Assembly (NCBI RefSeq): GCF_000187895.1
Contig: NZ_DS990134.1
Span: 372,001 to 436,000, forward strand
Source of the DNA: Phocaeicola plebeius DSM 17135
GTDB lineage: Bacteria > Bacteroidota > Bacteroidia > Bacteroidales > Bacteroidaceae
Reading direction: 5' to 3'
DNA: 64,000 nt
Shown here: positions 1 through 64,000 of the stretch, in pieces
Layout: the number at the start of each line of letters is the position of its first letter
How positions within the stretch are numbered: the first letter of the stretch is position 1
The notes under the pieces: model-generated
The model's input: the letters and a program-made list of their open reading frames with translations, nothing else
Databases searched by the model: none
Told to the model about the DNA's origin: nothing
Translations under genes and position numbers: made by a program

Positions 1-1
1 G

Positions 2-178
2 GGCTTTCCGGTACTTTCCACCCGCTTGCCCGACAGCAAGAAGTTCCGCCGTGACCTTTCGGAAGAGCGCAAGAGCGTTTTCCGCTCCACCATCTTCCCG
101 ATGGACACGGCACTGCTGAAAGGGAGTGGCATCCGGGAGTTTTCCGAAGAGATAAGCGACATCATCAGACCGCAGTGA
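2..178 (+). CDS. traA: TraA, ParA-like ATPase of the conjugative element (C-terminal 58 residues, cut by window edge)
   Basis: Only the C-terminal end is present. The frame opens at base 2 and stops at 176-178. The visible peptide contains LPDSKKFRRDL and ends SDIIRPQ. It carries no motif of its own. The assignment comes from position: in CTnDOT-type elements a ParA/MinD-like ATPase gene, traA, immediately precedes two DUF3408 genes, as here. The stop overlaps the possible GTG start of the next gene, so the two are probably translationally coupled. Its exact role in transfer is not evident from this fragment. Confidence 0.6.
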   Translation, partial: GFPVLSTRLPDSKKFRRDLSEERKSVFRSTIFPMDTALLKGSGIREFSEEISDIIRPQ

Positions 179-180
179 GC

Positions 181-621
181 ATGGGCAGCAGGAAAGTGAA
201 CACGGAAGGCATCGACGAGGAACTGCTGTTAGCCTCCATCGGGCGGCGCACACAGGACGGGACACTGCGCCCCGCACAGGAAGTACCCGCAGCTGCACCG
301 ACCGAAGAGGACACCGCCGCACCGGAACCATCTCCTGTGCAACCCGTAACACGGGAAAAAGCGCAGAGGGAAAGTGGACGCCGGAAAAGGCAGGACGAGG
401 ACTACAACGAGCTATTCCTGCGCCGCAACGAGATAAAGACCCGCCAATGTGTCTATATCAGCCGTGACGTCCACGGCAAGATCCTCAGAATCGTGAACGA
501 CATCGCCGGAGGGGAAATCTCAGTAGGCGGATATGTGGATACCGTGCTGCGCCAGCATCTGGAACAGCACAAGGAGAGAATCAACGAACTGTACAAGAAA
601 CAACGTGAAGATCTGATTTGA
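181..621 (+). CDS. traB: TraB-like DUF3408 conjugation protein
   Basis: A 146-residue protein with a low-complexity, Pro/Ala/Glu-rich N-terminal half. The C-terminal half (about residues 75-146) has the DUF3408 look: DYNELFLRRNEIKTRQCVYI, then a helix and a YVDTVL..HLE.H segment. DUF3408 proteins occur in tandem in CTnDOT-type tra operons between traA and traD; their biochemical role is not established. The ATG at 181 was preferred over an in-frame GTG at 175. The stop overlaps the next gene. The paired paralogue directly downstream supports the call. Confidence 0.75.
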   Translation: MGSRKVNTEGIDEELLLASIGRRTQDGTLRPAQEVPAAAPTEEDTAAPEPSPVQPVTREKAQRESGRRKRQDEDYNELFLRRNEIKTRQCVYISRDVHGKILRIVNDIAGGEISVGGYVDTVLRQHLEQHKERINELYKKQREDLI

Positions 622-623
622 AA

Positions 624-977
624 ATGGAAAAAGAAATGACACCGAATGAAAAAAGACCACAGCAAGACTGCGGAGGTATGTTTACCCAAGTGCAGGCGAG
701 TGTGGAAATACTGTCGCCTGTCCCGGTAAGCGGCAAATGCAGTGAGAAGGACTATGAACGCCTGTTCATCCGCGACCCGGAAGTAAAGGCACGTGAGGGG
801 AAGATGGCGTATGTGCGCCCGGAGTACCACGAGCGTATCATGCGTATCACCCGTGTAATCGGGCATGACCGGCTTACGCTGTCCGCTTACATCGACCATG
901 TGCTGACGCACCACTTCAACCAGTGCGAAGATGCGATAAAGAGCCTTTATGCCCGAAATTACAATTCAGTATTCTAA
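624..977 (+). CDS. traC: TraC-like DUF3408 conjugation protein
   Basis: A 117-residue protein and second DUF3408 member. Its C-terminal 75 residues parallel the preceding gene: DYERLFIRDPEV, then YVRPEYHERIMRI and a YIDHVLTHHFNQCEDAI helix. The ATG at 624 is preferred; an in-frame TTG at 618 overlaps the previous stop. Tandem DUF3408 genes are typical of this tra operon type. Function is unknown beyond association with conjugal transfer, possibly DNA or relaxosome handling (inference). Confidence 0.75.
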   Translation: MEKEMTPNEKRPQQDCGGMFTQVQASVEILSPVPVSGKCSEKDYERLFIRDPEVKAREGKMAYVRPEYHERIMRITRVIGHDRLTLSAYIDHVLTHHFNQCEDAIKSLYARNYNSVF

Positions 978-993
978 CCAAAAACGGAAGGAT

Positions 994-1722
994 ATGAATT
1001 ACACAATCAGCATGACAGACATTCTGCTGGCGGTATCGGTCGGCTGCAACCTCTGGTTCCTGTTCCTGCTCCTTTACGAGCGCATCATGGACACGCGGAT
1101 TGTCCGCTTCTTCAAGGGCATTGTCGGATTATGGCGGTCACTGGACGGGAATGAGGCTAAACGCATAGCGGCACACGAGGAAGTCCCTGCGGAAAAGGCG
1201 GACATCATCGGCAAGAGCCGTTTCAGGATGGCATCCACCCGGACAACCGCTGCCATACCGACGCAAGAAGCCGCCACTATTGAAAAAGGCATTGAGCTGT
1301 CGGAGGAAGAGGCTACTTTTGACGACGGAAAAACGGGAAACGCATCCCGCCCGGCACAAGTCCCGGAGGAAAAACTCGATGAGACCTTCACGAGCATACC
1401 GCCGGAGGAACTGGGATACGGGGACGACGAACCGGAAGAGGACGCCTCGGACACGCCACGGGCTTCGGGCAGCAGCTTTGACGAGATTGACGACGCCTGC
1501 AAGACCGCCAAAAACCCGGACGCGACACAGGCGGAACGTGAAAAGGCGGCTAAGGTGTTCACCGACATGGAGGGCACGGAGTTGTACGAGAAAATGATGG
1601 AAGGCTCTTCGGAGATAGGCATCCGCATCAAGGGGCTTATCGAGATTCGGCTGAAGAAATCTGAAAAGGAGTTCGTCGTGCCGGACAACATCGAGGAGTT
1701 CGACATTCGCAACTATGTATGA
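994..1722 (+). CDS. traD: TraD, membrane-anchored conjugation protein
   Basis: A 242-residue protein starting at ATG 994, preceded by GGAAGGAT. An upstream in-frame ATG at 949 lies inside traC and was rejected. One hydrophobic segment near residues 7-29 (LLAVSVGCNLWFLFLLLYE) is followed by a long charged, acidic cytoplasmic or periplasmic region rich in Glu, Asp and Thr. The C-terminal 60 residues look helical. Position between the DUF3408 pair and the DUF4134 gene matches traD of CTnDOT-type operons. No catalytic motif is seen and the function is unknown. Confidence 0.65.
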   Translation: MNYTISMTDILLAVSVGCNLWFLFLLLYERIMDTRIVRFFKGIVGLWRSLDGNEAKRIAAHEEVPAEKADIIGKSRFRMASTRTTAAIPTQEAATIEKGIELSEEEATFDDGKTGNASRPAQVPEEKLDETFTSIPPEELGYGDDEPEEDASDTPRASGSSFDEIDDACKTAKNPDATQAEREKAAKVFTDMEGTELYEKMMEGSSEIGIRIKGLIEIRLKKSEKEFVVPDNIEEFDIRNYV

Positions 1723-1923
1723 CAACAATAAAAGAAATGAACATGAAAGAATGACATCAACCCACGCGGCGAGGAAACGCAAGGCGCATCCCCATCCGCA
1801 ACGGACACGCCCACGTCCGTGGAAACAAACGGGCATCCACTAAAACCAAAGTAAAGAAACAAAGTATCAACCGCCCGACAAAGGACCATCCACCCTTTTG
1901 ACGGCAAAAAACAAGAACAGTTT

Positions 1924-2241
1924 ATGAACAAGAACATCTTGAAAAACAGAAAAGCAATCCTCTCCGCGGCACTTGTCATCGCCGCAACCGCCTCCGCTTT
2001 CGCGCAGGGAAACGGCATCGCGGGCATCAACGAAGCCACCTCTATGGTGAGTTCTTATTTCGACCCCGGAACTAAACTGATATACGCCATCGGTGCAGTC
2101 GTCGGGCTTATCGGGGGCGTAAAAGTGTACGGCAAGTTTTCATCGGGCGACCCCGACACCAGCAAGACAGCCGCCTCGTGGTTCGGCGCGTGCATCTTCC
2201 TGATTGTTGCCGCCACCATCCTGCGCTCATTCTTCCTTTAA
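1924..2241 (+). CDS. traE: TraE, DUF4134 pilin-like membrane protein
   Basis: A 105-residue protein with a cleavable-looking signal (LVIAATASAFAQ, about residues 17-28) and two further hydrophobic stretches, LIYAIGAVVGLIGGVKVYG (about 50-68) and FGACIFLIVAATIL (about 87-100). This size and topology match DUF4134/TraE, thought to be the VirB2-like pilin of Bacteroidetes conjugation systems. A 200-base gap separates it from traD and carries a CACTAAAACCAAAGTAAA motif that recurs before traI and traN. Confidence 0.8.
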   Translation: MNKNILKNRKAILSAALVIAATASAFAQGNGIAGINEATSMVSSYFDPGTKLIYAIGAVVGLIGGVKVYGKFSSGDPDTSKTAASWFGACIFLIVAATILRSFFL

Positions 2242-2251
2242 TAAATAATGT

Positions 2252-2584
2252 ATGGCTGAATACCCAATCAACAAGGGTATCGGCCGTCCGGTAGAGTTCA
2301 AGGGCTTGAAGGCACAGTACCTCTTCATCTTCTGCGGAGGTCTGCTGGCTCTCTTCGTCCTGTTCGTCATCCTCTACATGGTCGGTATCGACCAGTGGAT
2401 ATGTATCGGCTTCGGCGCGGCATCGTCCTCCCGCCTTGTATGGCAGACCTTCGCGCTGAACGCCCGGTACGGTGAACACGGGCTGATGAAATTAGGAGCG
2501 GCACGGAGCCATCCCCGATACCTTATCAACCGGCGGCGGATAACCCGTCTGTTCAAACGACAACGAAAGGAAGAAAGACAATGA
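2252..2584 (+). CDS. traF: TraF, DUF4133 VirB3-like membrane protein
   Basis: A 110-residue protein with two adjacent hydrophobic segments in the N-terminal half (YLFIFCGGLLALFVLFVILY and WICIGFGAASS) and a basic C-terminal tail (RRRITRLFKRQRKEER). Small VirB3-like proteins of this kind sit directly before the VirB4-type ATPase in type IV secretion operons, and this one overlaps the TraG start by four bases (ATGA at 2581). It lies ten bases after traE, so the genes are certainly co-transcribed. Confidence 0.8.
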   Translation: MAEYPINKGIGRPVEFKGLKAQYLFIFCGGLLALFVLFVILYMVGIDQWICIGFGAASSSRLVWQTFALNARYGEHGLMKLGAARSHPRYLINRRRITRLFKRQRKEERQ

Positions 2585-5085
2585 GGAATACATCGAAAAT
2601 GACAACACTGGAAAACAGGTTCCCACTTTTAGCGGTGGAGCATGGCTGCATCATCTCAAAGGACGCCGACATCACGGTGGCTTTCGAGGTGGAACTACCG
2701 GAACTTTACACCGTGACGGGTGCGGAGTACGAGGCGATACACAGTTGCTGGTGCAAGGCTATCAAGGTGCTGCCGGACTACTCCGTCGTCCACAAACAGG
2801 ACTGGTTCATCAAGGAACGCTACAAACCGGAGCTTCAGAAGGACGACATGAGCTTTTTAAGCCGCTCTTTCGAGCGTCACTTCAACGAGCGTCCGTACCT
2901 GAAACACACCTGCTACCTCTACCTGACCAAGACAACAAAGGAGCGTAACCGGATGCAGAGCAATTTCAGCACGCTGTGCCGGGGACATATCATCCCGAAG
3001 GAGCTGGACAGGGAAACCACGACCAAGTTCTTGGAAGCCTGCGAACAGTTCGAGCGCATCATGAACGACAGCGGGCTTGTCAGGCTGCGCCGCCTCTCCA
3101 CCGATGAGATTGTGGGTACTGAGGGAAAGACGGGACTTATTGAACGCTACTTCTCGCTCATGCCGGAAGGTGACACCACCTTGCAGGACATCGAGCTTTC
3201 GGCAAGGGAGATGCGCATCGGCGACAACCGCCTGTGTCTGCACACCCTCTCCGACGCGGAAGACCTGCCGGGCAAGGTGGCTACCGACACCCGTTACGAG
3301 AAGCTCTCCACCGACCGGAGTGACTGCCGACTGTCATTCGCCTCCCCGGTGGGGCTTCTGCTCTCCTGCAACCATATCTACAACCAGTATGTGCTGATAG
3401 ACAACAGTGAGGAAACCTTGCAGAAGTTCGAGAAGTCCGCCCGTAACATGCAGTCGCTATCTCGCTATTCAAGGAGCAACAGCATCAACCGCGAGTGGAT
3501 AGACCAATACCTGAACGAAGCCCATTCCTACGGACTGACCTCGGTACGGGCACACTTCAACGTCATGGCGTGGAGCGACGATGCGGAGGAACTGAAGCAT
3601 ATCAAGAACGACGTGGGCAGCCAGTTGGCAAGCATGGAATGCGTGCCGCGCCACAACACCATCGACTGCCCGACACTCTACTGGGCGGCGATACCCGGCA
3701 ATGCGGCGGACTTCCCGGCGGAAGAGAGTTTCCACACCTTCATCGAACAGGCGGTGTGCCTGTTCACAGAGGAAACCAACTACCGCAGCTCGCTCTCGCC
3801 CTTCGGCATCAAGATGGTGGACAGGCTCACGGGAAAACCGCTGCACCTTGACATCTCCGACCTGCCCATGAAGCGAGGTATCACGACCAACCGCAACAAG
3901 TTCGTGCTGGGTCCTTCGGGCAGCGGCAAGTCTTTCTTCATGAACCACCTCGTGCGCCAATATTATGAGCAAGGCGCACATGTGGTATTGGTGGACACGG
4001 GAAACTCCTATCAGGGCTTGTGCGGCATGATCCGACGCAAGACAGGCGGAGCGGACGGTGTGTATTTCACCTACACGGAAGATAAGCCCATCAGCTTCAA
4101 CCCGTTCTACACCGACGATTACATCTTCGACGTGGAGAAGAAGGACAGCATCAAGACCCTGTTGCTGACGCTCTGGAAGTCGGAGGACGACAAGGTGACA
4201 AAGACGGAGAGCGGCGAGCTGGGCAGTGCCGTGAGTGCCTATATTGAGCGCATCCAATCCGACCGTAGCATCGTGCCGTCGTTCAACACCTTCTACGAGT
4301 ATATGCGTGACGACTACCGCAAGGAACTGGCACAGCGTGACATCAAGGTGGAGAAGTCCGACTTCAACATCGACAACATGCTCACCACCATGCGGCAGTA
4401 TTACCGGGGCGGGCGTTACGATTTCCTGCTCAACTCCACGGAGAACATCGACCTGCTCGGCAAGCGGTTCATCGTCTTCGAGATAGATTCGATTAAAGAA
4501 AACCGCGAACTGTTCCCCGTCGTGACCATCATCATCATGGAAGCCTTCATCAACAAGATGCGGCGGCTGAAAGGCGTGCGGAAACAGCTTATCGTGGAAG
4601 AGGCTTGGAAGGCCCTCTCATCGGCGAACATGGCTGAATATCTGCGCTATATGTATAAGACGGTCAGAAAATATTACGGCGAGGCAATCGTGGTGACGCA
4701 GGAGGTGGACGACATTATCAGTTCTCCGGTGGTCAAAGAGAGCATTATCAACAACTCGGATTGTAAAATCCTGCTTGACCAAAGGAAATATATGAACAAG
4801 TTCGACCAGATACAGGCGTTGCTCGGACTGACGGAAAAGGAGAAGTCGCAGATACTCTCCATCAACATGGCGAACAACCCTTCACGGCTCTACAAGGAGG
4901 TGTGGATAGGCTTGGGCGGCACGCAGTCGGCGGTCTATGCCACGGAGGTCAGCGCGGAAGAGTATCTGGCGTACACCACCGAGGAAACGGAAAAAGTGGA
5001 GGTTTACCGTCTGGCGGAGAAGCTGGGCGACGACATCGAAGCCGCCATCCGGCAGCTTGCCGAAAGGCGGAGAAACAAGGAATAA
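2581..5085 (+). CDS. traG: TraG, VirB4-type conjugation ATPase
   Basis: An 834-residue protein and the energy-supplying ATPase of the type IV secretion channel. Walker A GPSGSGKS is at about residues 444-451. The VirB4-type Walker B region KQLIVEEAWKAL is near 669-680, followed by TQEVDDIISSP and a conserved segment ending KILLDQRK. The N-terminal 430 residues match the length of the VirB4 N-terminal domain. Start ATG 2581 overlaps the traF stop; a second in-frame ATG lies at 2599. Length and motif order are complete, so the gene looks intact. Large minus-strand open frames inside it are codon-bias shadows. Confidence 0.95.
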   Translation: MRNTSKMTTLENRFPLLAVEHGCIISKDADITVAFEVELPELYTVTGAEYEAIHSCWCKAIKVLPDYSVVHKQDWFIKERYKPELQKDDMSFLSRSFERHFNERPYLKHTCYLYLTKTTKERNRMQSNFSTLCRGHIIPKELDRETTTKFLEACEQFERIMNDSGLVRLRRLSTDEIVGTEGKTGLIERYFSLMPEGDTTLQDIELSAREMRIGDNRLCLHTLSDAEDLPGKVATDTRYEKLSTDRSDCRLSFASPVGLLLSCNHIYNQYVLIDNSEETLQKFEKSARNMQSLSRYSRSNSINREWIDQYLNEAHSYGLTSVRAHFNVMAWSDDAEELKHIKNDVGSQLASMECVPRHNTIDCPTLYWAAIPGNAADFPAEESFHTFIEQAVCLFTEETNYRSSLSPFGIKMVDRLTGKPLHLDISDLPMKRGITTNRNKFVLGPSGSGKSFFMNHLVRQYYEQGAHVVLVDTGNSYQGLCGMIRRKTGGADGVYFTYTEDKPISFNPFYTDDYIFDVEKKDSIKTLLLTLWKSEDDKVTKTESGELGSAVSAYIERIQSDRSIVPSFNTFYEYMRDDYRKELAQRDIKVEKSDFNIDNMLTTMRQYYRGGRYDFLLNSTENIDLLGKRFIVFEIDSIKENRELFPVVTIIIMEAFINKMRRLKGVRKQLIVEEAWKALSSANMAEYLRYMYKTVRKYYGEAIVVTQEVDDIISSPVVKESIINNSDCKILLDQRKYMNKFDQIQALLGLTEKEKSQILSINMANNPSRLYKEVWIGLGGTQSAVYATEVSAEEYLAYTTEETEKVEVYRLAEKLGDDIEAAIRQLAERRRNKE

Positions 5086-5125
5086 CTAAAAAACAGAATG
5101 TATCAACCAAAAAAGAAAAACGCGT

Positions 5126-5506
5126 ATGAATTTACCAAAAGTGAAAATGCTGCAAGTCAGCAAGTGCCTTATCGGATTGGCGGTCATGATGCTGCAATCC
5201 TGCGACGTGGCCGACAACCGCCGCGACATGCTGTGCGGGAACTGGGAGAGCGTGGAGGGAAAACCTGACGTGCTTATCTACAAGGAGGGCGAAGCCTACA
5301 AAGTGACGGTGTTCCGTCGTAGCGGTCTGCGCCGCAAGCTCAAGCCGGAAACCTATCTCTTGCAGGAGGAGAACGGCAACCTGTTCATGAACACCGGCTT
5401 CCGCATCGACGTGTCCTACAACGAGGCCACGGATGTGCTGACTTTCTCGCCAAACGGGGACTATGTGCGGGTGAAGCCGCAGCCGGGACATCCGACCGAA
5501 GAATAA
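5126..5506 (+). CDS. TraH-position DUF3876 lipoprotein
   Basis: A 126-residue protein with a hydrophobic N-terminus ending in a lipobox-like MLQSC, putting the acylated cysteine at residue 26. The body (GNWESVEGKPDVLIYKEGE and later FSPNGDYVRVKP) looks like a small beta-rich domain and matches my memory of DUF3876 proteins found between traG and traI. It is probably envelope-located. Function unknown. An alternative start is Met8 (5147). Confidence 0.6.
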   Translation: MNLPKVKMLQVSKCLIGLAVMMLQSCDVADNRRDMLCGNWESVEGKPDVLIYKEGEAYKVTVFRRSGLRRKLKPETYLLQEENGNLFMNTGFRIDVSYNEATDVLTFSPNGDYVRVKPQPGHPTEE

Positions 5507-5510
5507 CAAC

Positions 5511-5529
5511 CACTAAAATCCAAAGTAAC
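5511..5529 (+). promoter_or_regulatory. Repeated tra leader motif before traI
   Basis: CACTAAAATCCAAAGTAAC lies directly before the traI ATG. Near-identical copies precede traN (9487-9504) and, at a distance, traE (1838-1855). This is seen directly. A role in translation initiation or mRNA control is inference. Confidence 0.45.
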
Positions 5530-6159
5530 ATGAGAACAAGAATAACAATGATTATCTGCCTGTGCCTGCTTTTCGCGGGCAGGGCAAGCGCACAGTGGGT
5601 CGTAAGCGATCCGGGCAATCTAGCGCAGGGCATCATCAATGCCTCCAAAAACATCATCCATACCTCCAAGACCGCCACGAACATGGTGAGCAACTTTCAG
5701 GAGACGGTGAAAATCTATCAGCAGGGCAAGAAGTATTACGATGCCCTCAAATCGGTGAACAATCTGGTCAAGGACGCCCGCAAGGTGCAGCAGACCATCC
5801 TGATGGTGGGCGACATCACAGACATCTATGTGAACAGTTTCCAACGGATGCTCCGTGACGGGAATTTCAGACCCGAAGAGCTTTCCGCAATCGCTTTCGG
5901 CTACACGAAACTGCTGGAGGAAAGCAACGAAGTGTTGACGGAACTCAGGAACGTGGTGAACATCACCACGCTCTCCATGACCGACAAGGAGCGCATGGAC
6001 GTGGTGGAACGCTGCCACTCGAAGATGAAGCGTTACCGCAACCTCGTGAGCTACTACACGAACAAGAACATCTCCGTGAGTTACCTGCGTGCGAAAAAGA
6101 AGAACGACCTCGACCGCATCATGGGGCTGTACGGGAACATGAACGAAAGATACTGGTAG
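5530..6159 (+). CDS. traI: TraI, DUF4141 conjugation protein
   Basis: A 209-residue protein with a signal peptide (IICLCLLFAGRASAQ, cleavage after about residue 22), then a mostly helical body rich in Asn, Lys and Val (KTATNMVSNFQETVKIYQ; VGDITDIYVNSFQRML). This matches DUF4141/TraI, a periplasmic component resembling VirB5 in position, just before the VirB6-like TraJ. Four bases separate its stop from traJ. TraI here is not the F-plasmid relaxase of the same name. Confidence 0.8.
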   Translation: MRTRITMIICLCLLFAGRASAQWVVSDPGNLAQGIINASKNIIHTSKTATNMVSNFQETVKIYQQGKKYYDALKSVNNLVKDARKVQQTILMVGDITDIYVNSFQRMLRDGNFRPEELSAIAFGYTKLLEESNEVLTELRNVVNITTLSMTDKERMDVVERCHSKMKRYRNLVSYYTNKNISVSYLRAKKKNDLDRIMGLYGNMNERYW

Positions 6160-6162
6160 CCT

Positions 6163-7167
6163 ATGAAGTTCGACAACCTTCATCAGATTTTACGTTCACT
6201 TTATGAGCAGATGATGCCGCTGTGTGGGGACATGGCTGGTGTGGCGAAAGGCATCGCCGGGCTGGGTGCGCTGTTCTACGTCGCCTACCGGGTATGGCAG
6301 TCGCTGGCGAGAGCTGAACCGATAGACGTATTCCCGATGCTCCGTCCTTTTGCCATCGGTCTGTGCATCATGTTCTTCCCGACTGTGGTGCTGGGCACGA
6401 TAAACAGCATCCTCTCACCCGTCGTACAGGGCACGGCAAAGATGCTGGAGGCGGAAACGCTGGACATGAACCGATACCGGGAGCAGAAGGACAAACTGGA
6501 ATACGAGGCGATGGTACGCAACCCCGAAACCGCCTACCTCGTGTCCAACGAGGAATTTGACAAGCAACTGGAGGAACTCGGCTGGTCGCCCTCCGACATG
6601 GTGACGATGGCGGGAATGTATATCGACCGGGGAATGTACAACATGAAGAAGAGCATCCGCGACTTCTTCCGCGAGATACTCGAACTGCTGTTCCAAGCCG
6701 CCGCCCTCGTGATAGACACCGTCCGCACCTTCTTTCTCGTGGTGCTGGCGATTCTCGGTCCGATAGCCTTCGCCCTGTCGGTATGGGACGGTTTCCAAAA
6801 CACGCTCACGCAGTGGATATGCCGCTATATACAGGTCTATCTGTGGCTACCGGTATCGGACATGTTCAGCACCATACTGGCGAAGATACAGGTTCTGATG
6901 CTGCAAAACGACATCGAGCGGATGCAGGCAGACCCGAACTTCTCGCTGGATTCGAGCGACGGGGTGTATATCGTATTCCTCTGCATCGGCATCATCGGCT
7001 ACTTTACCATTCCCACCGTTGCGGGCTGGATTATCCAAGCCGGAGGCATGGGCGGTTACGGTCGCAACGTGAACCAGATGGCGGGACGAGCCGGAAGCAT
7101 GGCGGGCAGCGTGGCGGGTGCAGCCGCAGGAAACGCAGTCGGACGTGTCGGCAAATTGCTGAAATAA
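6163..7167 (+). CDS. traJ: TraJ, VirB6-like polytopic membrane protein
   Basis: A 334-residue protein with several hydrophobic helices: GLGALFYVAYRVW (about 28-41), IGLCIMFFPTVVLGTI (about 66-81), TVRTFFLVVLAILGPIAFAL (about 187-206) and VYIVFLCIGIIGYFTIPTVA (about 268-287). A Gly/Ala-rich tail follows (MAGSVAGAAAGNAVGRVGK). The topology fits the VirB6-like inner-membrane channel subunit and the gene order traI-traJ-traK is standard. Length is normal and the gene appears intact. Confidence 0.85.
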   Translation: MKFDNLHQILRSLYEQMMPLCGDMAGVAKGIAGLGALFYVAYRVWQSLARAEPIDVFPMLRPFAIGLCIMFFPTVVLGTINSILSPVVQGTAKMLEAETLDMNRYREQKDKLEYEAMVRNPETAYLVSNEEFDKQLEELGWSPSDMVTMAGMYIDRGMYNMKKSIRDFFREILELLFQAAALVIDTVRTFFLVVLAILGPIAFALSVWDGFQNTLTQWICRYIQVYLWLPVSDMFSTILAKIQVLMLQNDIERMQADPNFSLDSSDGVYIVFLCIGIIGYFTIPTVAGWIIQAGGMGGYGRNVNQMAGRAGSMAGSVAGAAAGNAVGRVGKLLK

Positions 7168-7198
7168 TCAATGTGCAATCATAAATTGGAAAATATAA

Positions 7199-7822
7199 AT
7201 GGAATTCAAATCACTTAGAAACATCGAATCGTCGTTCAGGCAGATACGCCTGTTCGGTATCGTCTTCCTCTCGCTGTGCGCCGTGGTGACGGTGTGGAGC
7301 GTGTGGAACTCCTACCGTTTCGCAGAGAAGCAACGGGAGAAAATCTATGTGCTGGACAACGGCAAGAGCCTGATGCTCGCCTTGTCTCAGGATTTGTCGC
7401 AGAACCGCCCGGCGGAGGCACGGGAACATGTGCGCCGTTTCCACGAGATGTTCTTCACGCTATCACCTGAAAAAAGCGCGATTGAACACAACGTGAAACG
7501 TGCCTTGCTGCTGGCGGACAAGAGCGTGTACCACTATTATTCGGACTTCGCGGAGAAGGGGTACTACAACCGCATCATCGCCGGGAACATCAACCAAGTG
7601 CTGAAGGTGGACAGCGTGGTGTGCGACTTCAACGCCTATCCCTACCGTGCCGTGACCTACGCCACACAGAAAATCATCCGGCAGAGCAACGTCACCGAGC
7701 GCAGCCTCGTGACCACCTGCCGCCTGCTGAACGCATCGCGGTCGGATGACAACCCGAACGGTTTTACCATCGAGGGTTTCACCATCATTGAGAACAAGGA
7801 TTTACAGACTATCAAACGGTAA
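7199..7822 (+). CDS. traK: TraK, VirB8-like conjugation protein
   Basis: A 207-residue protein with a single membrane segment near residues 17-36 (LFGIVFLSLCAVVTVWSVW) and a periplasmic C-terminal domain. This bitopic topology and its place between TraJ and TraL are those of Bacteroidetes TraK, the counterpart of VirB8, which nucleates the channel. The spacing of 31 bases from traJ and six bases to traL supports one transcript. Confidence 0.85.
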   Translation: MEFKSLRNIESSFRQIRLFGIVFLSLCAVVTVWSVWNSYRFAEKQREKIYVLDNGKSLMLALSQDLSQNRPAEAREHVRRFHEMFFTLSPEKSAIEHNVKRALLLADKSVYHYYSDFAEKGYYNRIIAGNINQVLKVDSVVCDFNAYPYRAVTYATQKIIRQSNVTERSLVTTCRLLNASRSDDNPNGFTIEGFTIIENKDLQTIKR

Positions 7823-7828
7823 CAGGAC

Positions 7829-8137
7829 ATGAAAAGTATCAGAAAATCAATGTGGGGCATGTATTGGAAACTCCACGACAAACGGAAACGCTTGGCGGCA
7901 AGTCTCAAAGGGTATCTGGACGGCTTGCCGCCGGAAACACGCCGCCGCATCGTGCTGGGGATGTTCGCCGCCTTCGCGGTGCTTGCCCTTTACACCTTCG
8001 GCAGAGCCGTCTATGACATCGGCAGGAACGACGGCTCACATATGGAAACGGGACACGCCGGACGGGTGGAACTGCCGACCCCGGCGGAAACAGGCAATCA
8101 CTTAACACCTTATTTATATGGAACAGACAAAGAATGA
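7829..8137 (+). CDS. traL: TraL, DUF3989 small membrane protein
   Basis: A 102-residue protein, basic at the N-terminus (KLHDKRKRLAASLKG), with one hydrophobic helix (IVLGMFAAFAVLALYTFGRAV, about 38-58) and a short polar tail. The DUF3989 family occurs only in CTn-type tra operons between traK and traM. The gene overlaps the start of traM by 20 bases, so the two are translationally linked. Its function is unknown; it is probably an inner-membrane accessory of the channel. Confidence 0.75.
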   Translation: MKSIRKSMWGMYWKLHDKRKRLAASLKGYLDGLPPETRRRIVLGMFAAFAVLALYTFGRAVYDIGRNDGSHMETGHAGRVELPTPAETGNHLTPYLYGTDKE

Positions 8138-9470
8138 ACCGACGAAAGAGAACAAAGCTGCTCCCGAAACGGGGAAACCGAAAAAGGAGCGCGAACCGCT
8201 GACAGAGGCGCAACGGCTGAAACGGCAGAAGATGATCGTGCTGCCCGCTATGGTGTTGGTGTTCATCGGGGCGATGTGGCTGATATTCGCCCCGTCCTCC
8301 GGCAAGGAGCAACCGCCGGGAACGGACGGATACAACACCGAGATGCCCGACGCTGACAAGGCGAACCGGCAGATTATCGGCGACAAGCTGAAAGCCTACG
8401 AGCATGGGGAGATGGAAGAGCGTCAGGAGAGCCGCAACCGTGCCATCGGGCAGCTGGGCGACATGTTCGACCGCGAGATAGCGGGAACGGAGAACGGAGT
8501 GGACTTCGACCTCGCCAATCCGGGCGGCAAGGAAGAAAGGGCAAAGCCAGCCACGCCGCAGACCATCCAGTCCTCCGCAGCCGCCTACCGTGACCTGAAC
8601 GCCACGCTCGGAAACTTCTACGACCAGCCGAAAAACGACAATGCGGAGATGGACGAATTGTTGGAGCGCATCGCATCGCTGGAGTCGGAACTGGAAAGCG
8701 AGAGGGGCAAGGCTTCCTCTATGGACGAGCAGGTGGCTCTTATGGAGAAGTCCTACGAGCTGGCGGCAAAGTACATGGGCGGTCAGAACGGAGGACAGCC
8801 ATCGGCGGAACAGAGGGCAGAGCCAACTACCGTGCAGAAAGGGAAGAAGAACAAGGCAATGCCTATCAGACAGGTGGAGCATCAAGTAGTTTCTTCACTC
8901 TCACAGCCTATGAGTAACGCGGAGTTTGTCGCCGCCTTATCGCAGGAACGCAACCGGGGTTTCAACACGGCTGTCGGCACGGCGGAGGTATTGGACAGGA
9001 ACACCATACCGGCGTGCGTGCATGGGGCGCAGAGCGTGACGGACGGGCAGACGGTAAGGCTGCGCCTGCTGGAGCCTATGGCGGTGGCAGGCAGGACAAT
9101 ACCCCGGGGTGCGGTGGTGGTCGGCACGGGCAAGATACAGGGTGAGCGGCTCGACATCGAGATTACCTCGCTGGAATACGACGGCACGATTATCCCCGTG
9201 GAGCTTGCGGTCTATGACACGGACGGACAGCCCGGCATCTTCATCCCGAACTCGATGGAGATGAACGCCGTCCGGGAGGTCGCCGCCAACATGGGCGGCT
9301 CGCTGGGAAGCAGCATCAACATCTCCACCAATGCCGGGGCGCAGCTCGCCTCCGACTTGGGCAAGGGGCTGATACAAGGCACGAGCCAGTACATCGCCAA
9401 AAAGATGCGAACCGTCAAGGTGCATCTGAAAGCCGGGTACAGGGTCATGCTTTACCAAGAAAAATATTGA
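8118..9470 (+). CDS. traM: TraM, VirB10-like conjugation protein
   Basis: A 450-residue protein with a cytoplasmic basic N-terminus and one membrane segment (MIVLPAMVLVFIGAMWLIF, about 35-53). A charged, coiled-coil-like linker follows (LLERIASLESELESERGK). The C-terminal domain contains IPRGAVVVGTGKIQGERLDI and ends MLYQEKY. The single-span topology and beta-rich C-terminus fit VirB10, the energy-sensing subunit spanning both membranes. The 326-residue minus-strand frame inside it is a shadow. Confidence 0.88.
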   Translation: MEQTKNEPTKENKAAPETGKPKKEREPLTEAQRLKRQKMIVLPAMVLVFIGAMWLIFAPSSGKEQPPGTDGYNTEMPDADKANRQIIGDKLKAYEHGEMEERQESRNRAIGQLGDMFDREIAGTENGVDFDLANPGGKEERAKPATPQTIQSSAAAYRDLNATLGNFYDQPKNDNAEMDELLERIASLESELESERGKASSMDEQVALMEKSYELAAKYMGGQNGGQPSAEQRAEPTTVQKGKKNKAMPIRQVEHQVVSSLSQPMSNAEFVAALSQERNRGFNTAVGTAEVLDRNTIPACVHGAQSVTDGQTVRLRLLEPMAVAGRTIPRGAVVVGTGKIQGERLDIEITSLEYDGTIIPVELAVYDTDGQPGIFIPNSMEMNAVREVAANMGGSLGSSINISTNAGAQLASDLGKGLIQGTSQYIAKKMRTVKVHLKAGYRVMLYQEKY

Positions 9471-9504
9471 AAACAATAAAAATTACCACTAAAATCCAAA
9501 AGTA

Positions 9505-10491
9505 ATGAGAAAAGTAATCATCATGTTTGCCCTCGCTATGGGCATCATAACTGCCAACGCGCAGGAGAATGTAACCGTTGAAACGACCAACGGAAGTGAA
9601 CAACCGACCTTGACGAAGGAGGTCTATCCGCAGAAGGAGGCGGACGGCGACCTATATCACGGGCTGTCACGCAAGCTGACCTTCGACCGCATGATACCGC
9701 CGCACGGTCTGGAAGTGACCTACGACAAGACCGTCCACGTCATTTTTCCGGCGGAGGTGCGCTATGTCGATTTAGGCTCGCCCGACCTGATTGCCGGGAA
9801 AGCCGACGGAGCGGAGAACATCATCCGTGTGAAGGCTACCGTAAGGAATTTTCCCAACGAAACGAATATGTCCGTCATCACGGAGGACGGCAGTTTCTAC
9901 ACCTTCAACGTGAAGTACGCCGCCGAACCGCTGTTGCTCAACGTGGAGATGTGCGACTTCATCCATGACGGCAGCACGGTGAACCGCCCGAACAACGCGC
10001 AGGAAATCTATCTGAAAGAGCTGGGCAGCGAAAGCCCGATGCTGGTGCGCCTTATCATGAAGTCCATCCACAAACAGAACAAGCGCGAGGTGAAGCATAT
10101 CGGCTGCAAGCGTTTCGGCATCCAATACCTGTTGAAAGGCATCTACACGCACAACGGCTTGCTTTATTTCCACACGGAGATAAAGAACCAGAGCAACGTG
10201 CCTTTCGATGTGGACTACATCACTTGGAAAATCGTGGACAAGAAGGTTGCGAAGCGTACTGCCGTGCAGGAGCAGATTATTCTGCCGCTCCGCGCGCAGA
10301 ACTACGCCACCCTCGTGCCGGGCAAAAAGAGCGAGCGCACGGTCTTCACGATGGCGAAGTTCACCATCCCCGATGACAAGTGCCTCGTGGTGGAATTGAA
10401 CGAGAAGAACGGCGGCCGTCACCAGTCCTTCGTGATTGAGAACGAGGATTTGGTACGCGCGGGTACCATCAACGAACTTCAAGTACGCTGA
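9505..10491 (+). CDS. traN: TraN, DUF4138 VirB9-like outer-membrane core protein
   Basis: A 328-residue protein with a signal peptide (MFALAMGIITANAQ, cleavage near residue 20). The body is beta-rich, with repeated VTYDKTVHVIFPAEVRYVDL-type strands and FTIPDDKCLVVELNEKNGGR near the end. DUF4138/TraN follows TraM in these operons and is regarded as the VirB9-like periplasmic or outer-membrane partner. The start is preceded immediately by the repeated CACTAAAATCCAAAAGTA motif. Confidence 0.85.
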   Translation: MRKVIIMFALAMGIITANAQENVTVETTNGSEQPTLTKEVYPQKEADGDLYHGLSRKLTFDRMIPPHGLEVTYDKTVHVIFPAEVRYVDLGSPDLIAGKADGAENIIRVKATVRNFPNETNMSVITEDGSFYTFNVKYAAEPLLLNVEMCDFIHDGSTVNRPNNAQEIYLKELGSESPMLVRLIMKSIHKQNKREVKHIGCKRFGIQYLLKGIYTHNGLLYFHTEIKNQSNVPFDVDYITWKIVDKKVAKRTAVQEQIILPLRAQNYATLVPGKKSERTVFTMAKFTIPDDKCLVVELNEKNGGRHQSFVIENEDLVRAGTINELQVR

Positions 10492-10493
10492 CC

Positions 10494-11069
10494 ATGAGAA
10501 AGTACATCGCAATAATCATCGCGTCGCTTGCCCTTTTTACAGGGCAGGCGCACGCCCAGCGGTGTCTGCCGAAGATGCAGGGCATCGAGGTGAGGGCGGA
10601 CATGGCGGACGGCTTCAATCTCGGCGGCAAGGACGGCGGGTACAGCTTCGGGGCGGCTCTCTCCACCTACACGAAGAAGGGGAACAAGTGGGTGTTCGGT
10701 GGCGAATACCTGTTGAAGAACAATCCCTACAAGGACACCAAGATACCCGTGGCGCAGTTCACGGCGGAGGGCGGCTATTACTTCAAGATACTGTCGGACG
10801 CCCGAAAGATTGTTTTCGTCTATGCCGGGGCTTCGGCTCTCGCCGGATATGAGGCGGTAAATTGGGGGAAGAAGGTGCTGCATGACGGCTCCACGCTGCA
10901 CGACCGGGACGCCTTCATCTACGGCGGTGCGCTGACGCTCGATGTGGAGTGTTACGTGGCAGACCGTATCGCCCTGCTTGCCAACCTGCGGGAGCGTTGC
11001 CTTTGGGGTGGCGACACACGGAAGTTCCACACGCAGTTCGGGGTCGGTATCAAGTTCATCATCAACTGA
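10494..11069 (+). CDS. traO: TraO, secreted outer-membrane-type conjugation protein
   Basis: A 191-residue protein with a clear signal peptide (IIASLALFTGQAHAQ). The mature part has alternating Gly/aromatic strands (GGEYLLKNNPYKDTK; VFVYAGASALAGYEAV; FGVGIKFIIN), suggesting a small beta-barrel, with a terminal aromatic-rich strand. It fits TraO of CTnDOT-type operons, encoded two bases after traN. The exact role in the mating channel is unknown. Confidence 0.75.
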   Translation: MRKYIAIIIASLALFTGQAHAQRCLPKMQGIEVRADMADGFNLGGKDGGYSFGAALSTYTKKGNKWVFGGEYLLKNNPYKDTKIPVAQFTAEGGYYFKILSDARKIVFVYAGASALAGYEAVNWGKKVLHDGSTLHDRDAFIYGGALTLDVECYVADRIALLANLRERCLWGGDTRKFHTQFGVGIKFIIN

Positions 11070-11076
11070 CACGGGC

Positions 11077-11979
11077 ATGGAAAGGACGGAAATAGATGCT
11101 GTCAGAAGGATGCCGCTTGCGGATTTTCTCGCACGGCTGGGGCATGAGCCTGTCAGAAGGAGCGGTAACGAGCTGTGGTATCTTGCCCCGTACAGGGGCG
11201 AGCGCACATCCTCTTTCCGTGTGAACGTGGCGAAACAGCTCTGGTACGACTTCGGTTTGGGCAAGGGCGGCGACATCTTCACGCTTGCCGGGGAGTTTCT
11301 GCAAAGCGATGACTTCATGAAGCAAGCGAAGTTCATAGCGGAAGCCGCCAATATGACGGTTGCCGGATGGGAAAAGCCCGTCTATCTCTCGAAGCCGACC
11401 GAATCCGTTTTTGAGGATGTGGAGGTCGCTCCGCTGCTCCGCTCACTGCTGACGGAGTATTTAGAGGAACGGGGCATCCCTTACGCCATCGCATCCCGTC
11501 ACTGCTGCCGCTTGAACTACGGTGTGCGTGGGAAACGGTATTTTGCCGTTGGCTTTCCGAACATGGCAGGTGGCTATGAAGTCAGAAGCCGATATTTCAA
11601 GGGTTGCATACCTCCGAAGTCTGTATCACTGGTAAAGGCGAATGACATCCCGGCTGACGAGTGCCTCGTGTTCGAGGGCTTCATGGACTTTCTCTCTGCC
11701 GTGACGCTTGGTGTAACCGGTAACGCTGACTGTCTTGTGCTGAACTCAGTCGCCAACGTGGAGAAGGCGGCGGGATTGCTGGACGGATACGGGCGCATCG
11801 GCTGCTTCCTCGACCGTGACGAAGCCGGACGGCGGACGCTTGCCGCACTTACCATGCGATACGGGGAACGTGTCACCGACCGTTCCTCCCTCTATGACGG
11901 TTGCAAGGACTTGAACGAGTACCTGCAACTGACAACGAAAAAACAGAAAAACAACCATCTAAAAATCGAAGAACAATGA
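11077..11979 (+). CDS. traP: TraP, toprim DNA primase of the conjugative element
   Basis: A 300-residue primase-like protein. Residues 1-100 correspond to a CHC2-type N-terminal domain (LAPYRGERTSSFRVN, then WYDFGLGKGGDIFTLAGEFL), but the zinc-binding Cys/His residues are absent. The toprim half has VFEGFMDFLS (acidic Glu) and CFLDRDEAGRR (DxD-like). Such proteins are thought to prime the complementary strand after transfer. The start was set at ATG 11077; upstream in-frame codons run through traO. The stop overlaps the traQ ATG. Confidence 0.85.
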   Translation: MERTEIDAVRRMPLADFLARLGHEPVRRSGNELWYLAPYRGERTSSFRVNVAKQLWYDFGLGKGGDIFTLAGEFLQSDDFMKQAKFIAEAANMTVAGWEKPVYLSKPTESVFEDVEVAPLLRSLLTEYLEERGIPYAIASRHCCRLNYGVRGKRYFAVGFPNMAGGYEVRSRYFKGCIPPKSVSLVKANDIPADECLVFEGFMDFLSAVTLGVTGNADCLVLNSVANVEKAAGLLDGYGRIGCFLDRDEAGRRTLAALTMRYGERVTDRSSLYDGCKDLNEYLQLTTKKQKNNHLKIEEQ

Positions 11980-12479
11980 ACATACTGAACAACAGAAACA
12001 AGAGAACATCAATATTCAAGGCAGTGGCGTTATGCCTGATAGCCGCCATGTCATTCACCCTCGTGTCATGTGACGATGACATGGACATCCAGCAGTCCTA
12101 TCCCTTCACGGTGGAGGTCATGCCCGTGCCGAACAAGGTAGTAAAGGGGCAGACAGTGGAAATCCGCTGTGAACTGAAAAAGGAGGGCGACTTTTCGGGT
12201 ACGCTCTATACCATCCGCTATTTCCAGTTCGAGGGGGAAGGCTCGCTCAAAATGGATAACGGCATCACCTTCCTGCCTAACGACCGCTACCTGCTGGAGA
12301 ACGAAAAATTCCGCCTGTACTACACGGCGGCGGGTGATGAGGCGCATAATTTCATCGTGGTGGTGGAGGATAACTTTAGCAACTCCTACGAACTGGAATT
12401 TGACTTCAACAACAGGAATGTAAAGGACGACGATCTTACCATCGTTCCCATCGGCAACTTCAGCCCCTTGTTGAAATGA
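11976..12479 (+). CDS. traQ: TraQ, DUF3872 lipoprotein
   Basis: A 167-residue protein starting at ATG 11976, which overlaps the traP stop. The N-terminus is basic and then hydrophobic (ALCLIAAMSFTLVSC), giving a lipobox with an acylated Cys. The rest is beta-rich (YPFTVEVMPVPNKVVKGQTV; LYTIRYFQFEGEGSL) and matches DUF3872. It is probably a periplasmic or outer-membrane lipoprotein of the mating apparatus. It overlaps the lysozyme gene by four bases. Confidence 0.8.
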   Translation: MNILNNRNKRTSIFKAVALCLIAAMSFTLVSCDDDMDIQQSYPFTVEVMPVPNKVVKGQTVEIRCELKKEGDFSGTLYTIRYFQFEGEGSLKMDNGITFLPNDRYLLENEKFRLYYTAAGDEAHNFIVVVEDNFSNSYELEFDFNNRNVKDDDLTIVPIGNFSPLLK

Positions 12480-13003
12480 TGCGTGTATTCATGACAATGC
12501 TCTGTTCACTTCTGACGGTCTGTTCTGTGTCCGCGCAGATCAGCCGCCAAGAGGGAACGGACGGGCAGGCGGCAATCTACCGACTGCCGCTTATGGAACG
12601 TGCTTTTTTATGCTGCCGCTACTTTGAAGGCTGGCACTCAGAAAAACACTACCCATACGTCGGTTGGGGTCACAAACTTTTGCCAAACGAGAAGTATTCG
12701 GCACGAACCATGACAAAACGGGATGCGGATGAACTTTTGCGGAAAGACCTGCGCAAATTTGTCGCCATGTTCCGTAAATTCGGGGTTGATTCGATTTTGC
12801 TTGGCACGTTAGCTTACAATGTGGGACCGGCGAAGCTGTTAGGCAGCAAAACAATCCCCAAAAGCACCTTAATCAAGAAGCTGGAAGCTGGTGACAGGAA
12901 CATCTACCGTGAGTATATAGCCTTCTGCAACTACAAAGGAAAACGCCACGCCATGCTGCTCAAACGGAGAAAGGCGGAGTTTGCGCTGTTGTATATCCCA
13001 TAA
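12476..13003 (+). CDS. TraR-like secreted lysozyme (GH24-type)
   Basis: A 175-residue protein with a signal peptide (MLCSLLTVCSVSAQ). The motif YFEGWHSEKHYPYVGWGH contains the catalytic Glu and the GWGH block of GH24 lysozymes. The later NVGPAKLLGS resembles the family's second motif. A peptidoglycan-cutting enzyme is usual at the end of tra operons and presumably opens a path for the channel. From about base 12590 the gene is less GC-rich than its first 110 bases, which may mark an old recombination point. Confidence 0.8.
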   Translation: MMRVFMTMLCSLLTVCSVSAQISRQEGTDGQAAIYRLPLMERAFLCCRYFEGWHSEKHYPYVGWGHKLLPNEKYSARTMTKRDADELLRKDLRKFVAMFRKFGVDSILLGTLAYNVGPAKLLGSKTIPKSTLIKKLEAGDRNIYREYIAFCNYKGKRHAMLLKRRKAEFALLYIP

Positions 13004-13020
13004 AAGGACTGACAAAACTG

Positions 13021-13059
13021 GCAAAAGACGTGCCATATTTAACTTGGCACGTCTTTTGC
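13021..13059 (+). terminator. Perfect 15-bp stem-loop after the tra operon
   Basis: GCAAAAGACGTGCCA (13021-13035) pairs perfectly with TGGCACGTCTTTTGC (13045-13059) around a nine-base loop, 18 bases after the lysozyme stop. It is the likely transcription end of the tra operon. The T-run is within the stem, so it may act as a barrier rather than a classic intrinsic terminator. Confidence 0.7.
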
Positions 13060-13367
13060 TCTATCACTTGATAGATTATCGTAGGATTTTCTCGTTAATT
13101 GACATCGTTGAGCCATTTTTGCCTATCGGTTTCCAAATAACACTTCAAGTTGTAAGTGTTGTGAGAGCAATACAAAACATAGTTATTAACCATAAAAAGT
13201 ATAGCGAAATTATGAAGAAAGTATTTAGGAAAATTCAGAAAGGAACAACAAAAATGATTGAACGTATCAAATCGTTGGGGGAAATGGAGACGAAGCAGAA
13301 ATGTGTAGTTCAACGGTTCGAGATTATCATTCCCCTCCACCAAAAAATAACGACCCAATATATAGCC
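13060..13367. other. Unassigned AT-rich stretch between converging element operons
   Basis: No recognised gene. A plus-strand frame from ATG 13212 (MKKVFRKIQKGTTK...) runs on through the terminator at 13368-13394, so only its first part could be translated from a terminated transcript. The minus-strand frame ending near 13095 is not similar to anything I know. A small RNA or peptide ending at the terminator is possible but unproven. Confidence 0.3.
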
Positions 13368-13394
13368 TCCGCAAGTTTTACTTGCGGATTTTTT
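13368..13394 (+). terminator. Intrinsic terminator
   Basis: TCCGCAAG (13368-13375), loop TTTTA, CTTGCGGA (13381-13388), then six T. This is a textbook plus-strand terminator that does not belong to the lysozyme gene, which already has a stem-loop 310 bases upstream. Confidence 0.75.
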
Positions 13395-13466
13395 AGTTAT
13401 CGCAGATTGGACAAAGGTTTCTTTGCTACTTTCTTTGTCCGCCATCATGCTCACTGAAAGAAAGTA

Positions 13467-13484
13467 GGGCGGCTCTCGCCGCCC
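13467..13484 (-). terminator. Terminator of the minus-strand element operon
   Basis: GGGCGGC/GCCGCCC with a four-base loop lies seven bases past the last minus-strand stop (13491). Read on the minus strand it is followed by TACTTTCTTT. A second inverted pair (13426-13436 with 13457-13467, CTACTTTCTTT) adjoins it. Confidence 0.6.
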
Positions 13485-13490
13485 CGCCAC

Positions 13491-13799
13491 TCAAAAGCGT
13501 GTGTAAAGTCCCGTCACCATCGTGAACATTTCCTCCAGCATATCAAAATAGATACCCTCGTGTACGGCAATGTCCTTTGTCTTGCACTCAAAGGTCTTTT
13601 TGCTGAACGTCCTGCGGTAGAAGCGCATATTGTAGAGGTCTGCCCCTTCGTCATAGATGATGTCAAGGCGGTTGGCACTTGTTTTGTTCCTTGCAAGGCT
13701 CATCCGTAAGCCGTTGCCCATATCTATGAAATCACGGCTACCTGTCATGGCGGTGAAGCGTTTTCCGCCTATCTGCTGTAATATCGTCTTGGCTATCAT
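13491..13799 (-). CDS. Small hypothetical protein of mobile-element type
   Basis: A 102-residue protein. The start was set at ATG 13799 (MIAKTILQQIGG), preceded by AAAAGAT; the longer frame to 13910 runs into the neighbouring gene. It resembles small proteins common on Bacteroidales conjugative elements and phages (MTGSRDFIDMGNGLRMSLAR; ADLYNMRFYRR). No signal peptide or membrane helix. It is the last gene of the minus-strand operon. Function unknown. Confidence 0.6.
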   Translation of the reverse strand: MIAKTILQQIGGKRFTAMTGSRDFIDMGNGLRMSLARNKTSANRLDIIYDEGADLYNMRFYRRTFSKKTFECKTKDIAVHEGIYFDMLEEMFTMVTGLYTRF

Positions 13800-13852
13800 A
13801 TCTTTTGTTTTTAGGGTTTTAAGTATTGGCGGTGCGGACACCGCCATCCCGT

Positions 13853-14098
13853 TCAAAATTCTCGCATTTCGGAAATGGGGGTCTGCCGTTGTAGCCACTC
13901 TTTCACACATTCCATATTGTACTCGCTCGTGATGACTGCCGTATGGCTGTCGGTGGCGGTGAAACGTGTGCTTTCGTAATCATCTATCCACCCCTTGAGG
14001 GTGTCCGTTCCCCACGCTCCGGTATCGTCAAAGATACCGTCCAATGCCGTGATAGGTTCGCTGAACTTGACTATCAGCGTTTGATAGGTCGTGTTCAT
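13853..14098 (-). CDS. Small hypothetical protein
   Basis: An 81-residue acidic protein starting at ATG 14098, preceded by an unusually good ribosome site (AAAGGAGGACAG), which decides this start over the longer frame to 14179. Sequence features include SEPITALDGIFDDTGAWGTD and a Trp-rich helix near the C-terminus. It overlaps the DUF3873 stop by four bases. I do not recognise a family with certainty. Confidence 0.6.
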   Translation of the reverse strand: MNTTYQTLIVKFSEPITALDGIFDDTGAWGTDTLKGWIDDYESTRFTATDSHTAVITSEYNMECVKEWLQRQTPISEMREF

Positions 14099-14328
14099 AG
14101 TCTGTCCTCCTTTCCCTTCTTTGCGTTCAGCCACTTGTCCCGTGCGGCTCGGCACTCGTCCAACGTGGGTTTGACACAAGAGAACAATTCTCTGTCTATG
14201 GGGTGGCGGTAGTCGTACTGCACAAGTGTCCGCCTGCGTCTTCCGATACCCGATTGGAAACGCTCGTATTTCTCCGTACCTGCTTCCGCGCAGGTGCTTA
14301 CTCCGTTGATGGTCATTCGTGTTGTCAT
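14095..14328 (-). CDS. DUF3873 small protein
   Basis: A 77-residue basic protein with MTINGVSTCAEAGTEKYERF near the N-terminus and TLVQYDYRHPIDRELFSCVK later, which I recognise as the DUF3873 pattern found on CTn-type elements. The last four bases overlap the ATG of the following gene. No known biochemical role. Confidence 0.7.
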   Translation of the reverse strand: MTTRMTINGVSTCAEAGTEKYERFQSGIGRRRRTLVQYDYRHPIDRELFSCVKPTLDECRAARDKWLNAKKGKEDRL

Positions 14329-14347
14329 AATGTTGCTTTTTAGATGG

Positions 14348-14605
14348 TTAAAAATGTACTGACAGAACTCTGTTCTTCATCACCATTTCGGGGTTGCTTG
14401 TGTAGCGTTGGTGCAGGTAGAAATGGTGTGAGCCGAAGCCGTAAAGGAAAAACTTGTCAAGTTCGTGCTTCTCGGCAAACTCCTTTACGCTCTTTCTCAA
14501 TTCCCCCTCACTCGTTGTGAGAGTGAGGAGGTTCACAAATTCAAGGAACATCGTGGGGATTGCATCATCCCACACACAAATCATACTTTCAATTCTTACT
14601 TCCAT
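14348..14605 (-). CDS. Small hypothetical protein
   Basis: An 85-residue protein (MEVRIESMICVWDDAIPT..., FLYGFGSHHFYLHQRYTSN), encoded 24 bases after PcfJ and 19 before the DUF3873 gene on the same strand. No signal peptide or membrane segment. Met8 is an alternative start. Family not recognised; it is kept because of its tight operon spacing. Confidence 0.5.
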   Translation of the reverse strand: MEVRIESMICVWDDAIPTMFLEFVNLLTLTTSEGELRKSVKEFAEKHELDKFFLYGFGSHHFYLHQRYTSNPEMVMKNRVLSVHF

Positions 14606-14629
14606 ATCAATGTTGTTTTAGGGGTTATG

Positions 14630-15961
14630 CTATGCCGCTTTCATCCGCTCACGGATAAGGTTGGCGTTCTTGTTCACAAGGTCTATGATGCGCTCGTGAT
14701 ATTCGGTGTCCTGGTTGTGCTTGCCGTGGCACTGCACCACTTCGAGGGTTCGCAAGTCCACCTCTACGGTTTCAATAATCTCATCGCCAATCCTTGCCGA
14801 TAGTATGAGGGTGTCGGCTTTCTTGTAGTATCCACTGCCAAACACGCAGATGCCCTGCGTCTTGCCCTCGTTGTAATACTCGTCTATGCTTTCAAGCACC
14901 TTGACGATTATTTCCTCGTCCGTGATTACCAAGCCGAAGAATTTGGATTTGTTGGCGATGAAATCCTCCGCATCTTTCTTTCGTTGGAGTTGTCGCTGTT
15001 GCTCACGCTCACGCCTTTCAATCTCCCAACGGCGTTGCTCTGCGGCTCTTTCCTTCTCGTGTATGGCTTCAATTTTTCGGGTTGCGTTGTCGTGTGCCGC
15101 CATGAAATCTTCGGGACAGATGTTCTTCGGGTTACGGAGGTCTTGACCGAGTTTTTTGAGCATACGCAGATAGTCGCACCACATTGAGAGGTTGTCTATC
15201 TGATACTTGTGACGCTTGGCAATCAGATATGATGCCCAACATTCATCGGCAGTACGGGTATTGAAAAGAAAGTGTTTCATGACCTCAATCTCACCGCCTT
15301 TCATAAGGGTTTCAATTCTTGGGTCTGAAAGCAAGGCTTTGAAAAGACGCACGGGGGAGATGCCGTGGAAATCGCCCTTGAAGCCGTTACGTCTGAGTTG
15401 GGGCAATATCCTCATCTTTGGATATGCACAGCTTCTTGCCACCACATCATCGTATAGGCTGTTGTGCGGTCTTACCTCCATATCGCTGCCTAATGCCCAC
15501 ACATCGCAATAGCAGAAAAGGAAGCCACGGAGCAACGCCATGTCCGTAACCTTGCCGTCGGGTGAAATCCAACGCTGCACGACCTCGTGGCAGTAGAAAC
15601 GCATCGGTTCGCCTTTCCTGCTCTCGCATCTGACCTGCGCCACGCGGATTACCTGATACCCTTTGCAGGTGGTTATCACGCTGAAATTCTGCGTTTCCTT
15701 GTAGATGCGTCTGCGTGTGTCCTGCACTTTGAGTTCGGCATGGCATTTGGGGCAGGTGCAGCCTTCAAGGGTGTCGCATAGTCCGCTGTCGCTGTGCCAC
15801 TCGTGACCGCAGTCGGAACAGGTGATGTTCCCTTTCTTGGTGCGGTAGCCGATATGCTCAACGCAGTGGCGGTATGCCCAATCTATTTGTGTCGCTGATA
15901 TGGGGCGAAGGTTGGCGGAAAGTCTTGCCACCTCTTTCTGTATCTTGGTCTTCGGTTTCAT
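14630..15961 (-). CDS. PcfJ-like protein of the conjugative element
   Basis: A 443-residue protein. A zinc-ribbon-like pair (CSDCGHEW and CTCPKCHAEL) lies at about residues 48-80. The central part has AHDNATRKIEAIHEKERAAE followed by a strongly charged coiled coil (RRWEIERREREQQRQLQRKK). It fits the PcfJ family, first named on the enterococcal plasmid pCF10 and common on Bacteroidales elements; its action is not established. Its start overlaps the stop of the PcfK-like gene by four bases. Confidence 0.75.
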   Translation of the reverse strand: MKPKTKIQKEVARLSANLRPISATQIDWAYRHCVEHIGYRTKKGNITCSDCGHEWHSDSGLCDTLEGCTCPKCHAELKVQDTRRRIYKETQNFSVITTCKGYQVIRVAQVRCESRKGEPMRFYCHEVVQRWISPDGKVTDMALLRGFLFCYCDVWALGSDMEVRPHNSLYDDVVARSCAYPKMRILPQLRRNGFKGDFHGISPVRLFKALLSDPRIETLMKGGEIEVMKHFLFNTRTADECWASYLIAKRHKYQIDNLSMWCDYLRMLKKLGQDLRNPKNICPEDFMAAHDNATRKIEAIHEKERAAEQRRWEIERREREQQRQLQRKKDAEDFIANKSKFFGLVITDEEIIVKVLESIDEYYNEGKTQGICVFGSGYYKKADTLILSARIGDEIIETVEVDLRTLEVVQCHGKHNQDTEYHERIIDLVNKNANLIRERMKAA

Positions 15962-16374
15962 AAGCCTAAATCAAATAATGAGGGTTGGGGTTGGTTTTCT
16001 TTTCTCGCTGACGGTCTGTGGCGGTTCTGCAACTTGCGGAGTTCCTCCTCTTGGTATTTGCGGACAGCGTTCTGACGTGCCTCCGCCTTTTCCTCTGCCG
16101 TGAGTTTCACAACGTGGTTCACAACCACTTGGCAGTCCATCGGTTTGCCCACCTCTATCTCGTTTTCCTCATAGTAGTGGATGGCTTGCCCGAATATCTC
16201 TCCGTCCGTGAAACCGTTGCAACCGCTTTTCTGCACATAGTTCAGAATGTGGGTCACGCACTCGTCCATGTTCTTGGCAGGGTTGCGGTACTTCTTTGCA
16301 AATAGCGCATCTTCCTCCGCACGCTGTTCCAAGTACATATATATCGTTCTCTTGAAATGGTCTGTTCCTTTCAT
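15958..16374 (-). CDS. PcfK-like protein
   Basis: A 138-residue soluble protein with a helical N-terminus (DHFKRTIYMYLEQRAEED), a motif NILNYVQKSGCNGFTDGEIF-like central part, and a basic C-terminal helix (RKYQEEELRKLQNRHR). PcfK-like genes regularly precede pcfJ-like genes on these elements. The four-base overlap with pcfJ indicates coupled translation. The molecular role is unknown, perhaps DNA processing or regulation. Confidence 0.7.
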   Translation of the reverse strand: MKGTDHFKRTIYMYLEQRAEEDALFAKKYRNPAKNMDECVTHILNYVQKSGCNGFTDGEIFGQAIHYYEENEIEVGKPMDCQVVVNHVVKLTAEEKAEARQNAVRKYQEEELRKLQNRHRPSARKENQPQPSLFDLGL

Positions 16375-16387
16375 ATCGCTGTCATTT

Positions 16388-16609
16388 TTAGATTATCTGT
16401 TTCAGTATCTCTCTCCAATAGGTCGGCTCTACCTCGCTGAGAAGGAAGTCCATGAAATCCCTCCGTGCGTCCTTGTTCAGTTCGTGGTACAATCTTCGGA
16501 AAGTTTCAAAATTGCCGTTGATGTACGTTTCCACCATATACACGAAGATGTTGTCCACCTCGTAATATCTGCACTGCTGCGCTGCCGTCTTGCTGTTTCT
16601 TTTTGCCAT
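16388..16609 (-). CDS. Small hypothetical protein
   Basis: A 73-residue protein starting at ATG 16609 (MAKRNSKTAAQQCRYYEV...). Predicted to be helical and soluble (FETFRRLYHELNKDARRDFM). Thirteen bases separate it from the PcfK-like gene. The longer frame to 16783 overlaps the upstream membrane protein and was rejected. I do not recognise the family; in context it is part of the PcfK/PcfJ operon. Confidence 0.55.
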   Translation of the reverse strand: MAKRNSKTAAQQCRYYEVDNIFVYMVETYINGNFETFRRLYHELNKDARRDFMDFLLSEVEPTYWREILKQII

Positions 16610-16620
16610 GTCGGTAAGGG

Positions 16621-16836
16621 TTAAAGGGTGAATAACCAAAGGATGAAGCCAAAGAAGGCAATGGTGGAAAGGATAGCCACGATTACACCTATCGCCACTC
16701 GGAACACTCCGTTTACAATCTCTCTGATGATGCCCCAAAGGATGCCGAACACCCCGAAGGCGGTGCGCATCATCAAGCCGCATATCGCCAACCCGATGTG
16801 TTGCGCCATTTGTCTGAAATTTGCCGTTGCCGTCAT
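16621..16836 (-). CDS. Small two-helix membrane protein
   Basis: A 71-residue, very hydrophobic protein (AICGLMMRTAFGVFGILWGI; VAIGVIVAILSTIAFFGFIL). It is the first gene of the minus-strand operon and lies 11 bases before the next start. It is probably an inner-membrane protein; it could be an entry-exclusion or channel accessory factor, but nothing in the sequence decides this. Confidence 0.55.
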   Translation of the reverse strand: MTATANFRQMAQHIGLAICGLMMRTAFGVFGILWGIIREIVNGVFRVAIGVIVAILSTIAFFGFILWLFTL

Positions 16837-17288
16837 ATCTTCGCTGTTTTTGATTTTTTTGTTTTTAATGCGGATTCAAGAGCTGAGGGAGTTGAGTTTC
16901 AAACTATCTTATCTGCCTCTCGTTTATCCGACATTTTTTTTATGCGTCTTTCTGTCGCATCGGTCGTTTTCGTTTCGGGTGCTTGAAAAGGTAGGGATTA
17001 GGGAATGCAAGGTTTTTCGGTCAAAATACTACCCGCAGGGCTGGAGATTTTTACCGAAAACAGGAGGCTTGACCTTGCTTTCCCGTCCAATCCCGGAATT
17101 ACCTTTGCGCCCAGAACGAAAATGACTGACTGATGCGGCTTACTGAAAGGCGCAAAATGGAGGTAAACGAAAACAGAGGCAGATTGTGTAGAAAAAAACT
17201 TCAGGGGAAAATCCGTAAAAAAAAGAATCACCAAAAGGAAAAAGACATCACCGGAAGCGTGAAAAGGGCAAACCACAACAAAGGAAGT
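16837..17288. other. Non-coding upstream region of the minus-strand operon
   Basis: No convincing gene. A plus-strand -7-like box TACCTTTG lies at 17100-17107, with a CTTG 22 bases before it. It faces a short basic frame from 17133 or 17157 (MEVNENRGRLCRKKLQGKIR...) that I do not recognise. The region must also hold the promoter of the minus-strand operon, which I could not place exactly. Confidence 0.35.
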
Positions 17289-17401
17289 ATGATTGTTTCC
17301 GATCCGACGGAACTTGTTCAGCCGGGTGGCAACAATCATTCTTCCCGGTTTGTCCGGCTGTGTGTGGGCGCCTGTTTCATTCATGGGGCAGGCTGACACA
17401 C
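17289..17401. repeat. Nested inverted repeats near the element's right end
   Basis: ATGATTGTT (17289-17297) pairs with AACAATCAT (17331-17339). AGCCGG (17320-17325) pairs with CCGGCT (17354-17359). GCCTG (17370-17374) pairs with CAGGC (17389-17393), inside a GTGTG/CACAC pair. Overlapping frames on both strands here are probably produced by the repeats. An origin-like or structural-RNA role is possible. Confidence 0.45.
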
Positions 17402-17496
17402 TCTGCATTCACTTTCCGCTTCCGGCAAAAGAGACAGCGAAAAAAGAAAAATCATTTGAAAACCCGTAAAAGCACCTCTTGGCATAGGCGCAAAAG

Positions 17497-17553
17497 AAAG
17501 GGGCATTGCTTCATCTGTCTAAACATCGTTTAGGCGTGAGGCAATGCCCTTTT
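17497..17553. repeat. Long stem-loop, GGGCATTGC/GCAATGCCC with inner CTAAAC/GTTTAG stem
   Basis: GGGCATTGC (17501-17509) pairs with GCAATGCCC (17541-17549). An inner CTAAAC-ATC-GTTTAG hairpin closes the loop. Flanking AAAG and CTTTT extend the stem, so it could terminate plus-strand transcription. No gene ends nearby. Confidence 0.6.
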
Positions 17554-17563
17554 CTCCAGCTAT

Positions 17564-17629
17564 GCGGTAGTCGGCACACGTTTGTTCCAAACTCGTTTTG
17601 GGCAATGGTGTGCCGACGGACAATACCGC
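17564..17629. repeat. Long stem-loop, GTCGGCACAC/GTGTGCCGAC
   Basis: A ten-base perfect stem (17570-17579 with 17608-17617), an outer GCGGTA/TACCGC pair (17564-17569 with 17624-17629) and a CCAAA/TTTGG mini-hairpin in the loop. It lies 10 bases after the previous stem-loop. Function unknown. Confidence 0.6.
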
Positions 17630-17700
17630 TTTTACGGAAAATTCTTATGAATGAGGGGATAAAAAACGGGAGTTTATATCAAAATCTCGAATTAAATAGC

Positions 17701-17708
17701 TACTTTTG
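17701..17708 (+). promoter_or_regulatory. Candidate outward-facing promoter (-7 box TACTTTTG)
   Basis: TACTTTTG matches the Bacteroidetes -7 consensus TAnnTTTG. It points out of the element toward the chromosomal gene at 17930. No clear -33 box is seen, so this is tentative. Confidence 0.4.
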
Positions 17709-17727
17709 CATACGAAGAGTTCTTTGA

Positions 17728-17783
17728 AGGTTACGCAACGCGCAGAAGGATAATGCAGTAGATAACTAACTAAATCGTAACCT
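17728..17783. repeat. AGGTTACG/CGTAACCT inverted repeat near the element end
   Basis: AGGTTACG (17728-17735) and CGTAACCT (17776-17783) are perfect inverted copies. A further CGTAAC is at 17838-17843. Repeats of this kind near an attachment end are candidate integrase arm-type sites (inference). Confidence 0.4.
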
Positions 17784-17851
17784 ATTACTATCAAGAGCAA
17801 TTAACCTACGCTCATTTCCAATAAATTACACTCTTTTCGTAACTTCATGTT

Positions 17852-17861
17852 GCAAATTTAC
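17852..17861 (-). other. Probable attachment-site core at the right end of the conjugative element
   Basis: On the minus strand the sequence is GTAAATTTGC, which fits the ten-base GTANNTTTGC consensus shared by CTnDOT and its targets. Element-type sequence lies to the left and chromosomal-type genes begin 69 bases to the right. The left end is outside the window. A near match (CTACTTTTGC) at 17700-17709 is an alternative. Confidence 0.5.
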
Positions 17862-17929
17862 AATAAATACCTATTGTCTTTCTTCAAAAAATGCAGATAT
17901 TTGCAGAGTATGACATTTCAAACTAATAT

Positions 17930-18463
17930 ATGAATAAAATTGCAGTCTTTTGTTCGGCCTCAGATGCGATAGATCCTGTATTTATGGAAAAAGCAAGAGA
18001 GCTGGGCGCATGGTTAGGCCAGCATCATAAATGGCTGGTTTACGGGGGCTCCAATACAGGACTGATGGAAGTCCTTGCTAAAAGTGCGAAAGAAAACGGA
18101 GCTATGATAATGGGAGTTATTCCCACTAAACTGGAGGAACATGGCAGAGTCAGCGACTTGCTTGATGTGACATTTCATTCGGTAAACTTGAGCGACCGGA
18201 AAGATATTATGTTGCAGGAATCGGAAGTAATGGTAGCTTTGCCGGGTGGAATCGGTACGCTGGACGAAGTATTTCATGTGATGGCTGCCTGCAGTATAGG
18301 ATATCATCAGAAAAAGGTTATCTTTTATAATGTGGAAGGCTTTTGGAATGATATGCTGGCTTTCTTGAATCGTTTGGAGAAAACACATTTTGCACATCGT
18401 CCGTTGAAAAATTATTTTGAAGTGGCGAATACGCTGGAGGAACTGACCCGTTTATTGGAATAA
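17930..18463 (+). CDS. TIGR00730/LOG-family Rossmann-fold nucleotide hydrolase
   Basis: A 177-residue protein with the two LOG-family signatures: a YGGSNTGLM block near residue 39 and the PGGIGTLDE motif near residue 103. Members remove ribose 5-phosphate from cytokinin or purine nucleotides; the substrate in Bacteroidetes is not settled. No signal peptide, so cytosolic. It is the first chromosomal gene after the predicted element junction, and its upstream promoter may have been altered by the insertion. It lies 23 bases before the KdsD-like gene. Confidence 0.88.
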   Translation: MNKIAVFCSASDAIDPVFMEKARELGAWLGQHHKWLVYGGSNTGLMEVLAKSAKENGAMIMGVIPTKLEEHGRVSDLLDVTFHSVNLSDRKDIMLQESEVMVALPGGIGTLDEVFHVMAACSIGYHQKKVIFYNVEGFWNDMLAFLNRLEKTHFAHRPLKNYFEVANTLEELTRLLE

Positions 18464-18486
18464 AATTATAATTTAATCATAATCTT

Positions 18487-19089
18487 ATGAATTCATCAAT
18501 AAAAGATTTATTACAGCGTGAAGCACAGGCCGTGTTGAATATTCCGGTAACAGACGGATATGAAAAGGCGGTAGAGCTGATTGTGGAACAGGTACATGAG
18601 AAAGGCGGAAAACTGGTAACCAGTGGTATGGGTAAAGCTGGACAGATAGCCATGAATATTGCTACTACATTCTGTTCCACGGGTATCCCTTCTGTGTTTT
18701 TACATCCGAGTGAGGCACAGCATGGCGATTTGGGAATTCTGCAAAAAAATGACTTGTTGCTTTTGATTTCTAATTCTGGTAAGACAAGGGAAATTGTGGA
18801 ACTGACCGAACTGGCTGCACGCCTAAATCCGGAATTGAAAAAAATTGTTATCACGGGAAATCCGGATAGTCCGTTAGCGGAAGCGGCAGATATTTGTCTG
18901 GCTACAGGGCACCCTGATGAAGTTTGTTTGTTAGGAATGACGCCTACTACTTCTACGACTGTGATGACGGTGATAGGAGATATTTTAGTTGTAGAGACTA
19001 TGCGAAAGACTGGCTTTACGATTGAAGAATATAGCAAGCGCCATCATGGCGGGTATTTGGGAGAGCGTTCCCGTGCATTGAGCAAATAA
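18487..19089 (+). CDS. KdsD-like SIS-domain sugar-phosphate isomerase without CBS domains
   Basis: A 200-residue SIS-domain protein with SGMGKAGQIAMNIATTF, FLHPSEAQHGDLGIL and ISNSGKTREIVEL, closely following arabinose-5-phosphate isomerases (KdsD/KpsF). It ends after the SIS domain (YSKRHHGGYLGERSR), lacking the two CBS domains of the roughly 320-residue enzymes. Likely substrate is a ketose or aldose 5-phosphate in KDO supply; this is inference. It is probably co-transcribed with the LOG gene and followed by a strong terminator. Confidence 0.8.
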   Translation: MNSSIKDLLQREAQAVLNIPVTDGYEKAVELIVEQVHEKGGKLVTSGMGKAGQIAMNIATTFCSTGIPSVFLHPSEAQHGDLGILQKNDLLLLISNSGKTREIVELTELAARLNPELKKIVITGNPDSPLAEAADICLATGHPDEVCLLGMTPTTSTTVMTVIGDILVVETMRKTGFTIEEYSKRHHGGYLGERSRALSK

Positions 19090-19092
19090 AAT

Positions 19093-19126
19093 ATGGGTGT
19101 GCGAGAAGGCACACCCATTTCTTTTT
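19093..19126 (+). terminator. Intrinsic terminator after the SIS gene
   Basis: ATGGGTGTGC (19093-19102) pairs with GCACACCCAT (19109-19118), followed by TTCTTTTT. It starts three bases after the stop codon. Confidence 0.85.
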
Positions 19127-19168
19127 ACGGAAAGAAATAAAACATTTCTACCTATTTATCTGATGTTA

Positions 19169-20299
19169 TTATTGTAGTTTGTAGATTTCCGTTCCAGCCA
19201 GCAGGAAACATCCTACTCCATAATCTTCGAAGTCTGGGACGCTTTCGTAGGTGACAGGTTGTCCGTCTTTAGGTTCTTTTCCAGTTCCTTGCACGTAACC
19301 TAAAAAACCATTGGAATGAACCGCATCTTTTACCATGGCATTCCAGCCTTTTAATAGAATGGGCAAATATTCTTCTTTATCCAGTAATCCGTTTCGCACT
19401 CCCCATGCCATTCCGTAGACAAACAAAGCAGTTCCTGTAGTTTCTTTACCACCGTAATTTCCGGCATCATGAAGACTTACGTTCCAGAATCCGTCTGTAC
19501 GCTGACAAGCTTTCAGTGCTTTGCTCATGAGTAAGAAATCATTGATGTAATCCTGACGATGTTTTTCGTTTGCAGGAATTTCGTCGAGCACACGTACGAG
19601 TGCAGCGTATGCCCACCCGTTTCCTCTGCTCCAATAGCAGTCTTCGCCATTAGGTTCTTTGTAGGGAGGTAAGAAATCGGCATCTCTCCACCAAAGTCCG
19701 TCTGCCAGGTTGAACAATCCTTTTCCTCCCAGCTGGTTACGTGAGAATTCATACATATCCCACATCTTGTCGAAATATTTCTGCTCTCCTGTCAGGTGTC
19801 CCATTTTGGCTAGTACTGGCATGCCCATTTGAATGGCATCTACCCAGGTCCAGTCTCCTACTTGGGGAGTATTGACAAGCATGTTCATATTGGATTTGAT
19901 ATTTTTCAGCATTTCAGGCTTGGGACAAAGATTATATAAGTCGATATAAGTTTGTCCACAGCAGTAATCATCAGCGTTACGTGTGGTATTTCCGTTTCGC
20001 ATACCCCATTCATGATATTCAGCCCAGTTGTATGCATAATCGTAGTATTCTGCGCGGGGGAAAATGGAATATAGAGACATTAATCCTTCATAGTATACTC
20101 CTCTGGTCCAGATATTACTAGGGCGGGTAACTTTACGTACAAAACTAGGAGTCCGGTAATCTGCATATTTCTCCATGAAATACTTATTTACTTTAATCAT
20201 CACTTCCAGTGTTTCTTTTTGTGGTGGTAGTTTTTGTGCAGTAGAAGTGGTGAATCCCCAGCTCATTATAAACAGAAATGCGATAAGAATCTTTCTCAT
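19169..20299 (-). CDS. GH105 unsaturated rhamnogalacturonyl/uronyl hydrolase
   Basis: A 376-residue secreted enzyme with a signal peptide (LIAFLFIMSWGFTTSTAQ). GH88/GH105 features are the alpha-barrel start WTRGVYYEGLMSLY, NADDYCCGQTYIDLY with the catalytic-type Asp, and CYWSRGNGWAYAALVRVL. Family members remove the unsaturated uronic acid left by pectate or rhamnogalacturonan lyases. It is divergent from the GH28 gene, sharing a 238-base intergenic region with a -7 box at 20336-20343. Length is normal. Confidence 0.88.
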   Translation of the reverse strand: MRKILIAFLFIMSWGFTTSTAQKLPPQKETLEVMIKVNKYFMEKYADYRTPSFVRKVTRPSNIWTRGVYYEGLMSLYSIFPRAEYYDYAYNWAEYHEWGMRNGNTTRNADDYCCGQTYIDLYNLCPKPEMLKNIKSNMNMLVNTPQVGDWTWVDAIQMGMPVLAKMGHLTGEQKYFDKMWDMYEFSRNQLGGKGLFNLADGLWWRDADFLPPYKEPNGEDCYWSRGNGWAYAALVRVLDEIPANEKHRQDYINDFLLMSKALKACQRTDGFWNVSLHDAGNYGGKETTGTALFVYGMAWGVRNGLLDKEEYLPILLKGWNAMVKDAVHSNGFLGYVQGTGKEPKDGQPVTYESVPDFEDYGVGCFLLAGTEIYKLQ

Positions 20300-20335
20300 A
20301 ATTAAATAAAGGTATTAGTTCTGAAATTGTATCAA

Positions 20336-20343
20336 CAAAGATA
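20336..20343 (-). promoter_or_regulatory. -7 promoter box TATCTTTG for the GH105 gene
   Basis: On the minus strand TATCTTTG matches TAnnTTTG exactly, 37 bases before the start codon. The rest of the 20300-20537 spacer is AT-rich; a clear plus-strand box for GH28 was not found. Confidence 0.65.
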
Positions 20344-20537
20344 GGAGATACAAGAACATTTGTACATGGAAAATCATGCAAATACATTGAAAATCATTCA
20401 AAAAATGCTCTTGGACTCTTCTTATGGATGTTTTTTGTACAAAAAGACATGTAATTGCATGATTCTCTATTCCTTCTTGTCGAAAAAGTTTTCTATTTTG
20501 CTTACATATTTATTTTAGTTTTTAATGTATTCAGAAG

Positions 20538-21872
20538 ATGAGGGGATATTGTGTAAAAGGCTGGCTTTTATGGTGCTTATCCTGGATGGCCGTCAGTGTA
20601 TTTGCCAGTGAAATTTTTCCGGATGGAACACCAATTCCAGAATGGTTCAGAGAGCATCGGGTGGTACCAGTAAAAGAGCTGGGAAAGCAATATTGTATCA
20701 CAAATTATGGTGTGCAAAATGATAGTACGATTTTACAGACAGAACGTATTCAGGCAGTCATTGATAAAGCGGCTCAAGATGGTGGAGGAGTGATCTGTAT
20801 CCCTAAAGGGACTTTTTTGTCGGGCTCTCTTTTTTTCAGACCTCGTACTCATCTTTATCTGGAAAAAGGAGCAACTCTGAAAGGAAGTGATGACATTAGT
20901 CATTTTGATGTGATTGATACCCGTCTGGAAGGGCAGAATCTAACGTATTTTGCAGCTTTGGTTAATGTCATTGGAGTGGATGGATTTACACTTTCAGGCG
21001 AGGGGAAGATAAATGGAAATGGACTTCGTTTTTGGAAATCTTTTTGGTTGCGCCGACAGGTAAATCCCCAGTGTACGAATTTGGAGGAACTTCGTCCACG
21101 GTTGGTATATATTGCTGATTCAAGAAATGTGCAGTTGTCTGGGGTCAGATTGGAAAATTCTCCGTTCTGGACTACTCATTTATATCGTTGTGAGAATGTG
21201 AAGTTGCTTAATCTTTCTATTTTTGCTCCTCATTCGCCGGTGAAAGCACCTAGTAGTGATGCTATTGATATTGATGTGTGCAAGAATGTGTTGGTAAAAG
21301 GTTGTTATATGTCTGTAAATGATGATGCCATAGCTTTGAAGGGTGGAAAAGGACCTTGGGCAGACCAAGATAAGGTGAATAACGGAAGTAATCTGAATAT
21401 CATTATAGAGGATTGTGTATGGGGATTCTGTCATAGTGCATTGACTTGTGGTAGTGAGTCTATACATAACCGCAATATTCTGGTGAGACGCTGTCGGGTA
21501 GAGCATGCACAGCGTTTGCTTTGGCTGAAGATGCGTCCGGATACGCCGCAAAATTATGAATATATTCAGTTGGAAGATATTACGGGCTCTGCCATTAATT
21601 TCTTGTTTGCCCAGCCTTGGACTCAGTTTTTCGATTTAAAGGATAGGAAAGATGTCCCCTATTCATATTCAAGTCATGTGACGATGCGTAATATTCAATT
21701 GGATTGTGATGTCCTTTTTGCGGTGAAGAAGGATGAAACGCAGTATAAGCTGTCTGATTTTCTATTTGAGAATTTAAAGATTACAGCTCGTAAGTCGGGG
21801 GAGATTTGTAAAGATTATATTCATAATCTGCAAATTCGGAATGTAACAGTAAACGGAGTACATTTAAAATAA
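20538..21872 (+). CDS. GH28 polygalacturonase-like pectinase
   Basis: A 444-residue secreted protein (signal LWCLSWMAVSVFAS). GH28 beta-helix signatures are SSDAIDIDVCKNVLVKGC and NDDAIALKGG, carrying the catalytic Asp residues, followed by CHSALTCGSES and LLWLKMRPDT. These positions correspond to the NTD, DD, GHG and RIK motifs, with family-specific changes. It probably hydrolyses galacturonic acid linkages in homogalacturonan or rhamnogalacturonan. It works logically with the GH105 gene next to it. The stop codon overlaps the terminator stem. Confidence 0.88.
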   Translation: MRGYCVKGWLLWCLSWMAVSVFASEIFPDGTPIPEWFREHRVVPVKELGKQYCITNYGVQNDSTILQTERIQAVIDKAAQDGGGVICIPKGTFLSGSLFFRPRTHLYLEKGATLKGSDDISHFDVIDTRLEGQNLTYFAALVNVIGVDGFTLSGEGKINGNGLRFWKSFWLRRQVNPQCTNLEELRPRLVYIADSRNVQLSGVRLENSPFWTTHLYRCENVKLLNLSIFAPHSPVKAPSSDAIDIDVCKNVLVKGCYMSVNDDAIALKGGKGPWADQDKVNNGSNLNIIIEDCVWGFCHSALTCGSESIHNRNILVRRCRVEHAQRLLWLKMRPDTPQNYEYIQLEDITGSAINFLFAQPWTQFFDLKDRKDVPYSYSSHVTMRNIQLDCDVLFAVKKDETQYKLSDFLFENLKITARKSGEICKDYIHNLQIRNVTVNGVHLK

Positions 21873-21908
21873 AAACGATGTGGTAGCAATTTCTACCACA
21901 TCGTTTTT
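21871..21908. terminator. Bidirectional terminator between GH28 and ndk
   Basis: AAAAACGATGTGGTAG (21871-21886) pairs perfectly with CTACCACATCGTTTTT (21893-21908). A/T tracts on both sides serve the two convergent genes. Confidence 0.9.
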
Positions 21909-21911
21909 ATT

Positions 21912-22388
21912 TTAGGTAAGTTTGTATTCGTCAGGGTAATAAATAAAATCGATAACTGCCCTGTCATATTCGAATAACTCTTCAGGTTTGAAGAATCTTT
22001 CAATTTCTTCAATAGCTGTTTTAGGTGAATCTGAGGTGTGGATGATGTTTTCTTGTGAACTTACACAATAATCTCCTCGGATAGTACCTGGAACGGCTAC
22101 ACGGCCATTGGTGGCTCCTGTCATGGAGCGTACCACCTGAATGGCATCTACTCCTTCATAGCAACATACAATCACAGGACTGGCCATCATAGAAGCTTTT
22201 ACACGAGAAAAGAAAGGTTTTCCGGCCAAGTGGGCATAATGCTCATTGAGCAAATCCTCCGTAAGTTGCATCATTTTCATGCCAGCCAGGCGCAGGCCTT
22301 TACGTTCAAATCTATGGGTTATTTCTCCGATAAGTCCGCGCTGTACGGCACTGGGTTTTAGAATTACTAATGTTTTTTCAAGACTCAT
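21912..22388 (-). CDS. ndk: Nucleoside diphosphate kinase
   Basis: A 158-residue enzyme that transfers the gamma phosphate between nucleoside tri- and diphosphates. It has the N-terminal TLVILKPSAVQRGLIGEI, MTGATNGRVAVPGTIRGDY and the active-site block NIIHTSDS containing the phosphorylated His, where most homologues have NLIHGSDS. The C-terminus is slightly longer than the 140-150 residues usual in the family. A housekeeping gene convergent with GH28. Confidence 0.95.
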   Translation of the reverse strand: MSLEKTLVILKPSAVQRGLIGEITHRFERKGLRLAGMKMMQLTEDLLNEHYAHLAGKPFFSRVKASMMASPVIVCCYEGVDAIQVVRSMTGATNGRVAVPGTIRGDYCVSSQENIIHTSDSPKTAIEEIERFFKPEELFEYDRAVIDFIYYPDEYKLT

Positions 22389-22485
22389 AGTTCGTTTATA
22401 TTAAGGTGATACAAAGATTCATTGCGCCCAAATATACGAAAAAAAGGATATGAGCCCTAAAAACGAGTGGATTTTTTATTTAAAG

Positions 22486-23133
22486 CTATTTGGAATCCAA
22501 AGGTATTATTCCAAGGTTGATAGCTTTCAGAACAAGGTCTACGGCATTCCTGGCCTCCAGTTTGCTCATGAGGCTTTTGCGGTGAGTTTCAATTGTATTA
22601 TTGGATACATGCAGCAATTCTGCAATTTCCCTTGTATTAAATCCTTTAGCAATAGCCTGCAATACCTCCATTTCTCTTAAAGTAAGCTGTTCTTTTATCT
22701 GTTCTTCTGTCTGCATCCGGTTTAAAATGGATTTGAATCGTTTGCAAAGGTATTGGCCTCCTTTTAAGATTGTCTGGATGGCTAGTGTCAGTTCATTAAT
22801 ATCTGCCGATTTTAGTATGGCCCCACTTATGGAGGCTTTAGTCAGTCTTTTAAGTATCCATATCTCTTCATGCATGGTATTAATCAAAATACGTGCTTCC
22901 GGGTGCTTTTGCAGGATGGTTTCTATCAGTTCGAACCCGTTGGTGTCGGGAAGTTCCACATCAAGCAGATAGATGTCGAACGGTTGCATGGCTATCAGAA
23001 GCATTGCTTCTGCTCCTGATGAGGCAGTATATACCTTTTCTATTTCAGGCATTTGAGACACTACATGCTTGATGCCTTGCAGTATAAGAGTATGGTCATC
23101 GACTAATAGTATTTTGGCTTTAGGACTTGTCAT
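22486..23133 (-). CDS. NarL/LuxR-type response regulator
   Basis: A 215-residue protein. The receiver domain (1-120) has the acidic pair LLVDDH, phosphoacceptor Asp58 in LLDVELPD and the Lys in AILKSAD. A LuxR/NarL helix-turn-helix (about 150-205) has LTLREMEVLQAIAKGFNTRE and VSNNTIETHRKSLMSKL. It lies 71 bases after the TPR histidine kinase on the same strand, so the two form a two-component pair. Its targets are unknown; the surrounding pectinase genes are candidates. Confidence 0.92.
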   Translation of the reverse strand: MTSPKAKILLVDDHTLILQGIKHVVSQMPEIEKVYTASSGAEAMLLIAMQPFDIYLLDVELPDTNGFELIETILQKHPEARILINTMHEEIWILKRLTKASISGAILKSADINELTLAIQTILKGGQYLCKRFKSILNRMQTEEQIKEQLTLREMEVLQAIAKGFNTREIAELLHVSNNTIETHRKSLMSKLEARNAVDLVLKAINLGIIPLDSK

Positions 23134-23204
23134 TTTGTCGCATTTTTACACTGCAAAGAAAAAAATATTCATTGAAAAGATTTTCACTGAAAACCGTGAT
23201 TTTT

Positions 23205-25112
23205 TCAATGAAGATGCACCTGAATATGAATATTCACTCCAGTCTTGTCTTTTTCTATCTTGTAATCTCCTGCAATAGTTTTTAACCGGTCGTTGATGGT
23301 TCGCAAACCTATTCCTTTAGATAAATCAGCATGTGGACTCCAGTTCCCGTCATGATGTACTTCAATAATAAGATAAGTGGTATTTTTTTCTATTTGGATA
23401 CAGATAACCTTTGCCTGGGTATGTTTGAGTATATTCCCGGTCGTTTCCTGCATGATGCGGTAGATTTCGTATTCTATATGTTCTGGAATACTTGACCAAT
23501 CCGTGTGAGGATAGGGAGTATATTGTATGGAAATTCCTGAAATCTCTTGCATTTTAGAGAAATAATCAGCTAACATTTCATTCAGATCGGTAAACTGGAA
23601 ATTGGGTGGCATTAGTTCATGTGAAATGGCTCGTACGCCGCTACGAATCTCTTCTAATGTCTGAATGGTATTTGTTTTTAGATCCTCAGCAGAGCTTTGT
23701 TGCTGCATTTGAAGAATGGCTCCCAGCAGGTCATTACATACCCCGTCGTGCAAATCCTTAGCCAGTCGTTTGCGCTCATTTTCCAAGCCTTCTATGTATT
23801 GGCGGGCAGCAATCAGTTCGGTTTCCTTCTTTTGCACTTTCCGTTTGTGCAGCAGAATGGAAATAGCTATTAATAGTAATCCGATTACTGTAAGGTAATA
23901 GATGGTATGGCGTAAACGGCTTTCTTGTTCTTGTGCCTGAGTCTTTTCCAGAAGAGCAATTTTCAGTTCTTTGTCACTTGTCCGTAATTTCTCATTCAGT
24001 TCAGATAGTTCATGCTTGATTTTTCCACCGAAAATGGAATCCTGGTAAATGCATACTTCTTGCATGTTCTGATATGCTTTTTGGTAGTTCCCTAATCCTT
24101 CATAGTTATGTGCTGTTAAAATGTGATATTTATCGTATGGTAATTGAGTTTGAATTAATGGATTGCTTGTTAGTATGCTGAGACTTTTCTGATATTCTCC
24201 AATCCAATTATAAAGGCTGGCTTGTGTGCTATAAAATTCAAGTGCTGTCGGACTGTTTCCCGGGATTTTATGAATCAATTCTTCTCCTTTTTTTAGAAAA
24301 ATCCTGACGGAATCTTTTTTGTTCCATAATTGATAGGTACTCAGTAAAGGCGATAGGGAGCTCATGGCAAGTAAAGGATATTTTAGTTCTAATGCCTTGT
24401 TGATATTTTTTTTTAAAATATGGCTTGCTTCAACATACTTACCCATACTGCTATAACATCCTCCAATGAGACTGCTGGCATATAATTCCATTAGTGAATC
24501 GTTTGCTTTTCGGGCGTATTCCGCTGCCTGCTTACCTTGCGTCAATGCTTCTTCATAGCGCTTGTTAAGATGGTAGAGCACGCCAATGTTATAATAGGTG
24601 GAAGCAATGTCCTCGTACTTTTCTGTTTTTTTACAGAGGTCGATGGCACGGTTATAGTGATATACGGCTGAGTCGAACATTCCTAACTTGCGGTAGCAGA
24701 CACCAATGGAAGATTCTACCACACCCTCCAGATCGTATCTTCTTTCTTTGAGTTGGGGAGCATGTGTTGCAACCGTTTTAAATTTCTCTTTAGCTTGTTC
24801 TATTTTTCCTTCCATGAAAAGATAGTTAGCCAGTGAGTTGAGTAACTGCAAATATCCTTCTTCTTCAAAAGTCGGTTTTGAATAAAGAGAAAGTCCTTTT
24901 TGAATGTAGTGATAGGATGAATCATGGTCTAGAGTTTCATATTCAGCTCCTAAGAATTGATATAACTCAATTAGTTGCTCTTTGGTAGAATTTTTTTGCT
25001 CTGCTAATTGTAATTCGCGTTTTAAACTATCAATTGTTGCTGTTTCAGCTTGTATTGGCAAGCACAAGACTGTGTGAAGAAAGATACCTAATGTGAAAAG
25101 AAGTTTTTTCAT
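23205..25112 (-). CDS. Secreted-sensor TPR histidine kinase (HPK7/HisKA_3 type)
   Basis: A 635-residue protein. A signal peptide (LGIFLHTVLCLPIQA) is followed by a periplasmic helical TPR domain to about residue 390. A single membrane helix (YYLTVIGLLLIAISILL, about 402-420) follows, then a coiled coil and a HisKA_3 block RLAKDLHDGVCNDLLGAI (His near residue 453). The ATPase domain ends with GIGLRTINDRLKTIAG. The TPR sensor suggests detection of a protein or peptide partner rather than a sugar, but this is inference. It pairs with the downstream NarL-type regulator. Confidence 0.9.
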   Translation of the reverse strand: MKKLLFTLGIFLHTVLCLPIQAETATIDSLKRELQLAEQKNSTKEQLIELYQFLGAEYETLDHDSSYHYIQKGLSLYSKPTFEEEGYLQLLNSLANYLFMEGKIEQAKEKFKTVATHAPQLKERRYDLEGVVESSIGVCYRKLGMFDSAVYHYNRAIDLCKKTEKYEDIASTYYNIGVLYHLNKRYEEALTQGKQAAEYARKANDSLMELYASSLIGGCYSSMGKYVEASHILKKNINKALELKYPLLAMSSLSPLLSTYQLWNKKDSVRIFLKKGEELIHKIPGNSPTALEFYSTQASLYNWIGEYQKSLSILTSNPLIQTQLPYDKYHILTAHNYEGLGNYQKAYQNMQEVCIYQDSIFGGKIKHELSELNEKLRTSDKELKIALLEKTQAQEQESRLRHTIYYLTVIGLLLIAISILLHKRKVQKKETELIAARQYIEGLENERKRLAKDLHDGVCNDLLGAILQMQQQSSAEDLKTNTIQTLEEIRSGVRAISHELMPPNFQFTDLNEMLADYFSKMQEISGISIQYTPYPHTDWSSIPEHIEYEIYRIMQETTGNILKHTQAKVICIQIEKNTTYLIIEVHHDGNWSPHADLSKGIGLRTINDRLKTIAGDYKIEKDKTGVNIHIQVHLH

Positions 25113-25240
25113 GTAACCTAATTTTGTGAGTTCTACAAAGTAGCGTTTTTTTGTGGAATATACAAATTTCAGCTAAAAAACATCTGGAATATGAGATAGA
25201 ATGTGTGTGTTTGGAATAACTTAGAATAAAAACATTATGG

Positions 25241-25651
25241 CTAAAATAAGCAAAATCGTGCAGTCAGTTCTCTTTTATATTTTTGGGAGATATATAACTC
25301 ATTTGTATAATGAAAAGGAGGAGTCATAAGGCAGCGGTTATTCTGTATCATGTGTAAATAGTGCATATTGATAATGTAGGATTGGTGAATTTGCACAAAT
25401 TCTTCATTGTATGTACATAAGTCTTTGGCGCGTAGATTAGCCTTTAGGCGGAGGAAAGAACCGTCTGTCAAAGCTATCTCCCAGCTTTTTCTTGTCGAAA
25501 TATATTTGAAATAACCAATATCATTTGAGCGTAACACGTGTAAGTTCCCCATAAAGGTCTGGATGAGTAAAGGTTTGCCCAATTTTGCATCAAAAAGTCT
25601 TCTTAAGCGTTCAAGAGCTGCATTGTATCGCTGAATCTCGGTTGTTTTCAT
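25241..25651 (-). CDS. Stand-alone LytTR DNA-binding regulator
   Basis: A 136-residue protein lacking a receiver domain. The LytTR domain spans about residues 28-130, with the family pattern DIGYFKYISTRKSWEIALTD, FLRLKANLRAKDL and FVQIHQSYIINMHYL. It lies 128 bases upstream of the histidine kinase on the same strand, so it may belong to that signalling set or act on the neighbouring glycosidase genes. No sign of truncation at either end. Confidence 0.85.
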   Translation of the reverse strand: MKTTEIQRYNAALERLRRLFDAKLGKPLLIQTFMGNLHVLRSNDIGYFKYISTRKSWEIALTDGSFLRLKANLRAKDLCTYNEEFVQIHQSYIINMHYLHMIQNNRCLMTPPFHYTNELYISQKYKRELTARFCLF

Positions 25652-25741
25652 TTCTCTTTTGCATTGTAATTTTGTTTGTCAAATATAACTCGTCTTATGA
25701 GGGAGGAAAACACGGAAAACCGTGATTTTTGTATAAAAGTA

Positions 25742-25774
25742 AAAAAGCCGCCTTGCAGTGCAAGACGGCTTTTT
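25742..25774 (-). terminator. Terminator of the GH2 gene
   Basis: AAAAAGCCG pairs with CGGCTTTTT around an inner CTTGCA-G-TGCAAG stem. It starts 18 bases after the GH2 stop, reading on the minus strand. Confidence 0.8.
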
Positions 25775-25792
25775 ATTACAGTGTGTTTGTTC

Positions 25793-28705
25793 TTATTTTG
25801 AAGTATTGATATTAGCTGATGGGCGGAAGTCGAACATTAAGTTCAAATGTAATCCTTCATCTCCTTGTTTGATGCGAATATTTCCAGGTTGACTGTTCGG
25901 ACCTTGTTGTTCGATTGGTTTGAAGGAACAGATGGCCGGTATGTCAAGCAAGAAGGATATATCACCCTCAGGGAATTGCGGCATGGTTCTTCTAACACGT
26001 CCTACAGGTTCTTCCGGTGTAAAGATGTGATAGAAGATTCCATCGTTTCTTGAATAAACAGTAAACGGTGTTTTGTCGCTTTCCAGTGTAGCCCAGTACA
26101 TGTTGGCATGATATCCTTTAAATTCTGGATAAATCAGATTTTCAAAACTTTCTCCTGTAATGGTATTGTTGTAATCTTTATGCCAGATGTTATAGTTGGT
26201 ACCAGGGATACGGTTTTTCCACACACGATAAGGACCACGTCCCAGCCATTTCATGCCGGTACAGTTTGCTTCCGGGTAAGAGAAGGTCAACCCGAGATTG
26301 TATACTTTTGTGTCCATGAAGGCATCGTCAAATCCTCCGCCTCCGGAGGCACGATTCAGCAGGATGGCATCCATATAAAGCAGTCCTTGATCGGTCAGAC
26401 GCCATACAATGGAATCGGCTGCTCCCTTATATTTGGCACAGAATATGGCTCCTTCTTGTGTTTCACGTACGTAGCTGAGTGAAGGCTCATAGCGCATTTT
26501 CATTCCTACAGCTACCGGACCGTCTTTGAACGGGACTTCTGTTTCTCCTGCTTTTACTTGTTTAATGATACCGGTAGTGGCATCAAACGTTACACTTACC
26601 TTCGCACTGTTCAATACGATGTGGCTGGCATTGCGTGAGGCGGTAGCTTTGGGAAGTGCTTCTAGGGTCATGGGTGATTGTGCCATTTTATGGTCAAAAT
26701 ATTGTTTTACCAGGCGGATAGGATAGCTCCAGTTACAGATGCTATGTCCATTTTTGTCGAAGGCTTCCAATTCCAGTACATCACCTTCATGGAAATTGTC
26801 TGGAAGGTCGAAATGAGCTGTGCCGGTTTCTCCTGGCTGGATAGCAGGGAGAGTAACTTCTCCATGGCTTAATTCAACGGATTGTGTTACACCTTTCAAT
26901 GGAGTGTCACATGACAACACTTTGTACGTCATTTTGCATTCTTTCAGATTCGTGTAAGTATATTCGTTGGTAACCAGGAAATTGCCATTAAAATGAGAGG
27001 TAATGAGCAGTGGTTTCAGTTGGATAGGTGACCACTGGGCACGGATGGCATAGAAGCTACCTTCTTTTTCACGACGAGGGCCAACAACTCCATCAGGCGC
27101 ATTTGACTTGTCAGAATCCAGAATACCTCCTTTGTCACTCCGTTTGGGAGCTTCGTCGCAGAAAACCCAGATAAATCCTCCGGCAAATAACGGGTTCGTA
27201 TTCCAGCGATCCCAGAAATCCCGTAATCCGGCACCTCCTCCCTGATCGTACATGGCATGCATGAATTCTGTAGGCATGAAGACCTTATAGCCATTGGTGA
27301 AGCGAGCTACTCCTGTCAGATAAGCCGGATAATGATGAGTGTCCAAGTCGTTGAAGTCGGCCCATGGGTGGACTACATGCCGTTTTTGAAGCTTGTCGTA
27401 TTGAGCAAACAGTTTATCCAGCTGATAATTCCATCCTCCTTCATTTCCATTACTCCAGATGATGATGGACGGATGATTGACATCACGCTGTACCATCTCT
27501 TTCACTAGTTTGCTTCCTACTTTTTCGTCGTAGCAATTCTGCCATCCTGCCAGTTCATCCATGTATACGATACCCAGTGAATCGCACATATCCAGGAAAT
27601 GTTCGTCGGGGGCATAGTGTGACCTTACTGCGTTCATGTTCATTTCCTTGATAAGAAGTGCGTCCTGACGACTCATGGCCGCACTGGTTGCTCTTCCGCC
27701 GTCGACGGAGAATGAATGGCGGTTAATACCTTTTACGACGAGTTTGGTTCCATTCAGATATACTCCGTCTTGTGGGAAAAATTCGACGGTGCGGAAGCCG
27801 ATTCTGGTTTCACGTGTCTGGATTACTTTTCCTTCCGGTGATTTTAATTCCAGACGAGCTACATACAGGTTAGGGTCTTCTGTGGACCAGGTTTGGATGT
27901 CTGCCCACTGTCCTTCTATCTGTTGTTCTTTGCCAGAGTCTGTAATTTTTTTGGAAAGTGCAGACTTTCCCGTATTTGTCAGGACGGTTTTTCCGTCTTT
28001 CAAACCTCGTACCGATACATGAAGTTCATATCCTTTTGCATCGCCATACATTTCACATGAGGCTTGAAACTTTCCATGCTGGTCGGCATTGAGTACAAAG
28101 TGTTCAATGTGTACTTGTGGAACAACTTCCAGCCATACCGGACGATAAATTCCTCCATAAAGCCACCAGTCAGCTTTACGTTCTGCGGCGTTGATGGATG
28201 AATTAGCAGATTCTTTAGCGACTTTTACTTCAAGTGTATTTTTCTTTCCGAGGGTGAGTAAGTTGGTGATGTCATAACAAAAACGGTTGAATCCGCCCTG
28301 ATGCATTTCTCCGGCCAGTTTGCCGTTGATTAAGACTTCCGTATCGGTCATGACTCCGTCAAAATAAATTTTTACCCGCTGGCCGCTCCATGATTTGGGA
28401 GCCTCGAATTTGTGACGATAAATACCTGTTTCATCACTTGGCTTGGCACCTTTGATGGTATACCATCGTCCGTAGGTATATTCTCCAAATCCTTGCAGTT
28501 CCCAGTTGCAGGGAACTTCTATCTTTTTCCATTTGCCGCTGTTTTGTCCTTTTGAGCAGAGAAAGTCCCATGTCACGGTATTGTCAATACCGGTTCCTGA
28601 AAGATAAATTCGTTCCGGATGGGGGGCTTGCGCTTGCAAATGCAAGCCAGGCACGTTGCAGAAAAGGCTGGCAAGTAGGGTCAGTCTGATAAAGTTGTTT
28701 TTCAT
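25793..28705 (-). CDS. GH2 beta-galactosidase-like glycosidase
   Basis: A secreted enzyme of about 970 residues. Catalytic signatures are SNGNEGGW (acid/base Glu) and TEFMHAMYDQ (nucleophile Glu). The N-terminal sugar-binding domain has WGLQGF-like NWELQGFGEYTYGRWY, and the C-terminal beta-galactosidase small-chain region has MKWLGRGPYRVWKNR. The start was set at ATG 28705 (MKNNFIRLTLLASLF, signal peptide); ATG 28717 is also possible. An ORF start at 28777 is excluded because the promoter box at 28732-28739 lies inside it. It is divergent from GH106. Confidence 0.9.
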   Translation of the reverse strand: MKNNFIRLTLLASLFCNVPGLHLQAQAPHPERIYLSGTGIDNTVTWDFLCSKGQNSGKWKKIEVPCNWELQGFGEYTYGRWYTIKGAKPSDETGIYRHKFEAPKSWSGQRVKIYFDGVMTDTEVLINGKLAGEMHQGGFNRFCYDITNLLTLGKKNTLEVKVAKESANSSINAAERKADWWLYGGIYRPVWLEVVPQVHIEHFVLNADQHGKFQASCEMYGDAKGYELHVSVRGLKDGKTVLTNTGKSALSKKITDSGKEQQIEGQWADIQTWSTEDPNLYVARLELKSPEGKVIQTRETRIGFRTVEFFPQDGVYLNGTKLVVKGINRHSFSVDGGRATSAAMSRQDALLIKEMNMNAVRSHYAPDEHFLDMCDSLGIVYMDELAGWQNCYDEKVGSKLVKEMVQRDVNHPSIIIWSNGNEGGWNYQLDKLFAQYDKLQKRHVVHPWADFNDLDTHHYPAYLTGVARFTNGYKVFMPTEFMHAMYDQGGGAGLRDFWDRWNTNPLFAGGFIWVFCDEAPKRSDKGGILDSDKSNAPDGVVGPRREKEGSFYAIRAQWSPIQLKPLLITSHFNGNFLVTNEYTYTNLKECKMTYKVLSCDTPLKGVTQSVELSHGEVTLPAIQPGETGTAHFDLPDNFHEGDVLELEAFDKNGHSICNWSYPIRLVKQYFDHKMAQSPMTLEALPKATASRNASHIVLNSAKVSVTFDATTGIIKQVKAGETEVPFKDGPVAVGMKMRYEPSLSYVRETQEGAIFCAKYKGAADSIVWRLTDQGLLYMDAILLNRASGGGGFDDAFMDTKVYNLGLTFSYPEANCTGMKWLGRGPYRVWKNRIPGTNYNIWHKDYNNTITGESFENLIYPEFKGYHANMYWATLESDKTPFTVYSRNDGIFYHIFTPEEPVGRVRRTMPQFPEGDISFLLDIPAICSFKPIEQQGPNSQPGNIRIKQGDEGLHLNLMFDFRPSANINTSK

Positions 28706-28731
28706 ATCCGTGTTCATTGATTTATTTTTCA

Positions 28732-28739
28732 CAAAGATA
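28732..28739 (-). promoter_or_regulatory. -7 promoter box TATCTTTG for GH2
   Basis: Read on the minus strand, TATCTTTG fits TAnnTTTG and lies 15-27 bases before the two candidate GH2 starts. It therefore decides against the longer upstream start. Confidence 0.7.
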
Positions 28740-28858
28740 CGCACCTTCATGAAATGAATGAATGGAATAATGTACATCTTGCTTGGAGGATTGTGTATCA
28801 GACGTACAAAAATCCATGAATCTGTACATTCCTATAGTTGTAAAGGCAGGATAACTTT

Positions 28859-28866
28859 TATCTTTG
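28859..28866 (+). promoter_or_regulatory. -7 promoter box TATCTTTG for GH106
   Basis: TATCTTTG lies 28 bases before the GH106 ATG. A TTG in AGTTGTAAAGG sits about 18 bases upstream as a possible -33 element. GH2 and GH106 promoters are back to back, 119 bases apart, suggesting shared control. Confidence 0.7.
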
Positions 28867-28893
28867 CAGGTATGAAACCTAATTTGTAATTCC

Positions 28894-31668
28894 ATGAAAA
28901 AGAACAGCATCTTATTTTTTCTCTGTTTGTGCTCTGCGATGGGGGCGGCTGCACAAAACTGGCCAGAGGTAAAGCCTGAAGCACGTCCTGGCAGCCGTTG
29001 GTGGTGGTTAGGAAGTGCCGTCGATAAAGATAATCTGAATTATAACCTGAAGGAATATGGCAAGGCCGGACTTGGTAGTTTGGAGGTTACGCCTATTTAT
29101 GGGGTAAAAGGAAATGAATCTCATAATCTCTGTTTTCTGTCGCCTGAATGGATGGAAATGTTCCGCTATACGCAGGAGGTGGGTAAGACAAACGGGATAG
29201 ACATTGATATGAATACCGGAACGGGATGGCCCTTCGGAGGCCCTGAGGTTTCTCTTTCACAAGCTGCAGCAAAAGCTATTTTTGAATGTTATGAGGTAAA
29301 GGGAGGTGAACCGGTAAAGTTGGAAATCAATATCCGTGACCCTAAAGAACAGAAACAGCGGGATGTAGCTTACCTGGATTGTCTGATGGCTTATGGAACA
29401 GATGGGAAAGTCGTAAATCTGACCAAAAAAGTAAAAGACGGATATTTGCAGTGGGATGCTCCGGCAGGTGATTGGCAACTGGTGGCATTGTTTGTGGGGC
29501 GGACTTTTCAGAAAGTAAAGCGTGCGGCTCCTGGGGGAGAAGGATATGTTATGGATCATTTTAGTCCGGTGTCCGTAAAATCTTACTTTGAGAAGTTTGA
29601 TAAGGCTTTCAAGACAAACAAGGTCAACTTTCCCCGTACCTTCTTCAATGATTCGTATGAGGTGTACGGAGCAGATTGGACTCCTGCATTCTTGAAAGAA
29701 TTTGCTGCACGTCGTGGTTATCGGCTGGAAAATCATTTTCCGGAGTTTATTTCACAGGAACGGACCGAACTGACGCGTCGACTGGTGTCTGATTATAGGG
29801 AAACATTGGGAGAACTTCTGGTTGAGAACTTTACGACTGCATGGACCAAATGGGCGCATGGGCATGGAAGTACGACCCGTAATCAGGCACATGGATCTCC
29901 TGCCAATCTGATTGATACGTATGCTTCGGTAGATATCCCTGAGTGTGAAGGGTTTGGATTGACTGATTTTCATATCAGGGGATTGAGGCGTGATTCACTT
30001 ACACGTCCTAATTTTTCGGATATTTCCATGCTGAAGTATGCTTCCTCGGCTGCACATATTGCAGGAAAACCTTATACTTCTTCTGAAACATTTACCTGGT
30101 TGACAGAGCATTTTCGTACTTCTCTTTCACAGTGTAAGCCTGATATGGATTTGATGTTTGTGTCGGGTGTAAATCACGCATTTTTTCATGGTACCCCCTA
30201 TTCTCCGAAAGAAGCAGCCTGGCCTGGTTGGCTATTTTATGCTACGATAAACATGTCGCCCACCAATACGATATGGCGTGACGCGCCGGCTTTCTTTGAG
30301 TATATAACTCGTTGTCAGTCTTTTCTTCAATTAGGTAAGCCTGATAATGATTTCCTGGTTTATCTTCCGGTTTATGATATGTGGAATGACATTCCAGGAC
30401 GTTTTGTTGGCTTTGATATTCACAAGATGGATCAGTATGCGCCGAAGTTTATCAAGACGATACAAACCATTATGGCAGGTGGCTATGATGTAGACTATAT
30501 TTCTGATTCTTTTATTAAAAGTACATCGTGTCAGGATGGTATGTTGAAGACACGTGGAGGTGCTTGTTATAAGGCGCTTATCGTACCTGCAGTAAAGTTG
30601 ATACCGGTTTCTACCTTAAAGAAGCTAGTAGCATTGGTACGTCAGGGGGCAACCGTAGTGTTTGTGGAACATTATCCGGAAGATGTGCCGGGGTATGCTT
30701 CTTTAGAACAGAATCGGAAGCAACTATTTGCACTGCTGGAACAGTTGCCAGGAGAAAAGTCTTTCCGAGGTACACAGGCTTTTAATTTCGGGAAAGGACG
30801 TATCATTGTGGGAAGTGATTACCATGAGGCATTAGAACGTACAGGAGTTCCGGCAGAAGAACTGAAGACTCATTGGGGAGTGCAATTTATCCGGCGCACA
30901 CATGCAGAAGGGCACCATTATTTTATTTCCAACTTACAGGCCAAAGATGTGGAAGGATGGGTTACATTGAATGTGCCCGAAAAAAATATGATGTGTTTTG
31001 ACCCGATGACGGGTAAACGAGGAATTGCAAAAACGCGTGAGATGGAAGGAAAAACTCAGGTATATATGCAATTAAAGTCTGGGGAGAGTATCATTCTTCA
31101 AACTTTTACTCGTTCCTTGCAAGGAGAACCTGAATGGAAATATGGGAAGGAAATGGACTATAGTTTGAGTTTGGAGCATGGTTGGAAACTGAAATTTGTA
31201 GAAAGTTATCCGGCTATTGAAGGAGAGTTTAAAATAGATACGCCTTCTTCATGGACAGAAATTGTACATCCGGCTGTAAAGATTAACCGGGGTACTGCAT
31301 TGTATTCATTGGAGCTGGATTTGCCTGAATTATCGGCAGATGATTGGATTCTAGACTTGGGCGATGTGCGTGAGAGCGCACGTGTGCGTATAAATGGGCA
31401 GGAAGCAGGTACTGCCTGGGCAGTTCCCTTCCGTTTAAGCATAGGGCAATTGCTAAAGCCTGGTAAGAATCTCATAGAAGTGGAAGTAACCAATCTTCCG
31501 GCAAATAGTATTGCAGAAATGGACCGCCAGGGAAAACAATGGCGTATTTTTGAGGATATCAATATGGCCAAACTGAATTATGAGAAAGGTACTTACGGAC
31601 ATTGGGAGACACTTCCTTCTGGTTTGAACGGAATAGTTCGGTTGATACCTGTTAAATATTTATTTTGA
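28894..31668 (+). CDS. GH106-type alpha-L-rhamnosidase
   Basis: A 924-residue secreted protein (signal FLCLCSAMGAAAQ). The N-terminal PGSRWWWLGSAVDKDN, then GLGSLEVTPIYGVKG and DMNTGTGWPFGGPEVS, are the pattern I know from GH106 proteins. A C-terminal beta-sandwich carries ARVRINGQEAGTAWAVPFRL. GH106 enzymes release rhamnose from rhamnogalacturonan chains. With GH28, GH105 and GH2 it makes a coherent pectin-side-chain set. Length is slightly shorter than some members (over 1000 residues) but ends look complete. Confidence 0.82.
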   Translation: MKKNSILFFLCLCSAMGAAAQNWPEVKPEARPGSRWWWLGSAVDKDNLNYNLKEYGKAGLGSLEVTPIYGVKGNESHNLCFLSPEWMEMFRYTQEVGKTNGIDIDMNTGTGWPFGGPEVSLSQAAAKAIFECYEVKGGEPVKLEINIRDPKEQKQRDVAYLDCLMAYGTDGKVVNLTKKVKDGYLQWDAPAGDWQLVALFVGRTFQKVKRAAPGGEGYVMDHFSPVSVKSYFEKFDKAFKTNKVNFPRTFFNDSYEVYGADWTPAFLKEFAARRGYRLENHFPEFISQERTELTRRLVSDYRETLGELLVENFTTAWTKWAHGHGSTTRNQAHGSPANLIDTYASVDIPECEGFGLTDFHIRGLRRDSLTRPNFSDISMLKYASSAAHIAGKPYTSSETFTWLTEHFRTSLSQCKPDMDLMFVSGVNHAFFHGTPYSPKEAAWPGWLFYATINMSPTNTIWRDAPAFFEYITRCQSFLQLGKPDNDFLVYLPVYDMWNDIPGRFVGFDIHKMDQYAPKFIKTIQTIMAGGYDVDYISDSFIKSTSCQDGMLKTRGGACYKALIVPAVKLIPVSTLKKLVALVRQGATVVFVEHYPEDVPGYASLEQNRKQLFALLEQLPGEKSFRGTQAFNFGKGRIIVGSDYHEALERTGVPAEELKTHWGVQFIRRTHAEGHHYFISNLQAKDVEGWVTLNVPEKNMMCFDPMTGKRGIAKTREMEGKTQVYMQLKSGESIILQTFTRSLQGEPEWKYGKEMDYSLSLEHGWKLKFVESYPAIEGEFKIDTPSSWTEIVHPAVKINRGTALYSLELDLPELSADDWILDLGDVRESARVRINGQEAGTAWAVPFRLSIGQLLKPGKNLIEVEVTNLPANSIAEMDRQGKQWRIFEDINMAKLNYEKGTYGHWETLPSGLNGIVRLIPVKYLF

Positions 31669-31672
31669 TTAT

Positions 31673-31708
31673 CTGGGCTGGATTGATAATTATCCGGCCC
31701 AGTTTTCT
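31673..31708 (+). terminator. Terminator after GH106
   Basis: CTGGGC (31673-31678) pairs with GCCCAG (31697-31702), and GGAT with ATCC inside. TTTTCT follows. The stem overlaps the yifB stop codon on the other strand. Confidence 0.65.
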
Positions 31709-33228
31709 CTGTCCAGATTGCGATAGCTGATAGCCTCTGCCAAATGTTCCGGACGTATTTCATTACTTCCTTCCAAATCTGCAATGGTACGCGAGACCTT
31801 AAGAATACGGTCGTAGGCACGGGCTGAAAGGTTCAGTCGGTTCATGGCATTTCTTAAAAGTTCCAGGCCAGCGGCATCCGGTTGTGCATAGAGGTGTAGC
31901 AGTTTAGAAGTCATTTGGGCGTTACTATAGATTCCATGTTCATTAGCAAAGCGTTGGCTTTGTATTTGTCGGGCGCGGACTACACGTTCGCGAATGCTGG
32001 CACTGCTTTCTCCCGGTGTGCTTTTGGAGATTTCTTCAAAAGGAACGGGTACAATTTCTACTTGAATGTCTATGCGGTCGAGCAGAGGACCTGAGATTTT
32101 GTTCAGGTATCGTTGTACTTGTCCCGGACTACATACACAATTTCGTGTGGGATGGTTATAGTAGCCACACGGGCATGGGTTCATGGAAGCGATTAATTGA
32201 AAGTTAGCTGGATACTCCAGGCTATACTTTGCTCTTGAAATAGTGATACGATGGTCTTCAAGGGGCTGCCGAAGCACTTCCAGTACGCTTCTGCTGAACT
32301 CAGGGAGTTCATCAAGAAATAGCACTCCATTGTGTGCCAGGCTGATTTCTCCAGGTTGAGGTGTAGCTCCGCCACCTACCATGGCTACTTGAGAGATGGT
32401 GTGGTGTGGGCTGCGGAACGGTCGGGTGGCAATAAGCGAGGAACCTTTTTTCAGTTTTCCAGCTACTGAATGTATCTTAGTTGTTTCCAGGCTTTCTCCT
32501 AATGAGAGTGGAGGAAGGATGCTGGGAAGGCGTTTGGCCATCATGGACTTGCCACTTCCTGGGGCTCCAATGAGCAGCACGTTGTGTCCGCCTGCTGCGG
32601 CTACTTCAAGTGCTCGTTTTACATTTTCCTGTCCTTTTACTTCTGCAAAGTCAAAGGAGAAAGTAGACTGGTGTTTATAGAACTCTTCACGTGTGTTGAC
32701 AATGGTAGGTTGTAAACTGCAAGTGCCGTTCAGAAAATCGATTACTTCTGTAATGCGTTCTACGCCATATACGTCCAGATTATTTACGACAGCGGCTTCC
32801 GATGCATTCTGTTGTGGAAGAATAATCCCTTTAAAACCTTGTTGACGGGCAGCAATGGCGATAGGAAGTGCACCTTTAATGGGTTGCAGACTTCCGTCCA
32901 GGCTTAATTCTCCAATAATCAGATAATCTGTCAAGTGTTCAGAGGAGATTGTTTCATTAGCTGCCAGGATACCGATAGCCAGCGGGAGATCGTATGAGGC
33001 TCCTTCTTTCCGGATATCAGCCGGAGCCATGTTGACTACTATCTGTCGGGTAGGAAACTTATATCCGTTTACTTGTAGAGCGGATACGATACGTTCGTGG
33101 CTCTCCTTGACAGCAGAGTCTGGGAGACCCACTAAATAAAATTTTATTCCGCGCGAACAGTTGACTTCAATTGTTACAATAGTGGCATCAATGCCTTGTA
33201 CTGCGGCTCCAAAAAGTTTGACAAGCAT
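31690..33228 (-). CDS. YifB/ComM family Mg-chelatase-like AAA ATPase
   Basis: A 512-residue protein. The N-terminal ChlI domain contains VEVNCSRGIKFYLVGLPDSA and VVNMAPADIRKEG. The AAA core has Walker A GAPGSGKSMMAKRLP and GVLFLDELPEF. The C-terminal part has MNPCPCGYYNHPTRNC and the Mg-chelatase tail NLSARAYDRILKVSRTIADL. ComM homologues act as helicases in branch migration during natural transformation; the role in Bacteroidetes is not settled. It is 23 bases after the thioredoxin-fold lipoprotein gene. Confidence 0.93.
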   Translation of the reverse strand: MLVKLFGAAVQGIDATIVTIEVNCSRGIKFYLVGLPDSAVKESHERIVSALQVNGYKFPTRQIVVNMAPADIRKEGASYDLPLAIGILAANETISSEHLTDYLIIGELSLDGSLQPIKGALPIAIAARQQGFKGIILPQQNASEAAVVNNLDVYGVERITEVIDFLNGTCSLQPTIVNTREEFYKHQSTFSFDFAEVKGQENVKRALEVAAAGGHNVLLIGAPGSGKSMMAKRLPSILPPLSLGESLETTKIHSVAGKLKKGSSLIATRPFRSPHHTISQVAMVGGGATPQPGEISLAHNGVLFLDELPEFSRSVLEVLRQPLEDHRITISRAKYSLEYPANFQLIASMNPCPCGYYNHPTRNCVCSPGQVQRYLNKISGPLLDRIDIQVEIVPVPFEEISKSTPGESSASIRERVVRARQIQSQRFANEHGIYSNAQMTSKLLHLYAQPDAAGLELLRNAMNRLNLSARAYDRILKVSRTIADLEGSNEIRPEHLAEAISYRNLDRENWAG

Positions 33229-33250
33229 TTAAGGTCGTTTTTATTGTGTT

Positions 33251-34273
33251 TTACTTTTGTTGTTTGTCTTCTGCTATCAAGGCTTCCATCATGGTCTGTA
33301 ATGCATTTCCGTAAAGATTACTGCCTAAAATTTTCCGGTTCCGGTCTATCAGTATGTTGTATGGAAGACGCTGTATGTTTTGTTGTTTCAGAATCTGATT
33401 ATTCCATCCTTTGTAGTCGCATACTTCAATCCATTGTTCTGTATCTTTTTGCGTATTTTTTTCCCATTCTTCCTTGTTATAATCTAGTGAGAAGTTGACA
33501 ACCCGGAAATTGTTCTTAGAGAATTTTTCGCATAGAGCATATAGGGAGTCTTTTATAGCTATGCTTTCCTTATCCCAACTTGCCCAAAAGTTAATGAGCG
33601 AATATTGCTTTTGTGTCCCACTGCTGCTCCATGACAAATATTCGCTGTTTCTTTTCTTTACAGACAAGTAATTCAGATAAGTCGAAGTGCTTTTTTCTTT
33701 TTCGGGTAGTTTCTGTAGAACTTCATTCAATACTCTACAATCTTTCACTTTACCGGTCAAAGGCTCAGCCAGTCTGGCAATGAGGGACAGATTGGGATTG
33801 GCTGATTGTGAAAAATACCAGTACAGTATATAAGCCGAAGCAGGTGAGGATGGATGGCTCTTGATAAAGTTCTCAGCTTGTTGGCATATTTGTGCAGAAT
33901 CTTTCAGCGCGTGTATACTTTGCAGAAATTCTTGGTATTCATTATTCGGACCATCTCCTTTAATTTCCGGATGTGCGAAACTTCCTTTTACAGACACTTT
34001 CCAGCCTTTGTCTGCAAATATCGGAAAGACTTCACCTGAATCATTAACTAATCGGAAAGTATTCAATGTGTCGGGAGAGAAGGCATAAGTGAATTTACCT
34101 CCTCTTGGATAAATAGTATCCAGTTTGGAATCCGGGTCATCAAAGACTACCAGAATCATGTCGGAAGTAATGCCTTCCAGTTCCCCTTTGAGTTCAAATT
34201 CATCGCTTTGTCTGCACGAATCCAGACAAAACAACAGATATACAGATAAGAGGAGCAGGTATAATTTTTTCAT
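33251..34273 (-). CDS. DUF4369/thioredoxin-fold lipoprotein lacking the CXXC motif
   Basis: A 340-residue protein. The start was set at ATG 34273 (MKKLYLLLLSVYLLFC), giving a lipobox LDSC. The N-terminal DUF4369-type beta domain is FELKGELEGITSDMILVVFD. The C-terminal half is TlpA-like (SLINFWASWDKESIAIKDSL; IQRLPYNILIDRNRKILGSN). Where a disulfide oxidoreductase would have WCxxC this protein has WDKES, so no redox pair exists. It may bind rather than reduce. The longer frame to 34303 adds ten charged residues ahead of the signal peptide. Confidence 0.75.
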   Translation of the reverse strand: MKKLYLLLLSVYLLFCLDSCRQSDEFELKGELEGITSDMILVVFDDPDSKLDTIYPRGGKFTYAFSPDTLNTFRLVNDSGEVFPIFADKGWKVSVKGSFAHPEIKGDGPNNEYQEFLQSIHALKDSAQICQQAENFIKSHPSSPASAYILYWYFSQSANPNLSLIARLAEPLTGKVKDCRVLNEVLQKLPEKEKSTSTYLNYLSVKKRNSEYLSWSSSGTQKQYSLINFWASWDKESIAIKDSLYALCEKFSKNNFRVVNFSLDYNKEEWEKNTQKDTEQWIEVCDYKGWNNQILKQQNIQRLPYNILIDRNRKILGSNLYGNALQTMMEALIAEDKQQK

Positions 34274-34355
34274 AAACCGTATTTTGTTTTTGCGAAAATA
34301 CATATTTTCATTTTATAATCTTTCATCTTCTTCCGATTCTTTCCCGTAAAAGCAT

Positions 34356-34389
34356 AAAAAAACCGGAATCACTTCAAGTGATTCCGGTT
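34356..34389 (-). terminator. Terminator of the OmpA-like/TPR lipoprotein gene
   Basis: AACCGGAATCACTT (34361-34374) pairs perfectly with AAGTGATTCCGGTT (34376-34389). On the minus strand it is followed by seven T. Confidence 0.88.
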
Positions 34390-34411
34390 CCTTTTATGTA
34401 ATTAAGTCAGA

Positions 34412-36088
34412 TTACTTTATTTCGTTTGCATATTTTGCAAATTCACGGTCGTTCTGAGCTTTAGCAGCCAAAGCAGCATCCTGCTGTTTTACTTTGTCCA
34501 TGCTGCTCTTAACCAAGTCAGCGTTGTTAGTTCTAGCACCAACAATTGCCATCAGGTAGTTAGTGTAAGCGTCCGGATTCTTCACTGCAGACAGAGTAGA
34601 TTTAGCTTTGTTATAGTCCTTAGCCAAGATCTGAGCCAAAGCAGCTGAGTTAGTCTTAGTGTCACCGAATGCCTGTACAGCACGGTCATACTGACCTTGT
34701 TTGATGTACAAGTTACCCAGAGCTTCGTTAGCTGTGTTAGCACCTGTAGACTTGCTCAAGTAAGTTTCAGCGTTAGCTACGTTACCCTTAGTCAATTCAA
34801 TCAAACCAAGGTTAGTGTTAACTTCTGCAGCGTTAGAGCTCTTGCTAGCAGCCTGTTTGAAGTAGTTTTCAGCTGTAGCTAAGTCACCGTTAGCATAAGC
34901 CATCATACCCAAGTTGTTGTAAGCACGATAGTCGTTCGGATACAATTCAACAGTTTTCTTATAGATAGCTTCTTTACGAGCGTTGTCGTTAGTCAGAGTT
35001 GCAGCATACAGCAATTCATCGTTGCTCAATACTTTAGCGTCAGTATCGAATGCAGCGTTGATTTCTTCGTCGCTACGTCCGATTACATCGTAGTTAGCAG
35101 TCAAACGAGCACGACGCAACTGCGGCAGGATTTCGTCAGCCAAAGTTTTGTAAACTGAAGAAATGTTCTTGATTTCAGTTTCACGCTGTTCTGGATCGCT
35201 GTACATAGAAAGAACACGCAAGATCAGGTCTTTATCCTGAATGTTAGATTTAGAAACCAATTCCTGGAATCCGTCCCAGTCCTGAGCTGTGTATTTAGCA
35301 TCTACTTCAGTTTCAATCTTACCTTTCTTCAACTGCTGGTTCATGTATTTTTCAGTGTTGTTCTGACGATTTTCAGCCAAAGTAGTATTCAGTTCAACAC
35401 CACCATCAGGTGAAGCGTAAGCAGAAATTTCGATGTTGTTCAGTTTGTAGTTCTTAGTGTCACCAGCTACAGCTACCACTTGTTTGTGGAATGCTTTCAA
35501 GCTGTCAGACTTCAATTCGCTTGCGCGGAGGTTAGCCTGCTGGATCAAGAACATGATCTGAGCTTCTTTAGCCTGCTTGATGATACGCTGGAATGCATCC
35601 GGAGCGTAAGCAGCATTAGCAGAGTTTACAGTAGGAAGTTCTGAAGTAGCGATTACACCGTCAGCAATCTTTACAGAAGGAATAGTGTATTCTTTTTTAC
35701 CTTTCTTAATTTTGAAATCCAGGTAAAGTTCAGATTTAGCCATTTCAGGAACATAGTCGAAAGAAGCTTTCATTGTATAAGTACCACCAGTCTTGTAAGA
35801 GATAGTCTGGTCGTTACCTTGTACTTTTTCGCCCTGGAATGTAGCTGGCTGACCTTTAGCTTCGCCACCTTCCCATCTCAAAACCGGAGTAACTTCAACT
35901 GTTGCGTTTTTCTTGAAGTATTTTTCCGGGAATTTTCCTGTAATAGTTACAGGTACCTTGCCACCAACAGCTTCCAACACTTCAGGGTTGGTAGTGAAGT
36001 AGTCAGGAGATAATTCGCCCATCTTGCTACATGAAGAGAAAGCAAGGACTAACAATGCCACTAACGGCAAATACAACTTCTTAATCAT
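34412..36088 (-). CDS. Abundant-type lipoprotein with OmpA-like segment and TPR repeats
   Basis: A 558-residue lipoprotein (LVALLVLAFSSC lipobox is near residue 20). The N-terminal beta domains lead to an OmpA-like stretch, IEISAYASPDGGVELNTTLA plus ENRQNNTEKYM. A TPR region follows (YPNDYRAYNNLGMMAYANGD; EVNTNLGLIELTKGNVANAE). Codon use is strongly biased (GCT, GTT, AAC), as in highly expressed genes, and it has a consensus promoter and strong terminator of its own. A cell-envelope scaffold or peptidoglycan-binding role is inference; I know of no established function. Confidence 0.75.
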   Translation of the reverse strand: MIKKLYLPLVALLVLAFSSCSKMGELSPDYFTTNPEVLEAVGGKVPVTITGKFPEKYFKKNATVEVTPVLRWEGGEAKGQPATFQGEKVQGNDQTISYKTGGTYTMKASFDYVPEMAKSELYLDFKIKKGKKEYTIPSVKIADGVIATSELPTVNSANAAYAPDAFQRIIKQAKEAQIMFLIQQANLRASELKSDSLKAFHKQVVAVAGDTKNYKLNNIEISAYASPDGGVELNTTLAENRQNNTEKYMNQQLKKGKIETEVDAKYTAQDWDGFQELVSKSNIQDKDLILRVLSMYSDPEQRETEIKNISSVYKTLADEILPQLRRARLTANYDVIGRSDEEINAAFDTDAKVLSNDELLYAATLTNDNARKEAIYKKTVELYPNDYRAYNNLGMMAYANGDLATAENYFKQAASKSSNAAEVNTNLGLIELTKGNVANAETYLSKSTGANTANEALGNLYIKQGQYDRAVQAFGDTKTNSAALAQILAKDYNKAKSTLSAVKNPDAYTNYLMAIVGARTNNADLVKSSMDKVKQQDAALAAKAQNDREFAKYANEIK

Positions 36089-36144
36089 GATGTTAAATAT
36101 TTAGTTTGTATAAATGAATAATCTTATTGTTTGATTATTTGGGG

Positions 36145-36152
36145 CAAAGATA
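36145..36152 (-). promoter_or_regulatory. -7 promoter box TATCTTTG for the OmpA-like/TPR gene
   Basis: The minus-strand TATCTTTG lies about 57 bases before the start codon and fits the Bacteroidetes consensus exactly. Confidence 0.7.
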
Positions 36153-36234
36153 AGAAAAACTCTATTACGTGTTAATCATTATCTGTTTTTTTTTGTGCGT
36201 TCGTTCGAAAAAACCTTAAAAAATCGTTCTTGCC

Positions 36235-37146
36235 TTACAATCTGTTCATATTTCTGGGGTGGTGTTCCAAGATTTCTTGGCGCAAGCGACTGCGGTCAAG
36301 GTGGGTATAAATCTCAGTCGTGCCTATACTTTCATGGCCCAGCATACATTGTATGGCTCGCAGGTTGGCGCCGCCTTCCAGCAGATGAGTAGCAAAAGAA
36401 TGACGGAAAGTGTGGGGGCTGATTGTTTTCTTCAACCCAATCTGTTCGGCTAGCTCTTTAATGATGTGAAAGACCATGATGCGTGAAATGTTTTTCCCGA
36501 AACGACTGATAAATACAAAATCTTCGTATCCAGGTTTTATCAGTCCTTCATTGCGGTCTGGAAAGTACAGTTCCAGTTCATGAATGGCGCGTGGGGAGAT
36601 GGGTACCAGCCGTTGTTTGCTTCCCTTCCCTTCTACTTTGATGAACTTTTCTTTTAGATAGAGATCGGATAGTTTCAGATTGCATAGTTCGGATACACGG
36701 AGTCCGCAACTGTATAGGGTTTCCAAAATAGCCCGGTTGCGCTGTCCTTCACGGGTGCTTCGGTCGATGCTTCCTATAAGCCTGTCTATCTCTTCTACCG
36801 TCAGTACGTCAGGCAGGTGTTTGCCGATTTGGGGTGATTCTAGCAATTCTGAGGGGTCTTGTTGTATGTAGTCTTCCAGTAAAAGAAAACGAAAAAAAGA
36901 GCGTATTCCAGACAAAATTCGAGCTTGGGAACGTGGGTGAATGCCGATGTCTCTTAATCCGGCTGAAAAAGTTTCCAAATTCTCCAGGGTGACCTCAGTA
37001 AAATGAATGCTTTCCAGTTCCAGAAATGCGAATAGTTTGTCCAAGTCTGTAAGATAAGCCTCCACCGTGTTTGCTGAAAGTGATTTTTCGAGTTTCAGGT
37101 ATTGCCTATACTTTATTATTATGCTTTTTTTATCGGCCTTTTTCAT
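36235..37146 (-). CDS. xerD: XerD-type tyrosine recombinase
   Basis: A 303-residue recombinase. The N-terminal SAM-like domain contains YRQYLKLEKSLSANTVEAYL. The catalytic set is Arg in LYSCGLRVSEL, Lys in KVEGKGSKQRLVPI, HTFRHSFATHLL (His and Arg), LGHESIGTTEIYTH (His and Tyr). Its length and place beside aroQ and pyk mark it as the chromosomal XerD for dimer resolution, not an integrase of the conjugative element. Divergent from aroQ. Confidence 0.92.
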   Translation of the reverse strand: MKKADKKSIIIKYRQYLKLEKSLSANTVEAYLTDLDKLFAFLELESIHFTEVTLENLETFSAGLRDIGIHPRSQARILSGIRSFFRFLLLEDYIQQDPSELLESPQIGKHLPDVLTVEEIDRLIGSIDRSTREGQRNRAILETLYSCGLRVSELCNLKLSDLYLKEKFIKVEGKGSKQRLVPISPRAIHELELYFPDRNEGLIKPGYEDFVFISRFGKNISRIMVFHIIKELAEQIGLKKTISPHTFRHSFATHLLEGGANLRAIQCMLGHESIGTTEIYTHLDRSRLRQEILEHHPRNMNRL

Positions 37147-37156
37147 TTATTTTTCG

Positions 37157-37164
37157 TATCTTTG
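37157..37164 (+). promoter_or_regulatory. -7 promoter box TATCTTTG for aroQ
   Basis: TATCTTTG lies 47 bases before the aroQ ATG at 37212. It shows that the open frame starting at 37071 is not the real start. Confidence 0.7.
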
Positions 37165-37211
37165 TGCCAAATTCTTCTACAAAGGTATTAAATTTCAGCA
37201 GAAGTATACAG

Positions 37212-37643
37212 ATGAGAATACAAATAATCAATGGCCCTAACATTAACCTGTTGGGCAAACGGGAGCCTTCCATTTATGGAGCCGAATCTTTTGAAAGTTA
37301 TCTGGAGAAATTAAAAGAATGGTATCCGTCGGTAGAGTTTGCATATTACCAGTCGAATGTGGAAGGGGAACTGATTAATAAAATTCATGAGACAGGCTTT
37401 TCGTATGATGGCATTGTGCTGAATGCCGGGGCCTATACTCACACTTCCATTGCTTTACAGGATGCTATCCGTGCAGTTACGTCTCCAGTCGTGGAGGTAC
37501 ATATTTCCAATGTTCACCGGCGGGAGGAGTTTCGTCACAAATCAATGATTTCCTGTGCTTGTGTAGGAGTAATCTGCGGATTCGGACTGAATTCCTATCG
37601 TCTGGCCGTAGAATCCATTTTATTAGACAACAACAAATTATAG
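37212..37643 (+). CDS. aroQ: Type II 3-dehydroquinate dehydratase
   Basis: A 143-residue enzyme of the shikimate pathway. The signature IINGPNINLLGKREPSIYG carries the catalytic Arg/Tyr. NAGAYTHTSIALQDAI and VHISNVHRREEFRHKS hold the substrate-binding Asn and catalytic His. The ATG at 37212 was chosen because upstream codons lie before the promoter box and overlap xerD. It is followed ten bases later by pyruvate kinase. Confidence 0.95.
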   Translation: MRIQIINGPNINLLGKREPSIYGAESFESYLEKLKEWYPSVEFAYYQSNVEGELINKIHETGFSYDGIVLNAGAYTHTSIALQDAIRAVTSPVVEVHISNVHRREEFRHKSMISCACVGVICGFGLNSYRLAVESILLDNNKL

Positions 37644-37653
37644 TATATTTATT

Positions 37654-39114
37654 ATGATGCTTAAACAAACAAAAATCGTTGCGTCCATTTCGGACTTGCG
37701 CTGCGAAGTAGATTTTATCAGAGACCTTTTTAATGCAGGTATGAACGTGGTACGTATGAATACCGCACATGCCAGCCGTGAAGGTTTTGAAAAGTTGATT
37801 AATAATGTGCGTACCGTTTCTAACCGTATCGGTATTCTGATGGATACCAAAGGTCCGGAAGTACGTACTACGGCCAGTGCAGAAGGCCCGATTGATTTCA
37901 AGACAGGTGAAAAGGTTCGTATTGTGGGAAATCCGGAACAGGAAACTACTCATGAATGTATTGCTGTAACTTACCCGGGATTTGTACACGACCTGTCAGT
38001 TGGAGCAGATGTGTTGATGGACGACGGTGAACTGGCACTGAAGGTAATCGATAAGAATGAAGATACTTTGTTCTGTGAAGTACGCAATGATGCTACTTTG
38101 GGAAGCCGCAAGAGTGTGAATGTGCCGGGTGTACGCATCAACTTGCCTTCTTTGACTGAAAAGGACCGCAACAATATTTTGTATGCGATTGAGAAAGACA
38201 TCGATTTCATTGCGCATTCATTTGTTCGCAATCGTCAGGATGTACTTGATATTCGTGAAATCCTGGATGCACATCACAGCGACATCAAGATTATTGCTAA
38301 GATTGAAAACCAGGAAGGTGTGGATAACATCGATGAAATCCTGGAAGTAGCTGATGGTGTAATGGTAGCTCGTGGTGACCTGGGTATTGAAGTGCCGCAG
38401 GAACGCATTCCGGGTATTCAGCGTATCTTGATTAAGAAATGTATCTTGGCTAAGAAACCGGTAATCGTGGCTACGCAGATGTTGCACACCATGATCAACA
38501 ATCCGCGTCCGACTCGTGCTGAGGTTACTGATATCGCCAATGCTATCTACTATCGTACCGATGCGTTGATGCTGAGTGGAGAAACAGCGTATGGTAAATA
38601 TCCGGTAGAAGCTGTGAAGACTATGGCGAAGATTGCTGCTCAGGCTGAAAAAGATAAGATGGAAGAAAACGATATTCCAATTCCTTTGACTCCGGAAAAT
38701 ACGGATGTAACCAGCTTCCTCGCAAAACAGGCCGTACGCGCTACTAACCTGATGCCTATCCGTGCCATCATTACCGATAGCTTCAGTGGCTTGACTGCCC
38801 GCAATCTGGCTGCTTTCCGTGGAAAATATCCGGTATTGGCTATCTGCTACAAGGAAAAGACCATGCGTCATCTGGCATTGTCATACGGTGTGGAAGCTAT
38901 CTATATGCCGGAAAAAGCCAACGGACAGGAATATTATTTCGCTGCATTGCGTAAGCTGATGGACGACGGTGTACTGTCAGAAAACGAAATGGTGGCTTAT
39001 CTGAGCGGTGGTAAACAAGGTACTCATACTTCATTCCTCGAAATCAACCAGGTAGGTGATGTCTTGAAGAGCGGAGATGACTACGTTTTACCCAACCGTA
39101 ACCGTTACTTGTAA
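37654..39114 (+). CDS. pyk: Pyruvate kinase
   Basis: A 486-residue glycolytic enzyme making ATP and pyruvate from phosphoenolpyruvate and ADP. Visible are the N-terminal KIVASISDLRCEVDFI, IGILMDTKGPEVRTT and IIAKIENQEGVDNIDEI. VARGDLGIEVPQERIP and VIVATQMLHTMINNPRPTRA include the active-site Lys and Thr region, and LSGETAYGKYPVEAVKTM is present. The C-terminal allosteric-type domain is complete. Met2 (37657) is an equally good start. Codon use suggests high expression. Confidence 0.97.
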   Translation: MMLKQTKIVASISDLRCEVDFIRDLFNAGMNVVRMNTAHASREGFEKLINNVRTVSNRIGILMDTKGPEVRTTASAEGPIDFKTGEKVRIVGNPEQETTHECIAVTYPGFVHDLSVGADVLMDDGELALKVIDKNEDTLFCEVRNDATLGSRKSVNVPGVRINLPSLTEKDRNNILYAIEKDIDFIAHSFVRNRQDVLDIREILDAHHSDIKIIAKIENQEGVDNIDEILEVADGVMVARGDLGIEVPQERIPGIQRILIKKCILAKKPVIVATQMLHTMINNPRPTRAEVTDIANAIYYRTDALMLSGETAYGKYPVEAVKTMAKIAAQAEKDKMEENDIPIPLTPENTDVTSFLAKQAVRATNLMPIRAIITDSFSGLTARNLAAFRGKYPVLAICYKEKTMRHLALSYGVEAIYMPEKANGQEYYFAALRKLMDDGVLSENEMVAYLSGGKQGTHTSFLEINQVGDVLKSGDDYVLPNRNRYL

Positions 39115-39116
39115 TC

Positions 39117-39755
39117 ATGAAAGAGACTGACGCGCTCGATGAATACATTCTTCAGCATATTGATGAAGAGAACGACTACCTGAAAGCGCTGTACCGGGCG
39201 ACGCACGTAAAACTGCTGCGTCCCCGTATGGCTTCGGGACACTTGCAAGGTCGTATGCTGAAGATGTTCGTGCAGATGATACGTCCGAAGCAGGTACTTG
39301 AGATTGGTACCTACAGCGGATACTCCGCACTTTGTCTGGCAGAGGGACTGGAGGAAGGGGCTATGCTTCATACCTTTGAAATCAACGACGAGCAGGAAGA
39401 TTTCACTCGTCCGTGGCTGGAAAATTCACCCTATGCCGATAAAATCAAGTTTTATATCGGTGATGCCCTTGAAATTGTGCCCGACATGGACATTGTGTTC
39501 GACTTGGCATTTGTAGACGGAAACAAGCGCTTCTATGTGGAATATTATGAAATGATTCTGCAAAAGATGCATTCCGGCGGTTATATCATAGCCGACAATA
39601 CCTTGTGGGACGGACATGTGCTTGAAGAGCCGCATCACACGGACACGCAGACCATCGGAATCAAGAAGTTCAATGACTTGGTGGCTGCCGATACACGGGT
39701 GGAAAAAGTAATCCTGCCCTTGCGTGACGGTCTGACTATTATACGTAAAAAATAA
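39117..39755 (+). CDS. SAM-dependent O-methyltransferase (family 3 type)
   Basis: A 212-residue protein with the SAM-binding block QVLEIGTYSGYSALCLAEGL, the second acidic motif MLHTFEINDEQEDF, and FDLAFVDGNKRFYVEYYEM with the metal/substrate Asp. YIIADNTLWDGHVLE follows. This is the catechol/caffeoyl-CoA-type O-methyltransferase fold. The bacterial substrate is unknown. It starts two bases after the pyk stop and lies directly before rbfA, an arrangement I recall from other Bacteroides genomes. Confidence 0.88.
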   Translation: MKETDALDEYILQHIDEENDYLKALYRATHVKLLRPRMASGHLQGRMLKMFVQMIRPKQVLEIGTYSGYSALCLAEGLEEGAMLHTFEINDEQEDFTRPWLENSPYADKIKFYIGDALEIVPDMDIVFDLAFVDGNKRFYVEYYEMILQKMHSGGYIIADNTLWDGHVLEEPHHTDTQTIGIKKFNDLVAADTRVEKVILPLRDGLTIIRKK

Positions 39756-39764
39756 AAAGGTAAT

Positions 39765-40100
39765 ATGGAAACAACCAGACAAAACAAGATTGCCCGCCTC
39801 ATTCAGAAGGAACTGAGCGAAATCTTTCTTTTGCAGACCAAGTCAATGCCTGGTGTGCTGGTTTCGGTCAGCATTGTCCGCATCAGTCCCGATATGAGTT
39901 ATGCGCGTGTATATCTGAGCGTCTTCCCTTCAGAGAGAAGTGAAGAAATCGTGAAGAACATCAATACCAATATGAAGTCAATTCGTTTTGAGCTGGGAAA
40001 CCGCGTACGCCATCAGTTGCGCATCATTCCCGAGTTGAAGTTCTTCGTGGACGATTCTCTGGATTATGCAGAGAAAATTGACGAACTGTTGAAGAAATAA
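39765..40100 (+). CDS. rbfA: Ribosome-binding factor A
   Basis: A 111-residue KH-fold protein with RQNKIARLIQKELSEIFLLQ at the N-terminus, VSVSIVRISPDMSYARVYLS in the middle and LRIIPELKFFVDDSLDYAEK at the C-terminus, all typical of RbfA, which matures the 30S subunit 16S rRNA 5' end. Length is normal. It is ten bases after the methyltransferase gene and followed by a stem-loop. Confidence 0.94.
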   Translation: METTRQNKIARLIQKELSEIFLLQTKSMPGVLVSVSIVRISPDMSYARVYLSVFPSERSEEIVKNINTNMKSIRFELGNRVRHQLRIIPELKFFVDDSLDYAEKIDELLKK

Positions 40101-40125
40101 TGTATTCAATATTTTAGTAAATACT

Positions 40126-40169
40126 CACAGAAGAACAAGGGGCGTTGCTTCCGGCTTCTGTGGGTTTTT
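40126..40169 (+). terminator. Probable terminator after rbfA
   Basis: CACAGAAG (40126-40133) pairs with CTTCTGTG (40155-40162), followed by GGTTTTTATTTT. The 21-base loop is long but contains a CAAGG...GCTTCCG core that may shorten it. Confidence 0.6.
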
Positions 40170-40200
40170 ATTTTGTGTTATATATAAATAAGGTATAACG

Positions 40201-41430
40201 GTGAACTTTCCTTTTTACATAGCCCGACGATATTTGTTCTCCAAGAAATCTCATAATGCCATTAATGTGATTTCTGGGATTTCCGTATGTGGAGTAGCGT
40301 TGGCTACATTGGCCTTAGTCTGCACCTTGTCTGTATTCAACGGTTTTCAGGACCTGGTATCCAACTTGTTCACGGCTTTCGATCCAGAACTGAAAATTGT
40401 ACCCACCACCGGGAAAGTGTTCGACGGACAGGATAAAGATATCGCTGCTATTCGGAAGATGCCCGAGGTGGCATTGGTGTCCGAATCGTTGGAAGACAAT
40501 GCCTTGGTGCAGTATCAGGGGCGTCAGGCCATGGCTGTGATAAAAGGAGTAGAAGATAACTTTGAAGAACTGACACCGATTGATACCATACTTTTCGGAA
40601 GAGGAGAACTGCTGCTTCATGATGAGGTGGTGGACTATGCCATTCCCGGTGTGCAGTTGCTGGCTACCTTGGGTACCGGCATTCGTTTCCTTGATCCGTT
40701 GGAAGTGTATGCTCCCAAGCGAGGGGCTAAAGTGAACATGGCCAATCCGGCAGCTTCCTTTACAGGAGGAAACCTGTTCTCGTCCGGACTGGTGTTTGCC
40801 GTGAATCAGGAGAAATACGATGGCTCCTATATCCTTACTTCTTTGAAGTTTGCCCGACAGTTGTTTCAATACACTACCGAAGTCAGTGCCATTAACCTGA
40901 AAATGAAGGAAGGCACCGATATAGATGCCTTTAAGCGCAAACTGGAAAAACATTTGGGTGAACGCTTCCGTGTGCTCGACCGTTATGAACAGCAGGCCGA
41001 CACGTTCCGTATCATGAAAATAGAGAAATTTATATCCTATTTGTTTCTGACCTTCATCCTGATGATAGCCTGCTTCAATGTCATCGGTTCTCTGTCCATG
41101 CTCATTATTGATAAGCGTGACGATGTAGTTACGCTTCGTAACCTGGGGGCAAACGACCGGCAGATTGTGCGTATCTTCCTTTTTGAAGGGCGTCTGATTT
41201 CATTTATCGGAGCCGTGTCGGGTATTGTGTTAGGTGTGCTGCTTTGCTGGTTGCAACAGACTTTCGGGTTGATTTCCTTAGGAGCTGCCGGCAGCTTTAT
41301 TGTCGACGCCTATCCCGTCAGTGTGCACTGGGAGGACGTAGTGCTTATTTTCTTTACCGTGCTGGCTGTAGGCTTTCTTTCTGTCTGGTATCCGGTGCGT
41401 TACTTGAGTCGTCGGTTGCTGTCGAAGTAG
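40201..41430 (+). CDS. FtsX-like ABC permease, LolC/LolE type
   Basis: A 409-residue inner-membrane protein with a GTG start. The N-terminal helix has SGISVCGVALATLALVCTLS, followed by a large periplasmic domain (about residues 45-270). Three further helices follow: FLTFILMIACFNVIGSLSML, FIGAVSGIVLGVLLCW and VVLIFFTVLAVGFLSVW. This is the layout of lipoprotein-releasing permeases LolC/E. No ATPase gene adjoins. Its last 77 bases overlap the 3' end of the opposite HU-like gene. Confidence 0.88.
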   Translation: MNFPFYIARRYLFSKKSHNAINVISGISVCGVALATLALVCTLSVFNGFQDLVSNLFTAFDPELKIVPTTGKVFDGQDKDIAAIRKMPEVALVSESLEDNALVQYQGRQAMAVIKGVEDNFEELTPIDTILFGRGELLLHDEVVDYAIPGVQLLATLGTGIRFLDPLEVYAPKRGAKVNMANPAASFTGGNLFSSGLVFAVNQEKYDGSYILTSLKFARQLFQYTTEVSAINLKMKEGTDIDAFKRKLEKHLGERFRVLDRYEQQADTFRIMKIEKFISYLFLTFILMIACFNVIGSLSMLIIDKRDDVVTLRNLGANDRQIVRIFLFEGRLISFIGAVSGIVLGVLLCWLQQTFGLISLGAAGSFIVDAYPVSVHWEDVVLIFFTVLAVGFLSVWYPVRYLSRRLLSK

Positions 41431-42043
41431 TTTCTTCCGGAAGTATATAGATTTTATGAGGTGCTTTCCCTTTGCTTCCTAAAATTTTGCTTTTTACCCA
41501 TCCGTTCAAATCCTTCCAGGCTTTTGATTTTTGCAATCCGGTCAGTTGACCGTATTCCGTTCGTGTGATAAACGGATGCTGTTGCAAATGCTCCATGAGC
41601 AGTTGTAGTCGTTCCTCTTTCGAGTAGCGGGCTGAACTTTGCTGAAATTTCCATTCCGTTCTGACTCGCGAAAGTTCCTGGCCTTTGCATCTCCGATTGA
41701 AGCTTTTGCTTGTGCGAAACCGTACTTTATCGAATCGGATGTTTTGTGCGTGAATTCCATTTTCATCTGTCACCTCCTTTTCAGCTTTCAGATTAGCTAC
41801 CGCATAGGCCATGTGTCCTATTTCTACACATTCTCCTCTGGAAATATAGAAAGATGTCCATTTCTCCACTTCTTCCATTACTCCAATCACGGTTCCTTCC
41901 TTGAATCCGGAAGAACGGGCTATCTGACGGATGATGTCGCTGAAGGGAACAGCTCCTCTGGTTACGAGCTTAGGGTAAAGTTTTGGGTTCTTTTCACCGT
42001 TCTTTGTACCCGGTACGGGGAGAAAATCATACTGTGCTTCCAT
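41354..42043 (-). CDS. HU-like DNA-binding protein with C-terminal winged-helix segment
   Basis: A 229-residue protein. Residues 1-125 match the HU-HIG histone-like family of Bacteroidetes (FSDIIRQIARSSGFKEGTVI; GECVEIGHMAYAVANLKAEK). The second half has a small helical domain, RLQLLMEHLQQHPFITRTEY plus GLQKSKAWKDLNGWVKSKI, which resembles a winged helix. A Ser/Thr-rich tail ends the protein. Such proteins are probably nucleoid-associated regulators. The 3' end overlaps ftsX-like coding sequence on the other strand by 77 bases. Confidence 0.75.
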   Translation of the reverse strand: MEAQYDFLPVPGTKNGEKNPKLYPKLVTRGAVPFSDIIRQIARSSGFKEGTVIGVMEEVEKWTSFYISRGECVEIGHMAYAVANLKAEKEVTDENGIHAQNIRFDKVRFRTSKSFNRRCKGQELSRVRTEWKFQQSSARYSKEERLQLLMEHLQQHPFITRTEYGQLTGLQKSKAWKDLNGWVKSKILGSKGKAPHKIYILPEETTSTATDDSSNAPDTRQKESLQPAR

Positions 42044-42093
42044 GTCTTTTAATTTTTTACAAGTTACTATTTATGTTTTCAATATCCGGACCG

Positions 42094-42161
42094 TATGTTT
42101 CCTTGAGCAAAGCCCAACGTCTTCGGTTCGGAAAACGTTGGGTTTTCGTCAGGAAAACATA
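42094..42161 (-). repeat. Nested hairpin upstream of the HU-like gene
   Basis: CCCAACGT (42113-42120) pairs with ACGTTGGG (42135-42142). An outer TATGTTTCC (42094-42102) pairs with GGAAAACATA (42152-42161) with one bulge. It lies in the leader of the HU-like gene and could act on its mRNA. Confidence 0.5.
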
Positions 42162-42202
42162 GTAGTCTCCTGTGCGAAGATAAAAACTCTCTTAGGGGCT
42201 TT

Positions 42203-42242
42203 GTAGACATATGAAGACTTAAGAAGACATAGGAAGACTTTC
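42203..42242. repeat. Four decamer direct repeats (G-AGAC-T type)
   Basis: GTAGACATAT, GAAGACTTAA, GAAGACATAG and GAAGACTTTC follow one another with exact ten-base spacing. One-turn spacing on one DNA face suggests a protein-binding array. It lies about 160-200 bases upstream of the HU-like start. Confidence 0.55.
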
Positions 42243-42275
42243 TCCTGAAAAAAACAAATGAGTGAAAGTATATTT

Positions 42276-43307
42276 TTATCTTTTCAGTAAGAACGTTACG
42301 AATACGCCTTTGTGGTCGGTTGGCCAAGTACCTAATGGCTCTATAAACGGGTCTTTAGACGTTTCTTTTTCCCGCTGGTTTTTTACGATACTGCCTTGGG
42401 GGCCGAAGATAGCTGCATTTTTTAATTCCAGTTGGGGGTGTGGATAATAGAATATGTAGTCTATACGGTCTCGTTCATCCGATTTAGGTGCCCAAGTCAG
42501 TTTCTGGGTAGGGACTTTCTCATTGTCGGATGGAAATGTGAATCCAGGATAATCAAGTACGTTAGGATAAAGGGTACGGTAAGCATCTGCAAATCCGTTA
42601 TTATCCAAAATCAGTGGTACAGTCCAGGGTACAATTAGGCCGTTGTGATCATACAGATCTTTGGTCTCTCGTGTCCAGTCCAGGTGTGACGGTTCATTGA
42701 AGTCTCCTCCCAGTATCACCATTCTTCCCTCTGCTATATCCTTCTTCGCGGCTTTGACAAATTCACGGATTGCATCATCTCGTTGAGAGGCATCATTGAT
42801 GGCCAGTACCTCTTGTACAGTTTCTGGAATCGGAATCTCCTTCCATGTAGAACCATCGTATCCTCTTACATTATAATACGCATCACTCAGGTAATCCAGA
42901 TGGGCTGTGTATACGGCAATCTGTTGCCCATTGACTGAAGCTACCATACGATAAATGCTGCCGTGGTCATTCTTTTCAGGGAAGACGGTGGTAGAATCAG
43001 TGATGGGATGTTTGCTGAGCAGGCCGGAGTCGTAGCTGTAGAACGAGTAGTAGGTTTTTCCCTTTTCTCGTAAAGAGGTGACGATACGGTCGCAAAAACG
43101 GGTTTGGTGGTAATTCCGGACTTCACTGAACGTTACGAAATCCGGTTCCAACCGGGCTATTTCTGAAACAATGGCTTCATATCCTCCGGGAACCATTGTG
43201 CCTTCCTGCCAGATGTTCCATTGCAGGACTTTCAGTTCAGTCTGTGCATTGACTTTGCTGCATCCTATTATACCACATAATCCACATAGTAAAAGTAGTT
43301 TTTTCAT
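42276..43307 (-). CDS. Secreted endonuclease/exonuclease/phosphatase-family protein
   Basis: A 343-residue protein with a signal peptide (LLLCGLCGIIGC, possibly a lipobox). EEP-fold motifs are LKVLQWNIWQEG (Asn), FVTFSEVRNYHQTRF (Glu), YTAHLDYLSDAYY (His), ILGGDFNEPSHLDW (Asp/Asn) and WPTDHKGVFVTF (final Asp/His). The fold covers nucleases, sphingomyelinases and sugar/inositol phosphatases; substrate cannot be told. It is monocistronic, and the long 43308-43789 spacer separates it from the Sus-like operon. Confidence 0.85.
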   Translation of the reverse strand: MKKLLLLCGLCGIIGCSKVNAQTELKVLQWNIWQEGTMVPGGYEAIVSEIARLEPDFVTFSEVRNYHQTRFCDRIVTSLREKGKTYYSFYSYDSGLLSKHPITDSTTVFPEKNDHGSIYRMVASVNGQQIAVYTAHLDYLSDAYYNVRGYDGSTWKEIPIPETVQEVLAINDASQRDDAIREFVKAAKKDIAEGRMVILGGDFNEPSHLDWTRETKDLYDHNGLIVPWTVPLILDNNGFADAYRTLYPNVLDYPGFTFPSDNEKVPTQKLTWAPKSDERDRIDYIFYYPHPQLELKNAAIFGPQGSIVKNQREKETSKDPFIEPLGTWPTDHKGVFVTFLLKR

Positions 43308-43471
43308 AGTTTGAAAGTTAAAAGTAAATAATTGTGGGTAAAGATAGAAGGAATTGGTGTTTTTTGTATACTTATGATTAAAAATACCTTTTGTTTTATA
43401 TTTATTTGGTTAATGCCTTACTGTAGGTAAAATAAAAATAGATAAAAATATGTCATATTATAGTTTTTATA

Positions 43472-43479
43472 TACCTTTG
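43472..43479 (+). promoter_or_regulatory. -7 promoter box TACCTTTG of Sus-like operon 1
   Basis: TACCTTTG lies at the end of a stretch (43450-43479) nearly identical to that before operon 2 (59067-59096), including CATATTATAGTTTTTATATA. The box is 31 bases before the leader ORF start. Confidence 0.75.
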
Positions 43480-43509
43480 CAACCTAAATTATTATATGGG
43501 TAGAGAGAC

Positions 43510-43716
43510 ATGAATATAAATTCATTTTATATGATTATTGGCGTTAATAATCAAGATTTATTATTTCGTAACGTGAAATCGCGAGATTCATTTAGTATAT
43601 CTATTGGGTTCCAGAGGGGACTTTTATTGATGACGTTGTTCGTATTTTTTTCTGAAAGGTACTTTCTTGTGCGAAGTAGGCCTTTTGGTGTTATATCTGG
43701 CTGTATTCATAAATAG
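43510..43716 (+). CDS. Leader peptide ORF of Sus-like operon 1 (conserved N-terminal 28 residues)
   Basis: A 68-codon frame in the 5' leader of the SusC gene. Residues 12-28 (VNNQDLLFRNVKSRDSF) align with VNNQELVFRNVKSRDSF encoded before the second SusC. Between the two, nine of these seventeen codons differ only synonymously and two differ conservatively, which is the mark of translated sequence. Residues after 28 are not conserved and are hydrophobic (GLLLMTLFVFFSERYF). AGAGAG precedes the ATG. Function unknown; control of the downstream operon by leader translation is a natural guess. Confidence 0.55.
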   Translation: MNINSFYMIIGVNNQDLLFRNVKSRDSFSISIGFQRGLLLMTLFVFFSERYFLVRSRPFGVISGCIHK

Positions 43717-43789
43717 AGCCGGTACCTATATTTTTGTTTTTAGCTGAAATTTTTTATTTAATCATTAATTATTTTATAACAGGCAAAAG

Positions 43790-46723
43790 ATGAAAAGATT
43801 TAGTCTTTGGTTACTCTTTTTTGCAGTGTTAGGTATTCAGTCAGCCTTGGCCCAGTCGTATCGGGTAAAAGGTAACGTTGTGTCGAAGACAGGCAACGAA
43901 CCTCTGATTGGAGTATCTATCTTGCAAAAAGGAACTACTAATGGAGTGGTTACCGACATTGATGGTAACTATGAGTTGCAGATTCAGGGTGGCGAAGCTA
44001 CTTTGGTCTTCTCTTATATCGGTATGCAGACACAAGAGTTGAAAGTGAATTCACGTACCGGTGTGCTGAATGTAACAATGTTGGACGATTCACAGATGAT
44101 TGACGATGTGGTAGTCGTGGCGTATGGTGTGCGTAAGAAAGGTACCATTGCCGGTTCTGTATCGACTGTGAAAAGTGAGAAACTGGAAAATGTACCTACT
44201 GCCAGCTTTGACCAGGCATTGCAGGGACAGACACCGGGTTTGACCGTGATGGCAGCTTCTGGTGAACCTAGCCGTGCAGCCACTTTCCAGATTCGTGGTA
44301 CAAACTCTATTAACTCTGGTACTACTCCGTTGTTTATCTTGGATGGAGTGCCTGTAGAATCATCAAGCTTTAATTCAATCAGTCCTAGTGACATTGAAAG
44401 CATTTCAGTGTTGAAAGACGCTTCTTCTACTTCTATCTATGGTGCCCGTGCCGCAAACGGTGTAGTGGTGATTACCACTAAGCGTGGACGTAACGTAGGA
44501 GATGCCAATGTGACTTTCCGTGGTCAGTGGGGATTCTCACAGCTGGCCGGAAGCAACTGGGACATGATGAATACGGCAGAACGTATACAATATGAAAAAG
44601 AAATTGGTCTTGACCTCGGTGATGAGTATTATGATAAGGTAAGAGGTATAGACGTAAACTGGATGGATGAAGTGTTTAACAACAATGCTCCTACCCAGAG
44701 TTACGAACTTGCCGTGAATGGTGCTACCGAAAAAACGAACTATTATGTGTCGGGAGGATTCTTTGATCAGGATGGTATTACCTTCGGTTCCTCTTTCCGT
44801 CGTTATAATGTGCGTGCCAACGTAGAGAACCGTGCCAAAGAATGGTTGAAACTGGGAACAAGTACCATGCTTGCCTATCAGGAAACACAGCAGGCTGTGG
44901 ATGGATATTATGCCATTTATGCGCCGATTTCAGCATCACACTTTATGTTGCCTTACTGGAATCCTTACAATGAAGATGGTTCTTTGGCTTCTACCAATGA
45001 TGGAACCTGGAAGGGAAGTGGAGTAAACCCTATTGAATGGTTGACTAACAATCCGATCACATATAAAACCTATAAAGTGATTTCATCGGTTTTTGCTGAA
45101 GTGACTCCGATTGAAGGACTTACAATCCGTTCTCAGTTTGGTGTGGACTATTCACATGATACTGCTTTCTCTACCTCTACTCCAAGTTATTCTCTGAATG
45201 CTGGATTAGGTAGTGCCGGACGCTCATCGTTAGATGACCTGACTCTGACCATTACCAATACGGTTAATTATCGCTTTAACCTGAACGACAGACATGATTT
45301 CAACTTTATGTTGGGTCAGGAAGGGGTGAATTATCATTCTGAGAATTTCAATGTTACTACAAGCAAGCAGAACAATGACGCGCTGGTAAATCTTTCGTCA
45401 GGTTCATTTGCAGCTTCATGGGGCGATTCTACTACGGAATATGCTTTCCTGTCTTTCTTTGGACGTGGTGAGTATAACCTGGATGGCAAATATTATGCAG
45501 ACTTCTCTGTACGTGCAGATGCTTCTTCACGTTTTGGTAAAGACAATCGTTGGGCTGGTTTCTGGTCTGTAGGTCTGATGTGGGACTTCAAGAAGGAAGA
45601 GTTCTTTGAGGGTTATGACTGGCTTACCAATGCTCAGCTGACATTCAGTACAGGTACTTCTGGTAACTCTTCTATTTCTAACTATGAACATCTGGCTTTG
45701 GTGACAGGTAGTTCCAACTATCTGGGTGAAACAGGAATTAAACCTTCACAGCGTGGAAATGAGAATCTTACTTGGGAAAAACTTTGGACAACTAACGTAG
45801 GATTGCGTCTGGGCTTCTTTGACCGCATAAACTTTACAGCCGAATTTTATAATAAGCTGACTACTGACATGTTGATGCAGGTGCCTGTAAGCTATGCCGA
45901 TGGAGGTTACGGATCTTATTGGGACAATGTAGGTGCAATGGTTAACCGTGGTATCGAATTGTCGGTAGATGCAGACATTATCCGTACAAAAGATTTTACC
46001 TGGAATGTGTTTGCCAATGCTTCTTTCAATAAGAACAAACTTACGGAACTTTATAACGGAATTGACCAGTATGTAGACAGTAACGTAAACATGTATGCAG
46101 TAGGACACGATGTAGCAAACTTCTACATGGTACGTTATGCAGGTGTGAATCCGGCAAACGGAGATGCACTCTGGTATACTAAAGACGGTGAGATTACCAA
46201 TGTGTTCAGCGAAGAAGACCGTGTGTTGATTGAAGGAAAGAGCTTCATTGCTCCTTGGCAGGGTGGTTTCGGAACAACACTTTCATGGAAAGGCTTGATG
46301 CTTTCTGCACAGTTCAGCTGGATGGCAGACCGTTGGGCTTACAACAATGACCGTATTATGGATGAAAGTAATGGTTTGTATACTTCTTATAACCAGTCAA
46401 AACGTTTGCTTTATGACCGCTGGAAAGAACCTGGAGATGTGACAGATATTCCTCGCCATGGAATCACACCTCAGTTTGATACGCATTACCTGGAAAATGC
46501 TTCCTTCTTGCGTTTGAAGAACCTGATGCTTTCTTACAATCTACCTCAGAGTGTATTGAAAAGTACGAAATTCTTTAACGGAGCGCGTGTGTATGTACAA
46601 GGACAGAACTTATTGACATTTACTAAGTTCACCGGACTTGATCCAGAATTTTCTTCTAACATATACCGTGCACAGTATCCTATGTCACGTCAGTTTACTT
46701 TGGGCGTAGAATTGAATTTTTAA
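43790..46723 (+). CDS. SusC-like TonB-dependent outer-membrane transporter (operon 1)
   Basis: A 977-residue protein with a signal peptide (LFFAVLGIQSALAQ). The N-terminal carboxypeptidase-like extension is GVSILQKGTTNGVVTDIDGN. The TonB-box-like DDVVVVAYGVRKKGTIAGSV precedes the plug domain (FQIRGTNSINSGTTPLFILD; SVLKDASSTSIYGARAANGV). The barrel ends with RQFTLGVELNF, an aromatic terminal residue. It forms the import pore with the SusD protein downstream. The first 160 residues are close to the second SusC in this window, so the two are recent paralogues. Confidence 0.95.
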   Translation: MKRFSLWLLFFAVLGIQSALAQSYRVKGNVVSKTGNEPLIGVSILQKGTTNGVVTDIDGNYELQIQGGEATLVFSYIGMQTQELKVNSRTGVLNVTMLDDSQMIDDVVVVAYGVRKKGTIAGSVSTVKSEKLENVPTASFDQALQGQTPGLTVMAASGEPSRAATFQIRGTNSINSGTTPLFILDGVPVESSSFNSISPSDIESISVLKDASSTSIYGARAANGVVVITTKRGRNVGDANVTFRGQWGFSQLAGSNWDMMNTAERIQYEKEIGLDLGDEYYDKVRGIDVNWMDEVFNNNAPTQSYELAVNGATEKTNYYVSGGFFDQDGITFGSSFRRYNVRANVENRAKEWLKLGTSTMLAYQETQQAVDGYYAIYAPISASHFMLPYWNPYNEDGSLASTNDGTWKGSGVNPIEWLTNNPITYKTYKVISSVFAEVTPIEGLTIRSQFGVDYSHDTAFSTSTPSYSLNAGLGSAGRSSLDDLTLTITNTVNYRFNLNDRHDFNFMLGQEGVNYHSENFNVTTSKQNNDALVNLSSGSFAASWGDSTTEYAFLSFFGRGEYNLDGKYYADFSVRADASSRFGKDNRWAGFWSVGLMWDFKKEEFFEGYDWLTNAQLTFSTGTSGNSSISNYEHLALVTGSSNYLGETGIKPSQRGNENLTWEKLWTTNVGLRLGFFDRINFTAEFYNKLTTDMLMQVPVSYADGGYGSYWDNVGAMVNRGIELSVDADIIRTKDFTWNVFANASFNKNKLTELYNGIDQYVDSNVNMYAVGHDVANFYMVRYAGVNPANGDALWYTKDGEITNVFSEEDRVLIEGKSFIAPWQGGFGTTLSWKGLMLSAQFSWMADRWAYNNDRIMDESNGLYTSYNQSKRLLYDRWKEPGDVTDIPRHGITPQFDTHYLENASFLRLKNLMLSYNLPQSVLKSTKFFNGARVYVQGQNLLTFTKFTGLDPEFSSNIYRAQYPMSRQFTLGVELNF

Positions 46724-46738
46724 AAGCTGAAGACAACG

Positions 46739-48253
46739 ATGAGAAACTTTAAAATATATTTATTAGGAGTAGCGGCGATGCTGTTCTCTACTTCATGTTT
46801 GGACAAGGACCCTACACATGCTATTCTGGCCGATCAGTCCATTACTACAGTGGAAGAAGCCAATCAGGCTGTCATGGGAATTTACTCAGACTTCATGAGT
46901 CGTTATCTGTATAGTGGTAATCTGACTTTGTTGCCTGATATCCAGTCAGATTTGGTATATGCTGTAAATGGCTACTCCAATACTTATGGAGATATCTGGC
47001 GCTGGAACATCAATCCTACCAATGCAGATATTGAAGCAGTTTACGGTTCACTTTACAAAGTGATTGGTGACTGTAACTTCTTCTTTGAACAAGTGGCTAA
47101 ATGGGAAAATGACATTGTAGATGATGATGCTTACGAGAAACTGGAAGCGTATAAGGGAGAAGTATATTTTGCCCGTGCTCTGGCTTATTCAGAATTAATC
47201 AAATGTTTCTGTAAGGCATACGATCCGGCTACTGCTAAGGATGAACTGGGTGTAGTGCTGGTATCAAGCTATTCTAACCCGGGCGAAATGAAGCGTGCCT
47301 CTTTGTATGATTCATATCAGTTTGTCCTGAATGATTTGGCAAAGGCTTATGATTATATGGAGCCGGATGAAGGTACTACGCTTGTGGCATCTGACTATTA
47401 TGATTCACCTTATTTCAATGAATTTACGGTGCAGGCACTGATGGCTCGTGTATACCTCTATATGCAGGATTGGGATAATGCCATTAAGTATTCTTCTAAG
47501 TTGATAGACAGTGATTTGTATCTGCTTTCAAGTGCCACTACAGTCTATACAAACGATATGTCATATTATGACTATATGTGGAAATATGATGCCTCTACTG
47601 AGACTATCTGGAAAGTAGGTTTCTTGCCCACATCCTATGGTGGTGCATTGGGACAGGTATTCTTGAACTTTGATGAGATCAGTTATCGTCCGGATTATGT
47701 ACCTGGACAAGCTGCACTGAACACGTATGAGGGAAATGATTTGCGTTATGCTTCTTTCTTTCAGGATATGCCGACCGGATATTCTCATGGTTTGGTTTGG
47801 CCATTGCTGATGAAGTATTATGGAAACATGGAGTTTGTTTCTAATTACCGTATTTATCATGTGAATATGCCGAAAGTATTCCGCTTGTCAGAACAGTATC
47901 TGATTCGTGCAGAGGCATATTGTCAGAAAGAAGACTTTGCAAAGGCATCTGCTGATATTTCTACTTTGCGCCAGGCACGTTATCAATCGTATGGTTCTGC
48001 TACTCTGACTTCAGAAAACTGGCTGGATGAAATTGACAAGGAGCGTCTTCGTGAATTGTTTATGGAAGGATTCCGCTTGCAGGATTTGAAACGTTGGGGA
48101 AAAGGCTTTGAACGTAAACCTCAGGAACAAAGTGTGAGCGATGGAAGCAGTCTGAAAATAGAAGCTGGCAATCCGTTGTTTGTATGGCCAATTCCGCAGC
48201 ATGAACTTGATTTGCCGGGCTCTGCCATTGAACCGAATGAAAGTAATAAATAA
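46739..48253 (+). CDS. SusD/RagB-like surface lipoprotein (operon 1)
   Basis: A 504-residue lipoprotein (lipobox FSTSC near residue 20). SusD features are the N-terminal TTVEEANQAVMGIYSDFMSR, TPR-like FTVQALMARVYLYMQDWDNA and the C-terminal LSEQYLIRAEAYCQKEDF. RERLRELFMEGFRLQDLKRW and FVWPIPQHELDL follow. It is the surface lid of the SusC pore and binds substrate. It starts 16 bases after the susC-like stop. The substrate cannot be predicted from this sequence. Confidence 0.95.
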   Translation: MRNFKIYLLGVAAMLFSTSCLDKDPTHAILADQSITTVEEANQAVMGIYSDFMSRYLYSGNLTLLPDIQSDLVYAVNGYSNTYGDIWRWNINPTNADIEAVYGSLYKVIGDCNFFFEQVAKWENDIVDDDAYEKLEAYKGEVYFARALAYSELIKCFCKAYDPATAKDELGVVLVSSYSNPGEMKRASLYDSYQFVLNDLAKAYDYMEPDEGTTLVASDYYDSPYFNEFTVQALMARVYLYMQDWDNAIKYSSKLIDSDLYLLSSATTVYTNDMSYYDYMWKYDASTETIWKVGFLPTSYGGALGQVFLNFDEISYRPDYVPGQAALNTYEGNDLRYASFFQDMPTGYSHGLVWPLLMKYYGNMEFVSNYRIYHVNMPKVFRLSEQYLIRAEAYCQKEDFAKASADISTLRQARYQSYGSATLTSENWLDEIDKERLRELFMEGFRLQDLKRWGKGFERKPQEQSVSDGSSLKIEAGNPLFVWPIPQHELDLPGSAIEPNESNK

Positions 48254-48275
48254 CGAATAATATAAAGGAATAACG

Positions 48276-49172
48276 ATGAAAAGATTTTTCGGAAAATTGG
48301 GAATAATTGCCTTTGCTGCCACATTGTTTGTTGGATGTAGCGAAGACCGTGTTTCCTATGCAGGTCCTGACTATGTAATGTTTTCTGATTCGTTGCAGAC
48401 CATTGCTATACAAAACTCAGAGACCTATTATGATATTCCTGTTTCTGCCACTACGGCATGTGATTATGATCGTACGTATGCCGTAGAGGTAGTCGATAAG
48501 GGAAGTAATGCCATTGAAGGATTACACTATGAACTGCAGTCAAACTCTGTTACCATTAAGGCTGGAGAATTGGCTTCTTCTGTAAAAATCAAAGGCTTCT
48601 ATGAGAACTTTGAGGATACAGACTCTTTGGGTATCAATCTGAGACTGGTTGCACCACAAGAAAAAATCTGGGATATATACGGGGATGAAACAAAGGTACA
48701 GCTTGTAAAGATTTGCCCGTTTGATATTCAGCGTTTTATAGGATATGCTAAAGTTACTTCCAATTTCTTTACGGATTATATGCAGGATACGGAATTCCGT
48801 TTGGTGACTGTAGAGCAAGATCCGGAAAAAGAGAACGGAGTTATTATTAATGACTTCTTCCTGGATGGAATGGACCTGAAAATCAGTTTTAATACGCAGA
48901 AACCCCTTGAACCCAAGGTGGAAATGGAAACTCAAGCGGTTACCAAGTTGTCAGAGATTAGTGGTGGAGCGGTATTGGGAACAGACATGGTTTTGGCTGT
49001 GCCTTATACAGGAGCAGTTTCATACTTTAATGTATGTCAGGGTTTTGCTCTGCTGTATCACACTTTCTATGTGGAGGGATATGAGTCAGCTGGTCCGATA
49101 GGTACATACCCGACTGTAGTTGAATGGATTTCTGAAGAGGAATATAATTATCTGAAGAAACAAGGATATTAA
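48276..49172 (+). CDS. DUF4843/DUF4984-like surface lipoprotein
   Basis: A 298-residue lipoprotein (FAATLFVGC lipobox). The N-terminal half contains a Calx-beta-like region, DYVMFSDSLQTIAIQ then TYYDIPVSATTACDYDRTYA and VEVVDKGSNAIEGLHYEL. Families of this kind (DUF4843, DUF4984) follow SusD genes in many Bacteroidales loci; I cannot fix which one applies. The C-terminal half is beta-rich and without cysteine pairs. It is probably a surface glycan- or protein-binding accessory. Spacing of 22 bases from susD. Confidence 0.6.
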   Translation: MKRFFGKLGIIAFAATLFVGCSEDRVSYAGPDYVMFSDSLQTIAIQNSETYYDIPVSATTACDYDRTYAVEVVDKGSNAIEGLHYELQSNSVTIKAGELASSVKIKGFYENFEDTDSLGINLRLVAPQEKIWDIYGDETKVQLVKICPFDIQRFIGYAKVTSNFFTDYMQDTEFRLVTVEQDPEKENGVIINDFFLDGMDLKISFNTQKPLEPKVEMETQAVTKLSEISGGAVLGTDMVLAVPYTGAVSYFNVCQGFALLYHTFYVEGYESAGPIGTYPTVVEWISEEEYNYLKKQGY

Positions 49173-49197
49173 CACGTAATGTCAAAAGAATAGACGT

Positions 49198-50769
49198 ATG
49201 AAATATATAAACATATTATCAAAAATGTGGCTTATAGCTGTAGCTGCGATGGTTGTGGCTTGTTCTGAGGATGAGGGGGCACCTGTGACTCCTTCTTTCC
49301 CGGAAGAAGAACAAATCCTCTCGGTGAAGGCAGGAGAGTCTGTTGAAATTGTTTTTGATGCCTCAATGGATTGGAAACTGTATTCTTCAACTTTGTGGTG
49401 TAGATTCTCTAATGGAATGACTTCTATTAGCGGGCAGGCAGGAAAGCAAGCCGTACAGGTGTCTGTAAATGAAGACATGCTGAATTATGGAGAAATGCAG
49501 GCCGAAATTACCTTGAAACAGGGTGATGTGGAAAAAGTCATTGCAAAACTGACTCGTCAGGGTGAGATGTTGCTGGCAGTAGGCGAAGAAGGTGAAATTT
49601 TTACGGAAGAGTCTCCATTATTGCTGAATTTCTCTAGAACAAGTACCACTTTGAGCTTTACTGAGAGCTTTACGTTGAATTTCCCTTGGGAATTTGATCA
49701 GGCTTCATTGCCAGAATGGTTAGCAGTGAAGAATCCTCCAGTGAAAGGAGGCATGCATCAGAAAGCAGAACTTACCGTGGAGATTACAGATGATTATTTG
49801 GCAAATGAATGGACAGGAAGCTTTCGCTTCAAGATGCAGGGAGAAGATCGTTATGCAGATGTACCTGTGAAATATACAGGATTGCCTGCTGATGAGTTGG
49901 TTATTAGAGGAATTTCTACGAAGTGGAACTGGAGTGTTTCAACGGATGGACTGCAATACTGGACAGGCGGATTGACAGAAGGTGATGACGAACCTGAAAA
50001 ACTTTCTTTCCCATTGTCATTTAGAGTCTTAGCAAAGAACAGTGAATATGTGGTGAAGGCTGTTTATCAGGATGGAGACTATCTTTGGATAGATGGAGTT
50101 GATGGAGCAAAAGCGTTCTTTGATATCAAAGATGATGCTCATGGGAATTTGGAGTTGTGTAATGTGCAGGAAAATACATCTGCCAAAAGAAGAGGTTATA
50201 TACTGGTATTCCCTAAAAGTGTGTATGATGAACTTTCTCATGGAGGTACATGGTCTGATATGAATACTTTGTTAAATTCTGAGGGAACGGATCTTTCTGA
50301 GGATGTGAGTGATGAATATATTGTGATGGTATTTGATCAGGAAAGTTCACAAACTTCTTCTGTTGCTCCTGTGAAAGTAAATGTAAATGGTGAAGGTGAT
50401 ATCGAAGCTACCCAGGGCATGGGAGAAATCTTGAATCCGGATGTGCTGGAGGCTGTTAATCAACTTTATTTTGCAGATAATGAGAATAAGAATGATTATA
50501 TATTTAATTATTCTGTATCGGCAAAGAGCGAGGTGATCATTACTCCTTATATCAAAAACTACTTTGGTGAAAATTCTCCTATCGGTTCATGTGAAGTAAG
50601 ATCTTTCTCTGATCCATGGAGTCCGGATTCATCGATTGCGGTAAGCCAAGAGGGGGATACTTATGAAAACAGTAATGTGTATTTCCAGTGTGGAAATGAA
50701 TCTTTACTTGTTATATTTAAAGATGATTTTGGAATGGTTTGTAAAGTATTGATATTAAATATCCAATAA
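49198..50769 (+). CDS. Surface lipoprotein, possibly DUF5003-type
   Basis: A 523-residue lipoprotein (VAAMVVAC lipobox). The N-terminal domain (EQILSVKAGESVEIVFDASM) looks Ig-like, with a second beta domain near residues 130-220 (FSRTSTTLSFTESFTLNFPW). The C-terminal half is beta-rich with no enzyme motif. I recall DUF5003 for similar proteins but am not sure. It starts 25 bases after its neighbour and is followed two bases later by the LRR lipoprotein, so it belongs to the operon. A binding role at the surface is inferred. Confidence 0.5.
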   Translation: MKYINILSKMWLIAVAAMVVACSEDEGAPVTPSFPEEEQILSVKAGESVEIVFDASMDWKLYSSTLWCRFSNGMTSISGQAGKQAVQVSVNEDMLNYGEMQAEITLKQGDVEKVIAKLTRQGEMLLAVGEEGEIFTEESPLLLNFSRTSTTLSFTESFTLNFPWEFDQASLPEWLAVKNPPVKGGMHQKAELTVEITDDYLANEWTGSFRFKMQGEDRYADVPVKYTGLPADELVIRGISTKWNWSVSTDGLQYWTGGLTEGDDEPEKLSFPLSFRVLAKNSEYVVKAVYQDGDYLWIDGVDGAKAFFDIKDDAHGNLELCNVQENTSAKRRGYILVFPKSVYDELSHGGTWSDMNTLLNSEGTDLSEDVSDEYIVMVFDQESSQTSSVAPVKVNVNGEGDIEATQGMGEILNPDVLEAVNQLYFADNENKNDYIFNYSVSAKSEVIITPYIKNYFGENSPIGSCEVRSFSDPWSPDSSIAVSQEGDTYENSNVYFQCGNESLLVIFKDDFGMVCKVLILNIQ

Positions 50770-50779
50770 AATGCATGAT

Positions 50780-53371
50780 ATGATTAAGAAACTAAGAAAT
50801 ATACATGTGATCTGTACTAACCTGATTCTTCTGTCGTTGTTATTTTTAGGTTTTGGATGTAATGATGACAAGGAAGTGTTTCAGACCGGTAACGGTTATG
50901 TACAGTTTAAGGTGTACAAGAGCGCATCTTATGTAAAGGATGAGGCCTCTCGTGCAGGTGGAAATGTACTTGATTCACTTTATGAGGCAAATAAAGTGAA
51001 AGTGGTGTTGAGAAGCAATGATTATGACTTCTCTCAGACACTTATGTTGCATGCGTATGATGAACAAAGTGCAGAATATGGCTTGCGTAGTGACAAACTG
51101 GAATTGCAGCCGGGGGAATATACCGTGGTAGGTTTTTATCTTTACGATAGAGCGGAGAAAGAGCCTATTTTTGCTGGTATCCCGTCTGAAAAAACAACCT
51201 TTACAATTGTAAGTGGTGGGCTTGTTATGCAAGACTTGCTGGTGGATGCAATCGGTAAAGGTCTAGTAAAGTTTGAATTGATTAAGAATATTCAGTCATC
51301 TCGTGGTGCAAGTGATTCTGAACCTTATCCATTTAGTGATATTAATAAAGTGGACATAAAGGTACAGAATATGGATACGAAGGAAACCCAGGAGTTTAAG
51401 TCTTTGAAAGTAACGTATGTAGAGGACTTTGATGGTCAGGGTATCGGTTATCGTACTTCTGTAGGGAGAATTGATACACTTGTTACAGCTGAGGCTGGAA
51501 ATTACAAGATTCTTTCGTACGCGGCATATAACCGTACGGAACTTTTGCAATATTTTAATGATGAGGTATTAGGTGAGGCTACATTTACGGTCACTGATAA
51601 CAAGCAGACGGAAGCAAAAGTTCCTGTTACTATATTGGAAACAGCTGCAAACATAAAAGATTATTATAATCTTCGTACTTTGTGGGAGCAGCTAGGAGGA
51701 CAAAACTGGTCTTATGTTGGTGAAAGCTATCCGCAAGGAACTAACTGGGATTTTGAAAATAAAGATGTGGACATGTGGGGCGACCAGCCGGGAGTAAGCC
51801 TTGACAAGAATGGTCGTGTGATAGGTCTGTCTATTGGTGATTTTAATCCGACAGGAGAGGTACCTGATGTGATTGGCGAGTTTACAGAACTTCAAAGTTT
51901 GGCTTTGGGTACACACAATGATAAATTGCGCCCCGGGGAAAATCCGTTGGCTGATTTAAAGGGTGGCTTGACTCCTGCAGTTCTTGAAGAACTTCGTTCT
52001 GACTACATGGATAATTTTGCATTGCGCGATTCCAGACAGGATTGGGATGTGCAGATGCAACGCTGTATGGTAGAATCCGGGCAACCGGCTATCAAGAAAT
52101 CCATAGTACAGCCTAAGGATGTAATTCATGGTGATATGACCAACGGCATTAAAGGTATCAGTGAAGCAATTGGAAAGTTGCAGAAGCTTGAAGTGTTGTA
52201 TATTGCCAATTCACCTATTGCAGAGTTACCTCAAGCTTTGGGTGATTTGGAAAGTTGTACAGACCTTGAAATTTACAATTGTTCTCGCCTGACAGCATTC
52301 CCTGATCAGCTGGCTAGAATGAAGAATCTGACTCAGTTGAATATGGCAATGAATCCTCAGTTAGCGGCAGCGTTCCCAGACGGAATAAAAAAATTGGCAG
52401 AGGGTGATGCAGGTAAATCTTTACAGATTCTTTACTTAGGTTATAATAATATCGCATCTTTACCGGCAGAAGTTTCTAAGATGAAGAAGCTGGGTAAGAT
52501 TGATTTGATATACAATAAGTTGACAGCTCTACCTGCTTTTGGAAAAGATGTAAATTTGGTTCAGGGTACTTTTGATTATAATAAGATTGCAAGTATTGCT
52601 ACAGATGAGAATGGTATATTCTGTGGTATGGACGATGTGGAATCATTGTCTTTCTCACACAATGAACTGACAGAATTTCCAGATATATTTGACGCAAGCT
52701 CAATTTATATAATGGCTTCTGTGAACTTCTCTTATAACAAGATTAAGAAGGTTGCTACAAAGAAAGGAATCAATGTGAATGAGTTGTCTTTGGCTGGCAA
52801 TGAACTAGAAAAGTTCCCGGCAGATTTGTTTAAGACTAATTCTCCATTGACGGTGCTGAATCTTAGTGGAAATAGAATCAAGGATTTTACCAATGAAGAT
52901 ATGAAGGGTGCCAAAGTGTATATGATGACAAGCTTTGACTTATCAAATAACCGTTTGGAAAAACTTCCGGATGATTTGAACGGAACCACTATGCCACACT
53001 TGTATGGTATTGATATAAGCGGAAACCAGTTGTCGGCATTCCCATGGGGATTGGCAAATATTTCTTATCTGAATACATTGATTATGCGTAATCAGCGTGA
53101 TGATGACGGTAACCGTGTATATAAGGAGTGGCCTACAAATATTGGTAACCACAAAGGCTTACGTGCATTGCTTTTGGGTGGAAATGATATTGGAAAGGTT
53201 CCTGAGACAGAAAAACTTTCGTATCTTATCAATACACTCGATGTAAGTGATAACCCTAACCTCATTCTTAATGTATCATCTGTTTGTCCTTATATCAAGG
53301 CTGGCATGTATTTGCTGATTTATGATACGACACAAGATATTCGTGGATGTGATTATCTGACTTTGGAATAA
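50780..53371 (+). CDS. Large leucine-rich-repeat surface lipoprotein (DUF4458-type)
   Basis: An approximately 863-residue lipoprotein (LLSLLFLGFGC lipobox). The N-terminal part contains beta domains (VQFKVYKSASYVKDEASRAG; LQPGEYTVVGFYLYDRAEKE). From about residue 360 on there are LRR-like repeats (LQSLALGTHNDKLRPG; LEVLYIANSPIAELPQALGD; LTVLNLSGNRIKDFTNED; FDLSNNRLEKLPDDLNGT). LRR surfaces usually bind proteins. ATG 50771 is an alternative start. It is probably a receptor or adaptor for the substrate of this operon. Confidence 0.75.
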   Translation: MIKKLRNIHVICTNLILLSLLFLGFGCNDDKEVFQTGNGYVQFKVYKSASYVKDEASRAGGNVLDSLYEANKVKVVLRSNDYDFSQTLMLHAYDEQSAEYGLRSDKLELQPGEYTVVGFYLYDRAEKEPIFAGIPSEKTTFTIVSGGLVMQDLLVDAIGKGLVKFELIKNIQSSRGASDSEPYPFSDINKVDIKVQNMDTKETQEFKSLKVTYVEDFDGQGIGYRTSVGRIDTLVTAEAGNYKILSYAAYNRTELLQYFNDEVLGEATFTVTDNKQTEAKVPVTILETAANIKDYYNLRTLWEQLGGQNWSYVGESYPQGTNWDFENKDVDMWGDQPGVSLDKNGRVIGLSIGDFNPTGEVPDVIGEFTELQSLALGTHNDKLRPGENPLADLKGGLTPAVLEELRSDYMDNFALRDSRQDWDVQMQRCMVESGQPAIKKSIVQPKDVIHGDMTNGIKGISEAIGKLQKLEVLYIANSPIAELPQALGDLESCTDLEIYNCSRLTAFPDQLARMKNLTQLNMAMNPQLAAAFPDGIKKLAEGDAGKSLQILYLGYNNIASLPAEVSKMKKLGKIDLIYNKLTALPAFGKDVNLVQGTFDYNKIASIATDENGIFCGMDDVESLSFSHNELTEFPDIFDASSIYIMASVNFSYNKIKKVATKKGINVNELSLAGNELEKFPADLFKTNSPLTVLNLSGNRIKDFTNEDMKGAKVYMMTSFDLSNNRLEKLPDDLNGTTMPHLYGIDISGNQLSAFPWGLANISYLNTLIMRNQRDDDGNRVYKEWPTNIGNHKGLRALLLGGNDIGKVPETEKLSYLINTLDVSDNPNLILNVSSVCPYIKAGMYLLIYDTTQDIRGCDYLTLE

Positions 53372-53386
53372 TTTAAGAAATAATGT

Positions 53387-55312
53387 ATGAAAAGATTTTT
53401 TAATACTATAATGATTATTTCGGCCTGCATGGTATTGGCGATATCCTGTAAGGAAGAAGACAATGTCGTGTCAGAATTCTCTATTGATAAGACGGAGATT
53501 GCTATCGGGGCCGATGGTGGTAGCGAATTGCTGGAGATAAAAGGCAATGTCAAGTGGCAGGGAACTTCAGAAAGTTCTTGGTTGAAGTTTAGTCCTTCCA
53601 ATGGCGAAGGATCGGCTATTTGCGAAGTTTTAGTAGACTCATCTGTAGTGGCAGAGCCGCGCGAAGGTGTTATTACTTTTATGGCGGCAGGTCAGACTTC
53701 TGCAACTACTGTAAAAGTAATGCAGATGGGATATGCAAAAGGTATCTTTGTAAGTGAAGAAGACAGAACGATTTCTGTAGAGAATTCAGCAAAACTGGAG
53801 GAGCGTTTCTTTGAGGTTACAATGATGGCCAATGTGAATTTTGATGTGCAAGTCAACAACTTGCCGGCTGAAGACGGAACTGTTGATAAAGAATGGCTGA
53901 CATACAAGAAAGAAACTCCCAATTATGAGTATGGTGATCGTCCGCGTTTATTGAAATTGCATTTTGACTGGGATGTCAACATGAGTGAAAAAGCACGTAC
54001 AGCTGAAGTGATTATTACTCCGCAGGAAACATCTGATACGGAAGGAGACGGAGCGATAAAACTGGTAGTTACTCAGAAAGCAGCTCCGGTAATTACTGAT
54101 GACAGAGCTGGTGACTCTCTGGCTATTCTCTCTATATACAGCAGTATGAACGGTCTGTTTGCCTGGGATGCCAGTGAGAATATGAGATACTGGAAAGGTG
54201 TAGAACTTTGGGAAGCTACTGACAAATATATCAAGATAGAAGCAGACGGAACGATTAATTATTCTGCTCCAGTGCCTGAAGAACTGGTTGGCCGTTTGAA
54301 ATCTGTAGAGTTTACTTTATTTGAAACAGAAGAATCGCTTCCCTATCAAGTGAAATATCTTAAAACAGCGGAATCAATTACTTTCTCAGGAAACTCTAAT
54401 ACATTCTTAAAGAATATTGTATTGGGAAATGAAATTTGTGACCTGGTGAAATATGGCAACTTGCGTAAACTTACTGTACGTGCTTATGGTTTAGTGGGAC
54501 TGCCGGTAAACTTTACTGAGTTTGGAAAGACACTTATCTCTTTGGATTTGAGTAGCAACAATTTTGAGGTGATGGGTAAGTCTGGCAGTACTATAAATGG
54601 AGTGAAAGTCTTAGGTATTGAGAGTATTACTCGGGAGAATTTCCCGCATTTACGCAATTTGTATCTGAATAAGATTAATCGTTATGATACAACGAAAGAC
54701 CTTTCAGCCTATACAAATAAGAAAGATGAAAAGTTAGGTTTCCGTTGGACTACAGGTTTTGGAGAAGGATTTCTTACTCCGGCAGAAGGATATAATAATT
54801 CTTATTTCAAAGAATTGCTGAAATGGGAAGAACTTGAATGTTTGTCATTGTCCTTGAATATGCTTGATGGTCAGTTGCCTTCGGATGCAGAAGTTAAACA
54901 GCTTCTTGGTGCAGATAAGGTTTATACGGAAAGCTATATCCAGAATGCTGAGTATAAGGATACCATTTCAATTCAGGATGCTGAAAAATATTTGCTGGCA
55001 AATGGAGGAGCTCCTAGGGTTTGGCCGAAGATGAAGAGTCTTTCTTTGAACTTGAACTTCTTGACCGGAAAGTTGCCTGATTGGATATTATATCATCCAT
55101 ATCTTACTTTCTGGGATCCGTTTACTATGATTTTCCAGCAGGAACTTAGTACTACGGCTTCAAAAGCTAAGAATACAAAGGGTGAGGTTATTACGACGTT
55201 TAGTAATGAGCCTACAAACTTGAGTAATTATGGCGAAGGGAAGACAAGTTATTATGAAATGTATCCTAAGAGAAAACCTCAGATTACAGATGACTCTACA
55301 GAAGAGAATTAA
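53387..55312 (+). CDS. BACON-domain surface lipoprotein with LRR-like region
   Basis: A 641-residue lipoprotein (MVLAISC lipobox). An N-terminal BACON domain (FSIDKTEIAIGADGGSELLE; WLKFSPSNGEGSAICEVLV) is followed by a second beta domain (TISVENSAKLEERFFEVTMM). A repeat-like C-terminal region has LISLDLSSNNFEVM, FPHLRNLYLNKINR and MKSLSLNLNFLTGKLPDWIL. BACON domains commonly serve as spacers or mucin/glycan-binding modules; the LRR-like part points to protein contact. It starts 15 bases after the previous gene. Confidence 0.7.
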   Translation: MKRFFNTIMIISACMVLAISCKEEDNVVSEFSIDKTEIAIGADGGSELLEIKGNVKWQGTSESSWLKFSPSNGEGSAICEVLVDSSVVAEPREGVITFMAAGQTSATTVKVMQMGYAKGIFVSEEDRTISVENSAKLEERFFEVTMMANVNFDVQVNNLPAEDGTVDKEWLTYKKETPNYEYGDRPRLLKLHFDWDVNMSEKARTAEVIITPQETSDTEGDGAIKLVVTQKAAPVITDDRAGDSLAILSIYSSMNGLFAWDASENMRYWKGVELWEATDKYIKIEADGTINYSAPVPEELVGRLKSVEFTLFETEESLPYQVKYLKTAESITFSGNSNTFLKNIVLGNEICDLVKYGNLRKLTVRAYGLVGLPVNFTEFGKTLISLDLSSNNFEVMGKSGSTINGVKVLGIESITRENFPHLRNLYLNKINRYDTTKDLSAYTNKKDEKLGFRWTTGFGEGFLTPAEGYNNSYFKELLKWEELECLSLSLNMLDGQLPSDAEVKQLLGADKVYTESYIQNAEYKDTISIQDAEKYLLANGGAPRVWPKMKSLSLNLNFLTGKLPDWILYHPYLTFWDPFTMIFQQELSTTASKAKNTKGEVITTFSNEPTNLSNYGEGKTSYYEMYPKRKPQITDDSTEEN

Positions 55313-55373
55313 AAGAGGAATTTCTTAGAGATAGTTTTAGTTGAATAATATAAAAATAGAATTTTGCAAAACT

Positions 55374-55399
55374 CCCGGTCTGTTAAGTTATGGACCGGG
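55374..55399. repeat. Intercistronic GC-rich hairpin before the protease gene
   Basis: CCCGGTC (55374-55380) pairs with GACCGGG (55393-55399) around a 12-base loop, followed by GGGTGCATGG rather than a T-run. It sits in the 119-base gap between the BACON gene and the S8 protease gene. Confidence 0.55.
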
Positions 55400-55431
55400 G
55401 GGTGCATGGTTCGAAAATTAAATGATTAAAG

Positions 55432-57471
55432 ATGAAGAAAAAATATATTTTTGCCGCTCTTGTGAGTGCTATGGGATTGTTTTCTTGCTCTGATTCTGAA
55501 ACGTTCTTAGAATCGGGTGTGCAAGAAAATACGGTAGCTCCTATATCTGGCTTGGCTGACGAGGCAGTGGAAGGTGAACTTCTCATCAAATTTAAGCCAG
55601 AAGTGGAAGAAGTACTTGAGAATGCTCAAATGTTAAGCCGCAGTGGAGTGCAGACTCGTTCTAGTATTCCTTCGGTAGATGAAATACTGGATATTGCCGG
55701 TGCATATACTTTTGAACGTGTCTTTCCTGTAGATAAACGTCACGAAGAACGTACCCGTAAAAATGGTTTGCATTTGTGGTATGTGGTGAAGTTTGATAAG
55801 GATATGGACCTGAATAAGGTAGCCTTGGATATGTCTAAACTTTCTGAGGTGGCAACCGTGGAATATAATCAGGTTATAAAGAGAGGATATGATACCACAA
55901 AAAAAGCGAAGGGGTTGAATAGTGCTACAAGAGAAGCTATTCAAACATTAGGCAGCCAGGCTGAAAATATGAAACTTCAGTGGGGTATAGGAAATGACGG
56001 AACTGTGGTTGAGGGTGCTCGTGCCGGATACGATGTAAATTGTGCTACAGCCTGGGAAAAATGCCAGGGAGATCCTTCTATTATTGTGGCCGTAGTGGAT
56101 GAAGGGGTTATGTATAATCATGAGGATCTTGCTAATAACATGTGGATTAATCCTGCTGAAACATTCGGGTCGGATGAAGATGCGGATGGCAATGGATATG
56201 CAGGTGACAAATATGGCTATAATTTTGTTGCAGGTAATGGTCATATCTCATATACGCAAACAGGAGATACAGGACATGCGACCCATGTAGCAGGAGTAAT
56301 TGCTGCAGATAATAATGAAGTAGGTATTCGAGGAATTGCTGGAGGTAATGGAACTCCTGGAACTGGTGTGAAGATTATGTCTTGCCAGATTTTCAGTGGA
56401 AATGGTAGTTCATCTGTCTTAAATCAAGCTAAAGCTATTAAGTATGCAGCGGATAACGGAGCTGTAATCTTGCAGTGCAGTTGGTCTGCTTCATCTGGAC
56501 GTATCAATCCTTTGATGGGTACTCCTGGCTTTACTTCGGATGAAGAATGGTCTAGTTCTGTAGTACTTCAGAAAGAGGCTTTGGAGTATTTTATTCATAA
56601 TGCTGGCGATCCTAACGGAGTAATTGACGGAGGTATTGCTGTTTTTGCAGCAGGTAATGAATACGCTCCTATGGTCAGCTATCCGGGAGCTTATGGTGAC
56701 TTTGTTTGTGTAACTGCACTTGATCCGGCTGGAAAACCTTCTTGTTATACGAATTATGTCAGCCCGAGTGGAAGTAAGAATTTGATTGCTGCTCCTGGTG
56801 GTGATGCTAATGCATTTAAGAGCGAAAAAGCATCTATTCTTTCTACAATGCCGAATTCAGCTATTGAGGGTTCCGATCTTACAGCAAGTCAAAGTGGGTA
56901 TGGTTATATGGATGGAACTTCAATGGCTTGTCCGCATGTGTCGGGAGTAGCTGCTTTAGGTTTGTCTTATGCTGCCAAATTGCGTAAGCATTATCGTGCA
57001 GCGGATTTTAAAGACTTGCTGCTGGCGTCAGTAAGAGATTTGAGTAGCAATCTTTCAGGCGAGAAGAGTTATTGGGAGAATTGGGGAAGTGTAGGTGATG
57101 CTGCTCCTCATCTGAGAATGAACTTGCCGGCATATAGAGATAACATCGGAGGCTTGATAGATGCACAAGCTGTGCTGGACAATATTGATGGCAGTAACTA
57201 CGGTGCTCAGCCTATGCGTGTGCCTAATGTATATGTAGCCCTTGATGCCACAGAGGTAGTAGATTTGAACAGAGTCTATGCAGAAAATGTTACTGCTACA
57301 GAGTTCAATGTCGTGGATAGCAGTATTGCTGCTGTTTCTTTGAACAACAATCAGTTGACGGTAAAAGGTACTAAGGTAGGAACCACCAAAGCTTCTGTTA
57401 CTAGCAGTGATGGACAGACACAAGAATTTGTGATTACAGTACGTAAAGCGACTGGCAACGGGTGGATGTAA
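55432..57471 (+). CDS. Subtilisin-like S8 serine protease lipoprotein
   Basis: A 679-residue protease with a lipobox-like LVSAMGLFSC. The N-terminal propeptide-like region (EGELLIKFKPEVEEVLENAQ) precedes the catalytic triad: Asp in VAVVDEGVMYNHEDL, His in GHATHVAGVIAA, and Ser in GTSMACPHVSGVAAL; the oxyanion Asn is in FAAGNEY. The motifs differ slightly from consensus (DEG for DTG, HAT for HGT). A C-terminal Ig-like Big domain (VVDLNRVYAENV; LTVKGTKVGTTKASV) ends it. All catalytic residues are present. It probably cleaves surface-bound protein for the SusCD pore. Confidence 0.9.
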   Translation: MKKKYIFAALVSAMGLFSCSDSETFLESGVQENTVAPISGLADEAVEGELLIKFKPEVEEVLENAQMLSRSGVQTRSSIPSVDEILDIAGAYTFERVFPVDKRHEERTRKNGLHLWYVVKFDKDMDLNKVALDMSKLSEVATVEYNQVIKRGYDTTKKAKGLNSATREAIQTLGSQAENMKLQWGIGNDGTVVEGARAGYDVNCATAWEKCQGDPSIIVAVVDEGVMYNHEDLANNMWINPAETFGSDEDADGNGYAGDKYGYNFVAGNGHISYTQTGDTGHATHVAGVIAADNNEVGIRGIAGGNGTPGTGVKIMSCQIFSGNGSSSVLNQAKAIKYAADNGAVILQCSWSASSGRINPLMGTPGFTSDEEWSSSVVLQKEALEYFIHNAGDPNGVIDGGIAVFAAGNEYAPMVSYPGAYGDFVCVTALDPAGKPSCYTNYVSPSGSKNLIAAPGGDANAFKSEKASILSTMPNSAIEGSDLTASQSGYGYMDGTSMACPHVSGVAALGLSYAAKLRKHYRAADFKDLLLASVRDLSSNLSGEKSYWENWGSVGDAAPHLRMNLPAYRDNIGGLIDAQAVLDNIDGSNYGAQPMRVPNVYVALDATEVVDLNRVYAENVTATEFNVVDSSIAAVSLNNNQLTVKGTKVGTTKASVTSSDGQTQEFVITVRKATGNGWM

Positions 57472-57491
57472 TCTAATCATATAGAGCTTTT

Positions 57492-58286
57492 ATGAGAACT
57501 GTAATTATCTGGATGTTCATATTGCTTTCTGTGTCTTCTTTGATGGCACAGAAAGCCTTTTCTCAAAAGGAGCTTGATGCTGTGCTGAATCCTGTATTGG
57601 TTGAGCATGCGGAAGAAATGCTTCGTTTTGAACGTATGGAGATAAATGCAGGAACTCTGTCTGAGGATGATAAACCGCAAGTTTTCGCTTTTATTTGCAC
57701 GAATATCGGAACGGAAAAGGTGGTGGTAACGAAGATTACGACTACATGTGGATGTACAAATGCTCAAATAGATTCTCCGATAATTAATCCAGGAGAAAAG
57801 GCGATGATTCGATTGACTTATAATCCGTTCGGACAGCCGGGAACTATTTACACCAGAGCTTTTGTATATGCTAGTATCTCAGAAAAAAGACCGGTTGCGG
57901 CATTGACTATTTTGGGAAAGGTAACTCCTTCGGCTGCTTTATGGAAGGATTACAGGTATACCATGGGGCATTTAAAAATACGTGCTAAAACACTAAATAT
58001 GGGAACTGTAACGTCTACTATGCGTAAGGTTGAGCGAATAGCTTGCGCTAATGCCGGAAGTGCTCCTTTAAAGATTGGTGCTGTAAAGGGATTCCTTCCA
58101 GAATTCTTGAGTTTACGAACGGAACCTGAGGTTTTGGAGCCTGCACAAGAAGGCTTCTTGATTGTGGAACTGGATGGAAAAAAACTTTTCGAACAGAAGG
58201 GGCAGAAATCATTCAGTATTTTACTTGATGGTATTTCTGGGCGACCATCCGATAGGACAATAAAAATAAGTATGGATATAAAATAG
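57492..58286 (+). CDS. DUF1573 secreted protein
   Basis: A 264-residue protein with a signal peptide (ILLSVSSLMAQ). Two ASPM/SPD-2/Hydin-like beta domains are visible: FICTNIGTEKVVVTKITTTC with CGCTNAQIDSPIINPGEKAM, and ACANAGSAPLKIGAVKG. The TTCGC motif typical of DUF1573 is intact. Proteins of this type are periplasmic or surface and of unknown function; they are common at the ends of Bacteroidales operons. It starts 21 bases after the protease gene. Confidence 0.75.
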   Translation: MRTVIIWMFILLSVSSLMAQKAFSQKELDAVLNPVLVEHAEEMLRFERMEINAGTLSEDDKPQVFAFICTNIGTEKVVVTKITTTCGCTNAQIDSPIINPGEKAMIRLTYNPFGQPGTIYTRAFVYASISEKRPVAALTILGKVTPSAALWKDYRYTMGHLKIRAKTLNMGTVTSTMRKVERIACANAGSAPLKIGAVKGFLPEFLSLRTEPEVLEPAQEGFLIVELDGKKLFEQKGQKSFSILLDGISGRPSDRTIKISMDIK

Positions 58287-58308
58287 TAATTTTTATAAAT
58301 AAGAATAT

Positions 58309-58779
58309 ATGGTAAAATTCATATTCAGAATTATGATGTGTGTCTCGTTGCTGGCAATGACAACGGCTTGTAGCGAGGACGAAGAGACTCCAGTGGTATA
58401 TCAGGAGGTAAATTATGCCACTATGAATGGAACATGGATGTTGACCGAATTTAATGGGGCACCCTTGCAAGAAGGTCAATATGTATATATTACGTTTAAT
58501 AGAAAGGAACATACTTTTGAGATGTATGAAAATATGGGAAGTATGTATTCACATAAATCTACAGGCTCTTTTGAAATTGAAGAAGATGAAGATTTGGGAT
58601 ATATTTTGACGGGTGAATATGATTATTCACATAATCCGTTGAAAGAATACATTGTTTCAGAAATGACTGATGAAACAATGAAGTGGACTGTGAAGGATAA
58701 CGCAGAAGATGTATCTGTATATACACGTTGTGCGGAAATTCCTGAAGATATTTTGAATGGAAGTAGAAGTTTGAAATAA
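58309..58779 (+). CDS. Small lipocalin-like lipoprotein
   Basis: A 156-residue lipoprotein (SLLAMTTAC lipobox). The start of the mature part, MNGTWMLTEFNGAPLQEGQY, followed by FNRKEHTFEMYENMGSMYSH and FEIEEDEDLGYILTGEYDYS, resembles the lipocalin-like small lipoprotein families of Bacteroidales. It is the last gene of operon 1 and is followed by a terminator. Function unknown. Confidence 0.6.
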   Translation: MVKFIFRIMMCVSLLAMTTACSEDEETPVVYQEVNYATMNGTWMLTEFNGAPLQEGQYVYITFNRKEHTFEMYENMGSMYSHKSTGSFEIEEDEDLGYILTGEYDYSHNPLKEYIVSEMTDETMKWTVKDNAEDVSVYTRCAEIPEDILNGSRSLK

Positions 58780-58799
58780 TCTGATAAACAAAAATAGGA

Positions 58800-58842
58800 A
58801 TATCCTGTTGCTGATCAATGTATCAGTGGCAGGATATTTTTA
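58800..58842 (+). terminator. Terminator of Sus-like operon 1
   Basis: ATATCCTG (58800-58807) pairs with CAGGATAT (58830-58837), with an inner CTGAT/ATCAG stem, then TTTTTATTT. It lies 21 bases after the last stop codon of the operon. Confidence 0.8.
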
Positions 58843-59088
58843 TTTAAAGATATTTGGTTTCTTGGATATTGGAAATAAAAATTTTATTTCATTATGGGAA
58901 CTGTTCCAGGCTTTTATGATGAATGTTTTTTATTCTTTTTCTATTGTTATTATTTGTGTGTAGTTGGAATAATAAATATTTATAATATGCAAATTATTAA
59001 ATAGTGTTATATTTAAGTTTATTTGCTGAATGTGTTTTTCCTGATAAAATAAATTAGATAAAAAACATGTCATATTATAGTTTTTATA

Positions 59089-59096
59089 TAACTTTG
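59089..59096 (+). promoter_or_regulatory. Displaced -7 promoter box TAACTTTG of operon 2
   Basis: It is the counterpart of the box at 43472-43479, with the same upstream CATATTATAGTTTTTATATA. The IS now separates it from its leader ORF and susC-like gene. Confidence 0.7.
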
Positions 59097-59109
59097 CAAA
59101 AAGAATTGT

Positions 59110-59115
59110 TATATA
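59110..59115. repeat. Left target-site duplication TATATA
   Basis: It matches TATATA at 60543-60548 on the other side of the IS. Alignment with operon 1 supports a six-base duplication. Confidence 0.6.
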
Positions 59116-59123
59116 GTCGTCCC

Positions 59124-60431
59124 TTAAAAAGTGCCCATCTGCGGAATATTGTACGGAAACAGTATCCCGCAGATTTTTTCAATAAGCCACAAAAGAGTCC
59201 TCATGGCTCTTTTGAAGTTGTATGCGGCGGCAGCTAAAAGCAGATTGACAGTATCACCGAATACCCCTTTATAAAAGTTGCGTCCTAAACGAAAATCTGA
59301 TTTCAAATGCCCGATAGTCGGCTCTATTCCCGCACGCTTGCAGAAAAGCTTATGTTTCTTCCTGCGGGTATAATAACTGTCTTTCCGGTTTGGAACATCA
59401 GGTATCAATATTTGAGTGCCGCAAACTTCTTTCTTTCCCCTGTAACCCCTGTCTCCTGCCAGTCTCCTGATTCTCTTTCCGGTAATTCGTTTCACCTGTA
59501 AGAGGGAGTCTTCAATGGTGTGTCCGTCATATTCGTTCCGGAAGGACTTGGCCCCCAGGATAATTCCGGTAATTGAGCGGATGATTGAGACCTTGTTCCC
59601 AAATTCGTACTTCTTATGTTCCTTCCCCTTGCTGATACACTGTACTTCCGGCTCATGCAGGGAATAGATTTTCCCCGGAGAGTTACGTTTCTGTGAAAGA
59701 ACCCGCTCAAAGAGGGCGAGCTGAGAGTCATAGTCATGGTTTCCACTCAGGTTACGCTTCAGTTCCCTGACAAGCCTTCCCGCAATGGTGCGTAGCCGTC
59801 TGTCGGCCTTCAGTGCCTTGCTGCGGTTTTTCGGATGGTTACGGAAGCGTTGGTCACGGTAAATCTTCTTAAGGGTGAAAGTGTAGCTCTGGCGCAAAGG
59901 AAGGTCTAAGGATTTTACGATGGACAACACTTTGCGGATTATCTTTTTATGCAACTTGGCATCCGTGGGATAAGTCACGTTCTTTTCCTGTACCGTGGAG
60001 TCGATGAAGGCCGTGTCGTGATGGTCCCGGTCATCATCCTGTTGATTGACACGTATGCTTTCTGACAGAATCAGTTCCAAACCCTTCTCACCGATACGCT
60101 TGCGGAAGTGTACCAGTTCGCTTGCATTGCAGGGATAGGATGGCGTGAACTCCAACATACCGCAAAAGTACTGGTAATAAGCATTCTCACTCCATTGCTC
60201 AACAACCGATTCATCGGAAAGGTTACGGACATGTTTAAGAATCAGAAGTCCGCACATCAAACGGACGGGTTTGGCAGGACGCCCGTTGTCTGCACAATAC
60301 AGCGGAGAGAAAGCTTCCTCGAAACGGTGCCAGTCAATCTTGTCGGCAAGCAGATACAAGGGATGCTTTTGGTTCAGTTGGTCTGCCAACGAACTGAACA
60401 GAGAGGGCTGGGACAAGGTGGTTTTTATCAT
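59124..60431 (-). CDS. IS5-family DDE transposase
   Basis: A 435-residue transposase. The N-terminal DUF772-like block is KPVRLMCGLLILKHVRNLSD. DDE motifs are AFIDSTVQEKN, RRLAGDRGYRGKKEV and GIEPTIGHLKSDFRLGR. The frame is complete with no stop or frameshift, so the element may be active. A 14-base inverted repeat lies just before the start codon. Confidence 0.9.
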   Translation of the reverse strand: MIKTTLSQPSLFSSLADQLNQKHPLYLLADKIDWHRFEEAFSPLYCADNGRPAKPVRLMCGLLILKHVRNLSDESVVEQWSENAYYQYFCGMLEFTPSYPCNASELVHFRKRIGEKGLELILSESIRVNQQDDDRDHHDTAFIDSTVQEKNVTYPTDAKLHKKIIRKVLSIVKSLDLPLRQSYTFTLKKIYRDQRFRNHPKNRSKALKADRRLRTIAGRLVRELKRNLSGNHDYDSQLALFERVLSQKRNSPGKIYSLHEPEVQCISKGKEHKKYEFGNKVSIIRSITGIILGAKSFRNEYDGHTIEDSLLQVKRITGKRIRRLAGDRGYRGKKEVCGTQILIPDVPNRKDSYYTRRKKHKLFCKRAGIEPTIGHLKSDFRLGRNFYKGVFGDTVNLLLAAAAYNFKRAMRTLLWLIEKICGILFPYNIPQMGTF

Positions 60432-60433
60432 AT

Positions 60434-60477
60434 TATCTGCAAGTTTTCAACCATAAAGGTACAAAAACTTGCAGATA
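60434..60477 (-). repeat. 14-bp inverted repeat in the transposase 5' leader
   Basis: TATCTGCAAGTTTT (60434-60447) and AAAACTTGCAGATA (60464-60477) pair perfectly, three bases from the transposase start. The loop holds a TACCTTTA box on the minus strand. It may block translation from read-through mRNA (inference). Confidence 0.65.
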
Positions 60478-60542
60478 TATCAAAGAAATTTAGCCATTAA
60501 TATATTGACTATTAGCAGGAAAAGGGTACTTTAAGGGACGAC

Positions 60543-60548
60543 TATATA
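60543..60548. repeat. Right target-site duplication TATATA
   Basis: It matches TATATA at 59110-59115 and joins the IS right end directly. Confidence 0.6.
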
Positions 60549-60559
60549 GATAGGGGATT

Positions 60560-60646
60560 ATGGATATAAATTCATTTTATATATTCTGGTGTGTTAATAA
60601 TCAGGAATTGGTATTTCGAAATGTAAAGTCTCGTGATTCGTTTTAA
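60560..60646 (+). CDS. Leader peptide ORF of Sus-like operon 2 (28 residues)
   Basis: Codons from ATG 60560 to TAA 60644-60646 encode MDINSFYIFWC followed by VNNQELVFRNVKSRDSF. AGGGG lies five to nine bases before the start. Against the leader ORF of operon 1, nine of 27 compared codons differ only synonymously and seven change the residue, with only two of these (D/E, L/V) in the last 17 codons. The conserved block ends exactly at this stop. The IS lies 18 bases upstream, so the ORF no longer follows its native promoter. Confidence 0.55.
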   Translation: MDINSFYIFWCVNNQELVFRNVKSRDSF

Positions 60647-60837
60647 TGCATTTGCTTAACCTAAGGGAAATTCTGTGTAAAAACCATTGTTCATTTTATT
60701 TTCTTAAAGACGCAATTATTAACTATGCGTTTTTTTACACGTTTAAGCATCTCTTAATTGAGAGGTTTGTATCTGTATTATTGATATTTGACTGAAATTT
60801 TTATTTAATCATTAATTTATTTTATAACAGGCAAAAG
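60647..60837 (+). other. Leader of susC-like gene 2 with attenuator-like hairpin
   Basis: ACGCA (60710-60714) and TGCGT (60726-60730) form a short hairpin followed by a T-run (60730-60736). GTGTAAAAA (60675-60683) can instead pair with TTTTTACAC (60732-60740), sequestering the T-run. A CTCT...AGAG hairpin follows near 60751-60764. The last 50 bases before the ATG match operon 1. Confidence 0.35.
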
Positions 60838-63783
60838 ATGAAAAGGTTTAGTCTTTGGTTAGTCCTTTTTGTGCTATTAGGAGTACAATCAGCCTTGGCT
60901 CAATCGTACACGATTAAAGGAAGTGTCGTGTCGAAATCGAATAATGAGCCTCTGATTGGAGTTTCTATTTTACAAAAAGGAACTACGAATGGTGTGGTTA
61001 CCGACGTTGACGGTAATTATGTGCTTCAGGTTCAAGGTGGCGACGCTACTTTGATCTTCTCTTACATTGGTATGCAAACGCAAGAATTGAGAGTAAATTC
61101 TCGGATGGGAGTGCTGAATGTTGTAATGCAGGATGACGCTCAGCTTGTGGACGAAGTTGTTGTGGTGGCATATGGTGTACGTAAAAAAGGAACTATTGCT
61201 GGTTCAGTTTCTACGGTAAAAGGTGATAAATTTGAAAGTGTTCCTGCTGCTAGTTTTGATCAGGCATTACAAGGACAGGCATCTGGATTACAGGTTATGT
61301 CGAATTCTGGTGAACCGAGTGCAGCGGCTTCTTTCCAGATTCGTGGTGTAAACTCTATTAATGCAGGAGTCAGTCCATTGTTTATTCTGGATGGTATCGC
61401 AGTTTCAGCAGATGATTTTTCAGCTTTAAATCCGAGTGATATAGAGAGTGTTTCTGTATTGAAGGATGCTTCTTCTACATCTATTTATGGAGCGCGTGCT
61501 GCGAATGGTGTAGTTGTTATTACTACTAAGCGTGGTAAGATGGGGGAAAAAGGACATATTACGGCAAGAGCTCAATATGGTGTTTCTAAACTGGCATACG
61601 GAAAATGGAACCAGATGAATACTTCAGAACGTCTGGACTACGAAGAAGAAATTGGTTTGCGTGTTCCTGGTACTTATGACCGTGAATTACTGGAAAGAAC
61701 AAATATTGACTGGAGAGATGCAGTATATAATGATAATGCTCCCTTCTCAAATGTAGAACTTCAGTTCAGTGGCGCTTCTGATCGCTATAATTACTATGTT
61801 TCAGGGGGTGTATATAATCAAGAAGGTATTGCTTTAGGTTCTGATTTCACTCGTTATTCTTTCCGTGCAAATCTGGAAGCAAAGCTGAATAGTTGGTTTA
61901 AGATTGGAACAAACTCTGCAGTATCGTATGAAGACATAAGTGAAGCCACTTCTGGTGAATATACAACTGTAACTCCTATTTCTGCAGCAAGATTCATGTT
62001 ACCTTACTGGAATCCTTACAAGGCAGATGGTTCATACGCTTCTGTAAGTGATGATACTTGGCTGGGTACTAATGTCAATCCGTTGGAATGGCAGGCTAAT
62101 AATCCGACTAACTCAAACAAGTGGAAAGTGATGGCTAACTTGTATGGTGAATTGAGACCGATTGAAGGACTTGTTATCAAATCTATTGGCGGTATTGATT
62201 TCTTGGATCGTCGTGGAGATGTATCTTCAAATCCGAGTTATTTACCTAACATGGGTGAAGGGTATTTAGGACGTTCTTTCTCCCGTTATTATAATCTTAC
62301 ATGGACAAATACAATTAATTATGTATTTGATTACAAAGATGACCATCATTTCAATGTGCTTTTAGGACAGGAAGCCGTAAATAATCAGTCGGAAGCATTC
62401 TCTATCATTACACGTGGTCAGAGCAGCGACAAATTGCTTAACATGTCTTCTGCTACACGTGCTGAGAGTCCAAGTGACAGTTTTTCTGGTTCTACTTATT
62501 TGTCTTTCTTTGCACGTGGTGAATATAACTATCAGGGAAAATATTATGCTGATTTCTCTGTTCGTCGTGATGGCTCGTCTCGTTTTGGTAAAAACTCTCG
62601 TTGGGCAAATTTCTGGTCAGTAGGTTTGATGTGGGATGCAAAACGTGAAGCTTTCCTTGAAGATTATGAGTGGCTGACAAACGCACAGTTGTCTGCCAGC
62701 GTCGGAACTTCTGGTAACTCTTCTATTCCGCCATACGACCATTTAGCTCTTTTTGCTGGTGGCCCGACTTATGGACTTGAAGGCTCTGTGTTACCGGGTA
62801 TTGCTCCTTATTCAAGAGGTAATGAAGACCTGACATGGGAAAAACTTCTGACTACGAACATTGCTTTGAAGCTGGGATTCTTTGACCGCATTAATGTAGT
62901 AGCAGAGTTTTATCATAAGAAAACTACTGACATGTTGATGGCAGTTCCCGTGACTTTGACTTCTGGTTATGTGGAACAATGGGATAACATCGGTGCAATG
63001 GTAAACAAGGGTGTTGACTTGAGTTTTGATATTGATATTCTGAGAATGAGAGATTTCAGATGGAATGTGGGTGCAAATATCTCATACAATCATAATGAAA
63101 TTACTGAACTGTATGGCGGTAGAGATGTGTACGAATTGGCTAATACCAACTTGCTGTTGAAGAAAGGACATTCATACGGTGAATTCTATGTAAATCGTTT
63201 CGCAGGTGTAAATTCAGTCAATGGAGATGCTCTGTGGTATGATAAAGATGGTAATATTACCAATGTATATAGTGAAAACGATAAAGTACTTGTCGGAAAG
63301 AACAGCATTGCTCCATGGCAAGGTGGTTTTAATACGATGTTCTCTTGGAAAGGCCTTTCTGTAAGTGCTCAGTTCAGCTGGGTAAAAGACCGTTGGGTGA
63401 TGAACAACGACCGCTATTTTGATGAAAGTAACGGTATGTTTATCAATCAGAACCAGTCCAAGAAACTTTTATATGACCGTTGGAAGAAACCTGGTGATAT
63501 CGCATCGGTTCCACGTCATGGTGTAGTGATGGAATTTGACGACCGTTTGCTTGAAGATGCTTCTTTCTTGCGATTGAAGAATCTTAATATCTCTTATTCT
63601 TTCGACAGAAAGTTATTGCAAAAAACGAGAATCATAGAAAATCTGCGCGTATTTGCTCAGGCACAGAACCTGTTTACATTTACGAAATTTCAGGGTATGG
63701 ATCCTGAATCTACAGGTAATATGTATCAGGCACAGTATCCTATGTCACGTCAGTTCTCTATAGGCTTGGAAGTAGGATTTTAA
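60838..63783 (+). CDS. SusC-like TonB-dependent outer-membrane transporter (operon 2)
   Basis: A 981-residue protein, paralogous to the one at 43790. The signal peptide has VLFVLLGVQSALAQ, then GVSILQKGTTNGVVTDVDGN, DEVVVVAYGVRKKGTIAGSV and the plug SVLKDASSTSIYGARAANGV. The barrel ends with RQFSIGLEVGF. Plug and N-terminus are nearly identical to operon 1, while the middle of the barrel diverges, which suggests a different ligand. The frame is intact despite the IS insertion upstream. Confidence 0.95.
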   Translation: MKRFSLWLVLFVLLGVQSALAQSYTIKGSVVSKSNNEPLIGVSILQKGTTNGVVTDVDGNYVLQVQGGDATLIFSYIGMQTQELRVNSRMGVLNVVMQDDAQLVDEVVVVAYGVRKKGTIAGSVSTVKGDKFESVPAASFDQALQGQASGLQVMSNSGEPSAAASFQIRGVNSINAGVSPLFILDGIAVSADDFSALNPSDIESVSVLKDASSTSIYGARAANGVVVITTKRGKMGEKGHITARAQYGVSKLAYGKWNQMNTSERLDYEEEIGLRVPGTYDRELLERTNIDWRDAVYNDNAPFSNVELQFSGASDRYNYYVSGGVYNQEGIALGSDFTRYSFRANLEAKLNSWFKIGTNSAVSYEDISEATSGEYTTVTPISAARFMLPYWNPYKADGSYASVSDDTWLGTNVNPLEWQANNPTNSNKWKVMANLYGELRPIEGLVIKSIGGIDFLDRRGDVSSNPSYLPNMGEGYLGRSFSRYYNLTWTNTINYVFDYKDDHHFNVLLGQEAVNNQSEAFSIITRGQSSDKLLNMSSATRAESPSDSFSGSTYLSFFARGEYNYQGKYYADFSVRRDGSSRFGKNSRWANFWSVGLMWDAKREAFLEDYEWLTNAQLSASVGTSGNSSIPPYDHLALFAGGPTYGLEGSVLPGIAPYSRGNEDLTWEKLLTTNIALKLGFFDRINVVAEFYHKKTTDMLMAVPVTLTSGYVEQWDNIGAMVNKGVDLSFDIDILRMRDFRWNVGANISYNHNEITELYGGRDVYELANTNLLLKKGHSYGEFYVNRFAGVNSVNGDALWYDKDGNITNVYSENDKVLVGKNSIAPWQGGFNTMFSWKGLSVSAQFSWVKDRWVMNNDRYFDESNGMFINQNQSKKLLYDRWKKPGDIASVPRHGVVMEFDDRLLEDASFLRLKNLNISYSFDRKLLQKTRIIENLRVFAQAQNLFTFTKFQGMDPESTGNMYQAQYPMSRQFSIGLEVGF

Positions 63784-63807
63784 TTGATAAAAATAAAATA
63801 TAGAAAT

Positions 63808-64000
63808 ATGATAAAAAATATAAGATTAATCTTGTTGTCATTGGTATTGGTAGGAAGTTCTTCATGTAAAGGCTTTCTGGACGAATATCCTGATTCGGCA
63901 ATACCTGAAGAAATGGCGATGGAGACACTTGATGACTGTACCACTATCGTTACAGGAATATACAGCGCCTTTAAGTCAGGCTACCTATATTCTGGAAGCA
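63808..64000 (+). CDS. SusD/RagB-like lipoprotein (operon 2), N-terminal part
   Basis: The first 64 codons are visible before the window ends. A signal sequence (LVLVGSSSC lipobox) is followed by LDEYPDSAIPEEMAME and a helix of the SusD type (DDCTTIVTGIYSAFKSGYL). It starts 25 bases after the SusC-like gene. The identity is clear from position and the N-terminal helix. Confidence 0.85.
   Translation, partial: MIKNIRLILLSLVLVGSSSCKGFLDEYPDSAIPEEMAMETLDDCTTIVTGIYSAFKSGYLYSGS

Follow-up and report, generated by a model that had tools for sequence, protein, structure and literature searches.

The closest described system is TnaC, which leads the tnaCAB operon of E. coli and undergoes termination arrest induced by tryptophan; in it, W12, D16, I19 and P24 are the critical residues (PMC10941005) and WFNID is the sensor motif (PMC8429421). 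SpeFL, an arrest peptide that senses L-ornithine, would work alike, through a nascent chain and a small metabolite (PMC8429421). Within the same phylum as the leaders studied here, the uDF_NAP-stop and uA_NSP-stop candidates are also upstream ORFs with a fixed C-terminus, but their stop is preceded by N-A-P or N-S-P and their targets are genes of protein export (secDF), and a predicted localisation signal served as a filter for the NAP-stop set (PMC10987492). The present leaders have neither that Pro nor targets of this kind. In the CruR/RAPP/RGPP leaders, as here, an upstream ORF controls the gene of a TonB-dependent receptor (PMC12992588), and the B. thetaiotaomicron transcriptome contains unvalidated leader-like sORFs in general (PMC7366714). 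These summaries follow the accessible parts of the papers. By eye, neither a RAPP/RGPP motif nor an N-A/S-P-stop motif occurs in the listed susC and tnaA/ior leaders. We take the uA of uA_NSP-stop to be secA. Regulation of SusCD operons is generally attributed to sigma/anti-sigma, hybrid two-component or SusR-type regulators, and to our knowledge metabolite-sensing bacterial arrest peptides are few, TnaC and SpeFL being the known ones.

The DNA analysed here (called the window for simplicity) is a stretch of 64,000 nucleotides from Phocaeicola plebeius DSM 17135 with two SusCD operons, each preceded by a short leader ORF. Like TnaC, these leaders have relatives in Bacteroidales that lie before tryptophanase (the window copies precede susC), their C-terminal half is conserved while the N-terminus varies, and an aromatic-x-N-I stretch resembles WFNID. 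They differ from TnaC in that a conserved Trp and a Pro preceding the stop are both missing, the motif continues as K-x-R-D-x-F, the stop follows 2-11 residues after RD and was lost twice (operon 1 and genome G030), and the targets include indolepyruvate oxidoreductase-like (ior-like) genes and susC. W12, D16, I19 and P24 were not found as a set in the Bacteroidales leaders, Trp accounts for 3 of 1096 residues in 45 leaders of tnaA/ior genes, and Pro is at the C-terminus of 0 of the 46 listed tnaA/ior leader peptides; since the defining TnaC residues are absent, we did not class the leader as TnaC. Because the distance to the stop varies and the stop was lost in two copies, a fixed spacing of the stop cannot be required for arrest. 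C-terminal conservation, a free N-terminus and a position in cis, which mark ribosome arrest peptides in general, are all found in the leaders, and stalling is predicted for them. The literature searched, with most subscription papers and all preprints outside its scope, contained in its accessible parts no description of this peptide and none of the regulation of indole formation in gut Bacteroidales at the level of a leader peptide. The preliminary description knew of no described leader peptide of this sequence controlling SusCD operons; the nearest found here are the C-terminal-Pro leaders (PMC10987492) and the RAPP leaders (PMC12992588).

Leader ORFs of the window and their relatives in Phocaeicola

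The following features, all on the plus strand, are referred to below.

43472..43479, +, predicted -7-like promoter box TACCTTTG of operon 1 (read from the sequence)
43510..43716, +, leader ORF 1, 68 aa and TAG (sequence reading, script)
43564..43593, +, conserved core FRNVKSRDSF, the motif common to tryptophanase leaders (pattern and profile searches)
43606..43623, +, terminator-like hairpin GGGTTCC-AGAG-GGGACTT, then TTATT, 12 nt past the core
43790..46723, +, susC 1, SusC/RagA TonB-linked outer membrane protein (Pfam; NCBIfam TIGR04056, 1.4e-251)
46739..48253, +, susD 1 (Pfam)
48276..49172, +, DUF4984 protein (Pfam; DUF4843 match below its cut-off)
49198..50769, +, DUF5003 protein (Pfam)
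50771..53371, +, DUF4458/LRR protein (Pfam)
53387..55312, +, BACON-domain protein (Pfam)
55432..57471, +, S8 subtilase-family peptidase of operon 1 (Pfam)
57492..58286, +, DUF1573 protein (Pfam)
58309..58779, +, lipocalin-like protein (Pfam)
60560..60646, +, leader ORF 2, 28 aa and TAA (sequence reading, script)
60709..60731, +, terminator-like hairpin GACGCA...TGCGTT, then TTTTT, in the spacer between leader 2 and susC 2 (script without shuffle control)
60838..63783, +, susC 2 (Pfam)

Leader ORF 1 starts with MNINSFYMIIGVNNQDLLFRNVKSRDSF and leader ORF 2 encodes MDINSFYIFWCVNNQELVFRNVKSRDSF followed by its stop. Both ORFs, at 43510 and 60560, carry the common peptide core reported in the preliminary description, and alignment of their last 17 codons reproduced the nine synonymous codons (Q, L, R, N, V, K, S, R and S) and two conservative changes (D/E and L/V) given there. 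The reported gap of 31 bases between the predicted -7-like box (43472-43479) and the ATG at 43510 was also correct. The Bacteroidota -7 consensus is TAnnTTTG, and a script found no perfect box of this kind in the region upstream of operon 2. Leader ORF 1 had been said to end at 43593, but this position is the end of the last common Phe codon: the conserved part covers 43510-43593 (28 codons), and the frame stays open for 40 further codons to the TAG at 43714-43716, 73 nt before susC 1. Aligned with ORF 1, leader ORF 2 has one extra T and an immediate stop. At 43593 leader 1 has lost the stop that leader 2 shows, and its extension (43594-43713) appears to follow from this loss. Conservation had been described as ending exactly where leader 2 ends; as a correction, the last ~40 nt before susC 1 and susC 2 (43752-43789 and 60798-60837; TTTATTTAATCATTAATT...AACAGGCAAAAG), separate from the leader, are nearly identical as well.

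A degenerate pattern of the last ten residues with up to three mismatches matched twice in the window, at the two leaders, and two matches were reached in 0 of 100 shuffles. Likewise, the 28-residue leader used as a query retrieved only the two leader copies in the window genome at E<=10. The window has no match at gathering score to 15 Rfam RNA families; 16 leader loci searched against Rfam by E-value gave three weak matches, all at one locus (L192), outside the leader and below the gathering scores. Four leaders had no match in NCBIfam and a sole match in Pfam, to ExoX-like_C at E 0.009, below the gathering score, and no match to the leader was found in plasmid records by tblastn.

Judged from the gene layout, the lipocalin-like gene is the probable end of operon 1. 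Operon 2 extends beyond the window, where it encodes SusD, BACON and LRR proteins and a DUF4843-like protein (below cut-off); an S8 peptidase was not found among the seven operon 2 proteins tested. The neighbouring genes scanned at both operons include no sigma/anti-sigma or hybrid two-component regulator. The region 59124-60477, just upstream of leader 2, holds a DDE transposase gene (DUF772/DDE_Tnp_1; minus strand), which starts 128 nt upstream of the leader ATG, together with a 14-nt perfect inverted repeat (60434-60447/60464-60477), and may have replaced the native promoter of leader 2. A tyrosine-recombinase (Phage_integrase) gene is found between other genes at 36235-37146 on the minus strand.

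Thirteen motif-bearing leader copies were identified before SusC-like genes in 12 of 61 Phocaeicola genomes. The 28-residue query matched 31 of 149 related genomes at E<=10, and ten same-genus loci among the 14 read were leaders before SusC-like genes. With a profile of 11 leaders, 12 copies were recovered from 11 of the 61 genus genomes, all at E 1.4e-14 or better; the 13th copy (G006) was found by reading the orthologous operon and with a second profile, and the other four of five further weak-match loci read in the genus were chance. The G006 leader, MHTYITLRNNSKPYKSIWLNIKRRDDL, located upstream of its susC, has a tryptophanase-type core, WLNIKRRDDL before the stop, and appears to bridge the susC and tryptophanase leader groups. 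In G022 (L235) the short first ORF MNNEMKFPFLFDGCDIMSYMVSELESF is kept before the orthologous susC and the motif has decayed, which we read as a natural loss variant. The layout of operon 1 including the S8 peptidase recurs at three loci (L204-L206), and the three downstream proteins tested at L203 were LRR, BACON/LRR and one without match. The leader motif is present in nine of the 12 genus genomes with a full-length S8 orthologue (at least 48% identity, window included), on the same contig as the peptidase in seven of these nine and on different contigs in G039 and G008; the other three lack it, namely G022 with its decayed motif and G024 and G034, in which no leader was seen.

The leader is under strong coding selection. 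Between the two window copies, pN/pS over the last 17 codons was 0.06 (Nei-Gojobori). The preliminary description had suggested a search for relatives with a dN/dS-type comparison: over 11 genus copies, pN/pS was 0.25 in frame versus 1.51 and 4.18 in the shifted frames, the open cores of motif-bearing copies being partly due to the construction of the search. This supports its view that selection acts on the peptide and not on the DNA alone. The set was drawn from the 12 profile copies with G059 omitted (its peptide equals that of G008); the G006 copy was added to the collection later.

The motif upstream of tryptophanase genes

The motif [FY]-x-N-[IV]-K-x-R-D-x-[FY] is also found at the end of a short ORF that lies upstream of tryptophanase (tnaA). 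The first clue was a leader matched by the susC-leader query at E 0.45 (L025), VNRKQLFRNIKARDTF and stop, which directly follows a TATCTTTG box and lies 49 nt before tryptophanase. We sought tnaA in 198 Bacteroidales genomes, 143 of which had a match at 1e-60; at 30 tnaA loci that were read, the short ORF was present in 23 as judged by the later profile. This 13-column profile (A3) was built from 30 cores and run over the same 198 genomes. For 84 of 122 tabulated tnaA genes it gave a match on the same strand and less than 450 nt upstream, with a motif-to-tnaA distance of 41-290 nt (median 84), and the other 38 had no profile match upstream. Since the profile holds leaders from the first 30 tnaA loci, the held-out count is given as well: matches were found at 61 of 92 held-out loci and at 23 of the 30 read beforehand. 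The table of 122 genes omits leader matches above E about 0.2 and partial tnaA rows, namely G102 (match 85 nt upstream), G269 and the second G098 fragment (no match). Two lyases that were tested fall into NCBIfam NF053783, tryptophanase TnaA, above its cut-off, and the lyase identities at L191, L194, L230 and L231 rest on the N-terminal sequence read by eye.

Among 30 lyase loci read in Bacteroidaceae, the motif was found at three, corresponding to 3 of 21 tnaA-like loci and 0 of nine loci of the ~40%-identity type; two of the three have the same peptide and one locus is cut by its contig. The window genome has no tnaA at 1e-60, so that there it is the motif by itself that provides the link to tryptophan. 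Twelve of the best 78 profile matches in the order sample do not lie beside a tabulated tnaA. These comprise the two window leaders, three additional tnaA genes (two recognised by eye, in G268 and G106, and one placed by the coordinates of its partial gene, in G102), two ior-like genes, one ligase, two contig ends (G204 and G116), one thiolase-side match and one chance match inside a gene (G101). The two ior-like genes encode a fused indolepyruvate:ferredoxin oxidoreductase-like protein (TIGR03336, E about 1e-114, below the equivalog cut-off), and the ligase gene is acetate-CoA-ligase-like (acyl-CoA-ligase-like; below cut-offs) and is followed by tnaA. At the thiolase-side match (G136, L193, minus strand), MKPFSLYFCFVSRKTVFINIKNRDRY and its stop precede a small gene and one that is thiolase-like; this genome gave no tnaA match at 1e-60.

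In the class sample, five of 247 genomes matched at E<=0.05: two Phocaeicola, two leaders and one chance match. The two leaders precede lyase-like genes outside the order; the rarity of the motif in this sample may partly reflect rarity of tnaA. A profile of the 40 unique tnaA/ior cores, with no susC leader included, was run against 11,030 six-frame segments from the window and 11 loci holding ten susC leaders. Nine of the ten susC leaders took ranks 1-9, eight of them with E no higher than 0.05; the remaining one (G003) came 13th. We also read 20 weak-match loci (E about 0.06 to 0.5), 19 of which were chance and one a real variant (L225 in G270). Five further weak matches in the order sample (L195-L199) were rejected as chance.

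The anatomy of the peptide was derived from 45 tnaA/ior leaders (46 rows minus L103, whose peptide equals L102). These leaders, like the 40 cores of the profile above, were chosen with a regular expression in which I/V, K, R and D are fixed, and these columns are therefore invariant by construction; in the others, the residue two before N is F/Y in 43 leaders, N is present in 44 of 45, and the residue two after D is F/Y in 42. Within the motif, Arg is encoded by all six of its codons and Asn, Lys and Asp by both of theirs. The leaders are 14-36 aa long under automatic start choice, 38 have a perfect -7 box, and in 33 the start lies 15-35 nt after the box. The tail from RD to the stop has two residues in 12 of 45 leaders and 3-11 in the other 33, and like the N-terminal part the tail past the motif is freely variable.

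Proposed action of the leader and alternative explanations

On this analysis the leader is probably a cis-acting, TnaC-like regulatory nascent peptide that answers to tryptophan or a related signal. The data show selection on the translated peptide, a short ORF following the promoter box, and one motif before both tryptophan-catabolic genes and these susC genes; from them we infer the arrest, its ligand and the downstream coupling as follows. Translation of the susC transcript would begin with the leader, whose C-terminal motif would be read inside the ribosome exit tunnel, where nascent chain and tunnel would together form a tryptophan site and the ribosome would slow or arrest, by analogy with TnaC as presented in the accessible parts of its descriptions (PMC8429421, PMC10941005). 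If arrest occurs, the F/Y codon would be expected in or beside the P site. A ribosome parked at the leader end would keep an attenuator hairpin or Rho from acting and so allow expression into susC; in the nearer cases it could mask the terminator-like stem. Across Bacteroidales, peptides of this class would control tryptophanase operons and, less often, those for indolepyruvate oxidoreductase and acyl-CoA ligase. In Phocaeicola, and as a variant in one other family, the leader precedes SusCD operons that encode BACON and LRR proteins and in some cases an S8 subtilase, and free tryptophan would thereby switch on peptide harvesting. The preliminary description had left the role as attenuation, stalling or a secreted signal; of these, stalling or attenuation becomes likely and a secreted signal unlikely in view of the link with tryptophan catabolism in Bacteroidales. 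More tentatively, and as a plausible possibility to which we would not yet commit, the leaders may constitute a nascent-peptide tryptophan sensor class of the Bacteroidales' own, unrelated to TnaC, stalling in elongation and not at a stop codon, and governing tryptophanase and ior genes as well as SusCD operons for the harvest of proteins or peptides (the latter in Phocaeicola and one other family). If true, the leader would join the few bacterial arrest peptides that sense metabolites, gut tryptophan would be linked to indole production and peptide scavenging via one ribosome-based signal, and a ribosome-based amino-acid signal would control a TonB-dependent uptake operon.

Hairpins after the leader were examined in both groups. 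For operon 1, one terminator-like hairpin was found against a shuffle mean of 0.1. Counted without shuffles, terminator-like stems are present in five of 12 susC spacers, 12-65 nt past the core (operon 1, 12 nt; G054 and G046, 28 nt; G003, 41 nt; operon 2, 65 nt), and absent from the other seven. Such stems are present in 3 of 44 tnaA/ior spacers versus 0.55 in mononucleotide shuffles. Folding of the whole spacer was not significant against shuffles (z -0.33 for operon 1 and -0.86 for operon 2). Post-leader hairpins with paired changes in two Phocaeicola subgroups, seen without a formal covariation test, are a lead. An excess of C over G was considered as a mark of Rho: the tnaA spacers have C 548 : G 292 with a leader and C 198 : G 135 without one, and the bias is reversed in 10 of 12 susC spacers. 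As such a mark the bias is not specific; it is weaker yet present without a leader.

An arrest peptide with another trigger, be it indole, another amino acid or short peptide, or translation stress, seems unlikely but deserves weighing, as the sequence evidence for it is identical to that for tryptophan. The susC operons handle peptides or other polymers and not tryptophan as such, the host genome is without tnaA at the threshold given above, and the kept residues differ from those of TnaC, all of which would suit a different ligand. However, the strong matches away from tabulated tnaA genes and outside the window are mostly themselves tnaA, ior-like or a ligase beside tnaA, and if the trigger were a general stress, the leader should occur before a wider range of genes.

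Alternatively, the leader might act by being translated and not through its nascent chain, with ribosome reinitiation or coupling enhancing expression of the gene that follows. It is common for a short first ORF to precede a gene, and we counted in favour of this explanation the spacing peak of upstream short ORFs at 11-14 bp in Bacteroidetes, as given in the accessible part of PMC4833913. The spacers measured here, 31-179 nt for tnaA/ior leaders (leaving out rows L090 and L164; the gene starts of these two and of L176 look mis-assigned), 92-200 nt for susC leaders from the usual stop and 73 nt for operon 1, lie beyond this peak, and the single fixed C-terminal motif, in which codons are chosen freely, would stay unexplained, so that we regard such an action as very improbable. 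Even less credit is given to an independent bioactive or secreted micropeptide: selection at the amino-acid level would suit it, but there is free variation in the N-terminal part and in the tail beyond the motif, and those leaders that were read precede catabolic or uptake genes (signal sequences judged by eye). A codon-starvation attenuator of the TrpL type, or a DNA or RNA binding site that is open by chance, is strongly disfavoured despite the hairpins after the leader in several Phocaeicola copies, as there are no runs of Trp codons and Trp is rare in the 45 leaders, the motif is written with the varied codons described above, and the shifted frames show no protein-level constraint.

Variant leaders in another family

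Two genomes of one genus in another family (G270 and G166) have leaders ending in WRNIKRRPx and a stop before a SusC-like gene, and the leader was found in two of five genomes of this genus. G270 (L225/L262/L293) has tandem leaders, ending in WRNIKRRPA and WRNIKRRPM, before one susC. In G166 (L263/L292), the leader MRLNLAIKEFKCCSLIWRNIKRRPF, which ends in WRNIKRRPF and a stop, lies 115 nt before SusC, with a decayed copy upstream. Aromatic-R-N-I-K-x-R is kept in these leaders and Pro replaces Asp; the tandem and decayed copies are best read as duplication of a leader with Pro for Asp. A search of the order sample with a two-row profile of the variant found 25 matches at E<=0.1, spread over 20 of its 198 genomes, and among the matches read no clear leader of this kind was seen besides those of G270 and G166. 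Gene by gene, the G166 operon is 67% identical to operon 2 in SusC, 52% in SusD and 23-38% in the next six genes. The variant, which left the weighting of the explanations as it was, strengthens the tie between leader and operon and weakens the claim that the Asp is indispensable.
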